DNA of 64,000 nucleotides from Planctomycetota bacterium (GTDB lineage: Bacteria > Planctomycetota > Phycisphaerae > UBA1845 > UTPLA1): positions 124,001 through 188,000 of the forward strand of contig QEVG01000004.1 in NCBI GenBank assembly GCA_003576905.1. Reading direction: 5' to 3'. The first letter of the stretch is position 1, and every line of letters starts with the position of its first letter. The notes beneath the pieces were generated by a model. It had not been told where the DNA came from and searched no databases. It saw nothing but the letters and a program-made list of their open reading frames with translations. A program made the position numbers and the translations under genes. Below are positions 1 to 64,000 of this stretch, piece by piece.

Positions 1-136
1 CCGAACCATCGGCCGAGACGTCGGTCGCCAGGCAGGTACCGATCATTTCAAAGGTAACTTCCGCAGGGGCGAGATCGGGTAGTGCGCCTACGAGTGTTGC
101 GGCCAGAAGGACTGTGCCGAACGATGCTGCTTTCAT
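1..136 (-). CDS. N-terminus of an exported protein, cut by the left edge
   Basis: Only the first 45 codons lie in the window; the gene continues past base 1. The start ATG (136-134) has a GGAG motif seven bases upstream. The peptide opens with MKAASF, then a hydrophobic stretch (TVLLAATLVGALP) and a probable signal peptidase site near APA-E, so the product is likely exported. The mature part begins VTFEMIGTCLATDVSADGS. The T-D-V-S-A-D-G-S pattern resembles the repeat unit of HAF-repeat/beta-propeller-like extracellular proteins, but one partial unit cannot settle the family. It is divergent from the gene at 537. Confidence 0.6.
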   Translation of the reverse strand, partial: MKAASFGTVLLAATLVGALPDLAPAEVTFEMIGTCLATDVSADGS

Positions 137-536
137 TCCACATCTCCGGATATCAAGGGACGGTCGGACGCGAGGATGCGACCATCAAATCCCGTGGCGG
201 CCCGCGGACCTGGGGCCGCACTCGGGCGGCAAGTCAGGTTCTGCCTCCGCGTATTCGCGCTGCCCCCGAGCGGCTTGACACGTCGGGATTCACAGCGCGC
301 CGGCCCGGGGAAACCAACCGGCGTAGGAGGCCGTGTCGCGGTAACGCGATGGTTCGGCGTCGCGCCCGTAACGAAGCCAAGTATATTTCCTGGATGAGTT
401 CCTTGCAAGTTTCTCTGGGGAAAATTGTGCGGATTTTTTTGAGGATAACTTGATGCGGTAAGTCGATTCTGTTATATAGATACATGAATGGGGGCGGGGC
501 CAGGCCGATCGCGCCTGCACGTGTCCACACTAAATT
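137..536. other. 400-bp divergent intergenic region
   Basis: This region lies between two divergent genes. Bases 137-400 are GC-rich, and the overlapping open frames there have arginine-rich, low-complexity translations with no recognisable domain, so I treat them as non-coding. Bases 400-480 are AT-rich and hold a candidate promoter for the gene at 537. I found no tRNA, clear terminator or repeat. Confidence 0.5.
450..478 (+). promoter_or_regulatory. Candidate sigma-70 type promoter for the gene at 537
   Basis: TTGATG (450-455) and TATATA (473-478) are separated by 17 bases. Each box matches the sigma-70 consensus at four of six positions, and the site sits in the only AT-rich patch of the region. 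Transcription would start near 485 and give a leader of about 50 bases. The call rests on sequence likeness alone. Confidence 0.4.
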
Positions 537-1781
537 ATGCCAGATTCTATAGTTACAGATCTTGTCCACGAGAAACAGTCATTTGAAGACCATGCGCGCG
601 CGGTTCTTGGGAGAATTCGAACCGCCCTCGCGGAGGTCTTTTCGGCGTTGGGGGTGAATCCGGCCAAGCCTCAGGAAGTCGCCCGGCGGTTCAATCTCAA
701 CAAGAACCTGACCTGGAAGGTCTCCAAGATCATCTGTGAACGGGACCCCGCGGTTGCATTTCGCCATGTCCCAGGCCGGGCAGGAATCACCATCCTCCTG
801 GAAACGCTCAAGAAGTCCGGCGCTCCGGTCAACGCGCTGGGAGACCTGAACAAGTCGTTTCATGATCTGGATCACCTGATCGATCTGCATGCGGGAGATC
901 GCGAGACGTTTGAAATGATGCTGGGCAGCATCGCGCGCACGAACGACGCCCAGCAGCACGCCGAGGCGCAGCGCAAGCTCTCGTTTCGGGGCAATAGCGC
1001 CATCTGGGGCGTTCAGGCGCGCGTTCAGCTCTGCGTTAATTTCATCGCGCCCAGTGACGATCCGGCCTTCGTGGACCTGGCCTGGTTGAGTGGGCTGGTG
1101 GATTTTCGCCGACTCCGCGGCGACGCCACCTGGGCGATTGCCTCGGCACGAAAGGCGGCCGACGACGGCACGATTCTTCCGGTCGGCAACATCGAAGCCA
1201 TTGACCCGGATTTCGACGGACCCGATCGCGCACCTTTGCTCGGAAAGTTCTGTTCGGAACCGACGCCGAAGATTCGCGCGGAGCTTGGCCGGGACGGCTT
1301 CGTTCGTTATGAGCTTGTGGAGGGACGCATCGGCAATACGGCGGCTGAGACATGCATCATCGGAATTTTCGGCCGGCGCTTCCTGCGACGAATAGCGCGC
1401 GAGGGAGACACGATCGGCGAACACGTGGCGCGGCTCTACACACCGGTTGAGATGCTGATTCATGATCTGTTTGTTCATAAAGACCTGAGTTACGCGTTTT
1501 CACCCGACGTGGCGCTGTACAGTCAGCTTCCGAGCCATGCGCCCTTCCCCACCGGTGGCCGGGAAAAAGGACTGCTGCCGCTGTGGGAGCGGGTGCACGA
1601 TCTGGGTCGCGGCTCGTCGGCGGTACTGACGCCCGAACTTCCTCAGCATCACGAAATGATTAAGTCGGTGTTTGATCGGCTCAAGTGGTCGCCGGACGAC
1701 TTTCACGTCTTCCGATTTGAGATGCGCTATCCGCCGATTCCGACGCTGGCGGTCCTTCGCTACACGCTGCCCCAGTCATAG
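537..1781 (+). CDS. Unrecognised cytosolic protein, HTH-like N-terminus
   Basis: A 414-residue soluble protein with no signal peptide or membrane segment. Residues 20-60 (PAKPQEVARRFNLNKNLTWK, then VSKII) read like a short winged-helix or other HTH segment in which target-site selection is followed by a basic helix, so DNA binding is possible but unproven. The rest is mixed alpha/beta and matches no family I know. The start ATG lacks a clear Shine-Dalgarno, but no better start lies nearby. It stands alone, divergent from an exported protein and upstream of an OPT transporter. Coding is supported by its length and normal amino-acid mix; function is unknown. Confidence 0.75.
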   Translation: MPDSIVTDLVHEKQSFEDHARAVLGRIRTALAEVFSALGVNPAKPQEVARRFNLNKNLTWKVSKIICERDPAVAFRHVPGRAGITILLETLKKSGAPVNALGDLNKSFHDLDHLIDLHAGDRETFEMMLGSIARTNDAQQHAEAQRKLSFRGNSAIWGVQARVQLCVNFIAPSDDPAFVDLAWLSGLVDFRRLRGDATWAIASARKAADDGTILPVGNIEAIDPDFDGPDRAPLLGKFCSEPTPKIRAELGRDGFVRYELVEGRIGNTAAETCIIGIFGRRFLRRIAREGDTIGEHVARLYTPVEMLIHDLFVHKDLSYAFSPDVALYSQLPSHAPFPTGGREKGLLPLWERVHDLGRGSSAVLTPELPQHHEMIKSVFDRLKWSPDDFHVFRFEMRYPPIPTLAVLRYTLPQS

Positions 1782-1956
1782 CCGACGGGCCGTGCGGACC
1801 GGGCTTTGCTCTTCTTCTGACGATTGCCGGGTATTTCGAGTGTGGTCGAGCGTTTTTACCGCCTGTTAGAATGTCGCCGTCCCGATTCCGCCCATCGTGG
1901 TCGGTGACCTTCCTGTTGTCGGCGTAGGTATCGATCCAGGGCCGGGTGTTCTGCGC

Positions 1957-3906
1957 ATGTCGCTCCCGCAGTCTACTGAGGACCATGCAAGCACGCCGTC
2001 AGTCCGTGAGAAGGACCGATGGTGGCTTGAGAACGTGTATCGCGGGGGCGCATCGCAGTTGACCGCGCGGGTCGTGGTGAGTGGATTCCTGATCGGCGGT
2101 CTGCTGGCGGTCATGAACCTCTATATCGGAGCGCGAATCGGCGCATCGCTAGGGACATCCATCACCGCGGTGGTACTGGGCTACCTGATCTTTGGCGCGC
2201 TGCACCGCGTCGGCGCCGCACGGCGCATCGGCGTCCTCGAAGGCGTGATGCTTCAATCCATCGCCTGTTCGGCCGGATACATGTGCAGCCCGCTGACCGC
2301 GAGCATGTCCGCGTACATGGCGGTAACGGGCGTCGTGGTCCCGTGGTGGCAGATGATCCTGTGGCTGCTGGGATTGTCCGTCCTGGGAGTGGCATTTGCG
2401 ATTCCATTCAAGCGGCGGTTCATCAATAAGGAACAGGCGCCGTTCCCGGAGGGCCGGGCATGCGGCGTGGTCCTCGAAGTGCTGCATGATCGGGGCACGC
2501 CTCGCGCCGTCGACCCGTCCACGGGCGGCAACGTGGATGCCTCGGGCCCGGCACGGCTTCTCGTGTTCTTCGGCGTCTGCGCCGGCATGATCAAGCTTCT
2601 CCAGTCGCCGGCAATTCTGTCGAAATTGAAGCTGGGATTCCTGGCGATTCCCGAGATGCTCGACGGCTGGTACTACCGGCTCTCGGCCGCGCGTGGGCTT
2701 TGGCTGCCGGCGATCGGGGGGATACCGCTGCGGGAGCTGACGATTCGCCCATCGTTCGACATCGCCATGATGGCGCTTGGCGGGCTCATGGGCATGCGGA
2801 TCTGTGGATCGCTCCTTGCGGGGGCGGTCGTGAATTACTGTGTGCTGGCTCCGTGGATGGTCCATCGCGGAGACATTCACAGTGCGGTCGGAGCCGACGG
2901 CGGCATGATCGTTGGTTTCCGCGCGATCACCACCTGGTCGCTCTGGTGTGGCGCGGCCATCATGACCAGCGCGTCACTTTGGTCGTTCGTGTCCGGTTGG
3001 CGCACATCGCTCACAATATTCTCGGCGAGGAAGATGGCGGGCGGCGGGCCGGCGGAGGACCCGCTGCGATCAATCGAACTCCCCAACGCCTGGTTCCTGG
3101 CCGCCGGTATTCCGGCATCGCTGGTGATGGTGTGGATGGCGTGGAACTTCTTCGATGTAAAGCCCTGGCTCGGCCTCGCGGCGATGCCGCTGGTGCTCCT
3201 GATGACGCTGATCGCGGTGAATGTGACAGCCCTGACATCGATGACGCCGCACGGAGCCCTGGGCAAGATCACGCAACTGACATACGGCGCGCTCGCGCCG
3301 GGAAACGTGACCACCAACATCGTGGCGGCGGGCCTCAGCGCGGAGGTGGCGCTTCAGGCCTCGAACTTCATCCAGAACCTGAAGCCCGGCTACATGCTCG
3401 GGGCGCGGCCGCGCCTTCAGGCGGCGGGGCACCTGATCGGCGCCGTGTCCGGCGCCTGCTTCGGCGTGGCCGTCTTCTACCCGGTGTTTCTCAAATCGAA
3501 TCCGTCGACGTTGATGAGCGAGGAGTATCCGTTTCCGGCGGTAGTGGTGTGGAAAGCCGTCGCCGAGGCCCTGACCGGGGGATTGGGCGCATTGCCGTAT
3601 AGTGCCATAATTGCGGCACTATCGGGAGCGGTGGCCGGGCTTGTCCTTGAGGCCATGCGACAGAAGTTCGGCGAACGGTTCCCGGTTTCGCCGATGAGCA
3701 TGGGGCTCGCCTTTGTCATTCCTTTCCAGGTCAGCCTGGCCATGTTCGCGGGGGCGCTGGTTTTCTGTGCGTGCGAATGGTTGCACCCGCGACCCGAAGG
3801 ACGGCTGAATCGCGTCGTGGTGCAGAATCGCGAGACGACCTGCGCCGGCGTCGTGGCCGGAGCGGCCCTCGTCGGCGTGGCGGCCGCCGCGGTTGAAGTG
3901 CTGTGA
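1957..3906 (+). CDS. OPT-family oligopeptide/metal-chelate transporter
   Basis: A 649-residue polytopic membrane protein of the oligopeptide transporter (OPT) superfamily, whose members import short peptides or metal chelates with protons. The order seen is typical: a hydrophilic N-terminus with RWWLENVYRGGASQLTAR, a first helix pair with NLYIGARIGASLGTSI, many further hydrophobic helices, KRRFINKEQAPFPEGRACG after the fifth to sixth helix, and the GALAPGNVTTNIVAAGLSAE segment in the second half. I chose the ATG at 1957 because the GTG at 1897 would only add residues with no family resemblance. The Shine-Dalgarno is weak for both. The gene is convergent with the prepilin-like gene 33 bases downstream. 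Substrate cannot be told from sequence. Confidence 0.88.
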   Translation: MSLPQSTEDHASTPSVREKDRWWLENVYRGGASQLTARVVVSGFLIGGLLAVMNLYIGARIGASLGTSITAVVLGYLIFGALHRVGAARRIGVLEGVMLQSIACSAGYMCSPLTASMSAYMAVTGVVVPWWQMILWLLGLSVLGVAFAIPFKRRFINKEQAPFPEGRACGVVLEVLHDRGTPRAVDPSTGGNVDASGPARLLVFFGVCAGMIKLLQSPAILSKLKLGFLAIPEMLDGWYYRLSAARGLWLPAIGGIPLRELTIRPSFDIAMMALGGLMGMRICGSLLAGAVVNYCVLAPWMVHRGDIHSAVGADGGMIVGFRAITTWSLWCGAAIMTSASLWSFVSGWRTSLTIFSARKMAGGGPAEDPLRSIELPNAWFLAAGIPASLVMVWMAWNFFDVKPWLGLAAMPLVLLMTLIAVNVTALTSMTPHGALGKITQLTYGALAPGNVTTNIVAAGLSAEVALQASNFIQNLKPGYMLGARPRLQAAGHLIGAVSGACFGVAVFYPVFLKSNPSTLMSEEYPFPAVVVWKAVAEALTGGLGALPYSAIIAALSGAVAGLVLEAMRQKFGERFPVSPMSMGLAFVIPFQVSLAMFAGALVFCACEWLHPRPEGRLNRVVVQNRETTCAGVVAGAALVGVAAAAVEVL

Positions 3907-3939
3907 CATGGTGGGAGCAGATTGGCATTGACGTTCCGG

Positions 3940-4761
3940 TCAGGGGCTGGGCGGCTGGGTGGTCGGCGCGACCGGCTCGGTCCACGAGTAGAGAACCTTG
4001 TTGAAGCAGTCGCTCTGATTGATCGTTTCGGCGTGGTGGTCCATGAAGACGATGTTGCTTCCGCCCTTGTGACGCTTGTACTTTTCCTGGGGTGTGCCCA
4101 TTTCCTCGGGGATCTCGGCCTGGCGGTTCATGCGGTGCGGCGCACCGGCGTTCGCGACGCGGCCCTTGAGCTTCATCGAGTCGTTGATGGCGACGTTGTG
4201 TGCCCGTGCGTTTACCCACGCGCAGTCGGCGTACATCAGGGTTTCGGCGGGGCGCACATAGGCGGTGGCCAGCGGATTAAACAGGAGCCGTTCGGTGTCG
4301 GTTGCCGGGTTAATGCCGGTCATGTTGTTGATGCCGTAGCTGTAGCGAATGCGGGTGTCGGGCGGGAGGCCGTATTTGTCGCCGAGTCCCAGCGAGTCCG
4401 GGAAGTTTTCCGTGCCGTCACCCAGCGCGTAGTCGCGGATGGACTCCTTGTCGTCCGGGCAAGTGAGCACGTCGAGCGGACGGCTGTCGAAACGAATAAT
4501 GGTGCGTGATGGGAGGAACGCGTGGAAGACGCTGTTGCCGCCCGTCTGGGTTCCCTCGCGCGTGGGGTACATGTCGCGATTGGAGTCGAGGTAGGCCTGT
4601 GTCATCTGCGCCTGGGATCGCAGATTGGTGAGGCACTTCAGGTTCCGGCTGCTGGCCCGGGCCGAGGAGAGAGCGGGCATCAGGATAGATATCAGAATGG
4701 CGATGATGGCAATGACCACCAGCAGTTCGATGAGCGTGAAGGCTGATTTACTCGATTTCAT
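3940..4761 (-). CDS. Prepilin-type exported protein (type II pseudopilin-like)
   Basis: A 273-residue protein with a textbook class III signal: a short basic leader (MKSSKSA) and then the FTLIELLVVIAIIAILISIL helix with Glu at +5, the site handled by a PilD-type prepilin peptidase. The soluble part carries NLKCLTNLRSQAQMTQAYLDSN after the helix and ends with RHKGGSNIVFMDHHAETI, the His-rich segment preceding the C-terminus in planctomycete H-x9-DG type prepilin-like proteins. The start ATG has GGAGA at good spacing. The upstream open frame to 5349 is rejected because it would bury the signal. No pilus assembly genes are adjacent, as is usual for this expanded family. The tail ends in TTQPPSP. 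Confidence 0.88.
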   Translation of the reverse strand: MKSSKSAFTLIELLVVIAIIAILISILMPALSSARASSRNLKCLTNLRSQAQMTQAYLDSNRDMYPTREGTQTGGNSVFHAFLPSRTIIRFDSRPLDVLTCPDDKESIRDYALGDGTENFPDSLGLGDKYGLPPDTRIRYSYGINNMTGINPATDTERLLFNPLATAYVRPAETLMYADCAWVNARAHNVAINDSMKLKGRVANAGAPHRMNRQAEIPEEMGTPQEKYKRHKGGSNIVFMDHHAETINQSDCFNKVLYSWTEPVAPTTQPPSP

Positions 4762-4970
4762 ATGGAATTCTCCCCGGTCAAAAAAGTGTTCAATTCTCAA
4801 TTCAACATATACACAGAATGAGCAGTCTGGCGTTCGCAAAACGTCTCCGGCCGCTTGAGCCATTCCCCAACGGGCGTCTCGTTCGGGAGCAGATGACGAA
4901 CAATGCCTCGCACGCACCTGAGGCCCATGCTTCCCTTGCATGCGCGACGATCGCGCGAGTAACGCTCCAA

Positions 4971-6128
4971 TCATTTCCAATCGCGGATGCTCCCTTCGCG
5001 GGCCGGACGGGCCTCGCCATTGTCGCGGGCATCCGGCCGATTGAATTCGATCGATGAGTCGTCTTCCTTTTCGACGAACACGCGCAGCTCGCGGGGGCTG
5101 ACATACACCACGTTGCCCGCGTGGAGGTCGAGTGCCGCGTATCGACCGCGCGTCACTTCCACGAAGACCGGTTCGCCGCTTTCGCGGACGAGTTCGACCT
5201 TGACGGTCGGACCGGCCGCGTTGACGTGGGTGACCCTTGCCGGGAAACAGGACTTGCCCGACGGTTTTGCGTGGATGACAAGGTTGTGCGGGCGGACCAT
5301 GAGCTTGGCGGGCCGTGCCCGGCGCTCGACATGCTCGGGATAGTCCCATTCGAGCGAATCGAACACGGCCTTACCGTGTTCGACGCGGCCGGAGAAGACA
5401 TTCACGCGGCCGAGAAACTGCATGACGAATTCGCTGGCGGGATCGTGGAAGACCTCGGCGGGGGAGCCGACCTGAATGATCTTTCCTTCGTTCATGACCA
5501 CGACGCGGTCGGCGACTTCGAGTGCCTCTTCCTGATCGTGGGTGACGAAGACGCTGGTGACGTGGATTTCGTCGTGCAACCGGCGTAGCCAGCGGCGAAG
5601 TTCCTGGCGGACCCTTGCATCCAGCGCACCGAACGGCTCATCGAGCAGCAGGACCTTGGGTTCCACCGCGAGTGCCCGCGCGAGGGCTACGCGCTGACGT
5701 TGTCCGCCCGACAGCTGGGATGGGTAGCGATCCGCAAGCCAGTCAAGCTGAACGAGCTTGAGCAGCGCGTGGACGCGCTCGCTGATTTCCGATCTCGAGG
5801 GCCGATCGGCGCGGGGGCGGACGCGAAGCCCGAATGCCACGTTCTCAAAAACCGTCATGTGACGGAACAGTGCGTAGTGCTGAAAGACGAAACCGACGCG
5901 GCGTTCGCCCACGCGCCGATCGGCGACGTCCTCGTCATGAAAGAGAATCGGTCCGCTGCCGGGGTCCGGGCTTTCCAGACCGGCGATGATTCGCAGGAGC
6001 GTGGTCTTGCCCGAGCCGGACGGACCGAGAAGGGCGACAAGCTCGCCCGTCGGGACGTGCAGATTCACGTGGTCCAGCGCCGTGAATGCGCCGAAATGCT
6101 TGGACACGTCCCTTGCTTCGATGCTCAT
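4971..6128 (-). CDS. cysA: Sulfate/thiosulfate ABC transporter ATPase CysA
   Basis: 385 residues. The ATP-hydrolysing subunit of the CysTWA sulfate importer, on the cytosolic face. Seen in order: Walker [10 protein letters not shown] near residue 35, Q-loop region [20 protein letters not shown], signature [15 protein letters not shown], Walker [14 protein letters not shown]-loop [15 protein letters not shown], then a C-terminal TOBE-type regulatory domain of about 120 residues. The [25 protein letters not shown] stretch is typical of CysA. The ATG overlaps the cysW stop by four bases (ATGA), so translation is probably coupled. GGGGGAACC precedes the start. A longer open frame to 7661 is an out-of-frame shadow of cysW and cysT. 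It is the last gene of the operon. Confidence 0.96.
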
Positions 6129-7024
6129 GGTTCCCCCTCCGGCAGTGTTGCATGTTTCGGGACAGCGCGCCGCGACTTCCACTCGACGAGACTCCGGGCC
6201 ACCAGGGTGAGCAGTGCCAGGAGGGTGAGGATGGAGGCGACGGCGAACGCGGCCGCGAAGTTGTATTCGTTGTAGAGAATCTCGACGTGCAGCGGGACGG
6301 TATTTGTGAGTCCTCGGATGTGCCCGGAGACGACCGAGACGGCGCCGAATTCTCCCATCGCCCTCGCGTTGCAGAGAATGACGCCGTAGAGAAGCGCCCA
6401 CTTGATGTTCGGGAGTGTAACGCGCAAGAAGGTTTGCCAGCCGCTCGCCCCGAGGACGAGGGCGGATTCCTCTTCCTCCGCGCCCTGTGACTGCATGAGC
6501 GGGATGAGTTCGCGGGCGACGAAGGGAAAGGTGACGAAGATCGTCGCGAGGACAATGCCCGGCACGGCGAAGATGATCTGGATGTCCTGCGCCTTGAGCC
6601 AGGGGCCGAGCCATCCGTGGAGGCCGAAGAGGAGGACGTAGATGAGGCCGGAGATAACCGGCGACACGGCAAAAGGCATGTCGATGAGCGTGATGAGGAT
6701 ACCCTTCCCGCGGAAATCGAACCGGGTGACTGCCCATGCAGCGGCGACGCCGAAGACCATGTTCAGCGGCACGGCGATGGCGGCGGTGAGCAGTGTCAGG
6801 CGGATGGCCGAGCGGGCGTCGGGTTCGCGGAGCGCCGCCAGATACACGCCGAGGCCCGAGGAAAGGGCTTCGACGAAGATGGCGACCAGCGGCACGATGA
6901 GAAAGAGCATCAGAAACCCGATCGCGACGATTGCCACACCTGCGCGAAGCAGGATCGGTTCGCGGGTGGCGAGACGGACCTGGCGGGTCGTTCGTGCGGG
7001 GAGTCCGGCGGCAAGAGTGCTCAT
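6125..7024 (-). CDS. cysW: Sulfate ABC transporter permease CysW
   Basis: 299 residues with about six membrane helices. It pairs with CysT to form the inner-membrane channel. The permease signature facing the ATPase is seen as [30 protein letters not shown] followed by [19 protein letters not shown], which fits CysW, as does the family-specific [29 protein letters not shown] segment. AAGGGA lies at good spacing before the ATG. It lies nine bases after cysT and overlaps cysA by four. Confidence 0.95.
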
Positions 7025-7033
7025 GGGTGTCCC

Positions 7034-7882
7034 TTATGCCAGACCCGCACGGCCGCGGCCGCCCGAGAGTCGCTGGAGATAATTGATGGCGAGGAGGAGC
7101 ATGAATGAGATGCTGATCATCAGGACGGCGAGGACCGTAGCCCCGGCGAAGTCGAACTGCTCGAGCTTGATGATGATGAGCAGGGGCAGAATCTCCGTCT
7201 TGTTCGGCATGTTGCCGGAGATGAAAACGACGGAGCCGTATTCGCCGATGGCCCGGGCGAAGGCGAGCGCGAAGCCGGTGAGCAGGGCGGGCAGAAGTTC
7301 CGGCAGGATGACGTGACGGACGATCTGGTATCTTCGCGCGCCGAGGCTGGCCGCGGCCTCCTCCATCTCCGGGTTGAGGTCCTCGATGACGGGCTGGAGC
7401 GTCCGGACGACGAAGGGCAGGCCGATAAACGTCAGTGCCACGATAACACCCAGTTCGGTGTAGGCGACGCGCAGGCCGAGCGGTTCGAGCAGGCGGCCGA
7501 TCCAGCCGCTCGGTGCGTAGAGCGTCGTCAGGGCGATTCCGGCCACGGCGGTGGGCAGGGCGAAGGGCAGATCGACGATCGCGTCGATGAAGCGCCGTCC
7601 GGGGAAGCGATAGCGAACAAGCACCCAGGCGATGACGGAGCCGAACAGCGCGTTGACGCATGCGGCGACGAAGGCTGCGCCGAAACTGAGCTTCAGTGCG
7701 GCCAGGACGCGCGGGTCTGCCAGGGTCTCGACAAAACGCGACCAGGAGATCGAGGCGGCGCGGAGAAACAGGGCGGAAAGCGGAAGGAGGACGATCAGGC
7801 TCAAATAGAGAACCGTATAGCCGAGGGACAGGCCGAAGCCCGGCAGGACAGACTGGCGGCGGATGATTGCGTGCGTGGCCAT
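7034..7882 (-). CDS. cysT: Sulfate ABC transporter permease CysT
   Basis: 282 residues, six predicted membrane helices, the second permease of the sulfate importer. Family features are the [22 protein letters not shown] region, [26 protein letters not shown], and the EAA loop [27 protein letters not shown] followed by [23 protein letters not shown], which is diagnostic for CysT. The ATG at 7882 gives the usual family length. An in-frame GTG at 7966 would add 28 mostly basic residues and is less likely, but neither start has a strong Shine-Dalgarno. It sits between sbp and cysW in a tight operon. Confidence 0.94.
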
Positions 7883-7982
7883 TCGGTTTGACAGCGTCGC
7901 TGGAGCGTCGTGCGATTCCCCATTTCGAAAAACCCGGAGGCGGCGGCGCCGGGCCCGCACAGGCACGAGCGCCGCATCGCCT

Positions 7983-9014
7983 CTAGGGAGCAGGAGGAGT
8001 ACGGAGAAGCTGATCGAAGACGCCGCCGTCCGCGAAGTGACGGGCCTGCGCCTTGTCCCATCCGCCGAAGACCTCGTCGATCGTGAAGAGGCGCATCGGT
8101 GGAAACTTGTTCTTGTATTTCGCGAGTATCTCCGTCGTCCGCGGGCGGTAGTGGTGTCTGGCCACGATTTCCTGCCCGGCGTTGGAGTAGAGGAATTTCA
8201 AATAGGCCGTGGCGACCTCGCGGGTGCCGCGTGCATCGACAACCTTGTCCACCACGGCCACAGGCGGTTCGGCCAGGATGCTGACGCTCGGCCGAATGAT
8301 CTCGACGCGGTCGTTTCCGATTTTCTCGATGGCGAGAAGGGCCTCGTTTTCCCAAGTAAGGAGCACATCGCCGATGCCGCGCTGCACAAACGTCGTAGTG
8401 GCGCCGCGGGCGCCGGAGTCCCAGACGGGGACATGGCGGATTATTTCGCCGACGAAGGCCTTCGCCTTTGCATCGTCGTTGTCGAACGTGCGGAGGGCGA
8501 AGCCCCAGGCGGCGAGGTAGTTCCATCTCGCCCCGCCGCTCGTCTTGGGGTTCGGCGTGATGACGCTGATGCCCGGGCGGGCGAGGTCGTCCCAGTCGTG
8601 AATGCCGCGCGGGTTGCCCTTGCGCACCAGAAATACGATGGTGGACGTGTAAGGCGAGCTGTTGTTCGGGAGTCGGCTCTGCCAGTCGCGGGCGATCAAC
8701 TCGCCGTGACGATGAATCTCGTCGATGTCGTATGCAAGGGCCAGCGTAACCACGTCGGCCTCAAGCCCGTCGATGACGGCCCTGGCCTGTTTGGCCGCGC
8801 CGCCGTGAGACTGACGAACAGTGACCGTCTGGCCGGAGCTCTGTTTCCATGTCTCCGCGAAAGCGGTGTTGAATTCCTGGTAGAGCTCACGGGTGGGGTC
8901 GTAGGAGACGTTCAGGATCGTGAGTTCACCCGCCTGGATTGAGGTAGGTAATGCGGTCACCAGGATGCAGGCGAGGAGGGCCACTTGTCCTATTGCGGTG
9001 GTTGATGACTTCAT
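7983..9014 (-). CDS. sbp: Periplasmic sulfate-binding protein
   Basis: 343 residues with a signal peptide ([10 protein letters not shown] plus a hydrophobic core, cleavage near IQAGE). This captures sulfate outside the cytoplasmic membrane and delivers it to CysTW. Seen: [72 protein letters not shown] and the terminal [14 protein letters not shown]. All are strongly conserved in Sbp/CysP. Sulfate and thiosulfate binders cannot be separated by eye, so the symbol is provisional. An in-frame GTG at 9023 is an alternative start; neither has a clear ribosome site. It is the first gene of the operon, about 48 bases downstream of the predicted sigma-54 start point. Confidence 0.95.
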
Positions 9015-9072
9015 GCGGCACACTGTGAAAAATCACGGAACCCGAAGAATCCGGAACTTGAAGGGAGCTGTT

Positions 9073-9089
9073 AGCAAGCGATGTGCCAA
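9073..9089 (-). promoter_or_regulatory. Sigma-54 promoter of the sulfate transport operon
   Basis: Read on the minus strand the site is TTGGCACATCGCTTGCT. It matches YTGGCACG-N4-TTGCW except for one base (A for G after GGCAC). GG (9087-9086) and GC (9075-9074) have the exact -24/-12 spacing that sigma-54 needs. The predicted transcript starts near 9062, about 48 bases before the sbp ATG. The divergent neighbour encodes a sigma-54 activator ATPase, which supports the call. It is the only obvious promoter-like site between the two genes. Confidence 0.75.
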
Positions 9090-9191
9090 GCATGCGAATA
9101 GTTTATTATGGCATTATCAATATGATTACGCTATTTTATATAGGACTCTAGTGTGTACCATCATATCTGCCAGAAAAACAGGTAAATGTGA

Positions 9192-10889
9192 TTGTCATTA
9201 ACTAGTATATATGATAGATTGATACTCGTGAGTAGGTCAGATTCACTAATCCTCAGCGTGTGGCGGGAAGCATGCAGGCACATCGAGCTGGGCGAATTCA
9301 GCACGCTGGTCGCCCCACTCTTGTCTGAGCGGATTCCGTTTCAGTCGATCGCGCTGCGACGAATCGATATTCAGCGGTCGTTTCTGGAGACCGAGGGGGT
9401 CGGTGTGGTCGCGGGGGCCGCTCCCCCGGCGCAGCGGCGGGATGACCTGACCGCCGAACAAATGGATGACCTGCTTGCGTGGTGCCGGCGCGGTGAACTT
9501 CTGCATTGGACGGGTCGAGCCGCGTCCGGCCGGCTGGACTTCATTGTACCTTCCGGCGTGCGCGAGCAGGTACTCGCCGGGCCCCTGACGAGCGGCGGCG
9601 TACCGGCGGGGGTGGTGATCTTGACGGCACGTCCGGGGGCGATGTTCGAGCCGGCCCACGAGAGCCTGCTGCGGTCGCTTCTTGAACCGTTCTCGGTGGC
9701 GCTGGAGAACGACCGGCGGCTTGATGAATTGACGGAGCTGCGCGAGGCGGCGGAGGCGGACAAGCGGTCGCTGCTGACGCGGCTCGGGCGTCAGGAGATA
9801 ACGGATGCCATCGTGGGCGCGGAGGCCGGGCTGCGCCCCGTCATGAGCCGTGTCAGACTTGTTGCACCATCCGACGTGCCGGTGCTGATCTTCGGCGAGA
9901 CGGGTTCGGGAAAGGAGGTGATCGCCCGGGCGATTCATACGGGATCGCGGCGGGCGGGAGGGCCGTTTCTGCGCGTGAACTGCGGCGCGATTCCGCCGGA
10001 GCTTATTGATTCTGAGCTTTTCGGCCATGAGAAGGGCAGCTTTACCGGCGCGGTGACGATGCGCAAGGGGTGGTTTGAGCGCGCGGACGGCGGGACCCTT
10101 TTTCTGGACGAGGTGGGCGAGTTGCCGCCGGCCGCGCAGGTGCGGCTGCTTCGGGTGCTACAGGACGGTACTTTCGAGCGAGTCGGCGGTCAGGCGCCGT
10201 TGCACGTGGATGTGCGTGTTGTGGCGGCGACGCACCGCGATCTGCCCGCCATGGTTGCCGACGGACGGTTTCGGCAGGACCTGTGGTACCGGATCGGCGT
10301 GTTTCCGCTCCATCTGCCGGCGCTGCGCGAGCGGCCGGAGGATATTCCGGCGCTGGCCACGCATTTCTGCCTGCGCTCGGCGCGTCGTTTCGGCACGGCT
10401 CCGCTGATTCCGACGCAGGAAGACCTGCATCTGCTGCTGTCGTATTCGTGGCCCGGCAACGTGCGGGAGCTGGCGGCGGTCATTGACCGGGCGACGATAC
10501 TGGGAAATGGCCGGAAACTGGAATTCGCGAAGGCCCTGGGGACGATTCCGATGGTGTCGGCCAACGGAGCAAGGCCGGCGTCGATGAATGCCGGTGTCGC
10601 GGCGTCAGGCGGGGCGGTGGCCGGAGTCGGACTGGAGCCATCGGCTGCCGGTTTCGCGCCGGCAACCGGTTCGGCCGGCGCGGGCTCCATTGAGACGCTG
10701 GACCGGGCGATGGCACGTCATATCGAGCGGGTTTTGATCCATACATTCGGCCGGGTGGAAGGGCCGCACGGGGCGGCGAGGCTACTGGGGATCAACCCGC
10801 ACACGCTTCGCGCGCGAATGCGCAAGCTGGGCGTGGACTGGCGGAAATACCGTGCGGCCCGCGGCGGGGACGGCGACTCCGGCGGATGA
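9192..10889 (+). CDS. Sigma-54-dependent transcriptional activator (GAF-AAA+-HTH)
   Basis: Up to 565 residues. An enhancer-binding protein that remodels sigma-54 RNA polymerase by ATP hydrolysis. In order: N-terminal GAF-like sensory domain (about 20-185), AAA+ domain with Walker A GETGSGKE near 236, the sigma-54 contact loop GSFTGA at about 282 (Ser for the usual Ala), Walker [13 protein letters not shown], arginine-finger region [10 protein letters not shown], then a Gly/Ala-rich linker and a Fis-type HTH ([20 protein letters not shown]). There is no receiver domain, so the signal is probably a small ligand bound by the GAF domain. The start is uncertain: TTG 9192 has a weak AGG upstream, and TTG 9219 or GTG 9228 are alternatives. 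It is divergent from the sulfate operon and very likely its regulator. Confidence 0.93.
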
Positions 10890-10891
10890 AA

Positions 10892-11470
10892 TCAGCCCGC
10901 GGCCTTTCGGGCGTGGTCGAGGTGCTCCTTGAAGTTGGTGAGATAGGCTTCGGCGAGGTCGGAGTCGTTCTTGATGATAAGAATGTTCTCGGCGTTTTTT
11001 TCCTCGGCGGCCTTGGTGAAGTTATATGAGCCGGTGATGATCGTGCGGTTATCGATGAGGACGATTTTGTTGTTGGCGGTCTCATGCTCGGCGTCGAAAA
11101 AGACCTTGACACCGTCGCGGCGCAGGGTGCGCCACGGTCCGTAGGTCATCTTTTCCTGCGACTTGTCCAGAATGACCTCGACATTCACGCCGCGCTTCGC
11201 CGCCCGTGCCAGTGCCTCGGCGATGCGCTTCGACGTGAATATGTACATCTGGACGCGGATGTTTTTCCGAGCCTCGCCGATCTCCTCGACGATTCGGCTC
11301 TCGCACCCGCCGCCGGGCGAGAAGAAAGCCTCGGCGCGGATGGACCTGCCCCCGGACTTCGGGGCGAGCGCCTCGGTAGAGAGCGCGGCCGCGCCCAGAA
11401 CGACGGCGCAGGCGACGGCGGTCGCGGCGCCGTGTCGCCGGATAACGACGCGATCATGCGCATTCGGCAT
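10892..11470 (-). CDS. Exported single-motif phospholipase D-like protein, catalytic His replaced
   Basis: 192 residues from an ATG with GGAGG at ideal spacing, then a hydrophobic signal or anchor (residues 13-33). The fold is that of the small Nuc/PLD family, which works as a dimer with one H-x-K-x4-D motif per chain. The region around the motif matches well (SQEKMTYGPWRTLRRDGVKVFFDAE; IITGSYNFTKAAEEKNAEN), but the motif itself reads N133-N-K135-IVLI-D140. The position of the catalytic histidine is Asn, and the nearest His is residue 129. It may be inactive as a phosphodiesterase or use another residue. The stop is two bases from the convergent regulator gene. Confidence 0.85.
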   Translation of the reverse strand: MPNAHDRVVIRRHGAATAVACAVVLGAAALSTEALAPKSGGRSIRAEAFFSPGGGCESRIVEEIGEARKNIRVQMYIFTSKRIAEALARAAKRGVNVEVILDKSQEKMTYGPWRTLRRDGVKVFFDAEHETANNKIVLIDNRTIITGSYNFTKAAEEKNAENILIIKNDSDLAEAYLTNFKEHLDHARKAAG

Positions 11471-11648
11471 GTTCTGGCCCTCCAGATTTTGAGAATGTAG
11501 CTCGCGCGGCGCGCGCGAGTGGGGGTACTCTATGGGCGGCCCGGCGCGGCTGTCCAGAGAAATCCGGGCGGCCGGACGGGAGGGGGATGCGCGGGCGACG
11601 GGTGACCAGTGCCACTGGCGGGGCGTTGGGCGAGGAAGCCGGGACGGG

Positions 11649-12896
11649 ATGAGCGAAGGAACAGACAGGCTGGACGTCGCGGTCATTGGCGGTGGCGCGG
11701 CGGGGCTGGCCGCCGCGATCTTCGCGGCGCGCCGGGCCCGGGGGTCGCGGATCGCGATTCTGGACGGCGCCCGGAAGCTGGGTGCCAAGATCCTAGTGAG
11801 CGGCGGGGGCCGGTGCAATGTCACCAATGTGAAGGTACGTCCGGCGGACTACTGCGGCGGCAGCGCGCACATCATCAAGCGGGTGCTGGCGGCGCTGCCG
11901 GTGGAACGGACGGTGGCGTTCTTTCGCGAGATCGGGGTCGAGCTGCACGAGGAGGAATACGGCAAGCTGTTTCCGAACACGAACACCGCGCGGACGGTTC
12001 TGGATGCGCTGGTGGGCGAGGCGCGTCGGCTGGGCGTCGAGATTCTCTGCGGGCATCGGGTGACGGGGCTGGCGCGCGCGGGCGATTCATTTCGCGTGGA
12101 GACCAGCGCGGGGCGGAGGACCGCGGGGCGGGTCGTGCTGGCGACGGGCGGGCTGTCGCTTCCGAAGACGGGCAGCGACGGGGTGGGCTATGAACTCGCG
12201 AAATCGCTGGGGCACCGCATCGTGCCGACGACGCCGGGCCTCGTGCCGCTGGTGCTTTCGGGCGCGTTTCATCGTGCACTTTCGGGCATGTCGCTCGCGG
12301 TGGAGCTTTGCATTCGAGCGGAGGGAGAGAAGCCGCGGCGAATCGCGGGGCCGATGCTGTGGACGCATTTCGGCGTCAGCGGGCCGGCGGCGCTGGATGC
12401 GTCACGGCACTGGCACCGCGCGCGGATCGAGCGGCGCGCCGTCGGCGTGACGGCAAGTTTTCTGCCGGGCCTGTCTTTCGAGAACGCCGAAGCGCGGCTG
12501 ATCGATGCGGCCGGGGCGCAGCCGAAGGCGCATCTCCACGGTGTCGTCGCCGCGTGGATGCCGGCGCGGATGGCGGAGGCGATCCTGAAGGAGCTGCACA
12601 TCGAGCCGCGCGTGCGCATGGCGCACCTGTCGCGCGACGATCGGCGGCGGCTGGCGCGCGGCCTGGTGGAATGGCCGATTCCGATCGCAGACAGCCGCGG
12701 CTACGCCTACGCGGAGGTGACGGCGGGCGGCGTGCCGCTCGCGGAGATCGACGGGGCGACGATGGAGTCGCGTGTGTGCCCGGGGCTGTACCTCGTGGGG
12801 GAAATCCTCGACTGCGAAGGCCGTTTGGGTGGGTTCAACTTTCAATGGGCGTGGGTCACGGGGTTTGTCGCCGGCGGCGCGCTGGCCGCGCGGTAG
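11649..12896 (+). CDS. HI0933/BaiN-like NAD(P)/FAD-dependent oxidoreductase
   Basis: 415 residues, cytosolic flavoprotein. An N-terminal Rossmann FAD site (AVIGGGAAGLAAAIFAARR) is followed by the family hallmark KILVSGGGRCNVTN. The C-terminal FAD contact is GLYLVGEILDCEGRLGGFNFQWAWVTGFVAG. This is the architecture of the YhiN/HI0933/BaiN family, whose physiological substrates are mostly unknown. I use ATG 11649 with GGGACGGG upstream. The frame stays open to 11532 but the extra residues are low complexity. It is divergent from the PLD-like gene and convergent with clpS, so probably transcribed alone. Confidence 0.92.
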   Translation: MSEGTDRLDVAVIGGGAAGLAAAIFAARRARGSRIAILDGARKLGAKILVSGGGRCNVTNVKVRPADYCGGSAHIIKRVLAALPVERTVAFFREIGVELHEEEYGKLFPNTNTARTVLDALVGEARRLGVEILCGHRVTGLARAGDSFRVETSAGRRTAGRVVLATGGLSLPKTGSDGVGYELAKSLGHRIVPTTPGLVPLVLSGAFHRALSGMSLAVELCIRAEGEKPRRIAGPMLWTHFGVSGPAALDASRHWHRARIERRAVGVTASFLPGLSFENAEARLIDAAGAQPKAHLHGVVAAWMPARMAEAILKELHIEPRVRMAHLSRDDRRRLARGLVEWPIPIADSRGYAYAEVTAGGVPLAEIDGATMESRVCPGLYLVGEILDCEGRLGGFNFQWAWVTGFVAGGALAAR

Positions 12897-12957
12897 GACG
12901 CGGGCGCGAAATCAGCGCGGTGGCGAGGTGCGCGCCGGCGGGGCGGCCCGCGTCGGA

Positions 12958-13272
12958 TTACTCGTCGGCCTCGATGGTGACGGTGAGCTGGCGCGAGGCG
13001 AACTGTTCGGCATAGAGTTCCGCTCGCTCCTTGTGGGTCACGAGAAGCAGCGACATGCCCTTTTCGTGTGCCTCGTTGGTGCGGGTGATGGCATCTGCCT
13101 GCCGGAGGGGAGTAAGCATGAGAATCGTCTCGATGACGTGCTCAAAAGTGTTCCGGTCGTCGTTGTGCAGAAGCACCTTGTACGGGGGCAGGGGACGGGT
13201 TTCTGCCTTGTCGGGGAGAATGGCGGTTGCGTTCTGAGTCCGGGTGGCGGCGGCGGTTTTCTTTTCTTTCAT
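12958..13272 (-). CDS. clpS: ATP-dependent Clp protease adaptor ClpS
   Basis: 104 residues. ClpS binds N-degron substrates and hands them to ClpA/ClpC with ClpP. The core PPYKVLLHNDDRNTFEHVIETI holds the conserved HNDD segment of the binding pocket, followed by the NEAHEKGMSLLLVTHKERAELYAEQF region. The N-terminal 30 residues are a variable extension. ATG 13272 with GAGGGG eight bases upstream is preferred over GTG 13278, which sits too close to that site. No clpA or clpC is adjacent, which is common. Confidence 0.93.
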   Translation of the reverse strand: MKEKKTAAATRTQNATAILPDKAETRPLPPYKVLLHNDDRNTFEHVIETILMLTPLRQADAITRTNEAHEKGMSLLLVTHKERAELYAEQFASRQLTVTIEADE

Positions 13273-13434
13273 GTTCACGGCCCCTCATGTCCGTTCGCTG
13301 TGCATATCGAATATAGCCCGCGGAGCCTCTTTGTTTCAAGTCGGCGAATGCCGGCTTCCTGGTTGAGTGAAAGCGGAAGCGAGCGGAACAGGCCGGCGCG
13401 GTTTTTTCGCCGCGGGCCTGGCGGGCGGCTCGCG

Positions 13435-13462
13435 TATCCATTGTAGGCGCTGCGGCTATAAT
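13435..13462 (+). promoter_or_regulatory. Candidate promoter of the first DUF58-BatA pair
   Basis: A perfect TATAAT (13457-13462) stands alone in GC-rich sequence between divergent clpS and the DUF58 gene. A poor -35 match, TATCCA (13435-13440), lies 16 bases upstream. Transcription would start near 13469, about 19 bases before the ATG. The -10 is persuasive; the -35 is not. Confidence 0.35.
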
Positions 13463-13487
13463 TCGGCCTTTCTCCAGGGCGTTCCGG

Positions 13488-14405
13488 ATGGCTGACATCG
13501 CACCGACAACCTTGCCGCCCCGGCCGCAGGCGCCGCTCCTCGACGCGGACTTCCTGGCGCGGCTCGAGCAGCTGGAGATCATCTCGCGGAAAATCCACGC
13601 GGCCAGAAACAAGGGGGAACGGCAGTCGCGGCGCAAGGGGGAGTCGGCCGAGTTCGCGGATTACCGCAATTACGTCAGCGGCGACGACATCCGGCATATC
13701 GACTGGAACATCTATGCCCGGCTGGACCGGCTGTTCCTGAAGCTCTTTCTCGAAGAGGAGGAACTGAACGTCTCGTTTCTGCTGGACGTTTCGGGCTCGA
13801 TGGACAGCGGCGAGCCGCAGAAGGCGCGGTACGCGAAACGCGTGGCGGCGGCGCTGGCCTACATCGGGCTATGCAACTACGACCGGGTAAACCTTTACGC
13901 TTACGCAGAAAGCGTGGTCGCAAGCCGCAATGGGCTGCGGAGTCGGCGCAATCTGCCGCAGTTATTGAAGTTTCTGGAAGACGCCCCGCTGGGGGGCGGG
14001 AGCAATTTCGTCGCGGCGGCCCGGCAGTTCGCCCTGCGCCACACGCAAAAGGGGGTCTGTGTGGTGATTTCCGACCTGTTCGACAAGCACGGCTTTCAGC
14101 AGGGGCTGCCGTTTCTCCTCGGGCGGAATCTCGATGTGTATGTGCTCCAGGTGCTGAGCCCCCAGGAGATGGAGCCGGAGCTGGCGGGCGATCTGAAGCT
14201 GGTGGACGTCGAGGACGAGGACGTAGCGGAGGTGACAATCAGCAAGCCGCTGCTCGCCAAGTACAAGGCGAACCTTCAGGCCTATTGCGAATCGATCCGT
14301 GACTACTGCAACCAGCGCGGCATCTCGTATCTTCTGACGGCAACGACGCATCCCTTCGAGCAACTGGTGCTGACCTACCTTCGGGCGCGGGGGCTGGTGC
14401 GATGA
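13488..14405 (+). CDS. DUF58 protein with vWA-like domain (first copy)
   Basis: 305 residues, soluble. DUF58 proteins are the usual partners of MoxR AAA+ ATPases. The signature YVSGDDIRHIDWNIYARLDRLFLKLFLEEEE is followed by a vWA metal site, LLDVSGSMDSG (D-x-S-x-S), near residue 105 and a second vWA strand VCVVISDLFDKHGF. The C-terminus (YLLTATTHPFEQLVLTYLRARGLV) matches the family end. It overlaps the next gene by four bases. No moxR gene is adjacent; the nearest in the window is at 45785, so this pair may share that ATPase. Confidence 0.9.
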   Translation: MADIAPTTLPPRPQAPLLDADFLARLEQLEIISRKIHAARNKGERQSRRKGESAEFADYRNYVSGDDIRHIDWNIYARLDRLFLKLFLEEEELNVSFLLDVSGSMDSGEPQKARYAKRVAAALAYIGLCNYDRVNLYAYAESVVASRNGLRSRRNLPQLLKFLEDAPLGGGSNFVAAARQFALRHTQKGVCVVISDLFDKHGFQQGLPFLLGRNLDVYVLQVLSPQEMEPELAGDLKLVDVEDEDVAEVTISKPLLAKYKANLQAYCESIRDYCNQRGISYLLTATTHPFEQLVLTYLRARGLVR

Positions 14406-16453
14406 CGTTTCTGTCGCCGATGACCGGGCTGCTTTTCGCGGGGATTGCGATCCCGCTGCTGCTGCTCTTGTACTTTCTGAAGCTGCGCCGGCAGGAGCGG
14501 AGGGTTTCTTCGACGTTTCTTTGGAAAAAGGCGGTGCAGGATCTGCAGGTCAACGCGCCGTTTCAGAAGCTTCGGCGCAATCTGCTGCTCTTCCTGCAAC
14601 TTCTCCTTCTGGCGGCTGTTTTGCTGGGTCTTGCCGAGCCGGTGGCGAATTTCTCGCGGACGCCGGAAAAGCGCATCGTCGTGATGATCGACCGTTCGGC
14701 GTCAATGAAGACGCGGGAGGCGGACGGCCGGAGCCGGCTGGAGCACGCCCAGGATGCCGCGGTCGATTTCGTGCGCGATCTGCCGGACCATTCGAGCGCG
14801 ATGGTGCTCAGCTTCGGAGCGGTGCCCACGGTGGTGTGTACGTTTACGGATGACAAGCGGCGGCTCGAGCGGCTGATCCGCGGCATCGAGCCGACCGATG
14901 AGCCGAGCCTGATCGGCGAGGCATTGCCGCTGGCCATCGCATACTCGACGAACCTCGTGGATATCCCCGGGGTGGGAGGCTCTTCCGGGGCCGGGTCATC
15001 GGTTCCGGAGGCGGCGATGCAGGGTGCGGCGGACATCGAGTTCTTCAGCGACGGGCGAATCGCCGATGCGGATCGGCAGTACGTCACGCGGGGCAATCTG
15101 CGCTTTTATCGGGTCGGGGCGACGGCGGACAACGTGGGCATCACGGCGTTCGACGTACGGCGCGATTTCGAACGCCCGGGCATCATCTCGGTATTCGTGC
15201 AGGTCGAGAACTTCGGCGCACAGCCGGTGAAGACGGACGTCGGCATCTCGCTCGACGGCAAACCGCTGCCCGGGCCGGGGTCGATCCGGGAGGTGCAACT
15301 CGGACCTGCAGCGCGCGACAAGGGTGCTTCGCCCGGCGGGTCGGAGGGCGAGGAGCCCGCGGGGACGGTTGCGGAGGCGCTGCCGCCGGCGCAGAACGTG
15401 ATCTTCGAATTTGCGCACGAGGCAGGCGGCATGATCCAGGTCGAGGTGCACCGCGACGACGCGATGAAGGTGGACAATTTCGCGCAAGCGCCGATCGACC
15501 CGCCGCGGCAGGTGCGAATCCTGGGCGTCAGCGATCGGGCGTCGATGCGGGTGTTCATTGAAAAGGCCATGCGGGCGTTTGAGATTCAGGACTATCGACT
15601 CATGGGAACCGAGGAGTACGACAACGCTCCGGACGGCGACATCGCACAGGGCGGACGGAGTGCGTATGATCTGGTGATTCTCGACGGCCACGATACGGAC
15701 CGGCTTGCGCCGGGCAACTACCTTTTCTTCGGCGGCGTTCCGAAGGTGGAAGGCGTTTCGCTGGGTGATCTCGTCGAGGGAGAGCCGATCATCTTCGGGC
15801 GCGAGGATCACCCGCTCATGCGTAACGTTGCCTATGAGGGGATCTTCATCTCGAAATGGCGGAAGCTCGAGCTGCCGGAACACGCGGTGAGCCTGCTCGA
15901 GGGGAGCGATTCGGTCCTGATGGCCGCCCTGACCGATCCCGGGCATCGGTACGTCATCGGCTCGTTCGACCTGCTCGAGTCGAACTGGCCGATCAAGGAG
16001 GCGTTTCCGATCTTTCTCCAGAACGCGATCGGCTATCTCGCCTCGGGCGGGCTGATCGAAACGAAGCGCATGATCCGGCCGGGCGACACGATCTCGGCAA
16101 CGGTGCCGGCCGAAGCGACGACGGCGACGATCACGCGGCCGGACGGGGGCATCGACGAGCGGCCGGCGCGGCCGGGGACGATCCTCTCCTATGCGCGGAC
16201 CAAGGACGCGGGTGTTTATCGCGTGGCATTCGACGACCCGGCGCAAACGAGCGAGACGTACGCCGCGAACCTGCTCGACGCCAATGAGTCGCGGATTGCG
16301 CCGAACGAGCGCTTCACGGTGGGGTCGGAGAACGTCGAGGCCGTGCGCGCCGAGACCCGGGTGAACGAGCCGCTCTGGCCCTGGGCCGCCGGGATGGCAC
16401 TAGTCCTGCTCATCGTCGAGTGGTGGATCTATAACCGCCGGGTAATGATCTGA
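14402..16453 (+). CDS. BatA/vWA-domain membrane protein (first copy)
   Basis: 683 residues. An N-terminal BatA-type region has two membrane helices (about 5-25 and 60-80) flanking a cytosolic loop with RVSSTFLWKKAVQDLQVNAP. A vWA domain follows with the metal-site motif MIDRSASMKT (D-x-S-x-S), then immunoglobulin-like and GATase-like beta segments, and a final membrane helix (WAAGMALVLLIVEWWIYN). The bulk is probably on the outer face of the membrane. Translation is coupled to the DUF58 gene by an ATGA overlap. Members of this set are linked by context to MoxR chaperone function; a specific role here is inference. Confidence 0.88.
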   Translation: MTFLSPMTGLLFAGIAIPLLLLLYFLKLRRQERRVSSTFLWKKAVQDLQVNAPFQKLRRNLLLFLQLLLLAAVLLGLAEPVANFSRTPEKRIVVMIDRSASMKTREADGRSRLEHAQDAAVDFVRDLPDHSSAMVLSFGAVPTVVCTFTDDKRRLERLIRGIEPTDEPSLIGEALPLAIAYSTNLVDIPGVGGSSGAGSSVPEAAMQGAADIEFFSDGRIADADRQYVTRGNLRFYRVGATADNVGITAFDVRRDFERPGIISVFVQVENFGAQPVKTDVGISLDGKPLPGPGSIREVQLGPAARDKGASPGGSEGEEPAGTVAEALPPAQNVIFEFAHEAGGMIQVEVHRDDAMKVDNFAQAPIDPPRQVRILGVSDRASMRVFIEKAMRAFEIQDYRLMGTEEYDNAPDGDIAQGGRSAYDLVILDGHDTDRLAPGNYLFFGGVPKVEGVSLGDLVEGEPIIFGREDHPLMRNVAYEGIFISKWRKLELPEHAVSLLEGSDSVLMAALTDPGHRYVIGSFDLLESNWPIKEAFPIFLQNAIGYLASGGLIETKRMIRPGDTISATVPAEATTATITRPDGGIDERPARPGTILSYARTKDAGVYRVAFDDPAQTSETYAANLLDANESRIAPNERFTVGSENVEAVRAETRVNEPLWPWAAGMALVLLIVEWWIYNRRVMI

Positions 16454-16746
16454 ACCGGCTGGGGTGCGGCGACCGCGCGGGCCTGCTCCTTGCCCCTTTG
16501 AAGCCGGGCCACGTGGCGGCAGACCGGGAACTCCTTCAAGCCCCTCCCGAAGTCCGCCGCGGCAGCATCCTGTTACAGGTCGATCCGCCATTGCTATCGG
16601 GTGCCGCCGCCCGGTAAGATAGGTGGCGGGTGGAGCACATCTTGATCGACCGGCCTTGATCGGGCGTGCACACGGGGGGCGTACTCCGTCTTCCCCAATC
16701 GCCCTAATCGGAGAGGCAAACTCGCACGCTCGGGAGTTCATACATC

Positions 16747-19455
16747 ATGAAAGTGATATCGCTTTGCGCGGGTCCGGTCGCGGCCCTTGTGGTCTTGTTG
16801 TCGGCGGGGGCAGGTCTTGTCCGGGCCGAGAAGCCGGTGGAGGCGGCGCGGGAGTCGGCGCCCCCGGCGCACCTCGAGCGGCCCGATGACTCGTACCAGC
16901 CGGGCAGCCCGCGCGGCAGCGCGAAGGTGGCGGCGCCGCGTGCGCCGGCGGGCAGCGTGCAGGTCAATGTCGACGGAAGCGGAATGAATATCCTGGGGGA
17001 CGCGGCAAACGAGCCGTCCATCGCGATCGATCCGAACGACCGCAACCGGATGGTGATCGGCTGGCGGCAGTTCAACACGATCGCATCGAACTTCCGCCAG
17101 GCGGGCTGGGCGTGGTCGAGCGACGGGGGGCAGACGTGGACTTTTCCCGGCGTGCTTCAGCCGGGCGTCTTTCGCAGCGATCCGGTGCTGGGGTCGGACG
17201 GGTACGGGCGGTTTTTTTACAGCAGCCTGCTTGGGACGTTCTGCATTGACGTGTGGCAGTCACAGGACGCGGGTGTCACATGGCCGACATTCGCTCCGGC
17301 GTTCGGCGGCGACAAGCAGTGGATGGACGTGGACAAGCGGACGTTCGGTCGCGGGGCGGGGCAGCTGTACCAGTCGTGGAGCTTCGGAGGCACCTGCGAG
17401 GGCGGCGGCATCTTCAATCGATCGACGGACAACGGGGCAACCTGGGAGGAGCCGATCGAACATCCGATTCCTTCGGTTTTCGGGACCGTCGCGGTCGGGC
17501 CCGACGGCGAAGTGTACGTGGGCGGGGTGGACTTTCCGACCTTCACCAATTCCAACTTCGTGGTGCTCCGCTCCGACGACGCGAAAAACCCGAATGTTAC
17601 GCCGACTTTTTCGCTCGCGGTGATCGGCAACTTTCTCGGCGGGGCGCTGAAGGGGGCCGGCGCGCCCAACCCCGACGGCCTTCTGGGCCAGGTGTGGATT
17701 GCCGTCAACCCGACGGCGGGGTCCAGCCGGGGGCACGTGTACATGCTCTGCTCGGTGGACCCGCCGGGCGACGACCCGCTCGACATCATGTTCTCGCGCA
17801 GCACCGACCGGGGGCAGACCTGGAGCCCGGCGGTCCGGGTGAACGACGACGTGACGACGAACGGGGCGTGGCAGTGGTTCGGGACGATGTCGGTCGCGCC
17901 GAACGGGCGGATTGATGCCATATGGAATGACACTCGGGACGATTCGAACAACGTGTTTTCGCGCGTGTATTACGCCTATTCGACGGACGAGGGGGCCACG
18001 TGGACGCAGAACGCGGCGATGACGCCGCAGTTTAACTCGCTGGTGGGGTTTCCGAACCAGAACAAGCTCGGCGATTACTACGACATGGAGTCGGACCTGT
18101 TCGGGGCCGGCCTGACCTACGCGGCGACCTTCAACGGCGAGCAGGACGTGTATTACATGCGGATTCTCGTGGATGACTGCAATACGAATGGCGTGGCCGA
18201 CGCGCAGGACATCCTGGACATGACGAGTGCGGACTGCAACGGCAACGGCGTGCCGGATGAATGCGAGGAGGACTGCAACGCCAACGGCACGGCCGACGCG
18301 TGCGACATCCTGAGCGCCTTCTCACCGGACTGCAACGGGAACGGCACGCCCGACGAGTGCGAGCCGAACGGCGGAACCGACTGCGACGGCAACGGCACAC
18401 CCGACCTGTGCGATATCTTCTTCGGCAACGCGGACTGCAACGACAACCAGACGCTGGACGCGTGCGAGGTTCCGCCGCTGGGGCCCCTGGCGGACTGCAA
18501 CCAGAACCTGGTGCCCGATGAGTGCGAGTCGCAGGCGGACTGCAACGCCAATGGCACGCTGGACATCTGCGATCTGTTTTCAGGGACGAGCTTCGACTGC
18601 GAAGGCGACGGCACGTTGAACGAGTGCCAGCTCGACGGGACACACGTGCTCTTCACCGAGGATTTCGAGGGCGGCGGACTGCCGGCCGGCTGGTCGGCGA
18701 CGGGGTTATGGCACACGACCACGGCCTGCCCGCGTCCTCTGCCGTGCAACCCCGTGCGGTGGGCGTATTACGGCCAGGACGGGACCTGTAACTACAACAC
18801 CGGAAGCGCGAACGCAGGCGCCCTGACGGCGCCGTCGATCAGCATTCCTGCCAACGCGCTTTCCGTGACGCTAAGGTACTGCTCGATTTACGGGGGGCAG
18901 GCGGGAAATTCCAACGCGAGCGGACTCGACTGGGCCTGGGTTTCGGCAAACGGCGTCGAGGTGGATGACGTCAGCTTCGCCGGGGGCAACACCGAGTGGC
19001 AGACGCGCGCCGTGGACCTCAGCGCCTTCGCCGGGCAGAGCGTCACGCTGGAATTTCACTTCAACACGGTCAACAGTTTCCTGAACACGTTTCCTGGCTG
19101 GCAGGTCGACGCCATCCGGCTGGAGGCTGTTCTGGAGGGCTCGCTGGACTGCGACGCCAACATCATCCCTGATGCATGCGAGATCGAGAAGAACCCGGCG
19201 CTGGACTGCGACACAAACGGCACCCTGGATGTCTGCGAGGAGCCGGGCATTTGTCCCTGCGCAACGACGGAGGGCGACATGGACGGCGATGCGGTAGTCG
19301 ACGGGCTCGACCTCGCGGGATTCTCGGCGTGCCTGCTGGTCGGCGATCCGGCTGCGCCGGGCTGCCGCTGCGCCGACATGGATGACAACGGCGTGATTGA
19401 CTTCGTGGATACCGATCTGTTTGTCGACTGCCTGTTGGGGCTGGGCTGCCCATGA
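16747..19455 (+). CDS. Secreted Asp-box propeller protein with DCN repeats and dockerin-like tail
   Basis: 902 residues. Signal peptide (about 1-27), then a beta-propeller with at least five Asp boxes (SSDGGQTW, SQDAGVTW, STDNGATW, STDRGQTW, STDEGATW), as in sialidase/BNR folds. Sialidase catalytic residues are not evident, so an enzyme activity is not claimed. Residues 477-628 are nine Cys/Asp-rich repeats of the form DCNGNGVPDECE. A jelly-roll-like domain (FTEDFEGGGLPAGWSATG onward) follows, then two more DCN repeats and a dockerin-like pair (GDMDGDAVVDGLDLAGFSAC and ADMDDNGVIDFVDTDLFVDC), which should bind calcium. The DCN repeats and terminal dockerin-like pair are typical of exported Phycisphaerae proteins. 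It stands between two other exported-protein genes. Confidence 0.88.
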   Translation: MKVISLCAGPVAALVVLLSAGAGLVRAEKPVEAARESAPPAHLERPDDSYQPGSPRGSAKVAAPRAPAGSVQVNVDGSGMNILGDAANEPSIAIDPNDRNRMVIGWRQFNTIASNFRQAGWAWSSDGGQTWTFPGVLQPGVFRSDPVLGSDGYGRFFYSSLLGTFCIDVWQSQDAGVTWPTFAPAFGGDKQWMDVDKRTFGRGAGQLYQSWSFGGTCEGGGIFNRSTDNGATWEEPIEHPIPSVFGTVAVGPDGEVYVGGVDFPTFTNSNFVVLRSDDAKNPNVTPTFSLAVIGNFLGGALKGAGAPNPDGLLGQVWIAVNPTAGSSRGHVYMLCSVDPPGDDPLDIMFSRSTDRGQTWSPAVRVNDDVTTNGAWQWFGTMSVAPNGRIDAIWNDTRDDSNNVFSRVYYAYSTDEGATWTQNAAMTPQFNSLVGFPNQNKLGDYYDMESDLFGAGLTYAATFNGEQDVYYMRILVDDCNTNGVADAQDILDMTSADCNGNGVPDECEEDCNANGTADACDILSAFSPDCNGNGTPDECEPNGGTDCDGNGTPDLCDIFFGNADCNDNQTLDACEVPPLGPLADCNQNLVPDECESQADCNANGTLDICDLFSGTSFDCEGDGTLNECQLDGTHVLFTEDFEGGGLPAGWSATGLWHTTTACPRPLPCNPVRWAYYGQDGTCNYNTGSANAGALTAPSISIPANALSVTLRYCSIYGGQAGNSNASGLDWAWVSANGVEVDDVSFAGGNTEWQTRAVDLSAFAGQSVTLEFHFNTVNSFLNTFPGWQVDAIRLEAVLEGSLDCDANIIPDACEIEKNPALDCDTNGTLDVCEEPGICPCATTEGDMDGDAVVDGLDLAGFSACLLVGDPAAPGCRCADMDDNGVIDFVDTDLFVDCLLGLGCP
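18175..18630 (+). repeat. Nine tandem DCN-x-NG-x-x-DEC coding repeats
   Basis: Nine imperfect units of about 12 conserved residues, separated by 3-12 residue spacers, encode D-C-(N/D/E)-x-(N/D)-x-x-x-(D/N)-x-C. Examples are DCNGNGVPDECE, DCNANGTADACD and DCNQNLVPDECE. The first unit (DCNTNGVADAQD) has lost its second cysteine. Two further units follow after the jelly-roll domain (about 19147-19240). The Asp spacing resembles calcium-binding type 3 thrombospondin or dockerin loops, with one disulfide per unit. Confidence 0.85.
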
Positions 19456-19489
19456 TAGGATGATCGCCGGGGGAGCGGAGGTTGTCCCG

Positions 19490-20446
19490 ATGCGGCGGTT
19501 GAATCGCTGTTTGGTTGTATTCGCGGTGCTGGTTTTCGCCGGCGCGCACGCGGGGGCTGAGGAGACGCTGCGCATTCCCGCGGGCTATCGCCCGCACGTG
19601 TGGAAGCTCGCCCGGGGGTATGTCGACTGGGCCGAGGGCGCAGTCGTTTCGGAGGGACAGTCGACCTGCCGGACCGACCGCGCGCAGGACAAGGCGATGG
19701 CGCAGAAGGCGGCGCTGAACAACGCCTCGGTTCAGGCCACGAGAATCTGCAACGGGCTTCAGATCGACCGGCACCAGCGCTTCGAGGACCTCCGGGACAG
19801 CGACGTTCACCTCGACATCGTGGTGGGAAAGCACACCAACGCGGCGGTGGAGTGGACGGGTGAGCCGCCGGCGCTGGTGTGCCGGCTGCACCTCGTTGTC
19901 CCGATCTGGGGCGAGAAGGGCATTTCGAGCATTGTCGCAGAAGATCAGCGGGTGCGGGCGAAGTCGGCGGCGCGCATGGCCGTCGCCCAGCCGCGCGTCG
20001 ATGATCCGCCGCCGAAAGACGCGATTCTGATCGACGCGCGCGAAACGCCGCTGCTGCCGTGCCTGTTTCCGATCGTGATCGTTCCCGAGGGGCGCGTGCT
20101 CTACAACTTCGATACACGGCAGCAGGTTCACGGCGAAGTGCGTCCGGTGGTGCGGTACATCGAGGTCGACCCGGCCGCGCCGCCGGCGAGCCAGCCGAGC
20201 ACCCAGCCCTCCGACGAAGGACCGATCCTCGTGCGTGCCCTGCAGGCCGGGGGCAACTATCGCACCGATATCGTGCTGAGGCGGATGGACGCGGCGCGCA
20301 TCGCGAACGACGCGCGTGCGGTACGGCTTCTGAAAGAGGGCCGCGTGTTCGTCATTGTCGATCCGCTGAGGGGACCTCCGCCGCAGCCGGGGTCCGCGCC
20401 GGCGGCGACGAGCCAGACGGCCGCGCCATCGCCCAAAGCGCCCTGA
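19490..20446 (+). CDS. Exported LPP20/FlgT-like protein
   Basis: 318 residues from an ATG with GGAGG eight bases upstream. It has a signal peptide (RRLNRCLVVFAVLVFAGAHAGA). The N-terminal third (AEGAVVSEGQST, then RAQDKAMAQKAALNNASVQA) has the pattern of LPP20/FlgT N-terminal domains, in which an Ala-rich helix follows a short strand. Two copies of a DARET-type strand pattern (AILIDARETPLLPCLFPIVI, then GRVLYNF) are also seen in that superfamily. The C-terminus is disordered (SQPSTQP; ATSQTAAPSPKAP). No flagellar genes are nearby, so the role is open. It lies 34 bases after the Asp-box protein gene and may be cotranscribed with it. Confidence 0.7.
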   Translation: MRRLNRCLVVFAVLVFAGAHAGAEETLRIPAGYRPHVWKLARGYVDWAEGAVVSEGQSTCRTDRAQDKAMAQKAALNNASVQATRICNGLQIDRHQRFEDLRDSDVHLDIVVGKHTNAAVEWTGEPPALVCRLHLVVPIWGEKGISSIVAEDQRVRAKSAARMAVAQPRVDDPPPKDAILIDARETPLLPCLFPIVIVPEGRVLYNFDTRQQVHGEVRPVVRYIEVDPAAPPASQPSTQPSDEGPILVRALQAGGNYRTDIVLRRMDAARIANDARAVRLLKEGRVFVIVDPLRGPPPQPGSAPAATSQTAAPSPKAP

Positions 20447-20453
20447 CGGAGTG

Positions 20454-21764
20454 TTACTTTGCCGCGAGGCTGGCGCAGACCAGCTCCTCGTCATTTCGGG
20501 CGAAGACGCACTTGTTCGCAAACGCCGGATGCGACCAGCAGACCCCCCCGCGCCGCGAGGGGAGCTGGTCGCGCGTGGGAGAGATGAGCTTTGCGCGGCT
20601 GATCTCCTTGAAGCTCTCGGGCGAAAGCGCGCTGATGATAAGCTCGCCCCGTTCGTTGAACATCCATACCTTGTCGCCGTGCTGGACGAAGTGGATCGTG
20701 CCCCATCGCTCTTTCGGGGTCGCGTCGAGGCTTTCCCAGACCCGGTCGCCGGTCATGAGTTTGAGGCAACGGAGCTCACCGTAGCTGTCGACGCCGTAGA
20801 TGTAATCGCCGTTGAGCCATGGAGTGGCGATGATGGACTGGAGAGAATCGGTGTCCTTCTCGCTCGGGCCGACGCGGTGCCAGACCTTTTCGGCGGCGAG
20901 CCTTTTGTCGTCCAGGCGAATGAGCATGGAGCCGTCGAAGAAATTGGTTGCGAAGATCAAGCCGTTGTGATGCACGGGCGTGGCGACGCCGATGATCATA
21001 CGGGTCTTCGGGAAGGGCACTTTCCAGTGGACCTTTCCGCCGGCGGGGTCGAGGCCGGCGATGTGCTCGCCGGTGTAGCAGACGAGCACGCGGCGGCCGG
21101 CCTGTTCGACGATGATCGGCGCGGAATAGGATGCGTCGTCGGTGAGCGAGTGCCAGCGCTCCGCCCCGGTTTTCCTGTCAAAGGCGACCAGGCAGTAGTC
21201 GCCCTCTCCGCCGATCTGGAGAATGACCAGGCCGTCCTCGATCAGCGGGGCCGCGGCAATGCCCCAGATGGGCATGCGAATCCTGTACTCCTTGTGGAGG
21301 TCCTTCTCCCAGAGAACCTTTCCGGTCGCGGCGTCGAGACAAAAGAAGTTGCCCATCGCGCCAAGGGCGTATGCCCGGCCGTCGTCGATGGTGATGGACG
21401 CGCGCGGCCCGGCGTCGTAGGAGACGTCCTTGTAGGGGCAGTCGTAGGTGTGCGACCAGATCGGCCTACCGGTCCTGGCGTCGAAGCAGTGGACGCGTTC
21501 GACCTGCTTCGGCTCGACGAGCCTGTCGCTGACATAGACGCGGCCGTCGGCGACGGTGGGGCCGGTGTAGCCGCTGCCGATCTTCGCGCGCCACTGGATC
21601 TCGAGCTCGGGCTTCTCGAATTTTTCGACGATGCCGGTCTCGCGCCAGACGCCGTCGCGCTGCGGGCCGCGCCACTGGGGCCAATCGTCGGCGGAGGCGG
21701 CCTGCGCGACCACGACAAGGGTGAATACGGTATTAAGGGCGCTTCGCGTCTGAATGGGTTGCAT
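20454..21764 (-). CDS. Exported PQQ-like beta-propeller protein
   Basis: 436 residues with a short signal peptide (cleavage near ASA-DDWPQWRG). Repeated propeller blades carry the signature of quinoprotein-like repeats: VHCFDARTGRPIWSHTYD, FCLDAATGKVLWEKDLHK, VAFDRKTGAERWHSL, AGLDPAGGKVHWKVPFPK. The opening WPQWRGPQRDG is typical of planctomycete members of this BamB/quinoprotein-like group. Residues for PQQ binding and catalysis are not evident, so it may be a structural or binding propeller. GGAG precedes the ATG. It is the last of three minus-strand genes headed by two thioredoxin-like lipoproteins. Confidence 0.9.
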   Translation of the reverse strand: MQPIQTRSALNTVFTLVVVAQAASADDWPQWRGPQRDGVWRETGIVEKFEKPELEIQWRAKIGSGYTGPTVADGRVYVSDRLVEPKQVERVHCFDARTGRPIWSHTYDCPYKDVSYDAGPRASITIDDGRAYALGAMGNFFCLDAATGKVLWEKDLHKEYRIRMPIWGIAAAPLIEDGLVILQIGGEGDYCLVAFDRKTGAERWHSLTDDASYSAPIIVEQAGRRVLVCYTGEHIAGLDPAGGKVHWKVPFPKTRMIIGVATPVHHNGLIFATNFFDGSMLIRLDDKRLAAEKVWHRVGPSEKDTDSLQSIIATPWLNGDYIYGVDSYGELRCLKLMTGDRVWESLDATPKERWGTIHFVQHGDKVWMFNERGELIISALSPESFKEISRAKLISPTRDQLPSRRGGVCWSHPAFANKCVFARNDEELVCASLAAK

Positions 21765-21930
21765 GGTGCGTCTCCACCGGGCAATGAACATCGGGGTTTC
21801 GGGTTTGTCGCGGTACTGGAGTCGTGGCGGGCTACGCCGCTGCGGGCGGGTTCCCGTTCCGGCCGCCGGGCCGACGGACTAATGTAGGGGGCGAGCCGCC
21901 GGACCGACAACGCGTCGGGGCTTTCGGGTG

Positions 21931-22434
21931 CTATTTGAACAGCTCCTCGAGCTTACGGTCCAGGATCCGCCTTCGTTCGTCGTCCCACCCCACATAGGTA
22001 TAGACCTTGCGCCCCTCGCGGTCGATGAGGATACCCATGGGGACCGCGGAGCCGTTGAAGACTTTTCGATGGACCTGTCGGCCTTCCACGAGGATGGTGT
22101 ACGGCATCTTCATCGACGCCGCGAAGTCCTTGATATCAGCGATCGGTTCGTTCCAGGCGTTTATTGCAAGAATGCGCAGCCCGCGCGAGCCGTACTTTTC
22201 GTGGATGGCCTTGAGGTAAGGCAGGGTGCGGCGGCAGGGTCCGCACCCGACAGCCCAGAAGTCAAGCAGCACGACGCTGCCATTGAGATCGGCAAGGCGA
22301 ACCGAGTTTCCCTCCGTGTCCTTAAGCTCGAAGTCAGGGGCCGCGTCTTCCGGAGGAGCGGAGGAGCATCCTCCGAGTAAACCAAGCATCGTGAGAGCCA
22401 GCGCGCGTTGCAAAGACTGGCGGAGTTGAAGCAT
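21931..22434 (-). CDS. TlpA/ResA-type thioredoxin-like lipoprotein (copy 1)
   Basis: 167 residues. A lipoprotein signal ends in LGLLGG-C, so it is anchored on the outer side of the cytoplasmic or outer membrane. The thioredoxin fold has the active site WAVGCGPCRRTLPYL (C-G-P-C), preceded by the AhpC/TSA-like entry PDFELKDTEGNSVRLADLNGS. The cis-Pro loop region is SAVPMGILIDREG. Family members reduce or oxidise disulfides in exported proteins, often cytochrome c apoproteins. GAGG lies eight bases upstream of the ATG. About 40% identical by eye to the next gene, from which it probably arose by tandem duplication. Confidence 0.9.
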   Translation of the reverse strand: MLQLRQSLQRALALTMLGLLGGCSSAPPEDAAPDFELKDTEGNSVRLADLNGSVVLLDFWAVGCGPCRRTLPYLKAIHEKYGSRGLRILAINAWNEPIADIKDFAASMKMPYTILVEGRQVHRKVFNGSAVPMGILIDREGRKVYTYVGWDDERRRILDRKLEELFK

Positions 22435-22497
22435 CGTGCGTTCCTCGGCGGGTGTTTCCGTGTGCAGGGCCATGTCCGGGAGCCCCCGCGCCGCGCG

Positions 22498-23016
22498 TCA
22501 CGATTTGGCAAGCAGTTCCTCGATCCTGCGTTCCAGTGCCGGCAGGTCAGACTCGTCGAAGCCGACTTCGCTCCAGACGACCTTGCCCTGCCGGTCGATC
22601 AGGAAGTTGTGCGGGATGTACTTGCCTTTGTAGGTGTCGCCGAGAAACTTCCGGCTGCCGCGAAGGATCGTATAGGGTAGCTTTTCCTTCGTTACAAAGT
22701 CCTTAACGCGGGCGTCCGGCTCGTATTCCCAGGCATTCACGCCGATCACGCGGAGGCCGTCCTTTCCGTACTTCTCGTGAAGCGTGACAAGGTGCGGGAT
22801 CTCCATCCGGCAAGGGCCGCAGCCGACGGCCCAGAAGTTGAGCAGGACCACCTGGCCGCGAAACTGCGCGAGCGAAACCTTCTGGCCGGAGAGATCGTCG
22901 AGCGAAAAACCCGGCGCGGCCTGGCCAACCAGCGGGTGGGGTTGGGAGCAGCCGGCGACGAGGATGAGACATACGAGCATTGCAAGGTGCGCGCGAAAGG
23001 ATCGAATAGTGTTCAT
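22498..23016 (-). CDS. TlpA/ResA-type thioredoxin-like lipoprotein (copy 2)
   Basis: 172 residues. Lipobox LILVAGC-S, then PGFSLDDLSGQKVSLAQFRGQ and the active site WAVGCGPCRMEIPHL (C-G-P-C). The cis-Pro loop lies in KYIPHNFLIDRQGK. Same layout as the copy downstream; the two are 63 bases apart. The ATG has no Shine-Dalgarno and lies only eight bases after a strong -10 box, so the transcript may be leaderless. An exported thiol-disulfide role is likely; the partner proteins are unknown. Confidence 0.9.
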   Translation of the reverse strand: MNTIRSFRAHLAMLVCLILVAGCSQPHPLVGQAAPGFSLDDLSGQKVSLAQFRGQVVLLNFWAVGCGPCRMEIPHLVTLHEKYGKDGLRVIGVNAWEYEPDARVKDFVTKEKLPYTILRGSRKFLGDTYKGKYIPHNFLIDRQGKVVWSEVGFDESDLPALERRIEELLAKS

Positions 23017-23024
23017 AGTGGCAC

Positions 23025-23052
23025 AGTATAGGCGTCAGGAAGTGCGGTTCAA
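23025..23052 (-). promoter_or_regulatory. Sigma-70 type promoter of the TlpA-TlpA-propeller group
   Basis: On the minus strand TTGAAC (23052-23047) and TATACT (23030-23025) are 16 bases apart. The -10 matches five of six consensus bases and the -35 four of six. Only eight bases separate the -10 box from the ATG, so the transcript would begin at or next to the start codon. This fits the absence of a ribosome-binding site. Confidence 0.55.
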
Positions 23053-23237
23053 GCGGTTTGCAGCGCCGCCGCGGCGGGCGGATCATTGCCGCGCGCCCCG
23101 CGCCGCACCCGCGGCGCGAATTGTGCAAGATCCACCCTGCACGGCGACATGCACCTTCCGGGGCCGCTTATGCTTTTTTTCCTACCCGTCCGTGGTATGT
23201 GGCGCATGCCGATGAGGTGATAGGCCCGGGAGACTTA

Positions 23238-24638
23238 ATGATGTACCTGTTGCCCGAGAGGGGGCGTACCGCGCGGCTTTGCATGTCGCATCGCCGCGCG
23301 CTGGTGTGCGCACTGGTGGCGCTGACGGCGCCTGTCACCGGCTGCGAAGGACTAGCGTTGTTCCTGTTCGGCGGTAGCGCGCCGCCCGCGACGATCGGGC
23401 TGCAGCTCGTCGCGCAGGGATTGGTCGCGCCGGTCGGTCTGGTCGCGCCGCCCGACGGGTCGAATCGGCTGTTCGTGCTCGATCAGGTGGGACAGATTCG
23501 GATAATTGACGCCAACGGAAACCTCCTTCCCGACCCGTTTATCGATCTGTCGGTGCGAATGGTGACGGTGGGGATCGACTTCGGCGGGGGGATCGTGTTT
23601 GACGAGCGGGGGCTGTTGGGGCTGGCGTTTCATCCCGACTATGCGACGAACGGGCGGTTTTTCGTGTTCTACACGGCTCCGAAGCAGGCCGACATCCCGG
23701 CGGACTACGACTCGGAGACGCACGTGTCCGAGTTTCGCGTGCTGGCCGGCGATCCGAACCGCGCCGACGCGACGAGCGAGCGAATACTGTTGCGCATCGG
23801 CAAGCCGGCGTTTAATCACAACGGCGGGCAGCTCGCCTTCGGCCCGGACGGGTACCTGTACATCGGCGTGGGCGACGGGGGCAATGCCAACGACGATGGC
23901 ACCGGCCATAACCCGATGATCGGCAACGCGCAGGACAAGTCGACCCTGCTTGGCAAGATACTGCGGATCGACGTGGACAGCGGCGATCCGTACGCCATTC
24001 CGCCGACCAACCCGTTCGCGGGAGCCGCCGAGGCGCGGCCGGAGATCTTCGCCTGGGGCTTCCGGAATCCGTGGCGGTTTTCGTTCGAGGAGGGGGGACT
24101 CGAGCGGCTCTTTGTCGCCGACGTGGGCCAGGACCTTTTCGAGGAGGTCAACATTGTGACGTCGGGCGGCAACTACGGCTGGCGCATCCGCGAGGGGGCG
24201 GGCTGTTTCGACAAGGACAGCCCAGGCAATCCGCCCGCAGACTGCCCGACCACCGCTCTCGACGGCACACCGCTTGTTGGGCCGATCGTTCAGTATCCGC
24301 ACGCCGATCCGGCCGGCGGGCCGCAGGGAATCGCGGCGATCGGCGGCTATCTTTATCGCGGCAATGCGATCCCGGCGCTGCACGGCAATTACGTCTTTGG
24401 AGATTTTTCGCGTGGCTTCGTCTTTGCGGATGGGTCAATCTTCGCCGCGACGGCGCAGCCGCTGGGAGGCTGGACGTTGAGCGAGCTGGGCGTGGCGGGT
24501 GGCGCGAACAACCGGGTCGGCAGGTTTATCCTGGCGTTTGGCGAGGACGCGGCGGGAGAATTGTACGTGCTCAGTTCGGCAAACGTCGGTCCGACCGGGA
24601 CCACCGGGCAGGTTCACCGGATCGTGGCCGTGCCGTAA
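23238..24638 (+). CDS. PQQ-dependent sugar dehydrogenase-like lipoprotein
   Basis: 466 residues. The N-terminus carries a lipoprotein-like signal (RRALVCALVALTAPVTG-C). The rest is the six-bladed propeller of the soluble glucose dehydrogenase/HHIP family: LVAPVGLVAPPDGSNRLFVLDQVG, RGLLGLAFHPDYATNGRFFVFYT, HNGGQLAFGPDGYLYIGVGDGG, KILRIDVD, EIFAWGFRNPWRFSFE, GDFSRGFVFA. The conserved His of HNGGQLAFGPDGYL and Arg of GFRNPWR match catalytic/PQQ-contact regions of the family. GGGAGA precedes the start; ATG 23241 and ATG 23283 are alternatives. A monohaem cytochrome gene follows 49 bases downstream and could accept electrons. Confidence 0.88.
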   Translation: MMYLLPERGRTARLCMSHRRALVCALVALTAPVTGCEGLALFLFGGSAPPATIGLQLVAQGLVAPVGLVAPPDGSNRLFVLDQVGQIRIIDANGNLLPDPFIDLSVRMVTVGIDFGGGIVFDERGLLGLAFHPDYATNGRFFVFYTAPKQADIPADYDSETHVSEFRVLAGDPNRADATSERILLRIGKPAFNHNGGQLAFGPDGYLYIGVGDGGNANDDGTGHNPMIGNAQDKSTLLGKILRIDVDSGDPYAIPPTNPFAGAAEARPEIFAWGFRNPWRFSFEEGGLERLFVADVGQDLFEEVNIVTSGGNYGWRIREGAGCFDKDSPGNPPADCPTTALDGTPLVGPIVQYPHADPAGGPQGIAAIGGYLYRGNAIPALHGNYVFGDFSRGFVFADGSIFAATAQPLGGWTLSELGVAGGANNRVGRFILAFGEDAAGELYVLSSANVGPTGTTGQVHRIVAVP

Positions 24639-24687
24639 TGGAAATCGCGCAGCCCCCGGGGTCGCGCCGACTAGTAGAGGATGTATT

Positions 24688-25146
24688 ATGTCGCGCGGTG
24701 TGCAGATGGTTTTTGCGGTCGCGGTAAGTGTCGCAGGGCTGGCGTTCGCGGCGGGTGGCGGGTGTGACACCGGCATGAACGGGGTGCCCATGGTGCCCGC
24801 GCCGGAGCCGGGCGACTCCGTATCATTCGCCAATCACGTTCAGCCCATCCTGACCGCGAAGTGCGCGAGCTGTCATCGGACGGGGGCCTTCGCCAACTCC
24901 GCGGGTATTGCCATGCTCTTGTCCGCCGGCGACGCCTATGGCTCGCTCGTGAATCGACCCAGCTCGCAGAACGCGGCCCTCACGCTGGTCGTGCCGGGCG
25001 ATTCGGCAAACAGCCTGCTCTTTCTGAAGGTGAGCCAGGCAAGCCCCCCGGTCGGTTCGCGCATGCCGCTTCTGGCCGCGCCGCTGTCGGACGCCGAGCA
25101 GGCGCTGATACGCGACTGGATCGACGACGGGGCGCTGAACAACTGA
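24688..25146 (+). CDS. Exported monohaem cytochrome c-like protein
   Basis: 152 residues from an ATG with AGAGG eight bases upstream. A signal peptide ends near FAAGGGCDTG; a lipid-modified cysteine is possible. One haem site, CASCH, lies in HVQPILTAKCASCHRTGAF. The distal ligand is probably Met in GSRMPLLAAPLSDAEQALIRDWIDDGA, the usual end of planctomycete cytochrome modules. It lies just after the sugar dehydrogenase gene, so an electron-transfer pair is plausible. Convergent with trpF. Confidence 0.85.
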   Translation: MSRGVQMVFAVAVSVAGLAFAAGGGCDTGMNGVPMVPAPEPGDSVSFANHVQPILTAKCASCHRTGAFANSAGIAMLLSAGDAYGSLVNRPSSQNAALTLVVPGDSANSLLFLKVSQASPPVGSRMPLLAAPLSDAEQALIRDWIDDGALNN

Positions 25147-25221
25147 TTACTCTCCCCCTCCATCCCGCCGAGCCATGAATTCAGCGTATGGTGGCGCACA
25201 CACCCGGGAGTGTTGTAAATA

Positions 25222-25860
25222 TCACACTGAGTGCACGCTCGCCACGAAACGCAGCATCTTTTCGCGGTCCTTGATGCCCGGTTCGCTTTCGACGCCGCTG
25301 GAGACATCCACGCCCCAGGGGTGAATGCGGCAGATGCCGGCGGCGACGTTTTCAGGCGTGAGGCCTCCCGCGAGGATGATCGGCGGCGCGCCGTCGAGCG
25401 CGCCGGCGCATCGCGCGCCGGCCACGAGGTCCCAGTCGAAGCGCTTGCCGCTGCCGCCGCGCGCCCGCGGGTTGAAGGCGTCGAGAAGGATGCCGCTCAC
25501 GCCGGCGTCGGCGAAGCGGTGCACGTCGTTGACGAACTCGCGATACCGCACGGCCAGGGCCTTGATGACCCGGACGCCGGGCAGCTGCGCTGCAAGGGCG
25601 GGAGACTCATCGCCGTGAAGCTGAATGGTTGAGAACCCCGCCTCGGCGGCGAGGCGGAGCATGGTCGCCGCGCGTGCGTTGACGAAGACACCCACGGCGT
25701 CGACGAACGGCGGCAGCACGGAGACGATCTCGCGTGCCTGGCGCGGGGTGACGCGCCTTGGCGAGTCGGCGAAGACGAGGCCGATGGCGTCGGCGCCTGC
25801 CTCGGCGGCCGTGACGGCATCTTCGGGTCGGGTGATTCCGCAGATCTTGACGCGGGTCAT
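25222..25860 (-). CDS. trpF: Phosphoribosylanthranilate isomerase
   Basis: 212 residues. A TIM-barrel enzyme of tryptophan synthesis that isomerises N-(5-phosphoribosyl)anthranilate to CdRP in the cytosol. It shows KICGITRPEDA with the general-base Cys, IQLHGDES, the catalytic Asp in GILLDAFNPRA, and the phosphate-binding LAGGLTPENVA and GVDVSSGVES. The length is normal. No other trp gene is near. It is divergent from recJ, 102 bases apart. Confidence 0.96.
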   Translation of the reverse strand: MTRVKICGITRPEDAVTAAEAGADAIGLVFADSPRRVTPRQAREIVSVLPPFVDAVGVFVNARAATMLRLAAEAGFSTIQLHGDESPALAAQLPGVRVIKALAVRYREFVNDVHRFADAGVSGILLDAFNPRARGGSGKRFDWDLVAGARCAGALDGAPPIILAGGLTPENVAAGICRIHPWGVDVSSGVESEPGIKDREKMLRFVASVHSV

Positions 25861-25962
25861 GCGTGCTCCCGGGCGTGCCGGTGCCGAATCGTCTTTGCAT
25901 CGGGCGCGGCCCAGCGTACCATGCCGCTTCGTTCAGGGGAACCGAGTCTACAGGACGCACAC

Positions 25963-27717
25963 ATGCCCAGGGAATGGGTCATACCGCCGCCGGCCGCAGG
26001 CCGGGACGATCTCGCCCGCACGCTTCGGGTCTCGCCGGTGGTGGCGCAGATTCTCTGCAACCGGGGGGTGACCGATGCCGAGACGGCGCGGCAGTTTCTG
26101 AAGCCGCAGATCGCCGACATGCTCCCGCCCGAGGCGCTTCCCGCGGCGGTGCGCGCGGCGGAGCGCATCGGGGCGGCGATCGAGGCCGGCTGGAAGATCG
26201 TCCTGTTCGGCGACTACGACGTGGACGGCGTGACGGGGGTGTCCATACTTTGGCACTGCCTGACGCTTGCCGGCGCGACACCGCACTTTCACATCCCGCA
26301 TCGGCTGGAGGAGGGCTATGGCATCAGCGCCGACGCCGTCCACAAACTGGCCGACGAAGGCGCGCGGATGATCGTCACCATCGACTGCGGCATCACGGCC
26401 GTCGAGGCGGCCGAGGCGGCGCGGCAGCGCGGAGTGGAACTGATCATCACCGACCATCACGCCGCGCACACCGACGCGGACGGTCGGGTGAGGCTGCCCG
26501 ACGCCCTGATCGTGCATTCGGCGATCCACGCCGACGGCGACCCGCCCTATCCGAACCCGCATCTGTCCGGGGCGGGTGTCGCCCTGAAGGTCGCGTGGGC
26601 CGTGGCCCGGCGAATGTGCGGCGCGAAGAAGGTACGTCCCGAGTTTCGCGATTTTCTCGTTGACGCCGTGGGGCTCGCGGCCATGGGGATCGTCGCCGAC
26701 GTCGTTCCGCTGGTCGGCGAAAACCGGGTCATCGCGCATCACGGGCTGCTCGGCCTGCCGCGGAGCCGGCTGCATGGCGTGCAGGCGCTTCTCCGCATGG
26801 CGGGTGTTTCAGGAAAGAAGCTCGCCGGCTACGACATCGGCTTCAAGCTCGGCCCCCGGCTCAACGCGATCGGTCGGATGGGCCATGCCCGGCTGGCGGT
26901 GGACATGCTGACCTGGGCGAGCCCCGCCGAGGCGGGGCGCATCGCCGAACATCTCGACCAGCAGAACCAGGCGCGGCAGACGCTGGAGCGGCGGATCACG
27001 GCGGAAGCGGAGCAGATGGTGACCGTGACGGGGCAGGACACCGATGGCGTTCGGGCCATCGTGCTGGCGTCAGAGGGCTGGCACGCAGGGGTGATCGGCA
27101 TCGTGGCCGGGCGGATCGCCGAGACGTTCGGCAAGCCGGCGGTGCTGATCGCACTGGAGAACGGCACGGGGCAGGGTTCGGCGCGGAGCATTCGCAATTT
27201 TCCGCTGAACGAGGCCCTTGGGGCGTGCCGTGAATACCTGCTCACCTATGGCGGACACGCCATGGCCGCCGGGCTGCGCATCGAGGCGGGGCGCGTCGAT
27301 GCCTTTCGAGAGGCACTCCAGAACCGGGCCGGGGGCATGCTCACGCCACGGGACCTGCGGCCGAAACTGGCGATCGACGACGTGGCGAAGCTGGGCCAGC
27401 TCGATGAACCGCTGGTGGAGGACATGGCCCGGCTGGAGCCCTTCGGGGCGGGCAACCCTTCGCCGCTCCTTGCGACGGAGATGCTGGAGCTGGCGGCGGA
27501 TCCTCGGGCCGTGGGCGCGGGCGAGAAGCATCTCCAGGTTTCGCTGCGCGAGGGGCGACGGCAGTGCAAAGGGATCGCCTTCGGCCAGGCGAGCCTGCGG
27601 CCGAAGCTGCTCGATCATCGTCGATGCCGCGTGGCGTTTCGGCCGATCATCAATGAGTGGAACGGCCGGCGTTCGGTCGAGATGCAGATCAGCGATTTTC
27701 AGTTTCCCGGCGAATGA
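25963..27717 (+). CDS. recJ: Single-stranded-DNA-specific exonuclease RecJ
   Basis: 584 residues. A 5'-3' exonuclease on single-stranded DNA used in recombination and repair. DHH-family motifs in order are VLFGDYDVDGVTG, IVTIDCGI and the name motif IITDHHAA. The DHHA1 part holds GWHAGVIGIVAGRIAE and YGGHAMAAGLRIE, and the C-terminal OB-like domain ends near RRSVEMQISDFQ. ATG 25963 has AGGA eight bases upstream; ATG 25921 is an in-frame alternative. The stop overlaps the next ATG by four bases. Confidence 0.95.
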   Translation: MPREWVIPPPAAGRDDLARTLRVSPVVAQILCNRGVTDAETARQFLKPQIADMLPPEALPAAVRAAERIGAAIEAGWKIVLFGDYDVDGVTGVSILWHCLTLAGATPHFHIPHRLEEGYGISADAVHKLADEGARMIVTIDCGITAVEAAEAARQRGVELIITDHHAAHTDADGRVRLPDALIVHSAIHADGDPPYPNPHLSGAGVALKVAWAVARRMCGAKKVRPEFRDFLVDAVGLAAMGIVADVVPLVGENRVIAHHGLLGLPRSRLHGVQALLRMAGVSGKKLAGYDIGFKLGPRLNAIGRMGHARLAVDMLTWASPAEAGRIAEHLDQQNQARQTLERRITAEAEQMVTVTGQDTDGVRAIVLASEGWHAGVIGIVAGRIAETFGKPAVLIALENGTGQGSARSIRNFPLNEALGACREYLLTYGGHAMAAGLRIEAGRVDAFREALQNRAGGMLTPRDLRPKLAIDDVAKLGQLDEPLVEDMARLEPFGAGNPSPLLATEMLELAADPRAVGAGEKHLQVSLREGRRQCKGIAFGQASLRPKLLDHRRCRVAFRPIINEWNGRRSVEMQISDFQFPGE

Positions 27718-29438
27718 GCCAGATTCCCGCCGATCCCGCCGCCAGCGTCGCGCCGCCCGCCGGGCCGGCGGAGCGCATGCGCGACCGATCATGCCTCGCG
27801 CTGGTGATCGGGGCGACGCTTGCGATGGGTCTGCCGGACATCGGGCGGGGCGGGCTCGGCTGGTCGGACGCGCCGAATCACGCCTTTGACGGCATCTTCA
27901 TTTACGAGCTGGCGCGCCAGTGGCCGGTCGACCGGCTGCCGGCCTGGGCCGAGGCGTTCTACCTGCGCTTCCCCGCGATCGGGATCATCGTTTATTACCC
28001 GCCGGGGTTCGCGGCGGTTGAGGCCGGCGTCTTCGCGCTGATGGGTGTCAGCATAATGGCATGCCGGATGGCGGTGCTGCTTCATGCCTGCGGGGCCGGC
28101 TGCCTGATGTACGTACTCGGGCGGCGCTGGTTTGACCGGCCGACGGGACTCTTCGCAGCGCTGCTGCTGGTGACGTGTCCGCATGGGTTGTGGTGGCTGA
28201 CCGACGTGATGCTGGAGTGGCCGGCGACGTTCTGGATCCTGGCCGCGGTGTACGCCTATGAACGCGACCGCGAGACGCGGTTGGCGCGGTGGGCGGCCGC
28301 GCTGGGGCTGTGCGTCGTGATGGCGTTCATGACCAAGCAGACGGCCGGGTTCATCCTGCCGGTGCTGATCGTGCACGCGTTCATTGCGCCCGCCGCGACG
28401 CCCGGCAAAGCCGCGTGGATCGCCGAAAAGCGGCGGTACTTCGCAAGGCCGGCGCTGATCGCGACCCTTCTGGCGGCGGGTCTGGTGATCGGCGGCTATG
28501 TGATCTCGACGCGAAAGTACACGGCCCTGCCGGCGCAGCTTCTGCGGCCTTCGCTCGATGTCTCCGGTATGGCCCACTGGCCGGCGGAGATTCTCGGCTG
28601 GCCGCTTCTGCCGGTGGCGGTGCTCGGACTCGGGACGTTTGTATTCCGCCCGGACCGGGGGGCGCGCGGGCTTCTGCTCCTGTGGTTCGCGGCGTGGACG
28701 GGGTTTTCGATCTCTATTGCGGCGAAGGAGCCGCGATATCTGTTCTTCTCCCTCCCGCCGCTTATGTTCGCGGCGGTGCGGTTCGGGATCGGCGCGGAGG
28801 CGAGGCATTCGGACGGCGGGGGGTCGAGACGGCTCACCTGGCGAGACGACCGGCCGCGGCTCGTGCTGCTCGCGGCGCTGGTGGTCGCGCAGGCGGTGCT
28901 TTCGAGATGGCACTGGACCGGGCATCTGCCTTCGTACGCCGGGGCCGCGGCGGCGCTGGCCGGCCGGGACGACGCCGACCTGGTCCTCGTGGACGCGGTC
29001 CGCGACGGGCAGTTCATCTTTGATGTTTATCAGAATGAGAATGCCCGGCGGCGGATCATTCCCCTGCGGGCCAGCAAGCTGCTCTATGCCCGGGCGGCGC
29101 GCGAGAAATACGACTATCAGCAGTTCGTCGACAGTCCGGCAGACATTGTGGCGGTGCTGGATCGGTACGGCATCCGGTACATCGTGATCGAGTCAGCCTA
29201 TCCGAAGACCCCGTATGCCGACGCGGACCCGCCTCCGCGTAAGATGCTGCGGAAGCTGGTGTCCGGTGACGCGCGGTTTGCGCTCGTGGAGGCGTGGCCG
29301 CTGGACTGCGGCGACCCGTCGTGGGACGGCATCGAGCTGCGGCTGTACGAATACATGGCGTGCCCTGCGCGGCGGGACAAGCGAATCCGGCTGTCGATTC
29401 CTGCCATGGGACGCGAAGTCGAGTTTGATTTGCCGTGA
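27714..29438 (+). CDS. GT39-like membrane glycosyltransferase (first)
   Basis: 574 residues with about 10-12 membrane helices in the N-terminal 440 residues and a soluble C-terminal domain. The first loop carries WSDAPNHAFDGIFIYELARQ, in the place where PMT/ArnT-type enzymes hold the acidic catalytic residue, and YYPPGFAAVEAGVFALMG follows. Such enzymes move sugars from polyprenyl-phosphate donors to lipid or protein acceptors outside the cytoplasmic membrane. Donor and acceptor are unknown. The start overlaps the recJ stop (ATGA), so it shares the recJ transcript. Confidence 0.8.
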   Translation: MSQIPADPAASVAPPAGPAERMRDRSCLALVIGATLAMGLPDIGRGGLGWSDAPNHAFDGIFIYELARQWPVDRLPAWAEAFYLRFPAIGIIVYYPPGFAAVEAGVFALMGVSIMACRMAVLLHACGAGCLMYVLGRRWFDRPTGLFAALLLVTCPHGLWWLTDVMLEWPATFWILAAVYAYERDRETRLARWAAALGLCVVMAFMTKQTAGFILPVLIVHAFIAPAATPGKAAWIAEKRRYFARPALIATLLAAGLVIGGYVISTRKYTALPAQLLRPSLDVSGMAHWPAEILGWPLLPVAVLGLGTFVFRPDRGARGLLLLWFAAWTGFSISIAAKEPRYLFFSLPPLMFAAVRFGIGAEARHSDGGGSRRLTWRDDRPRLVLLAALVVAQAVLSRWHWTGHLPSYAGAAAALAGRDDADLVLVDAVRDGQFIFDVYQNENARRRIIPLRASKLLYARAAREKYDYQQFVDSPADIVAVLDRYGIRYIVIESAYPKTPYADADPPPRKMLRKLVSGDARFALVEAWPLDCGDPSWDGIELRLYEYMACPARRDKRIRLSIPAMGREVEFDLP

Positions 29439-29492
29439 CGGGCGTGCGGCTCGCCGCTTCGCGTTTTCCTGCAAGGGCGTAGAATCCCGACA

Positions 29493-31232
29493 ATGGCGGA
29501 ATCAGTCTCCGACGCGAGGTTCCCAAACGAGGCGGCGGCGCCGGGTCGCGTACGACATGCGCGGGCCCTTCTCCTCGGTATCGTGATCCTCGCGGCTTTC
29601 CTTCGGCTGTGGCGACTGGACTCCGTCCCGCCCGCGATCAATCAGGACGAGGCGGTGCACGCGTACGACGCGTGGAGCCTGGCGAAGACAGGGCGTGATC
29701 ACGACGGGGCCTCCTGGCCGATTTTTTTCAAGGCTTTTGGCGATTATCACCCCGCGCCGTTCGTGTATCTGCTGGTGCCGTTCCAGGCGCTGATGGGCCT
29801 GGGGGTGTGGAGTGCGCGGCTGCCCGGCGCGCTGGTGGGGACTGCGGCGGCGCCGCTGGCGTACCTGCTCCTTCGCCGGCGCTACGGCGAGCGGGCGGCG
29901 CTGATCGCGGCCCTGTTCATGGCGATTTCGCCGTGGCAATTGCACATCAGCCGCATGGCCTTCGAAGCTGGCGCGTGTCCCACCCTGATTCTGGGCGGCC
30001 TTGCAACCCTGTATGCCGCCGCGCGCCGGCGGGATGATGCCACCGGTTCGGCATCAGAGCCGGTCCGGCTGATGCTTGCGGTGCTCTCGGGCGCGGTATT
30101 CGGTCTGACAGCGTGGACCTATCATGCGATGCGGGTCTTCGTGCCCCTGTTCCTTTTGGGGCTGGCTCTGGTACATCGGCAGGCCGTGTTGCGCCGAATT
30201 CAGACGCCGGAGGGCCGCATGCTGTCGGCGGTCTGGTTGGGCGGCGCGTTGATCGGTCTTGCGCCCTTTTTTGCGGCGTGGGCGATCGCGCCGGCCCAAG
30301 TGTGGGCGCGGGCCAGCGCGGTGTCGGTGCTTGAATCACCGGAGGGCGTTTCCGACGTTCTGCGCAACTATTTTGAGAACCTCTCGCCCTTGTTTCTTTT
30401 CCTCCAGGGTGACGACTCGATCGTTCAATCGGTGCCGGGCTGCGGTCAGCTTCTTCTGTCTGCAATGCTGTTTGTGCCTCTCGGAGTCTGGCGGGCGCTT
30501 CGATCGTGGAGGACCGATCCGTTCGGACTTCTGCTTATTATCTGGGCGCTTGCCGGACCGGTCCCGGCGGCGCTGGCCGAGTGGCCATCCGGGCATAGTC
30601 TGCGGAGCATCGGCGGCGCGCCGGCCTTCGAGCTGCTTTCCGCCCTGGGCCTGATCACGCTTGTCTCAGCCGCCGCGGCTCGATCGCGGCGCGCGGCGCG
30701 CGGGAGTATTGTCTTTTGTGCGATAGTCGTGACACTCAGCAGCGGCATTTTTCTGCGGAGATTTTTCGTGGATTATCCCGTCCGAGCCGCCGCGGTTTTC
30801 CAAAGCGAATGGCCCCCCGTCTTCGCCGAGGTCGCGGCCCGGCGGAAGGATTACGACATTGTCGTGCTCAGCACCGTGAACACCAATCAGCTCGGGCTGT
30901 TGTATCTATTCTGGACGAAGATGGACCCCGCCGCGTACCTGGCCTCGGATCACGACATCGAGCCGGCCGGCACGATCGAGCGGATAATTCGAATCGACAA
31001 CGTCGTCTTTCGGCCGAGCGTCGTGCTTGAAATCATGGCGCCCCGGATGCCGCCCGACTATCGCATCCTGGTCGCGGAGCGCCCGGAAGTGGCCGTGCCG
31101 GGCACAATCCTGCGAGAGTTTAATTTCCCCAACGGAGAGAAAGCGGTGATCCTCTACGAGCTGCGCGCGGAAGATATTCCCATCGTGACTTCGCCGGACC
31201 CGGTCGCGCCGGGGGGGCCGGGCGGCGATTGA
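29493..31232 (+). CDS. GT39-like membrane glycosyltransferase (second)
   Basis: 579 residues, polytopic. The first periplasmic loop holds the acidic pair in INQDEAVHAYDAWSLAKTG and FGDYHPAPFVYLLVPFQAL, a good match to ArnT/PMT family enzymes. RRRYGERAALIAALFMAISPWQLHISRMAFEA is also typical. The soluble C-terminus (about 420-579) is unassigned. It lies 54 bases after the other GT39-like gene but the two are not close copies, so they may act on different substrates. Confidence 0.85.
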   Translation: MAESVSDARFPNEAAAPGRVRHARALLLGIVILAAFLRLWRLDSVPPAINQDEAVHAYDAWSLAKTGRDHDGASWPIFFKAFGDYHPAPFVYLLVPFQALMGLGVWSARLPGALVGTAAAPLAYLLLRRRYGERAALIAALFMAISPWQLHISRMAFEAGACPTLILGGLATLYAAARRRDDATGSASEPVRLMLAVLSGAVFGLTAWTYHAMRVFVPLFLLGLALVHRQAVLRRIQTPEGRMLSAVWLGGALIGLAPFFAAWAIAPAQVWARASAVSVLESPEGVSDVLRNYFENLSPLFLFLQGDDSIVQSVPGCGQLLLSAMLFVPLGVWRALRSWRTDPFGLLLIIWALAGPVPAALAEWPSGHSLRSIGGAPAFELLSALGLITLVSAAAARSRRAARGSIVFCAIVVTLSSGIFLRRFFVDYPVRAAAVFQSEWPPVFAEVAARRKDYDIVVLSTVNTNQLGLLYLFWTKMDPAAYLASDHDIEPAGTIERIIRIDNVVFRPSVVLEIMAPRMPPDYRILVAERPEVAVPGTILREFNFPNGEKAVILYELRAEDIPIVTSPDPVAPGGPGGD

Positions 31233-31245
31233 CGTGCGCCTTCGC

Positions 31246-31722
31246 CTAGGGCGACGGCTCGACCTTGCACGGGGCAAGAAGCTCCGCGATCCGCCGGGCA
31301 CGATAGTCAAAGATCTCGCGGAGCTGCGGGGCGACCAGAAACCTGCGCACGAGTGCGCCGCCCGGCACGGCGTACTGAACGCGGTCGCGAACGCGCGTCC
31401 CGCCGCGATCGGGGGCAAAGGTGTGTTCGTGAATCCAGATGCGGTACGGGCCGCGGCGCTGTTCGTCGACGAAGCGATGCGGCGGCTCCCAGGCGGTGAT
31501 CTCGCTCTGCCAGCGGATGGGAATGCCGCGGAGGCGGAGCTTGTAGTCGATCAGTCGGCCGACGCGCATGTCGATGGGGGGCGGCGTCAGGATGGAAAAG
31601 CGCAGCCACGGCGGGGTAATCGCCTCGAGGTTCATCGCGTCGGCGAAGAACGCGAAGACCTCGTCGATCGGGCGCTCGAGCCATTGATCCGTCGCGAGCG
31701 TGTAGAGGGTTCCATTTTTCAT
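31246..31722 (-). CDS. SRPBCC-family protein (CoxG/polyketide-cyclase-like)
   Basis: 158 residues starting at an ATG followed by KNGTLYTLATDQWLERPIDEVFAFFAD, a standard opening of the START-like helix-grip fold. ITPPWLRFSILTPP, GIPIRWQSEI and RDRVQYAVPGGALVRRFLV match the conserved middle and end of the ligand-binding-SRPBCC group. It would bind a hydrophobic ligand in the cytosol; the ligand is unknown. It lies 14 bases after the esterase gene and is convergent with the second glycosyltransferase. Confidence 0.87.
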   Translation of the reverse strand: MKNGTLYTLATDQWLERPIDEVFAFFADAMNLEAITPPWLRFSILTPPPIDMRVGRLIDYKLRLRGIPIRWQSEITAWEPPHRFVDEQRRGPYRIWIHEHTFAPDRGGTRVRDRVQYAVPGGALVRRFLVAPQLREIFDYRARRIAELLAPCKVEPSP

Positions 31723-31736
31723 TTGGCGCGTGCCGT

Positions 31737-33197
31737 CTAATCCCAGGCGTGCTTCATGGCCTTCGACAGCTCTTCGGCGGCGTTTTCGGGGTATTCGTGC
31801 CCGACGCCGGCGTATTCCTTCACGGTGACGTCGCAATCCATTTTCCTGAAGAACTTTTCGGCGACGCGGGCGGACTCGAGGACTTCCTCCTCATCTTCTT
31901 CGCCGTGCATGATGACGACCACCAGATCGGAGAGGTCTTCGCCGTCCGCTTCGGCTTCCAGGGACTTGTCGAAGTGTCCGCCGATGGCGATGAGAGCCGT
32001 AAAGAGGTCCGGGTTTCGCACCGCCAGGCCGAAGGCCGCCCAGGCGCCCTGCGAGAATCCGGCCACCGCCACCCGGTCCTCGTCGACCTTGTACTGATCC
32101 ATGACCGACTCAACGGCCTCCAGGACGTTGTGCTCGACGAGATCGAGGTCCGTATCCCAGCGATAGTGCCCGTCGGGGAGGCGGTAGGTTCCCTGTGGTG
32201 TCAGTAGAATTGCGCCCAGCTTGTCGGCGACGGGCTGCCAGCGGGCGGCGGTTTCATTCATGTCGCCGCCCCAGGGATGAAGCACGACCAGCAGCGGCGC
32301 GGCTTTGGCCTTGTTGTATTTCTTCGGCAGGGTCACCTTGGTCTGGGGCTCGACGCGCGTCGCGCCGCCCGACGCGCGGGCCTTGCCAAGTATCTTCTTG
32401 TACCGCGGGTCGTCGCGGATGAAGTCGAGGTCGCCGTCGCCCTCGATCTGCGCGGCCATGTCGGTTGCGAAGGAGCCGGCGGCTACCGAAGCCTCGAGAT
32501 AATCGAGGGCCTTTTCCTTTTCCTTGAGGAGCGAGTGCATGCAGGCGAGGTTGTACTTCGTGAGGGCGAGGGCCGCCGGGTTCTCCGCCTTCTCGGCGTG
32601 GTCATGGGCCTCCTGCGCCAGCTTGAGAGCTTCCTTGTAGTTTTTCTTGTCCGCCGCAGCGATCATCTTTTCGGTGAGCGCCTGGATCTTCTGCCGGTGC
32701 TCGGCGGGGGTCAGGCCATTGTCACTCGCCGCGGGTTTCGGCTTCTCGCCGGTTTGCGGCGTGCGGGCCTTGTCCGGGCTGCCGGAGATGTCCTCGCGGA
32801 TGCGGCGGACGATTCCGCGAAAGCGGTCTTCGCCCCAGATGACGCGGAAGTCCGCATCGCTCTGAAGGTGGTCCGCGTCGCGATAGCCGCCGGCGACCGC
32901 CTTTTCGAGCCATTCGTAGGCTTTGTCCTTCTTGCCCATCAGGCAATGCAGACAGGCGATGTTGTACATCGTGTCGGCGCTGTCGGGCCGCAGCGCGTGC
33001 ATCTTCTCGGCGGTCGTGAGGGCGGCCTCGTAGTTCGCCGCGCCGTACTCCCTGCGAAGTTGCCGCTCGAGCTTTTGAAATTCTCGCGGATCGTCCTCGG
33101 CGCGGGCGGCGGAGGGGAGAATCAGGACCGCGGCGGCGGCCAGGATAAGGAGCGAGACGATTTTCCGAACGCTGGGTCGAGGAAATGTGCGGGTCAT
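31737..33197 (-). CDS. Exported fusion of duplicated TPR modules and an alpha/beta-hydrolase
   Basis: 486 residues, start ATG with GGAGG at ideal spacing and a signal peptide (KIVSLLILAAAAVLILPSAARA). Two homologous TPR modules follow (about 40-125 and 165-255), each with an NIAC/NLAC-LH-L-K-KA motif and a tail ending in D-x-R-F/Y. Residues 275-486 are a phospholipase/carboxylesterase-type hydrolase: LLVVLHPWGG (oxyanion region), AGFSQGAWAAFG (Ser nucleophile), the acid in VIMHGEEDEE, and VGHEYPENA (His). The combination suggests an exported esterase docked through its repeats. Confidence 0.88.
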   Translation of the reverse strand: MTRTFPRPSVRKIVSLLILAAAAVLILPSAARAEDDPREFQKLERQLRREYGAANYEAALTTAEKMHALRPDSADTMYNIACLHCLMGKKDKAYEWLEKAVAGGYRDADHLQSDADFRVIWGEDRFRGIVRRIREDISGSPDKARTPQTGEKPKPAASDNGLTPAEHRQKIQALTEKMIAAADKKNYKEALKLAQEAHDHAEKAENPAALALTKYNLACMHSLLKEKEKALDYLEASVAAGSFATDMAAQIEGDGDLDFIRDDPRYKKILGKARASGGATRVEPQTKVTLPKKYNKAKAAPLLVVLHPWGGDMNETAARWQPVADKLGAILLTPQGTYRLPDGHYRWDTDLDLVEHNVLEAVESVMDQYKVDEDRVAVAGFSQGAWAAFGLAVRNPDLFTALIAIGGHFDKSLEAEADGEDLSDLVVVIMHGEEDEEEVLESARVAEKFFRKMDCDVTVKEYAGVGHEYPENAAEELSKAMKHAWD

Positions 33198-33382
33198 GGG
33201 TTCCTCCGATTTGGCAACACACACTCGGAAGCAGGGCAGGTCGAAGCCGGCCGGCAGATTATAGATTCCGGGGCCCGGCCGGTTGCCCCCCGGGTCGGCC
33301 CCGAGGCGGCCGATCACGGCTGCCGGGCGGCTTTCCGAGCCCGATCGCCGCGGGTAGGATATTGCATATACGACCTTCCCTC

Positions 33383-33456
33383 GCGCCCGTAGCTCAGTTG
33401 GACAGAGCATCGGATTTCTAATCCGGCGGTCGCAGGTTCGAGTCCTGCCGGGCGCG
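33383..33456 (+). tRNA. tRNA-Arg (anticodon TCT)
   Basis: A full cloverleaf can be folded. The acceptor stem GCGCCCG (33383-33389) pairs with CGGGCGC (33449-33455), with discriminator G. The D arm has GCTC...GAGC; the anticodon loop TTTCTAA holds TCT (33417-33419); the T stem GCAGG/CCTGC frames TTCGAGT. The top anticodon-stem pair is T-G wobble. CCA is not encoded. Confidence 0.95.
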
Positions 33457-33794
33457 TGTTGGTAATCTCACATTTTTGGGAAGTCGCGACCGGCCATTTC
33501 GGCCGAATCGGGGTCTGCTGCCCGATACGGTACCCACCCAGAACGGGGGCAATTTCCCAATCCGTCGGCCCGCTTTTTACCCAGGCGGCTCGTTTTTGGG
33601 CGATAATTATATAAATGCCAGATACTTACAATAATCGCATATTTTATGTCTCAAACCATGCACGTTACTTGCAGGTTGTGCGTGAACGTGCCGGAGATTT
33701 GTCGCTCAAGAATCGTGGCAGATTCCGGTCGGCGGCGTGTACTCCCAGTGACCGGACCGACATCGAAAGATGCGGCCAGTCAGGGAGACGTGCC
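33457..33794. other. 338-bp intergenic region after the tRNA
   Basis: No gene is supported. A short inverted repeat (CGGCC-ATTTC-GGCCG) lies at about 33491-33505 with no T-run. Bases 33595-33660 are strikingly AT-rich (ATAATTATATAAATG) and probably hold the promoter for the STAS gene, though no clear -35 can be paired. The STAS reading frame stays open back to ATG 33615, but the extra residues show no domain. No copy of the tRNA end or integrase was seen. Confidence 0.4.
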
Positions 33795-34193
33795 ATGTTG
33801 CGAGACCTGCTGAAAATGAACCGAGCCGCGAAGAACAATGCAGCCGCCGCCGACAGCCTGCTTTCGGCGTGGGAGATCGTGGCCGGGCCGGATCGGCTGA
33901 CGATCCGTCCGACCGGTTCGGAGCTGAGCCAGCAGGACCTGTGCATTCTGGCCGCACGGCTCGAGGCGCTGGGAGTTTCGGCTCGGGAAGAGATCGAGTT
34001 TGACCTGTCCGGCGTGGAGCGGATCGGGCCGCAGTGGACCGTGGTTCTGGCCACGCTGGTACATATCTCCCGCCGGGTGGCGGCGACCTGCCGGCTCACG
34101 GGCCTGCACGGCCAGCCTGCCGCGGCGGTCGATCTGTATCGCAAGAGCGCGTCGCTGATGCGTCTGGTGGCATCGGCACGAAACGCCGCCTGA
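33795..34193 (+). CDS. STAS-domain protein
   Basis: 132 residues from an ATG preceded by GGGAGA. After a 25-residue helix the fold is STAS-like: a first strand (WEIVAGPDRLTIRPTG), helix, EIEFDLSGVERIGPQWTVVLATL (the central strand and nucleotide/phosphosite region of anti-anti-sigma factors) and a closing HISRRVAATCRLTGLHGQ segment. The usual phosphorylated Ser after D-x-S-G is replaced by Val-Glu-Arg (DLSGVERIG), so classical phosphoswitching is doubtful. It may instead act like an MlaB-type partner. No anti-sigma factor is adjacent. Confidence 0.65.
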   Translation: MLRDLLKMNRAAKNNAAAADSLLSAWEIVAGPDRLTIRPTGSELSQQDLCILAARLEALGVSAREEIEFDLSGVERIGPQWTVVLATLVHISRRVAATCRLTGLHGQPAAAVDLYRKSASLMRLVASARNAA

Positions 34194-34484
34194 GGGCCGA
34201 ATCAGATTTTTGAATACCTGCCGGGCCGTGAGTGTCAGTATAACGGCATCATCGGCACGGCGCACGCTATCCGGTGGGAATGGACTCCCGCGGCGAAATC
34301 GGTCGCGCGCCCGGCCCTGCCGCGGGCGGCGCCGCATAGACCCCTTCCACTCGCTCTTGCCATGCCCGCCGCCGGGCGGGCATGGCATCCTCACCTCTCT
34401 TGTGAGATCATGATTCGTTGATTCGGCCCGCGAACGTCACTTCGGCAAAGACTCCGCGCCGGGCCGGCCGGGATTTGCCCTCGC

Positions 34485-35966
34485 ATGCGGGGTCCGTTAT
34501 ACCTAGCGCGCTTATCGGGAGGAGTGACGTTCGACGGACCGCGAGAGGGTGCAGGATTGTCCGGCGCGACATCAGCAAATGAAGAGAGCGGTGCGTCGCC
34601 CGGAGCGTCCCCCAGTCGTCCCCAGGGTTTCCGGCTTCGGCGCGGGCGCAACTGGTTCTTCGTAGGACTGACGTACGCCTCGTATTATTTCAATCGATAC
34701 AACCTTTCCATCGCCAGCAAGACCTTCTGCGATACCTTTGGGTTTAACAATCAACAATACGGCCTGATCAATACCGGGCGCAACTGGAGCTACGCGGTCG
34801 GTCAGTTCTGGAACGGCCTGTTGGCGGACCGGATCGGCGGCCGGATGTCGATGGCCATCGGCGGCTATGGCACGGCACTGCTAAATGTTCTGTTCGGACT
34901 GGGCTGGTATTACAAGGCGCTGGGGCCGGTCTTCGGAACGCTGGCGTGGTTTGTCGCCATACGCTCGATTGACGGCTACATCCAGGCCTTCGGCGCGCCG
35001 GGCATGGTGAAGATGAACACGGCATGGTTCGCGCGCGCGGAGCGCGGCCGTTTCGCAGGCATCTTCGGGATGATGATCAACCTGGGCCGGTTCATCAACA
35101 ACACCGTGACGCCCTTTCTGCTCGCGGGATTCACGATTTGGAGCTACCGGCTGCCGCCGGGGCATTGGCAGTTCGCCTTTTTTGTGCCCGCCGTTTTCAT
35201 CACGATCGTGACAAGCGTGATGCTGCTCATGGTGAAGAACACGCCCGAAGAGGCGGGCTACGCGGGGGCGGTTCCATTGGAGGCGATCGACGGCGAGGGA
35301 AGCGGCACACTTCCGCTGGGCTATGTGTTCAAGACGATCATGAGCAAGCCGATGGTGTGGCTGACGGCCTGGGCCTATTTCTGCACCGGTGTCGTGCGGT
35401 ACGGCGTAGACGACTGGTTTCCCAAGTATTTTCAGGAAGTTCAGCACGTCTCACTGAAGTCCGCGGCCTTTCAGTGGACGGCCTTCCTCATCCCGGCCGT
35501 GGCGACGCTGGGCTCCATTGCGTCCGGTTACGTTTCGGACCTGATGTTCAAGGGGCGCCGCGCGCCGGTGGCTGCGACGCTCTACTTCGTTGAAACGCTG
35601 ATCATTCTCATCGGTGCCCAGGCGACGAGCCTGTGGGGCGTGTGCGCCTCGCTCATCGTCATTTCCTTCACATGCAACGCGACGCACTCGATCTTGGGCA
35701 CGGCGGCCGCCATGGACCTCGGCGGACGCAAGATGGCCGGCTTTGCAGCGGGGGTCATCGATTCATGGCAGTACATCGGCGCGGGGCTTGCCGGTGTCGG
35801 AATCGGGACACTCATCGACAAGTTCGGCTGGGGCGCCTGGCTTTACAGCATGGCGGGATTTGGAATCATAGGCGGCATCCTGATGTTGATCATGATGCGT
35901 GTCGAACCCGTTGGGACGCTGGTCCCGCACGCTCCGGTGCTCGGCAAGGTCGCCGGGAAGCCATGA
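34485..35966 (+). CDS. MFS transporter, organophosphate:phosphate antiporter type
   Basis: 493 residues at most with 12 membrane helices. It resembles the GlpT/UhpT branch: GLTYASYYFNRYNLSIA in helix 1, NTGRNWSYAVGQFWNGLLADRIGGR in the first loop, the long VKNTPEEAGYAG central loop entry, and VVRYGVDDWFPKYFQEVQH in helix 7. These enzymes exchange sugar or glycerol phosphates for phosphate across the inner membrane; the exact substrate is not readable. The first 50 residues are polar and the start is uncertain (ATG 34485, GTG 34524 or TTG near 34557). Confidence 0.88.
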   Translation: MRGPLYLARLSGGVTFDGPREGAGLSGATSANEESGASPGASPSRPQGFRLRRGRNWFFVGLTYASYYFNRYNLSIASKTFCDTFGFNNQQYGLINTGRNWSYAVGQFWNGLLADRIGGRMSMAIGGYGTALLNVLFGLGWYYKALGPVFGTLAWFVAIRSIDGYIQAFGAPGMVKMNTAWFARAERGRFAGIFGMMINLGRFINNTVTPFLLAGFTIWSYRLPPGHWQFAFFVPAVFITIVTSVMLLMVKNTPEEAGYAGAVPLEAIDGEGSGTLPLGYVFKTIMSKPMVWLTAWAYFCTGVVRYGVDDWFPKYFQEVQHVSLKSAAFQWTAFLIPAVATLGSIASGYVSDLMFKGRRAPVAATLYFVETLIILIGAQATSLWGVCASLIVISFTCNATHSILGTAAAMDLGGRKMAGFAAGVIDSWQYIGAGLAGVGIGTLIDKFGWGAWLYSMAGFGIIGGILMLIMMRVEPVGTLVPHAPVLGKVAGKP

Positions 35967-36014
35967 CTGCGCGGGTCGCGCCCGAGGGCCGCACTCCGCG
36001 ACCCTCGCGGCTGC

Positions 36015-38657
36015 CTACTCCTTCGGCAGGGCCGGTATCACCACCAGTTCACCGTTCTTGATGCGCACAAGGATACACCCGTCGTCGGCGGTGCTGAAAT
36101 AGGCGCGCGGGAGGACCAGTTCCTCAACGCCGCCGGCGCCTGCCGATCGCCGCCGGGCCGTGGAACGGATCGCCGCGCCCGGGTTCACCGCCTCGATAAA
36201 CTCCTTCGTGTTGGGGACGACGCTGCCGTGATGCGGCAGGGCGAGAACGTCGGCATGTAACAACAGGTTCGCCTCTTTGCCGGCCGGCCGCGACGCGATC
36301 GCCGCGGCTTCGTCGGCACCGGACAAGAGCCCGGCAATGCCCGCTTCGGCGATGTCCCCGGGCAGAAGCACCGAGCGGCCCTCGAAGCTCAGCCGGAGCA
36401 CGGTCGACGCGTCGTTGTCGGCGAAAAATGTCTGCCGCCTCGACGAAGGCGGCCAGAGGACCTCAAGGCGGACCGGCTCGTATTCATTCCTCATCGCCGG
36501 CGCGTGGATTGTCTCGACGGGAATGCCGCGGGCGCGGATGCCTTCGAGGAACGCGCGGGCAGCGGGCTCATCCGCCGCGAAATGCTCGAAGTGATCGTTG
36601 ACCAGAACACGGCCGATTTGCACCCGATGGGCGAGGTGCTCAATCGCGCTGAAGTGGTCGAAGTCGGTGTGCGAGACGAACACCGCGTCGACGCGGCGAA
36701 TCCCGCGGTAGCGAAGGAAATTCTCCGCCACGGGACCGGCGTCGAAGCCCGAGCGCGTGCCGAAGTCGTAAATGATCGTTTGCCCGTCGGGCAGCTCGAT
36801 CACCGTCCCGGTTCCATTGCCGACGGCCAGCATCCACACGCACAGCGCGCCGCGGTCGGCTCGTACCCAGCGCGGAGGAACCAGCCACCACAGGACAAGA
36901 ACGAGGGCGATGATCTTGAATCCGTGCCTCCGCCTCGCGGCGATCCACTTCGGTCGATAGCACCAGACGGCCAGCGCCCCATAGCAGGCCACGACCCACG
37001 CGAGCGAAGGCGCGCGGCCATCGACTACGCTCCCCGGCAGTTGCGCCAGCCGCTCGACACAGCCGGTGAGCAGGTCAATCGACACGCGGGCCGGCGGACC
37101 GAATACGACTCCGCTTGACGGGAGCAGGAGCCCGGCGAGGACACTGAGATAGCCGATCCACGTCGCCGGCAGGGCGATGGCGGACGCGACAAAGGTCCCG
37201 AGCCAGCCCCACGGCATGAAAGCCCCGAAGAAATAACACCCAAGCGGCGCGGTGAGGAGCCACTCGGCGAGCGAAAGCGCGAAGAGCTGCGCCGCCCCCA
37301 CGCCGGCCCAGCGCAGCGCCATGGCCGACTTGCCGGCCTCCGGTCGGTCGGCTTCGATCAGGCGCAGGCCGTACGGTGCGGCGCCGAAGGCCCGAGCCGC
37401 GCGGTACAGGTTCAGGCGGCCGAGCGCCTCTGAGATTGCCTCGGCAACGCGCGGGCAGAAGTGCAACAGCCCGAGCGTGGCGAGATAGGTAAGCTGGAAG
37501 CCCGCCGAAAAGAGGTCTCCGGGGCGGATGAGCAGGACGATCACGACGGAAACCGCTAGGGCGTTCATCGAGCCGTACCGCCCGCGGAAGAAGGCCGCGC
37601 CGCAGGCGACAACGCCGACGATTCCGGCCCGGAGTATCGACGGCTGCGGCTCGGTCAGGAGCACATAGGAGACGATGAGCGCCGCCACGAAGAGCGCCGT
37701 GAGGCGGTAGTGTATGCCCGCTGCGCGCGCGATGATCCACCCGACCAGGGCGAGCCAGGCGACCTGCATGCCGCTGGCGGCAAGCAGGTGGGCGTTTCCG
37801 GTACGGAGAAATGCCTCATTCATGGCACGCGAAACGGCGCTGCGCTCGCCCAGCACCATGGCCGAGAGGACGCCTGCGCCGGGGTCGTCGTCTTCAAAGC
37901 CAGGCTCAATGAGATAGCCGCGAAGCCGCGTGCGCGCATCGGCAATGAGTCGCCGCCAGCCGCCCGCGTCGGTCGCGTCGATGGCTCGGATCGATTCGCC
38001 ATGATCGGTGCGGAGCGTTGCTCGGATGCCCGAGCGGCGTTGATGGGCGGCCCAGTCCATCTCGCCCGGATTGCGGGGCGGACTCGGCGCGGCCAGCCGT
38101 CCGGTGACTTCCACGATGTCACCCACGCGCAGGCCCAGCTTCGGCGTTCGGGCGAGGACGGCGACTCTGCCGGACATGGGAATCTCGTCATCGCCGACCA
38201 TCGCCCGGACTTCGAGGACGAAGGTCGTGCGCGGCGCGACGGGGTAGGGGCGCCGCACGGCGGGGTCGGGCTCGCGCGTGACCGGCGGCGTGATGATCTG
38301 TCCGCGGACCTTCACGATCGGCGCTTCCAGTCTTTCTGTCGAATCGGTGGAATGCGATAGAAACCGCGCCACGTGATCCGGGGGCAGCCATCGCTCGGCG
38401 AGCGCGTGTCGCGCGGCGCCCATTCCGGCGGCGGCCACGCCCAGCGCCGCCCAGCCGGCGTGCAGGCGGCCGCGCGTCTGGATCATCGCCGCCGCCCAGG
38501 CGACGACCACGGCCGCCGAGAGCGCGATCGGCATTTGGATATGCGCGTCGATAAGGATTCCCGCCATCATGCCCAGTGCGATCGGCAGCATCGGCGCCGG
38601 CGGCCGTGTCCGCGGCTCGGGTATCGGGCGGCCCGGCTGAAGATCGACAAGGTTCAT
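36015..38657 (-). CDS. comEC: ComEC/Rec2 DNA-internalisation protein
   Basis: 880 residues. The inner-membrane channel for single-stranded DNA in natural transformation. In order: N-terminal DUF4131-type region with an OB-like segment (60-230), the competence domain with multiple helices (AMVLGERSAVSRAMNEAFLRTGNAHLLAASGMQ is diagnostic), and a C-terminal metallo-beta-lactamase fold with VSHTDFDHFSAIEHL, VLLPGDIAE and ALPHHGS. The family start is the ATG at 38657, four bases inside the stop of the upstream gene (ATGA). The open frame back to 39392 is an out-of-frame artefact. Other competence genes are not in the window. Confidence 0.93.
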   Translation of the reverse strand: MNLVDLQPGRPIPEPRTRPPAPMLPIALGMMAGILIDAHIQMPIALSAAVVVAWAAAMIQTRGRLHAGWAALGVAAAGMGAARHALAERWLPPDHVARFLSHSTDSTERLEAPIVKVRGQIITPPVTREPDPAVRRPYPVAPRTTFVLEVRAMVGDDEIPMSGRVAVLARTPKLGLRVGDIVEVTGRLAAPSPPRNPGEMDWAAHQRRSGIRATLRTDHGESIRAIDATDAGGWRRLIADARTRLRGYLIEPGFEDDDPGAGVLSAMVLGERSAVSRAMNEAFLRTGNAHLLAASGMQVAWLALVGWIIARAAGIHYRLTALFVAALIVSYVLLTEPQPSILRAGIVGVVACGAAFFRGRYGSMNALAVSVVIVLLIRPGDLFSAGFQLTYLATLGLLHFCPRVAEAISEALGRLNLYRAARAFGAAPYGLRLIEADRPEAGKSAMALRWAGVGAAQLFALSLAEWLLTAPLGCYFFGAFMPWGWLGTFVASAIALPATWIGYLSVLAGLLLPSSGVVFGPPARVSIDLLTGCVERLAQLPGSVVDGRAPSLAWVVACYGALAVWCYRPKWIAARRRHGFKIIALVLVLWWLVPPRWVRADRGALCVWMLAVGNGTGTVIELPDGQTIIYDFGTRSGFDAGPVAENFLRYRGIRRVDAVFVSHTDFDHFSAIEHLAHRVQIGRVLVNDHFEHFAADEPAARAFLEGIRARGIPVETIHAPAMRNEYEPVRLEVLWPPSSRRQTFFADNDASTVLRLSFEGRSVLLPGDIAEAGIAGLLSGADEAAAIASRPAGKEANLLLHADVLALPHHGSVVPNTKEFIEAVNPGAAIRSTARRRSAGAGGVEELVLPRAYFSTADDGCILVRIKNGELVVIPALPKE

Positions 38658-39610
38658 CCGTGAATCAGGGGCCAGAGGGCGCGATAGACGGCGAGAAAGA
38701 CGAGTTGGGCGACCTGGGCTGCGGCGTAGAGGCTCTGGCGCGTCTGGCCGCCGCCCCGGCGTGCCATGACGACGGCAGCGAGATAGGTGATTCCAAAGAC
38801 GATCAGCCCGGCGATGACGCCGAGCAGGAGGTTTCCGTCGCGGGCGAAATAGACCGCCGACAGGGCCAGCGGCAGGATCGCGCTGTAGAGGAGCAGGCTG
38901 GGGCGCACGTTCGCGCAGAGGGCCACTGTCTCGGCATCGGCGTTGCGGCTTGTGCGCCCGATGCAGGCCGCGGCGAGAAGGCCCCAGCGTCCCCAGATGG
39001 GCGCGAGCAGGAGCGGGCGGTATACCGGCGCCGGATAAAGAAAGTTGAAATGCCGCCGCCAGCCCATCGTCGGCCACCACGGGTTCACCACCGGGATGCT
39101 CGCAATGAGGATCCACTGTCCGAGGACCACCAGCACGAGGGCCAGTGTCGCCGACGGTGACAAGGGCGCGGCCGGGTCCAGTCGCTCGGTGACGGGCCGA
39201 TTTCCACCGAGCACGTGAATCGTCCGCACCAGGCCGAGGATCAGGAGGACCCCCGTAAAAAGGCTTTCCAGGAGAACGATGGCCAGCGAGGGAATCAGGC
39301 GGAGCCCGCCGGTCTCGCCGTAGACCCGCCACGTCATGCGGAAAAGACCTGCCCAGGCAAGCCCGATGACGAGCCCGATCGGGACGATCCATCTGGGTGC
39401 GCCGGCGTACAGGTGTGCGGGCAGCGTCGATCCGAGGGAGCGAACCGGCAGGATGTATCGAATGGCGGCGACCAGCCCCTGCCAGGGTGAAGACCGCGGG
39501 CCGCGCTCGTTTTCAGTGTCGCCGGCGGTGTGTCCCGCCGCGCCGGCAGGCGCCGCGACGCTTGAACTGAAGGCGGCGTCGCGCTTCGTCGATGTGCCTT
39601 GGGTGCTCAT
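38654..39610 (-). CDS. Integral membrane protein of unknown function, coupled to comEC
   Basis: 318 residues. A polar, disordered N-terminus (about 45 residues) is followed by some seven hydrophobic segments, for example PRWIVPIGLVIGLAWAGLF, IPSLAIVLLESLFTGVLLIL and LALVLVVLGQWILIASIPV. The alternation of short loops with Gly/Trp-rich helices faintly recalls CobS/CobD-like cobalamin membrane enzymes, but I see no decisive motif and leave it unassigned. The stop overlaps the comEC start by four bases, so the two are translated together. Confidence 0.7.
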   Translation of the reverse strand: MSTQGTSTKRDAAFSSSVAAPAGAAGHTAGDTENERGPRSSPWQGLVAAIRYILPVRSLGSTLPAHLYAGAPRWIVPIGLVIGLAWAGLFRMTWRVYGETGGLRLIPSLAIVLLESLFTGVLLILGLVRTIHVLGGNRPVTERLDPAAPLSPSATLALVLVVLGQWILIASIPVVNPWWPTMGWRRHFNFLYPAPVYRPLLLAPIWGRWGLLAAACIGRTSRNADAETVALCANVRPSLLLYSAILPLALSAVYFARDGNLLLGVIAGLIVFGITYLAAVVMARRGGGQTRQSLYAAAQVAQLVFLAVYRALWPLIHG

Positions 39611-39694
39611 GAAACGCCCGCTGGTCCGGCCGGACCGATTCGAACCGCGCCGAGGGCCGGTGGCCGCCCGCCCACGCGATTCGATGCCGCCGAG

Positions 39695-39730
39695 ATTGTA
39701 TACGAGTAAATGGGCGGCTACGATACGTAT
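39695..39730. promoter_or_regulatory. Divergent promoter island between the membrane protein and the large cluster
   Basis: An AT-rich patch sits in GC-rich sequence between divergent genes. On the plus strand TTGTAT (39696-39701) and TACGAT (39719-39724) are 17 bases apart. On the minus strand the same patch offers TACAAT (39700-39695) as a -10 with no good -35. The palindrome ATACGTAT (39723-39730) overlaps it. This could drive both the comEC operon and the 39.8-63.4 kb cluster, but the box matches are modest. Confidence 0.25.
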
Positions 39731-39834
39731 GGCGAGCCGCCGCCCGCTGGCACGACGCGGGCGCCGGTAACCAGCCCGTGTCGCATCCGGAGCGACCCGC
39801 ATCACCGGCCGGCCCCAAGGGAGTCTTCACGCGG

Positions 39835-42800
39835 ATGAAACGGCGGACATCAGCCCATTGCAGGCTGCCGCGCTTTCGGGCGGGGGCGGCTCTGCGCGCA
39901 CGACGCGCGGGCTGCTGGGCGCTGGCGATCGTGTGGGGGCTTCTGGCGGCGCAACGGGCGGCCGCGTTTCAGGATCTCCGACAGCTCATCCAGCGCGCGC
40001 AGGAGCGCGCGGACCCGCGCAGCCCGCTCAACGAGTATCGGCTCAATCCCATCACGGACCGTGACGCGGAGCGCTGGCTCGACCGTGCCAAAGAGGCGGC
40101 CGAGCGCCAGGACTGGAAGCTCGCGGCCGACACGCTTTCGCGCGTGATTGTCGATTACGGCGATCGGACGGTTTCGCCGGACCAGGGCAGAGTGTTCCTC
40201 TCCGCGGCGAAGGCGGCGCGCGAGCAGCTCATGGACTGGTCCGACGAGGGAATCGCGGCGTACCGGCTCCTTTACGACGCCGAGGCGGCGCGGCTTCTGG
40301 AACAGGGGCGGTCGGCGCACGATCTGGGCGCGCTGCGGCAGGTCGCCCGCGCGTATCCGATGACGACGTCCGCGCCGGAGGCGATGGACCTACTGGCGAG
40401 CCGGCTCCTCGACGAGGGCAGCGGCGGAGAGGCGGCCGAAATCCTGACCGAGTTGCAGGCCCTCCCGCACGCGCGGGTTCCCCAGGGGCGGATTCTTTCC
40501 CGCCTCGCCGTCGCGTACGCGCTCATGCTTCAGCGCGACAAGGCGGCAAGCGCCCTGGACCGGCTGCGCGAAGTAGGTGCCGGCGACGCGGGAGTCGTGC
40601 CATCGGAATGGCAGTCCCGCGTTGATGCGATCGAGCGGTTCCTTTCGGCGCAGGGCGGCGGTGCGGCCGGCGCAGCCCCCGCCTCGCGCGACTGGCCGCA
40701 GTTGCTCGGCCCCTCCTACGCCGGCGGGCGCATGCCGGTCACGCGGCCGGCCGTGACGCCCGACGACATCTGGCGTCAGACCCTGCCGGGCACCGAGCGG
40801 CTCGACCTTTCGGCGGTGGTGCACCTGATCCGCACGACGGGGCGCACGCCCGTCTGGCAGTGCGTCAGCGACGGCAAGGCGCTGTTCACGAGTACGCCGG
40901 AGGGTATCGAGGCCCGCGATCTCGGAACGTTTGATCTCCTGTGGCGGTCGGTTGCGAAGGCCCAGCCGCGCGATCCCGCGGTCACGCAGTTTCGCGTGAT
41001 GACGGGGCTGAATGAGTCGGACAACGCCGAGCGGTTGGACGCGCTTTCGACGATGACACTCTTTCACGAGTATCGCGGGGCGGTGTCATGCGCCCACGGG
41101 CTGGTGTTCTGCATCGAGCAGTTCGGCACGGCAAACGAGCGCTTCCCCACGAAGGCCGGCGTCGTCGATCCCAACGACGCGATGTTCATGAACGCGCAGG
41201 GCGAGCCCAACTCGCTCCGGGCCTTCGAAGCGGATACGGGCCGCGCGGTCTGGACGCGCGGCCGCGGCGGCCCGCCCGACGACGAGCTGCGCTTCGTGCA
41301 CTTTTATTCCACTCCCGTGGCCTGCGGGCCGCACCTGCTCGCTCCCTACCAGGCAGGAGGAGATCTGAATCTCGCCGTCCTGACTCCGGACGGAAAGCTC
41401 GCGCGCCGCGTCCTTCTGGGCAGCGGCCGACCGGGGATTTACCCGATCAACTGCGTGCTTCAGCCGACGGTGCATGAAGGCACGGTCTATGTGCCGACCG
41501 GCGCCGGACTGCTGATTGCCCTCAGCGCTCACGACTACTCGCTGCGCTGGCTGGCCAGCTACGAGCGAGCGATGCTCCAGCGGCGCAACGAGCCATCGGA
41601 GAACGCCCCTTGGGTCGGTGCGACCCGGTCCTATTCCCAGCCCGACGAATGGCTCAGCACGCCGCCGGTGGTGGTGGCGGGCCTTGTGATCGTCGCGCCG
41701 CCCGACGGTGATCGCATTCTGGCGTTCGATCGCCAGACGGGCGAGCAGCGATGGAGCTATCCGCGCGGCCGTCTGCGGTACATCGTCGGCGCCGACTCCC
41801 GATCAGTGATTCTCGCGGGCGACAAGGTCCTGGCTCTCGACGCCGCGACCGGTGCGGCTCGATGGACGAGCGAAGCCGCCGTTCCGACCGGCCGGCCTGC
41901 GTACTGCGGGAACGAGATCCTCGTGCCGACGGTGGAAGGTCTTGTTCGCCTGAGCGCGGAAACCGGCGCGGAGACGGGGCCGCTGCTCGTTTCGCGCGAG
42001 CCGATGGGAAATCTGCTGGCCCTCGACGGGGCGGTCTATGGCGTCACGGCGACAAGCATCACCAAGTACCCCGACGTCGAGCAATCGCGCCGCGCCGCGG
42101 AAGAGGCCCTGGCGCGAAACCCCGACGACTGGCGGGCCATGCTCCGTCTGGCCTGGCTTGGCACGATCCAGCGCAAGTGGGAAGCGTCGCTCGATCTTCT
42201 TGACCGCGCGGAGAAGCTGCTCAGCGCCGACCGCAACGGCGACGTCATCGGGCGTCTCGCCCACCAGCGCGTTGAGATTCTGCTCTCGATGGCCGAAGAG
42301 GCCGACCCGGCCGATCGCGAACCGATCCTGCGCAGGGCCTTGGAGGGCGCGCGGCGGGGCGATGACCAGATTCGCGCCGGGTTGGCCATGATCGATCTCC
42401 TGATCGAGCGCGGCGATCGGACACAGGCGCTCGAGCGGATCCTGTCTCTATTGGCAGAGCGAGGCGACGAACCCATCACGCTAGAGAGTCAACTGACTGC
42501 ACGGACGACGATCGCCCTTCGTGAGCGGCTGGGGCGCATACGCCAGGCCGCCGGCGAGGACGCCGTTGAGATCGTTCAGTCGGCCGAGCACGCAGTTGCG
42601 ACGGCGCTGGACGAAGGACGGTTCGACGCGCTCGTTCGGCTGGCCGACGGGCTGCGGCTTTCGGAGCCGCCGGCGGAAGCCGGAGCGGCCGCCGATCCGC
42701 TGGCCGAGCCGGCCGCGCGGCTCGATGTGCGGATGGGCCGGATCGCCGCGGACGGCCACGACCCCGAGTCGGCGGCATTCTACTGGGAGCGCGCCGCCGC

Positions 42801-44616
42801 CCGGTTGCCGGGAAGCGCCGCGGCGTGCGAGGCCCTTTGCAGTCTGGCGGTGCTGTACGCGAAGCCCGACCCCGGCGTGGCGGCATCGCCGGTGGACGCC
42901 GCGCGCGTGCTGAACGAGTTGGCGGAGGATCACGCGTCGATGCCGATCCCGGCGGCTCTCGCGTCGATCGTCAATGGTGACACTGTATCGGCACTGGCCG
43001 AACAGCTGCGCGGCGCTCTGCCGCCCGGGGCGACGTCGGCGCGGCCGTCGCTTCCGCGCATCCTGCGGGGCACGACACGGCTGGAGATGGTGGCCGCCGA
43101 CGAAGTGCCGACGAGCATCGGCCTGCGCGACACGGTTTCGTTTTACGATCCGGCCGCGCCGCCGGACATCTTCGCTGACGTGGTGCCGGTCCTGAAGCTC
43201 AGCCAGGTCATGGGCCTGCGAACGCGCCCTGACGCCTCCGAATTGGCCGCGTGGATGATCGATCTGGGACCGATCGTCGAGGACCAGGTTTCCGTGTTGC
43301 GCGACTGGGACACACTGAACACGCGGCACGCGGCCATGGCGGGGCGCATCGCCGTTCTGGCCGCCGGCTCGCGCATCACAGCCGTGGGAATGCTGACCGG
43401 CCGCATGATGTGGCCCGGCATCGTGCTGGACGTCCTCGAAGACGATCTGCCCGAGCCGCCGGTGGTGTACGTGGACGGCATGGTGATCGCCGCGCCGAAC
43501 GCGACCAGCCTTGTCGCCATTCCGGCGCGGCAGGACGGCCGCCCCGCGTGGGAGCGCCAGTTTCCCGGCAGGCCCATCGGAAGTCTCGCGGTCGTGGCGG
43601 GTCAGCTCGGTGTCACTGACGTGCCGGGCGAGACCATGACCGTTCTCGATCCACACAGCGGCCGGGTGCGCCGGCAGTATAGCCTGCGCGTTCCGGCGGT
43701 GCGGCGCGCCCGCGAGATCCAGGTGGACAAGGCCCTCAAGGAAATCATCGAGGTCGCCAAGGGCAACCTGACCGCGGATGATCTGGAAAAGGTCGCCGAG
43801 TCCGATGCCCCGCAGGTGGCCATGACCGCGAACGTCGTGTGCCGGGTCGGCCAGACGCGCGTCGTGGGACGCGACGCCGCGACCGGGCGTCCGATCTGGA
43901 CGCTGCCGATGGCCGGGCTGGTCAGTGCCGTGATGAAGCTCAGCGACCGTCACTTCGGCGTGTGCCACGGCCGCAGTCGCCTTGCCGTGGTCGACGCGGC
44001 GACGGGGCAGATCGTGAAGGATATCAACGCGAAGGACCTGGAGGTCCCGCCTCTCGATGCCGTCGTGGAAGGCCCGCCGGCGTCGCTGCCGCACGGCGGC
44101 GATCGACTGCTGATTTTCGCGCGCTCGACGGGCGATCCGCCGCAGTACGTTCTGGCCTCGTATCCGCTAAAGGACGGCGACCCGTCGTGGCGCCAGGAGC
44201 TAGGTCCCCTGGCCACGATCAGCCGGCGCATGCTGCGCGCGTCCCGCGATTACATCGCCGTTGTCATGTACGAACTCAAGCCCGACAACCAGCAGCGCCT
44301 TCAGGTGCAGGCCCGCGCGTGGTGGGCGCGGAGCGCGCCCGTGCTTTCTTCGGCGCGGCTTTTCGTCTTCGACAAGGCGGGTGAGAAGCGGTTGATCGAG
44401 AGCCCCTTCCCCTTCAATCTCGGGCGGCGCCCCGACGACCGTTACTTCTCCGGGCTGCTTTCGGACATCATCGTGCTCGACGAGCGGATCATTGCGGTCG
44501 GACCCGATGGCTACTATGTTCTACAGGCCGCCGAGCAGCAGGCCGCCGTGGACCCGACGCCCGGACGGGTGCGGTCGATCTTTCCGGGGGCACGGCAGTG
44601 GGAGGAGACGCCGTAA
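39835..44616 (+). CDS. Giant exported TPR / PQQ-like propeller protein
   Basis: 1593 residues with a signal peptide (RRAGCWALAIVWGLLAAQRAAA-FQ). Residues about 30-285 are helical repeats (ADTLSRVIVDYGDR and similar). About 290-770 is a quinoprotein-like propeller (LAFDRQTGEQRWSYPRGR; ALDAATGAARWTSEA). About 770-1060 is a second helical block (ALARNPDDWRAMLRLAWLG). About 1080-1590 is another propeller (GRDAATGRPIWTLPM; VVDAATGQIVKDI). No enzyme motif is seen, so a scaffold or binding role is likely. GGGAG sits 13 bases before the ATG; GTG 39778 is an alternative. It opens a long plus-strand gene run and its stop overlaps the next start by one base (TAATG). Confidence 0.85.
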   Translation: MKRRTSAHCRLPRFRAGAALRARRAGCWALAIVWGLLAAQRAAAFQDLRQLIQRAQERADPRSPLNEYRLNPITDRDAERWLDRAKEAAERQDWKLAADTLSRVIVDYGDRTVSPDQGRVFLSAAKAAREQLMDWSDEGIAAYRLLYDAEAARLLEQGRSAHDLGALRQVARAYPMTTSAPEAMDLLASRLLDEGSGGEAAEILTELQALPHARVPQGRILSRLAVAYALMLQRDKAASALDRLREVGAGDAGVVPSEWQSRVDAIERFLSAQGGGAAGAAPASRDWPQLLGPSYAGGRMPVTRPAVTPDDIWRQTLPGTERLDLSAVVHLIRTTGRTPVWQCVSDGKALFTSTPEGIEARDLGTFDLLWRSVAKAQPRDPAVTQFRVMTGLNESDNAERLDALSTMTLFHEYRGAVSCAHGLVFCIEQFGTANERFPTKAGVVDPNDAMFMNAQGEPNSLRAFEADTGRAVWTRGRGGPPDDELRFVHFYSTPVACGPHLLAPYQAGGDLNLAVLTPDGKLARRVLLGSGRPGIYPINCVLQPTVHEGTVYVPTGAGLLIALSAHDYSLRWLASYERAMLQRRNEPSENAPWVGATRSYSQPDEWLSTPPVVVAGLVIVAPPDGDRILAFDRQTGEQRWSYPRGRLRYIVGADSRSVILAGDKVLALDAATGAARWTSEAAVPTGRPAYCGNEILVPTVEGLVRLSAETGAETGPLLVSREPMGNLLALDGAVYGVTATSITKYPDVEQSRRAAEEALARNPDDWRAMLRLAWLGTIQRKWEASLDLLDRAEKLLSADRNGDVIGRLAHQRVEILLSMAEEADPADREPILRRALEGARRGDDQIRAGLAMIDLLIERGDRTQALERILSLLAERGDEPITLESQLTARTTIALRERLGRIRQAAGEDAVEIVQSAEHAVATALDEGRFDALVRLADGLRLSEPPAEAGAAADPLAEPAARLDVRMGRIAADGHDPESAAFYWERAAARLPGSAAACEALCSLAVLYAKPDPGVAASPVDAARVLNELAEDHASMPIPAALASIVNGDTVSALAEQLRGALPPGATSARPSLPRILRGTTRLEMVAADEVPTSIGLRDTVSFYDPAAPPDIFADVVPVLKLSQVMGLRTRPDASELAAWMIDLGPIVEDQVSVLRDWDTLNTRHAAMAGRIAVLAAGSRITAVGMLTGRMMWPGIVLDVLEDDLPEPPVVYVDGMVIAAPNATSLVAIPARQDGRPAWERQFPGRPIGSLAVVAGQLGVTDVPGETMTVLDPHSGRVRRQYSLRVPAVRRAREIQVDKALKEIIEVAKGNLTADDLEKVAESDAPQVAMTANVVCRVGQTRVVGRDAATGRPIWTLPMAGLVSAVMKLSDRHFGVCHGRSRLAVVDAATGQIVKDINAKDLEVPPLDAVVEGPPASLPHGGDRLLIFARSTGDPPQYVLASYPLKDGDPSWRQELGPLATISRRMLRASRDYIAVVMYELKPDNQQRLQVQARAWWARSAPVLSSARLFVFDKAGEKRLIESPFPFNLGRRPDDRYFSGLLSDIIVLDERIIAVGPDGYYVLQAAEQQAAVDPTPGRVRSIFPGARQWEETP

Positions 44617-45689
44617 TGACGGTCGTACCGGGTCGACAGGGAAGCAGGATCGCGGCGCTGGCGCTGTCGACACTGACGGCGTTCGCCGGCGCGCCGCGGG
44701 CCCAAGGCCAGCCACCTCCGAAGTATCCTCCGCTTGTTGACCAGAAGACCCAGGCGGCAATCGACAAGGGTTTGAAGTATCTCGCTTCGCGGCAGAGCTC
44801 CGACGGGTCGTTCCGCGAGCAGGGCGGCATGGGCAGCTACCCAGTGGCGATGAGCGCGTTGGCCGGCATCGCCCTGATGGGCAGCGGCAGCAGCTCGACC
44901 CAGGGCCCCTACGCACCGCAGGTCCGCAAGACCGTGAACTACATCGTTCGATCGTCGCAGCGCGACGGACTGTTTACCCGCGCCGGCGAGGAAGAATCGC
45001 GCTCGATGTACGGGCACGGCTTCTCCATGCTCTTTCTGGCGGAGGCGCTTGGCACAGAGGAAGACCCCGAACGGATGGAGCAGATTCGCTTCGCCCTTCA
45101 GCAGGGGGTCCGGCTCATTGCCAAGAGCCAGAGCAAGCTGGGAGGCTGGCTCTACACGCCTGACATGAACGGCGACGAAGGCTCCGTGACCATCACGCAG
45201 GTTCAGGCCCTGCGCGCGGCGCGGAACGCCGGCATCGCCGTCCCGAAGCGCGTGATCGACAACGCCATGAAGTATCTCGAGATGTCGGTGCAGCCCGACG
45301 GGGGCATCGCCTATCGCGTCGGCATGACGGGCTCGCGACCGCCGATCACCGCCGCGGCGGTGGCGTGCTGGTTCAACGCCGGGGAGTACGACAATCCCAT
45401 GGCGCTCAACGCCCTGAGGTTCTGCAAGAAGAATATCGGCTTCGGTCCCGGCGGCGAGGGGACCTGGGGCCACTGGTATTACGCACACATGTACCTGGCC
45501 CAGGTGATGTACCTGGCCGGCGACAAGGAATGGAAGGACTACTTCCCCAAGATCCGCGATCGACTGCTCGCGGCGCAGGAGCCCGACGGCGGATGGCAGG
45601 GTGACTCGGTCGGCAAAATCTACGGCACGTCCATCGCCCTGATTATACTGCAATTGCCGTATAACAATCTGCCGATCATGCAGCGGTGA
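44616..45689 (+). CDS. Exported alpha/alpha-toroid protein (prenyltransferase/squalene-cyclase repeat)
   Basis: 357 residues with a signal peptide (cleavage near RAQG-Q). QW-type repeats of the terpene-cyclase/prenyltransferase toroid recur: DKGLKYLASRQSSDGSFRE, VNYIVRSSQRDGLF, MKYLEMSVQPDGGIAYRV, LLAAQEPDGGWQGD. The catalytic DxDD of squalene-hopene cyclases is absent, and the protein is exported, so a binding or scaffold role is more likely than cyclase activity. GGAGGAG precedes the start, which overlaps the previous stop. Confidence 0.87.
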   Translation: MTVVPGRQGSRIAALALSTLTAFAGAPRAQGQPPPKYPPLVDQKTQAAIDKGLKYLASRQSSDGSFREQGGMGSYPVAMSALAGIALMGSGSSSTQGPYAPQVRKTVNYIVRSSQRDGLFTRAGEEESRSMYGHGFSMLFLAEALGTEEDPERMEQIRFALQQGVRLIAKSQSKLGGWLYTPDMNGDEGSVTITQVQALRAARNAGIAVPKRVIDNAMKYLEMSVQPDGGIAYRVGMTGSRPPITAAAVACWFNAGEYDNPMALNALRFCKKNIGFGPGGEGTWGHWYYAHMYLAQVMYLAGDKEWKDYFPKIRDRLLAAQEPDGGWQGDSVGKIYGTSIALIILQLPYNNLPIMQR

Positions 45690-45705
45690 CCGGCCGCCTC
45701 GCCGC

Positions 45706-45723
45706 GCCCGCGCGGAAGCGGGC
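45706..45723. other. GC-rich hairpin between the toroid and moxR genes
   Basis: GCCCGC and GCGGGC form a perfect six-pair stem around a GCGGAA loop, 17 bases after the toroid stop codon. There is no T-run, so it is not a standard terminator. It could partly attenuate the downstream genes or protect the upstream message end. In DNA this GC-rich it may also be chance. Confidence 0.25.
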
Positions 45724-45784
45724 CCGCGCCGCCGCACACGCCAGCTCGTGCCGGGGGTTTGTTCCGCTCCAGAAAGGAATTCGC

Positions 45785-46852
<1,068 letters not shown>

Positions 46853-46886
46853 CGGCAGAAACGCCGAGACCGGGGTCGCCGAACCA

Positions 46887-47816
46887 ATGTCGAAAGTCGT
46901 CGCAAAGAACTATCTGCGTCCCGAAGTGCTTGCCCGGATCGGCAGCCTGGAGCTGCGCGCGCGAATGGTCGTCGAAGGCATCATCAGCGGGATGCATCGC
47001 AGCCCCTACCACGGCTTCTCGGTCGAGTTCGCGCAGCACCGCGAGTACGTGCCGGGCGACGATCTGCGCCATCTCGACTGGCGCGTTTATGGCAAGAGCG
47101 ACCGCTTCTACATCAAGCAGTACGAGGAGGAGACCAACCTCCGGGCGCATGTTCTCGTCGACGCGTCGTCCTCCATGCGTTATCCGGAACACGACACGGC
47201 GACGGGGCGCATGACCAAGTTTGACTATGCCGCGACGCTGGCGGCATCGCTGGCATACATGCTCATTCACCAGGGAGACGCGGTGGGACTGATGCTCTTC
47301 GACGACCAGGTGCGCGTCTCGGCCCCGGCATACTCGAACCAGATGCATCTTCAGTCGATCATCGGGCAGCTCGAGCAGGCCCGGCTCGAGCATCCGACCG
47401 AGGCGAGGGCGGTCTTTCCGCAGCTCGCGGCGCAGCTTCATCGCCGCAGCATCGTCGTGCTGATCTCCGATCTGCTTGCCGGCGTGCAGGACGTCATTCG
47501 CGGAATCGAGCGGTTGCGCCAGGGCAATCACGAGGTGATCGTGATGCACCTCCTGGACCACGACGAACGGGAGTTTCCGTTCCTCGACCAGACGCAGTTC
47601 GAAGGCATCGAGGCGCCGGAACTGCAACTTTTGACCGATCCGCAGTCGCTTCGCTCGGGCTACCTCGCCGTCCTGAATGAGTTTCTGAATGAAGTCCGCG
47701 CCGCGTGCGTGAACCGGCGCGTGGACTATGTCAGCCTGACCACGGCGGAGCCGCTGGACGTGGCGATCCGCGGCTACCTTGCCCTGCGGGCGCACCTGAT
47801 AAAGGCCAAGGCGTGA
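46887..47816 (+). CDS. DUF58 protein with vWA-like domain (second copy)
   Basis: 309 residues. The family core YVPGDDLRHLDWRVYGKSDRFYIKQYEEETN is followed by a vWA metal site LVDASSSMRY (D-x-S-x-S) and the strand SIVVLISDLLAG. It is the closest partner of the MoxR ATPase encoded 34 bases upstream; in related systems the ATPase acts on, or together with, such proteins. It resembles the copy at 13488 only across the core, so the two diverged long ago or were acquired separately. Confidence 0.92.
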   Translation: MSKVVAKNYLRPEVLARIGSLELRARMVVEGIISGMHRSPYHGFSVEFAQHREYVPGDDLRHLDWRVYGKSDRFYIKQYEEETNLRAHVLVDASSSMRYPEHDTATGRMTKFDYAATLAASLAYMLIHQGDAVGLMLFDDQVRVSAPAYSNQMHLQSIIGQLEQARLEHPTEARAVFPQLAAQLHRRSIVVLISDLLAGVQDVIRGIERLRQGNHEVIVMHLLDHDEREFPFLDQTQFEGIEAPELQLLTDPQSLRSGYLAVLNEFLNEVRAACVNRRVDYVSLTTAEPLDVAIRGYLALRAHLIKAKA

Positions 47817-47884
47817 CGCGGGCCGAGTGGACTCGCGCATCCTGAATCGAGGACTTTCTTCCACGCATTGAGCGACGTGTATTC

Positions 47885-50194
47885 ATGCCGACCTGGCTGT
47901 CCAGCTTCATGTTGAATCCGGCCCTGGCCGCCGGCGCTGCCGCCGTGGCCAGCCCGATCCTGATTCACCTGCTCTCGCGTCGGCGCTTTCGCCGCATTCG
48001 CTGGGCGGCCATGGACTTTCTGCTCGAAGCGCAGCGGCGCAACCGCCGCCGCGTCCGCCTTGAACAGCTCATTCTTCTCATCCTGCGCTGCCTGGCGATC
48101 TTTCTGCTCGCCCTGGTGATGACCCGGCCCTTCATCCGCCCCAGCGTGCTCGGGGCCGTCAGTTCGGCCGGGCGCACCGAACGGATCATTCTCATCGATG
48201 ATTCCTACTCGATGGACTATCGCAGCCCCGGCGGCGCGGCCGGCGGACGAAGCGTCTTTGCGCGCGCCGCGGAAGCGGCGAAGTACATCGCCCTTGCCGC
48301 CGCAGAAGAAAATGAGGCCGATTCGCTCACCCTGCTTACCGCCGGCAGTCCGCGTCAGCCCGTCGTTGCGCTCGCCTCTCTGTCCGAGGCCAATCTGAGG
48401 CAACTGGGCGACGCGCTCGATGCCGCCCGACCGACACAGGCTGCGGCCGCCCTACCGGAGGCGATCGACGCCGTGGCCGACATGATCCGCGCGCGCCCGA
48501 CGCAGGCCAGCGCCGTCGTGTACGTCATCAGCGACTTTCAGCGGCACGACTGGCTGGCGGACGAGGGACGTCAGGATCGCCGCAGCCCGGCGGAGACGCT
48601 TGCGGCCCTCGCAAAAGGCGGCAAGGGCGTGCGCCTGGTACTTGTTGACACGGCGATCGACCCGCAGCCCTCGAATCTCGCCATCACGGAGCTGCGCCGC
48701 GACCAGCCGCTGGTGGTCACCGGCGTGCCGACGCGCTTTGAACTGGCCGTCGCAAATTATTCGCCGCGCCCGGTCGAACAGGTCGAAATCAGCATCCGCG
48801 CCGGGGACCACACCCTCCCGCCGATCACGATTCCCGCCATCTCCGCCGGGCAGCTCGCCCGTGAGCCTGTCGAAGTCACCTTTGCCGACGACGGCTCGGC
48901 CGTACTGGAGGCGAAGATCGTCGGGGCGAGCCAGCTCGGCGACGGCCTCGCGCTGGACAATGCCCGGCTCGCGCCGGTCGAGGTCGTTCCGGCGGTACGC
49001 GTGCTGATGGTCAGCGGAGAGCCCAGCGGCGACCCGTACAACGACGAGGTCTTTCTGCTGCGCACGGCATTGCGCCCCGAAGGCCGCGCCGCCAGCGGCA
49101 ACGAAATCGATGTCATCGACGATCAGGAACTGGAGGGCGCCGACCTCGCATCCTACGACCTGGTCGTCCTGGCAAATGTCGATCGTCTGGCGACCGTCGG
49201 CCTGCGCAACCTGGAGAGTTACGTCCGCGCGGGCGGAGGTCTGGTGATTTTCTGCGGCGACCAGGTTGATGCGGCCTATTACAACGACGCGCTGTACCGC
49301 GAGGGCGAGGGGCTTCTGCCCGGCCCGCTGGGGGATGTTCAGGAAGCTGCGGGCGGCGCGGCCGCGATCACCATCGGCGACTGGGACGCGGCGCACCCGC
49401 TCATGCGTGCCTTTATCGATGAACTCGCGTCGGTGCTGAGGCTGGTCAAGATCGACGCGTTTCTCAAGATGGATGAAGACGCCGCGGCTGCCGCGAGTCA
49501 GCCGGCCGGCCGCCCCGCCGCTGACGGCGCGACATCGTCCGTGCGTCCGCCGTCCCGCGTGATTGTCCGGCTTTCCGACCCCGATCATTCTCCGTTGATG
49601 ATTGAGCGTTCGTTTGGGCAGGGCAACTGTCTGCTCATCACCACCAGCGCCGATCAGGAATGGAACGAGTGGGCCGCGAGCTTCAGCTACCTGCCGATGA
49701 TGCTCGAAATCGTGCAGTACGCCGCGCGGCAGGCCGCGGCGACGCCGACGGCGGTGGTGGGCGCGCCGCTGACCTGCGCGATGGACCCTACGGTCATTCA
49801 GAAGTCCGCGCGAGCGCGGACGCCCGGCTACCCCGTCGAGGCGGAGATTCCGCTGGAGGCGAAAGTCGAGGCGGACCGCGCGGCACTGGTGTTCAATGAC
49901 ACCAGCCGTTGCGGCACCTACCGGTTCGAGATGACCTCGACGCGCGGCGAGCCGATCTCCCGGTTCGGCGCGGTGAATCCCGATCCGGCGGAGGCGAATC
50001 TCGCCCGGGCGTCACGGGCGGAGCTGCTCGAGGTCTGCGGAGAGCTGGACGTCCAGTATGTGACGGACGTGGCGGCGCTGGCCGAGAAGGCGGCTTCGGC
50101 GCGCATTGAAATCTGGTGGCCGCTGCTGATGGCGGCGATCGTACTGTTCATGACCGAGCATGTGCTCGCCTGGTGGTTCGGCTCGCGTGGGTAA
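47885..50194 (+). CDS. BatA/vWA-domain membrane protein (second copy)
   Basis: 769 residues. The BatA N-terminus (LNPALAAGAAAVASPILIHLLSRRRFRRIRWAAMDFLLEAQRRNRRR) has two helices around a basic loop. The vWA metal site is LIDDSYSMDY, then VVYVISDFQRHDW. A GATase-like/ThuA-type domain (about 360-500) and a terminal helix (WWPLLMAAIVLFMTEHVLAW) follow. The extracytoplasmic linker contains AAASQPAGRPAADG. It probably anchors the MoxR/DUF58 module in the membrane. Confidence 0.9.
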   Translation: MPTWLSSFMLNPALAAGAAAVASPILIHLLSRRRFRRIRWAAMDFLLEAQRRNRRRVRLEQLILLILRCLAIFLLALVMTRPFIRPSVLGAVSSAGRTERIILIDDSYSMDYRSPGGAAGGRSVFARAAEAAKYIALAAAEENEADSLTLLTAGSPRQPVVALASLSEANLRQLGDALDAARPTQAAAALPEAIDAVADMIRARPTQASAVVYVISDFQRHDWLADEGRQDRRSPAETLAALAKGGKGVRLVLVDTAIDPQPSNLAITELRRDQPLVVTGVPTRFELAVANYSPRPVEQVEISIRAGDHTLPPITIPAISAGQLAREPVEVTFADDGSAVLEAKIVGASQLGDGLALDNARLAPVEVVPAVRVLMVSGEPSGDPYNDEVFLLRTALRPEGRAASGNEIDVIDDQELEGADLASYDLVVLANVDRLATVGLRNLESYVRAGGGLVIFCGDQVDAAYYNDALYREGEGLLPGPLGDVQEAAGGAAAITIGDWDAAHPLMRAFIDELASVLRLVKIDAFLKMDEDAAAAASQPAGRPAADGATSSVRPPSRVIVRLSDPDHSPLMIERSFGQGNCLLITTSADQEWNEWAASFSYLPMMLEIVQYAARQAAATPTAVVGAPLTCAMDPTVIQKSARARTPGYPVEAEIPLEAKVEADRAALVFNDTSRCGTYRFEMTSTRGEPISRFGAVNPDPAEANLARASRAELLEVCGELDVQYVTDVAALAEKAASARIEIWWPLLMAAIVLFMTEHVLAWWFGSRG

Positions 50195-50254
50195 GGAGCG
50201 CGATCGGGGCGGCTACGCCGATGGAGCGGCCGCGAGGGCGATGGAGACAGGCGT

Positions 50255-52753
50255 TTGCGAAGCGAACTCGCACAAGTCAGACCGACCGAACGGCTGGAGA
50301 CGCAGCTCGAGCTGGCCCGATGGTCCTCGGACATCGGGCTTCTCGTCGGCGTGCTGCTTAGCGCCGTCGCGATCTATGCGATTGTCTGGTTGTACCGGCG
50401 CGAGTCGCGCGGGCAGCTTTCGCGGCGCATGCGCTGGACGCTGGCGGGTCTTCGCGTCGCCCTGCTGGGCCTTCTCGGCTTCATCGGGCTTGAGCCGGTG
50501 ATCGTAAACTACGTTCACCGCCGGATCGACGCGTACACGCTGGTGCTGGTCGACGAATCCGCCAGCATGTCCCTTGCCGACGCCTATCGGCTGCCGGAGG
50601 ACGCGCGGCGGGCGGAGGCGGTGCTGGGCGGTGATTCGCCGGAGGCCGTAAATCGCGCGGATCTGGAGGAACGATTGTTGACGGATCGCGAGAGCGGCCT
50701 GCTGCCACGGCTTGCGCGGCGCAACAAGCTCGTGGTGGCAAAGTTCAGCGATGTGCTGCGGCCCATCGGGGCGTTTCCGTCGGCGACGAGCGCCCCGGCC
50801 GGAGACGGGAATGTCGCGCCGGTCGACTGGACCGCGATCAGCGAGGCGGGGCTCGAAATCAATCCGGCGGGTTCGGCCACGGACGTCGGCATGGCGGTTC
50901 GCGGCGCGATCGACGGGGTCGGCGGCGCACCGATCGCCGGTGTCGTACTGCTTTCGGACGGCGGCTTTAACCGGGGCGAGTCGCCCGCGGTCATCGCCCA
51001 GATGCTCAAGGCCCGCGGCGTGCCGCTTTACGCGGTCGGCGTCGGCGATCCGTCCGAGCCGCTGAACGTCGTGGTGACCGAGGTCGCTGGTCCGCGTTCA
51101 GCCTTCAAGAATGATCCGTTCAGCGTGACGGTTCGGCTGGAAGCCCGGAATCTCGAGAACCAGTCCCTGTCGGTCGAGCTGCTCGAACGGTCCGCCGGTA
51201 CCGCCGGCACCCCGCAACCGGTCGATCGGCGGACGGTCCGCGTCAACGAGGATGGCACCGTCGAGCCGGTCGTCTTCGAGCGCAAGATCGCACGGCCCGG
51301 GGCCATGTCCTATGTCGCGCGCGTGGCCCCGGTGGAACACGAGGCCATCGCCGCGGACAACGAAAAGGAGATTCTGCCCGCGGTGCAGATTCTCGACGAC
51401 AAGATGCGGGTCCTTCTGGTCGCGGGTTCGCCGGTGTACGACTACCGGTTCCTCGCCCGGATGCTGGAGCGCGACGCGACCGTGGATGTGTCGACCTGGC
51501 TTCAGTCGGCGGACATGAATTCGGTGCGCGACGGCAACACGATCATTACCGAGCTTCCCGAAAAACAGGAAGAACTTTTCAAGTACGACGCGGTCATTCT
51601 GATCGACCCCGACCCGGAACAACTGGACCCCGCCTGGGGAAGCCTCCTGGCGGCGTTCGTGAGCGACCACGGAGGCGGCCTGCTTTACGGGGCAGGCAAC
51701 AAGTTCGCGGGACGCTTCTTCCGATCGCCGAATACGGCGTCCATCGTGGAGATGCTACCGGTCGTGCCGGAACCCGACGCCGAGATCATGCTTAACGAAC
51801 TGGGCCAGTACCAGACGCGCGCCTGGCCGATCGAGATCCCGGATGCGGCGCTGGGCGATTCGATTCTGCGTCAGGCCGACAACCTGGCGGAGAACCGCGC
51901 GGTCTGGTCGGCCCTGGACGGCGTGTACTGGCACTTCCCGGTGCGCCGCGAAAAGCCCGTGGCAGTGACACTAATGCGGCACTCAAATCCGCGCATGGTG
52001 AGCAGCTTCGGCCCGCACGTGCTCCTGGCGACGCAGTTCGTCGGCAGCGGCCGCTGCGTGTACCTGGGCCTTAACTCGACCTGGCGATGGCGAAAGCACG
52101 ACGAGAAGTACTTCAATCGCTTCTGGATTCAGATGACGCGCTACCTGGTCGAAGGGCGCCTCCTCGGCGGTCGAAGCCGCGGCATGATTCTCACTCCGAA
52201 AGATCAGTTTGACCTCGGCGAGTCCGTTCCCGTGACCGTCCGGGCGCTCGACGAGCGCTTCGATCCGCTCCTCGTGCCGGAGTTGGAGCTTGTCGCCGCG
52301 TCGACCTCGGGATCGGACGATTCCGGCGAGCCGCGGCAGCCGCTTCGCGTCACGCTGACGCCCGTGGTCGGCCGGGAGGGCTACTACCAGGGCCGGTTCA
52401 TTCCCTTGCAGGCAGGTACGATTCATCTTTCCGTGACGCTGCCGGGCCTCCCGACCGGACCGGGGCCAAGCCCGGTCCTGGAGCGAGACCTGACGATCAA
52501 CCGGCCCGCGATCGAGATGCGCAACACGGCGATGAATCGCGCGGCGCTGGAGCAGTTGGCGCTGGGCTCCGGCGGCCGGTATTTCGACGTCGACGAGGCG
52601 CCGCGGATCGCCGAACTGATCCCCGACAGCAGCCGGACGCTCGTTTCGCGCGAGCGGCCGCGGCCGCTGTGGGACAACGCGTATGTGCTCGTGTTGCTCG
52701 CGGTGATTGTGACGCTGGAATGGGCATTGCGCCGAAAGGCGCGGCTCTTGTAG
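50255..52753 (+). CDS. vWA/GATase-like membrane protein
   Basis: 832 residues from TTG 50255, chosen because GGAG lies eight bases upstream. Two N-terminal helices (about 28-48 and 67-90), then a vWA domain with VDESASMSL (D-x-S-x-S) and GVVLLSDGGFN. CARDB/Ig-like segments, a GATase1-like domain (RVLLVAGSPVYDYRFLARML onward) and a terminal helix (YVLVLLAVIVTLEWALRRK) follow. It is a paralogue in layout of the preceding BatA-type protein but longer. Together they form the membrane part of the MoxR system. Confidence 0.88.
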   Translation: MRSELAQVRPTERLETQLELARWSSDIGLLVGVLLSAVAIYAIVWLYRRESRGQLSRRMRWTLAGLRVALLGLLGFIGLEPVIVNYVHRRIDAYTLVLVDESASMSLADAYRLPEDARRAEAVLGGDSPEAVNRADLEERLLTDRESGLLPRLARRNKLVVAKFSDVLRPIGAFPSATSAPAGDGNVAPVDWTAISEAGLEINPAGSATDVGMAVRGAIDGVGGAPIAGVVLLSDGGFNRGESPAVIAQMLKARGVPLYAVGVGDPSEPLNVVVTEVAGPRSAFKNDPFSVTVRLEARNLENQSLSVELLERSAGTAGTPQPVDRRTVRVNEDGTVEPVVFERKIARPGAMSYVARVAPVEHEAIAADNEKEILPAVQILDDKMRVLLVAGSPVYDYRFLARMLERDATVDVSTWLQSADMNSVRDGNTIITELPEKQEELFKYDAVILIDPDPEQLDPAWGSLLAAFVSDHGGGLLYGAGNKFAGRFFRSPNTASIVEMLPVVPEPDAEIMLNELGQYQTRAWPIEIPDAALGDSILRQADNLAENRAVWSALDGVYWHFPVRREKPVAVTLMRHSNPRMVSSFGPHVLLATQFVGSGRCVYLGLNSTWRWRKHDEKYFNRFWIQMTRYLVEGRLLGGRSRGMILTPKDQFDLGESVPVTVRALDERFDPLLVPELELVAASTSGSDDSGEPRQPLRVTLTPVVGREGYYQGRFIPLQAGTIHLSVTLPGLPTGPGPSPVLERDLTINRPAIEMRNTAMNRAALEQLALGSGGRYFDVDEAPRIAELIPDSSRTLVSRERPRPLWDNAYVLVLLAVIVTLEWALRRKARLL

Positions 52754-52798
52754 GAACTCACGCGCCGCGGCCTTCGCGGCGCGACGTGGCGAGGCTTC

Positions 52799-55012
52799 AT
52801 GGCTCGACTGGACGTACAAACAGACTTCCGCCGGGCGGTTCTCGACCCCCTGATCGCGGTCGGCCGCGCGCTCAAGCGCCAGGTCGTCGTGCAGGGGCTT
52901 TGCCGCTGCGCCGCCGTGCTGGCCGTCGCCGCAATCGTGCAGTTCGCTCTCGATGCACTCCTGGTGCTCGGCACGGGCCCGCGCGTTGCGCTTGGCATTG
53001 TCGTCCTCGGTATCGCCGGATACGAATTCTGGAAGTGTGTTCTGCGTCCCGCCGCGATTCGCGTTGAGCCGGGCGACGTGGCCGCACTGGTCGAGCGGCG
53101 AAATCCCGCCCTGCAGGATCGGCTCGCCTCCGCCGTCGCTTTCGCCACGGCCGCCGACGTCCGGCCCGAACGCGACTCTCCTGCGATGATCCATGCCGTG
53201 ATGGATGAATCGCGCGCCGCTGTCGCCGGCCTGCGCCTGGCAGATCTCTTCCGCCCGGACAGGCACCGCCGATACCTGATGATGGGCCTGGCTGCGGTCG
53301 GCGTCCCGGCGCTGCTGGCGATGTTCTTTCCCGATATGGTCGCGACATTTCTGGCGCGCAATGTGGCTCTGCGCGAGGTGCCGTGGCCGTCGCGCGTAAC
53401 GCTCGTATTGGAGGGCTTCACCGGCGACCGGTTGCGCTGGCCCATCGGCGACGACCTGATGCTCGTGGCCACGGCGCTCAACGAAGTGCCGCCCGGCGTC
53501 CGCGCCGTTTTTGAGTCCGCGTCTGGCGAGTCGGTCGTCCGCGAGATGGCCCGCCGGGGTGAGAACCAGTTCGTCCTCGACTACGGACCGCTCCAGAACT
53601 CAATGCGCGTCCGGTTCTCCATCTGGCGACTGGGCGTCGATGAGAAGACGCAGTGGTACACGATCGATGCAGTCGAGCGGCCATCCGTCCGCGAAGTCGC
53701 CATTCGCGTCACGCCGCCGGAGTACACCGGTCTGGAGGCCTTCACCCTCGCCACCGGCCAGACCTCCGCGGACATCCTCCGCGGCGCCCGCGTGCACATC
53801 CGCGCCGAGTTGAGCAAGCCGGTGGTCAAGGCGGCCCTCCGCACGTCCGACCAGGTCATCTCCGACGCCGCGATGGAGTCAGATACCGTGGTCAGCGCCG
53901 AGTTTTCACCCGTGCTGAGCGGTGCGTATTACTTCGATCTTCTCGACGCCGACGGGCTGACAGACACCCGTCCGGTCACCTACGGACTTCGGCTTGCCGC
54001 CGACCCGCCGCCGAAAGTCCGCTTCTCCCTGCCCGGCGCGGGCGAGATGCTCGTCCCGACGGCAATCCTGCCGCTGAATGTCGAATGCGAGGACAACCTC
54101 GGCCTCAAGCGGGTCGAATTGGTGCATGGTGTCGTGCCCGGTGAAGCGACGACCAGCCAGCCGGCCCCGGAGACCGAGGAACTCCCGAATCTTGAAGCGC
54201 GTCAACAGCGCTACACGGTCAGGCTGCCGTGGCCGCTACTTCCGCTGACTCTCAAGCCCGGCGATCAACTGACCTTGCAGGTGCGTGCGGAGGACTACCA
54301 GCCGCCCGCCGTCGCGCCAACGCCGGATCGGGAAGGCGTGCCGACAAGGACTGCGGCCGCGAACCTCGGGGAGTCGGGGCTGTATACATATCGGATCGTG
54401 ACGCCGGAAGAGCTGGCGGCCGAACTGTCACGCCGCGAGAGTGAATGGCGGCGCGAGTTTGAGCAGATTATCAAGGCGCAGGAACAACTGAATCTTCGCG
54501 TGACCGAGCTGTTCGCCTCGTCCGACGTGGAAACGGCATCGACCACGACTGCGGCGCGGCTCGGCCAGGAATCGCGCTCTCAGCGCCAGCAGGCCGGGCG
54601 GATGCGTACCGTCTCGCGGCAGTTCGAGCAGATCCTTGCCGAAATGGAAGTCAACCAGCTTGCCAACGCCGGCGTGCGCCGCCGGCTCGACGCCGGCGTG
54701 ATCGCGCCGATGCGCCGCCTGGTGAGCGAGGACGTGCCCGCGGTGGCCGAACTTCTCGAACAGCTTCGCGCGCAGTTCGACCGGCCCAGGGCCGAACAGG
54801 TGATCGAGGCCCAGACGCAACTGACGCGGTCGATGTACGCCATCCTCGCCAACATGCTAAAATGGGAAGGATACGACGAGGCCGTCTCGCTGCTGCGCGA
54901 CATCATCCGCCTCCAGGGGGACCTGAATCAGGACACGCAGCGCCGGCTCCAGAAGGAAATCGAAAAACTTCTCGAGGACGGCGCCGCGTCGCAGCCGGAG
55001 AACAACCCATGA
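52799..55012 (+). CDS. DUF4175-like membrane protein with C-terminal coiled coil
   Basis: 737 residues. Two helices near the N-terminus (about 35-80 and 160-180), then Ig-like beta domains (VTPPEYTGLEAFTLATGQ is typical of this group), and from about 540 a long charged coiled coil (EEWRREFEQIIKAQEQ-type heptads). The organisation matches DUF4175-like proteins found next to MoxR/BatA clusters, though the assignment is by resemblance only. The C-terminus ends ASQPENNP and a middle linker has TTSQPAPETEE. It overlaps the next gene by four bases. Confidence 0.8.
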   Translation: MARLDVQTDFRRAVLDPLIAVGRALKRQVVVQGLCRCAAVLAVAAIVQFALDALLVLGTGPRVALGIVVLGIAGYEFWKCVLRPAAIRVEPGDVAALVERRNPALQDRLASAVAFATAADVRPERDSPAMIHAVMDESRAAVAGLRLADLFRPDRHRRYLMMGLAAVGVPALLAMFFPDMVATFLARNVALREVPWPSRVTLVLEGFTGDRLRWPIGDDLMLVATALNEVPPGVRAVFESASGESVVREMARRGENQFVLDYGPLQNSMRVRFSIWRLGVDEKTQWYTIDAVERPSVREVAIRVTPPEYTGLEAFTLATGQTSADILRGARVHIRAELSKPVVKAALRTSDQVISDAAMESDTVVSAEFSPVLSGAYYFDLLDADGLTDTRPVTYGLRLAADPPPKVRFSLPGAGEMLVPTAILPLNVECEDNLGLKRVELVHGVVPGEATTSQPAPETEELPNLEARQQRYTVRLPWPLLPLTLKPGDQLTLQVRAEDYQPPAVAPTPDREGVPTRTAAANLGESGLYTYRIVTPEELAAELSRRESEWRREFEQIIKAQEQLNLRVTELFASSDVETASTTTAARLGQESRSQRQQAGRMRTVSRQFEQILAEMEVNQLANAGVRRRLDAGVIAPMRRLVSEDVPAVAELLEQLRAQFDRPRAEQVIEAQTQLTRSMYAILANMLKWEGYDEAVSLLRDIIRLQGDLNQDTQRRLQKEIEKLLEDGAASQPENNP

Positions 55013-57048
55013 GCCGGGGGCGAATGGACCATGCGGAATCGGACACGCGCGGCCGGCGGTCGGCTTCGACGGCCTTTCGCGCCGCGCGCTTCGCGCGGAC
55101 GGATCGCGATCGACGAATCCGTCTCCTCCTGGCGGTCTGTGTTGCGCTGAGCCTCGCGCATCCCTCACGCGCCCGGCAGCCCGCCGCAGAGCCGGACCCC
55201 GGCAGCAAGCAGCTCTCGCTCGAAGAGCGCCAGGCGATCATCAAGGACCGCGTGGCCCGGCTCGAAGACCGGATGTTCCAGCTCGCTCAGGCGATCAGGA
55301 AATCGGAGCCGGAAAAGTCGGGCCAGCTCATGCAGTCGCTCGGCGCGGCCCGCGGCATGATGATCCGCGCCAAGATGGAGGAGATTGCGAAAAAGCTCGA
55401 CGAATCGCAGTTCGCCGACGCAGTCGATTCGCAGAAGGCCGTGCACGCCGATCTCCAGGCCCTGCTCAAAATGCTCATGGAAGGGCCCGATCAGCTCGAC
55501 GATCGCCGCAAGGAAATCGAGAAGCTCGAAGAGCTCCGCAAACAGCTCGACGGCGTCATTAAGGAGCAGCGCGAAGCGCAGCGCAACGCCCGCGCCGCCG
55601 AGGGAAAGCCGTCCGATACGCTTGCCGCCGCGGTCGGAAAGCTTCAGAGACTGCTCGACCGCCAGCGCGCCCTGTCTGCAAAGCCCGGCGAAGATCTGCC
55701 GAAAGCCGCCGACGAGCAGGCCGAAATTCAGTCGGAAACCGAAACGCTCGCCGACGAGCTTCGCGATGCCCAGGCCGAAGGCAACCCTGCTGACGCCGAC
55801 GGAAAGATGGGCGAGGCGGCCGATGGGCTTGAGCGGGCCGCCGGAGCGATGGAGTCTGCCGGGCAGGAACTCCGAAAAAACAACCCGGACATGGCCAGGC
55901 CGCCACAGACGGACGCCGAGCAGGCGATGGAGGAAGCGCTTCAGAAGCTGAAGGACAAAATGGATCGTGACACGGCCGAGCGAAAGGCGAACGCCCCTCT
56001 CCAAAAGCAGGCCGCTGAACAGAAAAACATCACAGACAAGACCCGAAAGCTCGGAAAAAAGATGAAAGAGCAGTCGGGCGAGCCGTCCGGCGATTCCCAG
56101 GAAGGCTCGCAGGGCAAGGAGGGACAGGAGGGAAAAGAAGGCCAGCAGGGTCAGCAGGGAAAGCAGGGACAACAGAAGCCCGGCGCGCAGCAGGAAGGAT
56201 CACAGAGTCCCGAAGATTCCGGTGAGCAGGCTCCCGGCGCACAAAACATCCAAGAGGCAGTGCCCTTCCAGGAACAAGCGGAGCAGGAGCTCGATGAAAA
56301 GGACCCCGGCAAGGCCGCCGAGGCCCAGGCCAAGGCGCTGGAGAAACTGGAAGAAGCCCAGCGCGAGCTTGAGAAAAAGCTCGAACAGCTCCGCAAGGAA
56401 CAGCAGGAAGAACTGCTCGCCGCGCTCGAGAGCCGCTTCAAGGCGATGCTCGCCCGGCAGCTCGAAGTGAACAAGGGCACCGACCGCCTCGATGAACTTG
56501 GCGCCGCCAACTGGCGCCGGGCAGATCAGCTCGAGCTTGCCGACATCGCTCAGAAACAGACATGGGTTGGCGAAGAGGCCGAAAAAGCCCTGTACATTCT
56601 CAAGGAGGAAGGGACGACGGTCGTTTTCCCGCAAGTCGTTGAGCACGTCCGAGACGACGCCGCCGAAGCTGCCCGGCTCCTAACGGCCGCAAACACCGGC
56701 GGGACGACGCGGGGCATTCAGGCGGCAATCGTCGATACCCTCCGGGAGCTCATCGAGGCGATCGAAAAAAAGCAGGCCGAAAACGAAGCCGGCGAGGGCA
56801 ACCAGAACAGCGGCGAACAGGATCAAAACAAGAATCAACCCCTACTGCCCCCCTCCGCCGAGCTTAAGCTGCTGCGATCCTGCCAGTTGCGCGTCAACGA
56901 GGCCACGCAGCGTCTCGACTCCGACGTGGGCTCGGCCGGGCAGGAAACCGATGAAGTCAGAGAGCGGCGGATCAAGCTGGCCCGGCGTCAGCAGCAGGTT
57001 CATGACATGGCCAGGTCAATGCACGAGGCCATTCGTCAGGCGCAGTAA
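55009..57048 (+). CDS. Exported coiled-coil protein with collagen-like tract
   Basis: 679 residues. A basic N-terminus is followed by a hydrophobic signal (IRLLLAVCVALSLAHPSRA-RQ). The mature protein is almost entirely charged helix with heptad repeats (KEIEKLEELRKQLDGVIKEQ; EEAQRELEKKLEQLRKEQQE). Residues about 363-392 are a Gly-x-y tract (GSQGKEGQEGKEGQQGQQGK). ATG 55009 overlaps the previous stop (ATGA); the open frame to 54862 is rejected. It reads as a long, rigid periplasmic or surface scaffold, possibly trimeric at the Gly-x-y tract. The protein ends in another coiled coil. Confidence 0.85.
   Translation: MSRGRMDHAESDTRGRRSASTAFRAARFARTDRDRRIRLLLAVCVALSLAHPSRARQPAAEPDPGSKQLSLEERQAIIKDRVARLEDRMFQLAQAIRKSEPEKSGQLMQSLGAARGMMIRAKMEEIAKKLDESQFADAVDSQKAVHADLQALLKMLMEGPDQLDDRRKEIEKLEELRKQLDGVIKEQREAQRNARAAEGKPSDTLAAAVGKLQRLLDRQRALSAKPGEDLPKAADEQAEIQSETETLADELRDAQAEGNPADADGKMGEAADGLERAAGAMESAGQELRKNNPDMARPPQTDAEQAMEEALQKLKDKMDRDTAERKANAPLQKQAAEQKNITDKTRKLGKKMKEQSGEPSGDSQEGSQGKEGQEGKEGQQGQQGKQGQQKPGAQQEGSQSPEDSGEQAPGAQNIQEAVPFQEQAEQELDEKDPGKAAEAQAKALEKLEEAQRELEKKLEQLRKEQQEELLAALESRFKAMLARQLEVNKGTDRLDELGAANWRRADQLELADIAQKQTWVGEEAEKALYILKEEGTTVVFPQVVEHVRDDAAEAARLLTAANTGGTTRGIQAAIVDTLRELIEAIEKKQAENEAGEGNQNSGEQDQNKNQPLLPPSAELKLLRSCQLRVNEATQRLDSDVGSAGQETDEVRERRIKLARRQQQVHDMARSMHEAIRQAQ
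56095..56171 (+). repeat. Collagen-like Gly-x-y coding tract
   Basis: Eight consecutive Gly-x-y triplets (GSQ, GKE, GQE, GKE, GQQ, GQQ, GKQ, GQQ) lie inside the coiled-coil protein, rich in Gln, Lys and Glu. The DNA is correspondingly purine-rich with repeated GG-CAG/AAG units and looks compositionally unlike its neighbours. Proline is nearly absent from the triplets, so a stable triple helix is doubtful. Confidence 0.7.
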
Positions 57049-57138
57049 TGCGGGCCGCGAGCCGTCGTTAAGCTCATTATGGGCTGGTTCCGCTTCGGCG
57101 GGCCCGGAAATGCTATGATGATGGGTAAGGAGTCGCCC

Positions 57139-58257
57139 ATGACCTGGCTTGTTCTCCTATTGTCAATGACCGCTGCCGGGCTTCCGGCCGAGACCAGCCC
57201 CGCCGCCTCGCCCGAGGTTGCTTCGGCCGATCCGTCCACTGAGGAAGTCTCGACCCCGCGGCCCACCACGGATGAAGTGCTCGCCGGCTTTGTCGATCAT
57301 CTGTCAAGAGCGGAGTCATTTGAGCCTTCCGCCCGACGATTCGTCCTCGACCGGGCCGTTTCGCTGGGCGACGGCGAAAAGGCGGACTTCCTGAGTGCCT
57401 CGCTCGCCGTCCTGTCCGACGGCTTCAAGATCGGTTTGGACCTGCTCGACAAGGACGATCCGGCACGGGCGGCGAGTGTCTTCGAGGCGCTTTCAATCGA
57501 CGACGATCCCTATCTCTCCGTTGCCGCCGCGATTCAGGCCGCGCGCGCGCTGGTCGATCTCGAAGACATCGAGCGCTGCCGCGAGATTCTGACGCGCGTC
57601 AAGGACGCGCATGGCGACATCGAGAAATACACGCTGGAGCCGGATCATTTCATGTTCATGCTGGGCTACTGCCAGGTGCATTCGCTCGAGTACGAGGACG
57701 CCGGCAAATCCCTGACAACTTTTCTCAGGCGATATCCCGACGCCCCCGAGCGGTTGCGGCTCACCGCCACCCAGATCGTCACCGAACTGGAGCGGCGCAT
57801 GCCCGGCCAGTTGGGCGACGTGCGCGACCTGATGAACTACGCCCGCCGCCGGCTCGATCGCGGTCCGGTTGACGAGGTGGTCATCGCCCGACAGAAGAAC
57901 GCCGTGGAGCTGCTCGACGCGATGATCAAGGAGGCCGAGGATCGCGAGCAGGGCGGCAAAAACAAGGGCGGCGGCTGCAAGAAGTGCGGCGACAGCAAGT
58001 GCAAGGGCTGCCAGGGCGATCCCAAGGGCAACAGCAATCCAGGCAGCGGTGCGCAACGATCCACGCTGCCCGGCGGAGAATCGCGCACCGGCGAGCTGCG
58101 CCGCGTGACGGCCCGGCCCGGAGAGGAATGGGGCCGCATGCCTCCGCGCGAGCGCGAGGAAATCCTTCAGACCCTTCAGCGCCGCTTCCCCAGCCAGTAC
58201 CGCGAGCTGCTCGAGCAGTATTACCGCCAGCTCGCCAAGGACGCCCAGCCGCAATGA
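57139..58257 (+). CDS. Exported helical-repeat protein with a four-cysteine knuckle
   Basis: 372 residues from ATG 57139, which has AAGGAG six bases upstream. The signal peptide is MTWLVLLLSMTAAGLPA. Residues 60-270 are helical, TPR-like (ARAASVFEALSIDDDPYLSVAAAIQAARALVDL). At 280-291 four cysteines are spaced C280-x2-C283-x4-C288-x2-C291 in a Gly/Lys-rich linker, fit for a metal-binding or disulfide knuckle. The C-terminus (PPREREEILQTLQRRFPSQYRELLEQYYRQLAK) is a conserved helical end seen in planctomycete MoxR-associated proteins. It overlaps the next gene by four bases. Confidence 0.8.
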   Translation: MTWLVLLLSMTAAGLPAETSPAASPEVASADPSTEEVSTPRPTTDEVLAGFVDHLSRAESFEPSARRFVLDRAVSLGDGEKADFLSASLAVLSDGFKIGLDLLDKDDPARAASVFEALSIDDDPYLSVAAAIQAARALVDLEDIERCREILTRVKDAHGDIEKYTLEPDHFMFMLGYCQVHSLEYEDAGKSLTTFLRRYPDAPERLRLTATQIVTELERRMPGQLGDVRDLMNYARRRLDRGPVDEVVIARQKNAVELLDAMIKEAEDREQGGKNKGGGCKKCGDSKCKGCQGDPKGNSNPGSGAQRSTLPGGESRTGELRRVTARPGEEWGRMPPREREEILQTLQRRFPSQYRELLEQYYRQLAKDAQPQ

Positions 58258-59489
58258 CTTCGTTTTTCGGTCTCCTTCTAATCCTGTCGGCCGCGCCGGA
58301 TCAGCCTCTCTCTGCCGGCGGGTCCTCCGCGCACGCCGTGACGCTGGAATCCGTGGACGGCCCCGTGTGGCACGGCCACTTCCTTTCGATTGATGATGAA
58401 GGGCTCGTACACTTCCGCGTTGACGACCGCGACGAGCATGTGCCGCTCGACGACCTGACCCGGATCGAATTCGCATCCCTCCCGGCGCCCGCGCCGAAGC
58501 CGGCGATGAAAGCCGGTGCGACCCTCTATTTCGCCGACGGGGGCGTCGTGGCCGCCGGGCTGGTCGCCGCCCTCGACGGCGACCGCGGAATTCGCGCGGA
58601 CATCGGCCTTCCGGCCCCGGTGGATATTCCCTTTGGCGCGCTTGGCGCCATTCGCTTTGCCACGCGACCCCTCGATGCCGCCCAGGCCGAACTGTCCCGG
58701 CGATTGCGAAATCAGGAGGCCGGCCGTGATCTTCTCATCGCCGTACGCGACGGCAAACCGGTCGTTCTGCCCGGCACCTTGGAGCGGATCACCCCCGAGG
58801 CGTGGACCTTTCGCATCGGCGACAAGGCGCAGACTGCTCCGCTTGACAAGGCGTATGCCGTCGTGTTGTCGCGCCCGCTGACCGCCTCGGCCGCTCCGCC
58901 CGCGGAGATCGCGCTGCGTTCCGGCGGTACGCTCCACGGGCGCATCCGCTCGGCTGACGCGCGCGCATTCCGAATCGACGCCGGTGCGCTGGGGACGGTG
59001 GACATTCCCGTCGACTTTGTGGCGTCCATCACGCTTCGCAGCGGACGCGTGGTGCATCTGGCCGATCTCGAGCCGGCCACGGTTACGCAGCGATCCTACT
59101 TCGACCTGTCGTGGCCGCCCCGGAAGAACTGCAACGTGACCGGCGGGCCGATCCGCCTGGACGGACGGCGCTACGAACGCGGCCTCGGCGTGCACGCGTA
59201 CACGTCGATGTCCTGGGAGCTTGGCGGCGAATACGAGCAGCTCACGGCGATGATCGGCATTGATGAAAGCGTCGCCCCGCGCGGCCGCGCTGTCTTCCGC
59301 GTCCTTTGTGACAGCAAGGTGGCCTATGACTCCGGCCCGATCGGACAGGGACTGGCCACCCTCATCAAGGTCGACCTGACGGGCGTCAAAACGCTCACTC
59401 TCGAATGCGATCCCGGCGACGACCTCGATATCTCCGACCACTGCAACTGGGCCGCCGCCCGTCTCGTGCGCGCCAAGAGCGCGTCCTGA
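58254..59489 (+). CDS. Exported NPCBM/NEW2-domain carbohydrate-binding protein
   Basis: 411 residues with a short signal peptide. Residues 20-265 are repeated small beta units (GHFLSIDDEGLVHFRVDDRDEHVPLDDLTRIEF and a later GTLHGRIRSADARAFRIDAG), each comparable to Sm-like barrels. Residues about 270-408 are an NPCBM domain (RYERGLGVHAYTSMSWELGG; RAVFRVLCDSKVAYDSG; LTLECDPGDDLDISDHCNWAAARL), a jelly-roll that binds glycans in glycosidases and others. No hydrolase domain is attached, so it probably anchors a complex to cell-surface sugar. The ATG overlaps the previous stop. Confidence 0.88.
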   Translation: MTSFFGLLLILSAAPDQPLSAGGSSAHAVTLESVDGPVWHGHFLSIDDEGLVHFRVDDRDEHVPLDDLTRIEFASLPAPAPKPAMKAGATLYFADGGVVAAGLVAALDGDRGIRADIGLPAPVDIPFGALGAIRFATRPLDAAQAELSRRLRNQEAGRDLLIAVRDGKPVVLPGTLERITPEAWTFRIGDKAQTAPLDKAYAVVLSRPLTASAAPPAEIALRSGGTLHGRIRSADARAFRIDAGALGTVDIPVDFVASITLRSGRVVHLADLEPATVTQRSYFDLSWPPRKNCNVTGGPIRLDGRRYERGLGVHAYTSMSWELGGEYEQLTAMIGIDESVAPRGRAVFRVLCDSKVAYDSGPIGQGLATLIKVDLTGVKTLTLECDPGDDLDISDHCNWAAARLVRAKSAS

Positions 59490-59583
59490 TGCGCCCGCGG
59501 CGGCGTGAAGCGATACAATCCCCGATTCCACGATCCGGCGGCGATGATTGCCCGGATTGCATAACCGTTTCGCGGAGTTCACC

Positions 59584-61218
59584 ATGTGTTCGGGCATGTG
59601 CCTGTTGGCGATGTTATGGCTGTCGGGGATGCCGGCGCCGGAGGTTGCCTCCGAGCCGGCGGACACGGCCCGCGTCCTTGCCGCTGAACGTGCCCGGATC
59701 GAGACCATCCGCAAGATCGCCCCGTCGGTCGCGTGCGTTTTTCCAAAGGGTTCCCAGGCGGGGGGCGGTTCGGGTGTCATCATTGACTCCGACGGCTACG
59801 GACTTACGAACTTTCACGTCGTCGCGATGATGCTCAAGGATCGCGCCGGCGAGGTCGGCCTGACCGACGGCAAGCTGCACGACATGGAAGTCCTCGGCAT
59901 CGACCCCGGCGGCGACGTCGCGATGTTCAAGATCAGCGAAAAGGACGTGCTGGCGGTCGCCCCGCTGGGCGATGCGTCCTCCCTGCGCGTGGGTGACTAT
60001 ACCCTGGCCATGGGCAATCCATTCGGACTTGCCGACGACTACGCGCCGACCGTAACGCACGGAATCATCTCCGGGCTGCACCGGTTTCAGCCCGGCGTAA
60101 AGGGCGCGCTGGTTTATACAGACTGCATTCAGGTGGACACATCGATCAATCCCGGAAACTCGGGCGGCCCGCTCTTCGACATGACCGGACGGCTCATCGG
60201 CATCAACGGACGCATCAGCATCGAGGAGCGCAGCCGCGTCAACGTCGGCGTCGGCTTCGCCATCACCATCAATCAGATACGCCGTTTCATTCCCATGCTC
60301 CGCGCCGGGCTTCCGGCGCCCCATGCCTCCGCCGGCTTCACGGTGGGCGACGAGACGGAGGGCGTCATCGTCGACCAGATCGACGACAAGGGCCCGGCCT
60401 ATCGCGCCGGCCTGCGGTCCGGCGACCGTCTCGTGCAGGTTGCGGGCGTCGATATCCACAGCGCAAACCACTTTCTATCGGAGCTGGGCGTCTATCCCGG
60501 CGGCTGGCCGGTGGAAGTGGCGTACGAGCGCGAGGGCCGCGTCCAGCGCTTCCGCATTCGGCTCGACGCCCTGCCTTTGCCGAAGATGTTCGGCTCGGGC
60601 GGGCCGCGCGACGCGGAAAAGCCGAAGTTCGATCCGTATGGCCCCCATCCGGTCACGACGCGGGCCAACCGCCGCGCGGTCCGCCGGGCGTTCGAGATGT
60701 TCCACGAGTCAGTGGGCGGGGAGTCGGCGCTTGCCGGCTTCGGCGAGGTCGTTGCGAAGGGGCTTCGACGAAAGACGGGCGCGGTGGAAGAACCGCCGGC
60801 GCCCGTGACGTGGAGCCTTGCGTCGCCGGTCGAAGGCGCGGCGGAGCTTGATCTGAAGGCGTCCGCCGACGCAATTGAGCAGGCCGTCGTAGCGGCACTC
60901 CTTCGGCCGGCGGATCGTCCCGACCGGTTGGGATACCGCGTGGTCGGCGCGGACGAAATCCGCGGCCGCATAGCCGTCGTGCTCCAGCGCAGGTTGGACG
61001 AGGGCGGCTACCGCGTTTCACTGGATGACGAGAACGGCCGACTTCTGGCGATCGAGTTCATGCACGCAGCGACGAACGTCGCGGTGCGCTACGAGTACGG
61101 CGAGGAGCGTCCGGCCGGCCCGTTCAGGCTGCCCCACGCGCGGTGGCTCTATCACGATGACGTGCTGAAGGCGGAAGATCGGTTTGAGACCATGAGCGTT
61201 ACCGGGAAGGCGTCCTGA
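59584..61218 (+). CDS. HtrA/DegP-like serine protease with PDZ domain (active copy)
   Basis: 544 residues from an ATG with GGAG six bases upstream and a signal peptide. A trypsin-like S1C domain has a full catalytic triad: His78 in GLTNFHVV, Asp111 in GGDVAMFKI, Ser193 in NPGNSGGPLF. A PDZ domain follows (about 255-335: GVIVDQIDDKGPAYRAGLRSGDRLVQVAG). A C-terminal 180-residue extension (EMFHESVGGESALAGFGEVV onward) is not part of known HtrA. It is expected in the envelope, cutting damaged or regulatory proteins. The stop overlaps the next start (TGATG). Confidence 0.93.
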   Translation: MCSGMCLLAMLWLSGMPAPEVASEPADTARVLAAERARIETIRKIAPSVACVFPKGSQAGGGSGVIIDSDGYGLTNFHVVAMMLKDRAGEVGLTDGKLHDMEVLGIDPGGDVAMFKISEKDVLAVAPLGDASSLRVGDYTLAMGNPFGLADDYAPTVTHGIISGLHRFQPGVKGALVYTDCIQVDTSINPGNSGGPLFDMTGRLIGINGRISIEERSRVNVGVGFAITINQIRRFIPMLRAGLPAPHASAGFTVGDETEGVIVDQIDDKGPAYRAGLRSGDRLVQVAGVDIHSANHFLSELGVYPGGWPVEVAYEREGRVQRFRIRLDALPLPKMFGSGGPRDAEKPKFDPYGPHPVTTRANRRAVRRAFEMFHESVGGESALAGFGEVVAKGLRRKTGAVEEPPAPVTWSLASPVEGAAELDLKASADAIEQAVVAALLRPADRPDRLGYRVVGADEIRGRIAVVLQRRLDEGGYRVSLDDENGRLLAIEFMHAATNVAVRYEYGEERPAGPFRLPHARWLYHDDVLKAEDRFETMSVTGKAS

Positions 61219-62240
61219 TGCAAAGGCGACGAACAATCGCGGCATGCGCGACGTGCCTTATGAGTGTCGCCGCGGCGACAATGCCGCTGCGCGCCGCGCC
61301 GGGCGTCCGGACGGATTCGGTCGCCCCGCTCATCGGCGGTGCTGCCGACTGTGTGGTCAAGCTGTACGGCACCGCCGCCGGCCGCGAACACGGCTACGGA
61401 ACCGGCGTTCTGGTTTCGTCCGACGGGCGTATTGTCACGACGCTTTCGCTGCTCGTGAACCTGCGCGGCGTCCGCGTCGTGCTGCCCGACGGCCGCAGGT
61501 TCGAAGGCCGCCTGGAGCGAATCGACGAACGCCGGCAGCTCGCTCTGGTGAAGATCGAGGCCGAGGGCCTGCCTTTTCTCGCGCCCGTTCCGGCGACGGA
61601 CCTTGCCGGCGGTGACACAGTGATGGCTCTCGGAAACTGGTTCAAGATCGCCGAGGGGAATGAGCCCGTCTCGGTCTGCAAGGGCGTCTTCAGCGTGCGC
61701 ACGCCGCTCGAAGCCCGCCGGCTCGCCCAGGATTTTGATTACATTGGCGACGTCCTCATCTACGACGCGCTGACCGCCAATCCCGGCGCGGCCGGGGGGC
61801 CCCTGCTCGACGCCCGCGGCCGATTCGTGGGCCTCGTCGGCAAGGTCATCGAGTCGGTCAGCACCAACACGCGGATCAACTACGCCATCCCCTCCGAGGA
61901 AGTCATCGCGTTTCTGGGCGGCGAGGCGGCCGAGCCCCCGCGCGAGCCCGCCGCGCCGGTGGATCCGTCCCGTAAGCCGTATGTCGGCGTCAAGCTTGCG
62001 AAACTCGGCTATCGCCACGTCTCCGCCTACGTCGAGCGCGTGCGTCCCGGCTCGCCGGCCGCCGAGGCCGGCATCCGCGTCGACGATCTGATCATCGCCA
62101 TCGACGGCCGGCGCATCGCCGATGCCGATGAATACGACGCCGAGGTCGCCCGGCTCCTGCCCGGCCAGGTCGTGCCCTTCACGCTCAAGCGCGGCGCGGA
62201 AATCGTGAACGTCGAGGTGAAAGTGGGGGTCGCGCCGTGA
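61218..62240 (+). CDS. HtrA-like pseudo-protease with PDZ domain
   Basis: 340 residues with a signal peptide. The S1C fold is clear (EHGYGTGVLVSSDGRIVTT; VMALGNWFKIAEGNE; NPGAAGGPLLD) and a PDZ domain follows (VSAYVERVRPGSPAAEAGIRVDDLIIAIDG). All three triad positions are changed: His to Ser77 (IVTTLSLLV), Asp to Gln107 (RRQLALVKI), Ser to Ala192 (NPGAAGG). It cannot work as a serine protease. It likely binds the active HtrA or shares its peptides through the PDZ domain. Start and stop overlap both neighbours. Confidence 0.92.
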   Translation: MQRRRTIAACATCLMSVAAATMPLRAAPGVRTDSVAPLIGGAADCVVKLYGTAAGREHGYGTGVLVSSDGRIVTTLSLLVNLRGVRVVLPDGRRFEGRLERIDERRQLALVKIEAEGLPFLAPVPATDLAGGDTVMALGNWFKIAEGNEPVSVCKGVFSVRTPLEARRLAQDFDYIGDVLIYDALTANPGAAGGPLLDARGRFVGLVGKVIESVSTNTRINYAIPSEEVIAFLGGEAAEPPREPAAPVDPSRKPYVGVKLAKLGYRHVSAYVERVRPGSPAAEAGIRVDDLIIAIDGRRIADADEYDAEVARLLPGQVVPFTLKRGAEIVNVEVKVGVAP

Positions 62241-63442
62241 CGCATGCTAACCTGCATCGCTGCCTTGCCTGGGTCCTGGCGCTGTTTGCGTGCGGCGCGC
62301 GGCCCTCGGGAACCTGCGCAGCGGACGTCGCAGAGGAGGCCCGGCAATTCGAAGTGGCCAAGGCCCGGGCGATTCGCAATGCCGTTGCCGCCATTGCGCC
62401 CTCAATGGTCACCATCGAGACGGTCGGCGGGGCGCAGCCCGTCCGGCAGGGCATGCGCGGTCCCGTCGAGGAATCCTTCCGCGTGGCCGACGGCCCCACG
62501 ACCGGACTCCTTCTCTCCAACGACGGACTGATTCTGGCCAGTAGCTTCAACTTCGCGCGCGATCCGTCCATCATCACCGTGCGCCTGAGCGATGGCCGTC
62601 GCTTTGTTGCGACCCTGCTCGCCCGCGATCAGATCCGCCGTCTCGCCTTGCTGCGCATCGAGGCCGAGAATCTTTCGGCGGCGCGGTGGGTACCCGCCGG
62701 AGAGATTCAGGTCGGTCAATACTCCATCGCCTGCGGGCACGGATTGGGTGCGTCCCAGCCATTCGCGTCGCTGGGCATCGTCAGCGCCGTCGGCCGGCGC
62801 AACGGCATTGCCATTCAGACCGATGCCAAGACTTCGCCCATCAATTACGGCGGGCCGCTGATCGACCTCGACGGCCGCGTATTGGGTCTAATCGTCCCCA
62901 TTGCGGGAGCCGGAGGCGGGGCGCTCGCCGGTGTCGGCTGGTACGACAGCGGCATTGGCTTCGCCATTCCGCGCGATCGTGTGGATGACGTGCTCTCCCG
63001 TCTTCGCAAGGGTGAGAACATCGAGCCCGGCAAGATCGGCGTCGTCCTCGCTCCACTCGAGGAAGACCCGCTGGACGAGATGTTCCGCGACCTGTTCCCG
63101 AGCACGCGCGGCGTGCGCATCGCCGCGCTTGCCCGGCCGTCCCCGGCGGAGCGCGCCGAGCTTCAGGCCGGCGACATCATCCTCGAACTGGAAGGACGGC
63201 CCATTTCCGACGTGGCCGAGCTGCAACGGAAACTCAGCGACCGCGCGGCGGGCGAAAAGATCGTGCTCAAGGTCAAGCGCCGCTGGCGTACGCTCGATGT
63301 CGCGGTCCTGCTTGCCGCGCCGAAGGACATTGGTCCGTTTGACACGCCGGAAGAAGAGGAGGAAGCCGGCGCGGACGACGCCGAACTGCCGCCGGGCGAC
63401 GACGATTCCAATCAGCCGACCACGCAGCCGGAAGGCGATTAG
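62237..63442 (+). CDS. Second HtrA-like pseudo-protease with PDZ domain
   Basis: 401 residues from a GTG start overlapping the previous stop (GTGA), with a signal peptide. S1C-like features remain (TTGLLLSNDGLILASS; SIACGHGLGASQPFASLGIVSAV; SPINYGGPLIDLDG), followed by a PDZ domain (GVRIAALARPSPAERAELQAGDIILELEG). The triad positions are Phe104, Arg135 and Tyr204 instead of His, Asp and Ser. The acidic tail ends in NQPTTQPEGD. A bulky Tyr in the nucleophile position fills the active-site pocket, so this is a scaffold or regulator. It is convergent with nnrD, stops overlapping by four bases. Confidence 0.9.
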   Translation: MTHANLHRCLAWVLALFACGARPSGTCAADVAEEARQFEVAKARAIRNAVAAIAPSMVTIETVGGAQPVRQGMRGPVEESFRVADGPTTGLLLSNDGLILASSFNFARDPSIITVRLSDGRRFVATLLARDQIRRLALLRIEAENLSAARWVPAGEIQVGQYSIACGHGLGASQPFASLGIVSAVGRRNGIAIQTDAKTSPINYGGPLIDLDGRVLGLIVPIAGAGGGALAGVGWYDSGIGFAIPRDRVDDVLSRLRKGENIEPGKIGVVLAPLEEDPLDEMFRDLFPSTRGVRIAALARPSPAERAELQAGDIILELEGRPISDVAELQRKLSDRAAGEKIVLKVKRRWRTLDVAVLLAAPKDIGPFDTPEEEEEAGADDAELPPGDDDSNQPTTQPEGD

Positions 63443-64000
63443 CGCGCCTTGCGTGCGGCCCTCCTGAATGCCGCGGGCAGGTAGTCGATGAGGTCCGTCG
63501 CGATCAGCGAGATCTGCCCCCTCTCCCTGGCCGCGTGATCGCCGGCCATTCCGTGCACATAAGCGCCGAGCATCGCCGATTCGATTCCGCTTACGCCCTG
63601 GGCGATCAGCGCGGCGATCACGCCGGTAAGCACGTCTCCGCTGCCCCCGGTCGCCATTCCCGGGTTGCCGGTTCGGTTTACATAGACGCTTACGCCGTCG
63701 GTGACGATCGTACCCGACCCCTTGAGCACAACGACGGCGCGGTAATCGGGGTGATCGCGTCCGCCGGACATCTCCCGCGCGGTGCGGACGGCGAAGCCCT
63801 CGCGGTCGGCCTGAACCTGCGCGGCGCTGACGCCGTGCATGCGGGCAAGTTCGCCGGGATGGGGAGTGATCACGGTCCGAAAGTGCAGGGCCCGGTCCCA
63901 GCCGGTGTCGTCCGGGCCCGCCGCGCGGTGCAGGGCGTTGAGCGCGTCGGCGTCGAGCACGACCGGCACGCGGGCGTCGTCGCCGAAGGCGTTTGCCAGT
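63439..64000 (-). CDS. nnrD: ADP-dependent NAD(P)H-hydrate dehydratase, cut by the right edge
   Basis: The frame is open from the TAA at 63441 to the window end, so the N-terminus lies outside. 186 codons are present. Seen: VVLDADALNAL, VITPHPGELARM, VVLKGSGTIVTDG and the ribokinase-like catalytic segment GNPGMATGGSGDVLTGVIAALIAQG with the key Asp. It repairs damaged NAD(P)H hydrates using ADP. Only the C-terminal domain is visible, so a fused NAD(P)HX epimerase domain may exist upstream. A GTG at 63969 is not the true start. Confidence 0.9.
   Translation of the reverse strand, partial: LANAFGDDARVPVVLDADALNALHRAAGPDDTGWDRALHFRTVITPHPGELARMHGVSAAQVQADREGFAVRTAREMSGGRDHPDYRAVVVLKGSGTIVTDGVSVYVNRTGNPGMATGGSGDVLTGVIAALIAQGVSGIESAMLGAYVHGMAGDHAARERGQISLIATDLIDYLPAAFRRAARKAR

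Follow-up and report, generated by a model that had tools for sequence, protein, structure and literature searches.

Operon and gene trio

The window analysed here is a stretch of 64,000 nucleotides from a Planctomycetota bacterium (contig QEVG01000004.1, positions 124,001 to 188,000). It carries three consecutive HtrA-like genes, here termed genes 1, 2 and 3, which are the last genes of a conserved operon of the MoxR/DUF58/BatA type (Table 1). The initial annotation had described them as encoded head to tail with overlaps of 1-4 bases, and this linkage was confirmed. Genes 1 and 2 share one base (TGATG), and gene 3 begins with GTG and overlaps gene 2 by four bases (GTGA). Gene 1 was taken to start at the ATG at 59584, which has a GGAG close on its 5' side; an alternative start at the TTG at 59548 is possible. 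The start codon of the NPCBM-domain protein was not fixed. For the 737-aa protein it has to be considered that many of the loci were too short to reach this gene. Relatives of the 832-aa protein are far more widespread than the 1-2-3 trio, thus the operon can occur without the trio.

All three proteins matched Trypsin_2 (PF13365) and PDZ_2 above the Pfam cut-offs, in agreement with the earlier claim that genes 2 and 3 kept the fold and the PDZ domain. The C-terminal ~210 residues of gene 1 received no family assignment. A monomer model of the gene 3 protein (m8edcc018de7a) had a mean pLDDT of 88.6. Its closest solved fold was DegP, and DegQ, AlgW and HhoA were also among the nearest. An intact triad in gene 1 and its replacement by Ser/Gln/Ala in gene 2 and Phe/Arg/Tyr in gene 3 had been proposed, and exactly these residues were observed at matching sites. 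Export of the three proteins had been proposed as well; here, the signal peptides are supported by a judgement by eye only.

Table 1. Positions of the trio, its triad sites and the upstream genes within the window
Feature	Position	Strand	Remarks
1612-aa protein, BamB-like stretch	39778..44616	+	NCBIfam BamB below cut-off; synteny in part; first gene of the run considered
Prenyltransferase-like alpha-toroid protein	44598..45689	+	Pfam PF13243; synteny in part
MoxR-type AAA+ ATPase	45686..46852	+	Pfam PF07726
DUF58 protein	46887..47816	+	Pfam PF01882
BatA / VWA protein	47885..50194	+	Pfam PF07584, PF13519
832-aa conserved-operon protein	50255..52753	+	relatives in 257/294 phylum genomes
737-aa conserved-block protein	52799..55012	+	relative in 60/148 gene-3 loci
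728-aa glutamine-rich protein	54862..57048	+	coiled-coil-like by eye; relative in 98/148 gene-3 loci
TPR-like conserved-block protein	57079..58257	+	Pfam TPR below curated cut-off; relative in 99/148 gene-3 loci
NPCBM-domain protein	58200..59489	+	Pfam PF08305; relative in 108/148 gene-3 loci; directly upstream of trio
Gene 1	59584..61218	+	exported HtrA (S1C-PDZ) serine protease (export by eye), intact triad
Gene 1 His78 codon	59815..59817	+	catalytic site
Gene 1 Asp111 codon	59914..59916	+	catalytic site
Gene 1 Ser193 codon	60160..60162	+	catalytic site
Gene 2	61218..62240	+	HtrA-like pseudoprotease, S1C-PDZ, S77/Q107/A192
Gene 2 Ser77 codon	61446..61448	+	at His site
Gene 2 Gln107 codon	61536..61538	+	at Asp site
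Gene 2 Ala192 codon	61791..61793	+	at Ser site
Gene 3	62237..63442	+	HtrA-like pseudoprotease, S1C-PDZ, F104/R135/Y204, oxyanion position without Gly
Gene 3 Phe104 codon	62546..62548	+	at His site
Gene 3 Arg135 codon	62639..62641	+	at Asp site
Gene 3 Tyr204 codon	62846..62848	+	at Ser site; Y 64, F 4 among 68 orthologues

Genes 2 and 3 lack the triad across the phylum

The state of the triad was surveyed in 71 loci obtained by whole-protein searches, 31 of them close (set A) and 40 phylum-wide (set C). The gene 2 protein and a gene-3 profile (A1) served as queries. A survey of this kind had been suggested as a check by the initial annotation, and its outcome was clearly positive. Since profile A1 includes the altered sites, a slight bias of this survey is possible. 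Gene 1 retained Asp and Ser in 64/64 rows each and His in all 58 rows in which this site was aligned; the remaining six carry the motif TN[YF]HVV. In the same sets the full triad was found in 0/65 copies of gene 2 and 0/68 copies of gene 3. Orthologues of genes 2 and 3 that keep the triad would have refuted the initial annotation, and no such case was met among these 65 and 68 orthologues of the 1-2-3 type. The stronger statement that both genes lost every catalytic residue holds for the window, but not elsewhere, because Asp is retained in seven of the 65 gene 2 rows, all from other lineages. The Ser site of gene 3 is occupied by Tyr or Phe in 68/68 copies (Y64/F4), and Phe stands at the His site in 54/68. 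The glycine equivalent of the oxyanion position was observed in 64/64 copies of gene 1 and 65/65 of gene 2, and in none of the 68 copies of gene 3.

Mean pairwise identity was 52% for gene 1, 37% for gene 2 and 44% for gene 3, so the two pseudo-genes have diverged more rapidly. Orthologues from the same genus differ by roughly 22-38% over the compared region, and the orthologue alignments of the pseudo-genes contain persisting invariant positions. In a few loci (L051, L074 and G166) the gene-3 frame is broken by a stop. The second gene-3 fragment of L051 carries no triad sites and was left out of the counts.

As a control, we inspected 20 matches of the gene-3 profile that ranked next under the threshold, leaving out G165, G155 and second matches of genomes. 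His, Asp and Ser were kept in 17/20. The other three (L244, L254 and L259), which lack the full triad, proved to be third units of the permuted trios described below. A global scan with patterns placed on the degenerate gene-3 sites yielded 299 stretches with 291 relatives, of which 80 were listed. Its gene-3 triad counts are biased by the patterns themselves and were disregarded for the main claim. Among its rows, three that read 'ADS' were rejected as gene 3: they come from another HtrA, active and encoded on the opposite strand, with the His misaligned by one column (TNAHVV).

The genome of the window contains 14 Trypsin_2 places. Three are the trio and one is a fragment; two of the remaining ten look inactive. 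Single inactivated S1 proteins are thus not rare in this genome. The trio is more than chance, because its order and its loss of the triad recur phylum-wide.

Gene order, fusions and permuted trios

The order 1-2-3 on one strand was observed in 28/31 loci of set A, 60/80 of set B and 34/40 of set C; some contigs of set A are also present in set B. Among 294 Planctomycetota genomes, both pseudo-genes occurred together in 78, gene 3 alone in one and gene 2 alone in none. These genomes are kin, therefore the Fisher value for this co-occurrence overstates their independence; G004 and the genome of L079 look like one assembly and were counted once. Gene 3 is not always adjacent to genes 1 and 2; in some genomes it is located elsewhere. 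A single frame joins genes 1 and 2 in 14 of these trio loci, which come from at least five families, with some contigs counted in two sets.

Other families carry permuted trios in the order pseudo-pseudo-active, and each of the 20 loci examined has one live unit and two dead ones. The two pseudo-units (2'+3') are fused in 6/20. At the permuted locus L297 the row contains a fourth S1 gene, and at L294 and L295 a further HtrA lies a few kb off. For a 97-row tree we omitted near copies (L295, L301, L303 and L307), the additional S1 genes at L294, L295 and L297, and ordinary HtrAs (those at L284, L285, L287 and L288). Active units formed one clade (99/97), as did the gene-3 units (100/93). Genes 1, 2 and 3 were recovered as three separate, well-supported clades, each covering the same families. 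Gene 2 and the permuted second unit were joined only weakly (85/58), and one of 18 permuted second units (L286) was placed among ordinary HtrAs. Rapid decay would also have spoken against the initial annotation. It was not observed. In gene 3 even the replacing residues are conserved.

A proposed mixed protease and its alternatives

The members of the trio probably form one mixed protease together, an assembly that is inferred. We lean towards one ancient envelope protease made from three HtrA paralogues, which would form an obligate heterotrimer (1:1:1) with only one catalytic centre, tuned and targeted by its dead subunits. This stoichiometry is favoured because one live and two dead units per arrangement fit the HtrA trimer. 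A wider form of this reading, an obligate heterotrimer with two permanently dead paralogues that goes back to one triplication before the split of the examined families and was kept through five arrangements (1-2-3, (1+2)-3, 2-3-1, (2+3)-1 and 1-(2+3)), we regard as an even call; the single triplication is itself an inference. Gene fusions, the co-occurrence of the genes and the ratio of one live to two dead units that keeps returning speak for the hetero-oligomer suggested by the initial annotation, but the physical complex remains inferred.

In such a heterotrimer, gene 1 would be the sole supplier of an active site, and genes 2 and 3 would occupy the two remaining seats of the HtrA trimer. 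They may provide interfaces and neighbouring sensor loops for switching on the active site of gene 1, an allosteric role that is inferred, and their two differing PDZ domains might recognise ligands or targets. Judged from the residues, gene 3 would be locked off by the aromatics at its His and Ser sites and the non-glycine oxyanion residue; gene 2 would be dead too, yet with its oxyanion glycine kept. The complex might act in the envelope alongside the MoxR, DUF58, BatA, TPR and NPCBM products of the same operon, and an envelope substrate is likewise inferred. Activation through a dead subunit has a precedent in mixed trimers of HTRA1 R274Q and D174R-S328A, which are active according to the part of that report available (PMC11252331).

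No physical interaction among the trio proteins has been shown, and only monomer predictions were made. An AlphaFold2 model of the natural fusion of genes 1 and 2 in L087 (860 residues, 50-row alignment, mean pLDDT 78.5) did not give a confident docking (pTM 0.62), and no conclusion on the interface between genes 1 and 2 can be drawn from it. An alignment with added gene-2 rows (A3) was dropped, as these rows seemed to be placed on the gene-1 half. One position, equivalent to a trimer-core aromatic of HTRA1, is aromatic in 33/64 copies of gene 1, 28/65 of gene 2 and 60/68 of gene 3. The N-terminal aromatic residues of HTRA1 were not evident in gene 1 when checked by eye. From these residues alone, conservation of a trimer interface cannot be seen.

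It is possible, though we think it rather unlikely, that genes 2 and 3 are HtrA folds repurposed beside the protease, as MamO-like scaffolds or PDZ adaptors whose cargo (a ligand, a metal, a glycan or an unfolded protein of the envelope) is passed on to gene 1 or the MoxR/Bat machinery. MamE is activated by MamO in a non-catalytic manner, and within the portion of the source available no physical interaction between them was detected (PMC4794232). Gene 3 resembles MamO in the missing oxyanion glycine and the bulky residue in loop L1, and is sometimes unlinked. However, in-frame fusion has happened repeatedly (1+2 and 2'+3'), co-occurrence is near-strict and one live unit is found with two dead ones time and again, all of which favours one stoichiometric body.

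Alternatively, the dead subunits could be inhibitors that restrain gene 1 until each receives a signal, in the way modelled for CspC and CspA acting on CspB in Clostridioides difficile germination; we consider this improbable. Two different dead subunits would suit two signals, and an unrelated protease family shows the same layout, a CspB-CspA fusion followed by CspC downstream, as far as the accessible part of the source describes it (PMC6464247). This analysis has yielded no inhibition data, however, and in mixed HTRA1 trimers, by the partial account available, a dead subunit restores activity (PMC11252331). Inhibition overlaps with the heterotrimer model, from which it differs mainly in sign.

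That genes 2 and 3 are drifting tandem duplicates heading for loss is hardly credible. In its favour, two of the three genes lack the triad and change more quickly than gene 1, stops interrupt the gene-3 frame in a few loci and single inactive S1 proteins occur elsewhere in the genome of the window. Against it, each gene forms one clade across the same families, invariant positions persist, the Ser site of gene 3 is always Tyr or Phe (68/68) and gene 2 occurs alone in none of the 294 genomes. For the 1-2-3 type, drift was rejected on the triad survey, the clades and the co-occurrence.

Comparison with known systems

Literature searches did not find a description of such an HtrA trio of one live and two dead members. 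If the heterotrimer reading is true, the natural set of one active and two inactive units would allow each trimer seat to be tested separately, add a bacterial pseudoprotease system found across much of a phylum to the few known examples and tie an HtrA to the planctomycete envelope operon of the MoxR/Bat type. The repeated fusions and reorderings offer structural studies ready-made natural constructs in which the stoichiometry is fixed.

DegP and its relatives are generally described as homo-oligomers, and HtrA subunits switch each other on. All three trio proteins share the layout of the Do/DegP (HtrA, S1C) family, an S1C domain followed by PDZ; its His/Asp/Ser triad is present in gene 1 only and is missing in genes 2 and 3. 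Genes 2 and 3 thus belong to HtrA/DegP by ancestry but not by enzymatic function. Against the NCBIfam Do family (TIGR02037, cut-off 416.2), genes 1, 2 and 3 reached only 211, 125.7 and 168.3 bits.

In magnetotactic bacteria the active HtrA MamE depends for its function on the genetically linked pseudo-HtrA MamO, according to the part of the source available (PMC4794232). The likeness to the trio lies in this pairing of an active with a linked pseudo-HtrA. Like MamO, gene 3 lacks Gly193 (0/68) and carries a bulky residue in L1, with Tyr/Phe at its Ser site, whereas gene 2 is unlike it, with Gly at the 193-equivalent in 65/65. MamE/MamO has one pseudo-unit and the trio two, and lineage and operon differ. 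The C-terminal TauE transporter domain of MamO had no match in genes 1-3 in the Pfam search, and against the NCBIfam MamO equivalog (cut-off 800) genes 1 and 2 reached 39.9 and 33.6 bits and gene 3 gave no match.

The Csp proteins are not known to have PDZ domains; their fold is subtilisin-like (S8), whereas the trio is S1C-PDZ throughout, and the cell process differs. What CspB-CspA-CspC of Clostridioides difficile spores share with the trio, on the partial account available, is an operon with one active protease and two pseudoproteases, the active one being fused to the first pseudo-unit (PMC6464247). The mixed HTRA1 trimers are alike in that HtrA trimers containing dead subunits are proteolytically active, within what the available part of that report covers (PMC11252331). 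They are, however, mutants of a single gene, a disease mutant with an engineered partner, and the trio consists of natural paralogues. The closest precedents are MamE/MamO and CspB-CspA-CspC.

Organization of the block in the window

The initial annotation had placed three S1C-PDZ proteins head to tail, with overlaps of 1-4 bases, an H/D/S triad in the first and S/Q/A and F/R/Y at the same sites in the second and third. Frames, overlaps (1 base for genes 1/2, 4 bases for genes 2/3) and residues were all borne out, and each of the three proteins passed the Pfam cut-offs. The window spans positions 124001-188000 of contig 35 in a 4.7-Mb genome. The C-terminal part of gene 1 (window 60574-61215) extends about 210 residues past the PDZ domain and matched no Pfam family; in a modelled relative this region is alpha/beta with many strands. 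For the downstream neighbour, a relative is present in only 13 of 148 gene-3 loci.

Features of the block, in window coordinates
Feature	Position	Strand	Remarks
Gene 1	59584-61218	+	reading frame; triad sites H78/D111/S193
Gene 2	61218-62240	+	reading frame; triad sites S77/Q107/A192
Gene 3	62237-63442	+	reading frame; triad sites F104/R135/Y204
NAD(P)H-hydrate dehydratase gene (NnrD type)	63439-63999	-	end abuts gene 3

Triad states among relatives

Gene 2 was searched against 40 relatives, with a strong match in 30; the remaining ten, with weak matches only (best E 1e-28 to 1e-13), did not enter the set. Among the resulting 31 loci including the window (set A), genes 1-2-3 lay in order on one strand in 28. 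Exceptions were L056 and L068, with genes 1 and 2 and gene 3 absent from the stretch, and L052, with gene 2 only. All 30 gene 1 rows, window counted, kept H/D/S, and no triad was found in the gene 2 or gene 3 rows of this set. A gene-3 profile was then searched in 294 genomes that were at least 90% complete, of which 79 scored at least 208 bits (next score 204.5). Forty of these, picked to span families, supplied set C. Here the trio stood in order 1-2-3 in 34/40 loci, and gene 3 was alone in the stretch in six (L181, L194, L212, L214, L215, L216), L181 and L194 being located at contig ends.

In the combined alignment of sets A and C, gene 1 had Asp and Ser in 64/64 rows each and His in all 58 rows aligned there; the other six, in which no His was aligned, contain a TN[YF]HVV motif. 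None of the 65 gene 2 rows had Ser at the Ser site (A 28, P 19, Y 7, F 4, Q 3, E 2, T 1, H 1). The His site was occupied by S in 47 of them and by H in 2, and the Asp site by D in 7. At the Ser site of gene 3 (68 rows), Y occurred 64 times and F 4 times; its His site was occupied by F (54), Y (5), W (4), E (2) and, once each, I, V and L. The oxyanion-hole glycine was present in 64/64 rows of gene 1, 65/65 of gene 2 and 0/68 of gene 3, where A, V or I occupied the position in 58 rows. The survey of the triad across planctomycetes, proposed as a check by the initial annotation, thus came out in its favour: in sets A and C gene 1 keeps the triad, genes 2 and 3 never do.

As a control, 20 gene-3-profile matches from just under the score threshold were inspected. 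Seventeen were themselves H/D/S, and three (in G044, G135 and G046; F/D/S, F/D/V and F/D/T) belonged to permuted trios as their third unit. The threshold therefore splits the 1-2-3 type from ordinary HtrAs, and related pseudo-units also lie under it.

Among 80 named loci from a pattern scan (set B), the trio was found in 60, gene 3 only in 16, and genes 2 and 3 without gene 1 in 4. Several of these stretches stop at contig ends, and gene-3 triad counts in this set are biased by the search patterns. By title, all 80 gene-3 relatives are planctomycete except L087 (Alphaproteobacteria) and L103 (Proteobacteria). L087 (JANQQE010000032.1) has the planctomycete operon, and its title looks wrong.

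Co-occurrence of genes 2 and 3

A gene 2 profile was searched in the same 294 genomes. It scored at least 223 bits in 78 (next score 161). Both genes were present in 78 genomes, gene 3 only in one and gene 2 only in none. The sole gene-3-only genome, G089, has its gene 3 on a 5.4-kb contig. Because the genomes are related, a formal probability should not be read literally. Whole genomes were also searched for gene 2 under 15 genome handles with gene 3 standing apart (in G004, gene 2 apart). Gene 2 was found at 240 bits or more in 14/15, corresponding to 13/14 distinct assemblies; the exception, G342, is a 2.4-Mb assembly. In two cases gene 3 is broken by a single in-frame stop (L074:9860-11104 and G166:C55:3221-4186), which could be assembly error or decay.

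Fusions and permuted trios

Genes 1 and 2 are fused into one open frame at 4/31 set A, 6/80 set B and 4/40 set C loci, some contigs being shared by sets A and B. In sets A and C, the fusion-bearing loci come from five families (f5, f8, f41, f46, f65). L068 adds to these counts a further fusion, with gene 3 elsewhere. The C-terminal region of gene 1 is dropped in some fusions and kept in others. In long gene 3 frames of about 650-770 aa (L106, L110, L144, L183-L186, L188, L196, L200) the C-terminal half weakly indicates another PDZ-like repeat (37-48 bits).

A pseudo-pseudo-active order was seen in four genomes just below or near the threshold (L280-L283). More such trios were found with A6 and A7, profiles of pseudo-units from permuted trios, and 16 loci were fetched, nearly all for side-by-side profile matches. 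The sample of 20 loci (L280-L283, L292-L307) covers 18 genomes from other planctomycete families. One H/D/S member and two degenerate members were present in 20/20. The first pseudo-unit, of second-unit type, had Thr or Ser, Glu and Asp at the His, Asp and Ser sites, respectively, in 10/20. At the triad sites of the third-unit type we found F, Y, W, L or H for His, D in 20/20 for Asp, and V, T, L, A, I, M or S for Ser. No third unit of the 20 loci had a full triad; partial losses were seen in L296 and L297 (His and Asp, no Ser) and in L282 and L305 (Asp and Ser, no His).

Six permuted loci (L296, L297, L298, L300, L301, L307) have both pseudo-units in one frame, and L286 and L289 have an active gene followed by a single frame containing two pseudo-units. 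Some loci run counter to the three-unit count, however: the L297 row has an extra, apparently active S1 gene adjoining MoxR and DUF58 genes, L294 and L295 have a further active HtrA some kb away, and L304 has a PDZ-only frame within the row. Two trios occur in G135 and G124 (both permuted) and in G073 and G078 (one permuted, one of another type).

Phylogeny

In a tree with 32 rows per gene, genes 1, 2 and 3 formed three clades (ultrafast bootstrap 100 each), within which branching broadly tracks taxonomy. A 97-row tree also included permuted trios, other planctomycete HtrAs and E. coli DegP. Active units (99/97), gene-3 units (100/93) and gene 2 (100/100) each fell on one side of a branch. Within the two well-supported groups, the L286/L289 type branched on its own, and the 1-2-3 and 2-3-1 types were mutually separate. 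Gene 2 and 17/18 second units grouped at only 85/58, and the L286 second unit was placed among ordinary HtrAs. On the simplest reading, a single triplication preceded the divergence of these families, and the units then descended in parallel. The uncertain point is where the second units came from, since a smaller tree put them closer to gene 3 (91/69).

Genomic context

Upstream in the window, a run on the same strand encodes a 1612-aa protein, a prenyltransferase-like protein, MoxR, DUF58, BatA/VWA, proteins of 832, 737 and 728 aa, a TPR-like and an NPCBM protein. Among 148 gene-3 loci (151 scanned) the neighbours were NPCBM-type in 108, TPR in 99, 728-aa type in 98 and 737-aa type in 60; many loci are too short to show neighbours, and sets A and B have common contigs. 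Eighteen upstream stretches from 17 genomes were surveyed. The run extends back to MoxR/DUF58/BatA in seven (L221, L222, L224, L225, L226, L231, L233). BatA and the prenyltransferase-like gene are present in L227, L228, L229 and L232, where MoxR and DUF58 gave no match. The run ends at the 832-aa gene in L220 and L236, at the 728-aa gene in L235 and at a cut BatA in L230, and the upstream stretch of L234, an orphan gene-3 locus, gave no match. Relatives of the 832-aa protein occur in 257/294 genomes, which makes the operon more widespread than the trio. A permuted trio directly behind MoxR and DUF58 (L297:56-5965) is a second trio-MoxR link.

Elsewhere in the window's genome, contig C2 carries a second active HtrA (L005, 239063-239536, minus strand) and after it, on the same strand, an S1 protein without His and Ser (L241, 236966-237388), the domain matches lying about 1.7 kb apart. 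A Trypsin_2 protein (L239, G000:C36:14353-14790, minus strand) is inactivated, with Asp present and no His or Ser.

Structure models

Among solved structures, DegP and its relatives came closest to the gene-3 model (mean pLDDT 88.6, pTM 0.82), with a best E of 1.9e-26 and a TM near 0.5 that perhaps reflects a different position of the PDZ domain. A 29-residue helix stands ahead of the protease domain. For L087, the modelled natural fusion has an S1-PDZ unit, then an alpha/beta region without family closing the gene-1 part, and a less confident second S1-PDZ-like part. This model gave no confident relative placement of its parts; its Foldseek matches were HtrAs.

Proposed assembly and comparison with known systems

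The trio is real, occurs across a large part of the phylum and has been constrained over the long term. We found no description of it in the open-licence literature, judged by titles and abstract openings among the matches listed, on HtrA pseudoproteases and heterotrimers, MamO/MamE, planctomycete HtrA, PDZ, trypsin-like proteins and pseudoproteases, MoxR/DUF58/BatA, and aerotolerance. A survey of microbial PDZ proteins describes their expansion in planctomycetes; its main text contains neither "triad" nor "inactive" (PMC6411480).

A hetero-oligomer of genes 1-3 is strongly suggested, the complex itself being untested. The HtrA trimer has three seats, with active sites switched by neighbouring subunits, as is established for this family. 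Mixed HTRA1 trimers of a trimer-defective mutant and a Ser-to-Ala partner are active, so that a dead seat can serve (PMC11252331). One live and two dead recurring unit types, a three-seat trimer and this precedent together favour a 1:1:1 heterotrimer, in which genes 1-3 would provide one live and two dead seats. Genes 2 and 3 might instead be repurposed HtrA folds acting beside the protease and not inside it. We considered this because MamO activates MamE without catalysis, which shows that such a partner need not touch the protease (PMC4794232); we think it rather unlikely. The CspB-CspA-CspC system, which belongs to a subtilisin family, is likewise arranged live-dead-dead with its first two members fused, and its dead partners are modelled as signal receptors restraining the protease (PMC6464247).
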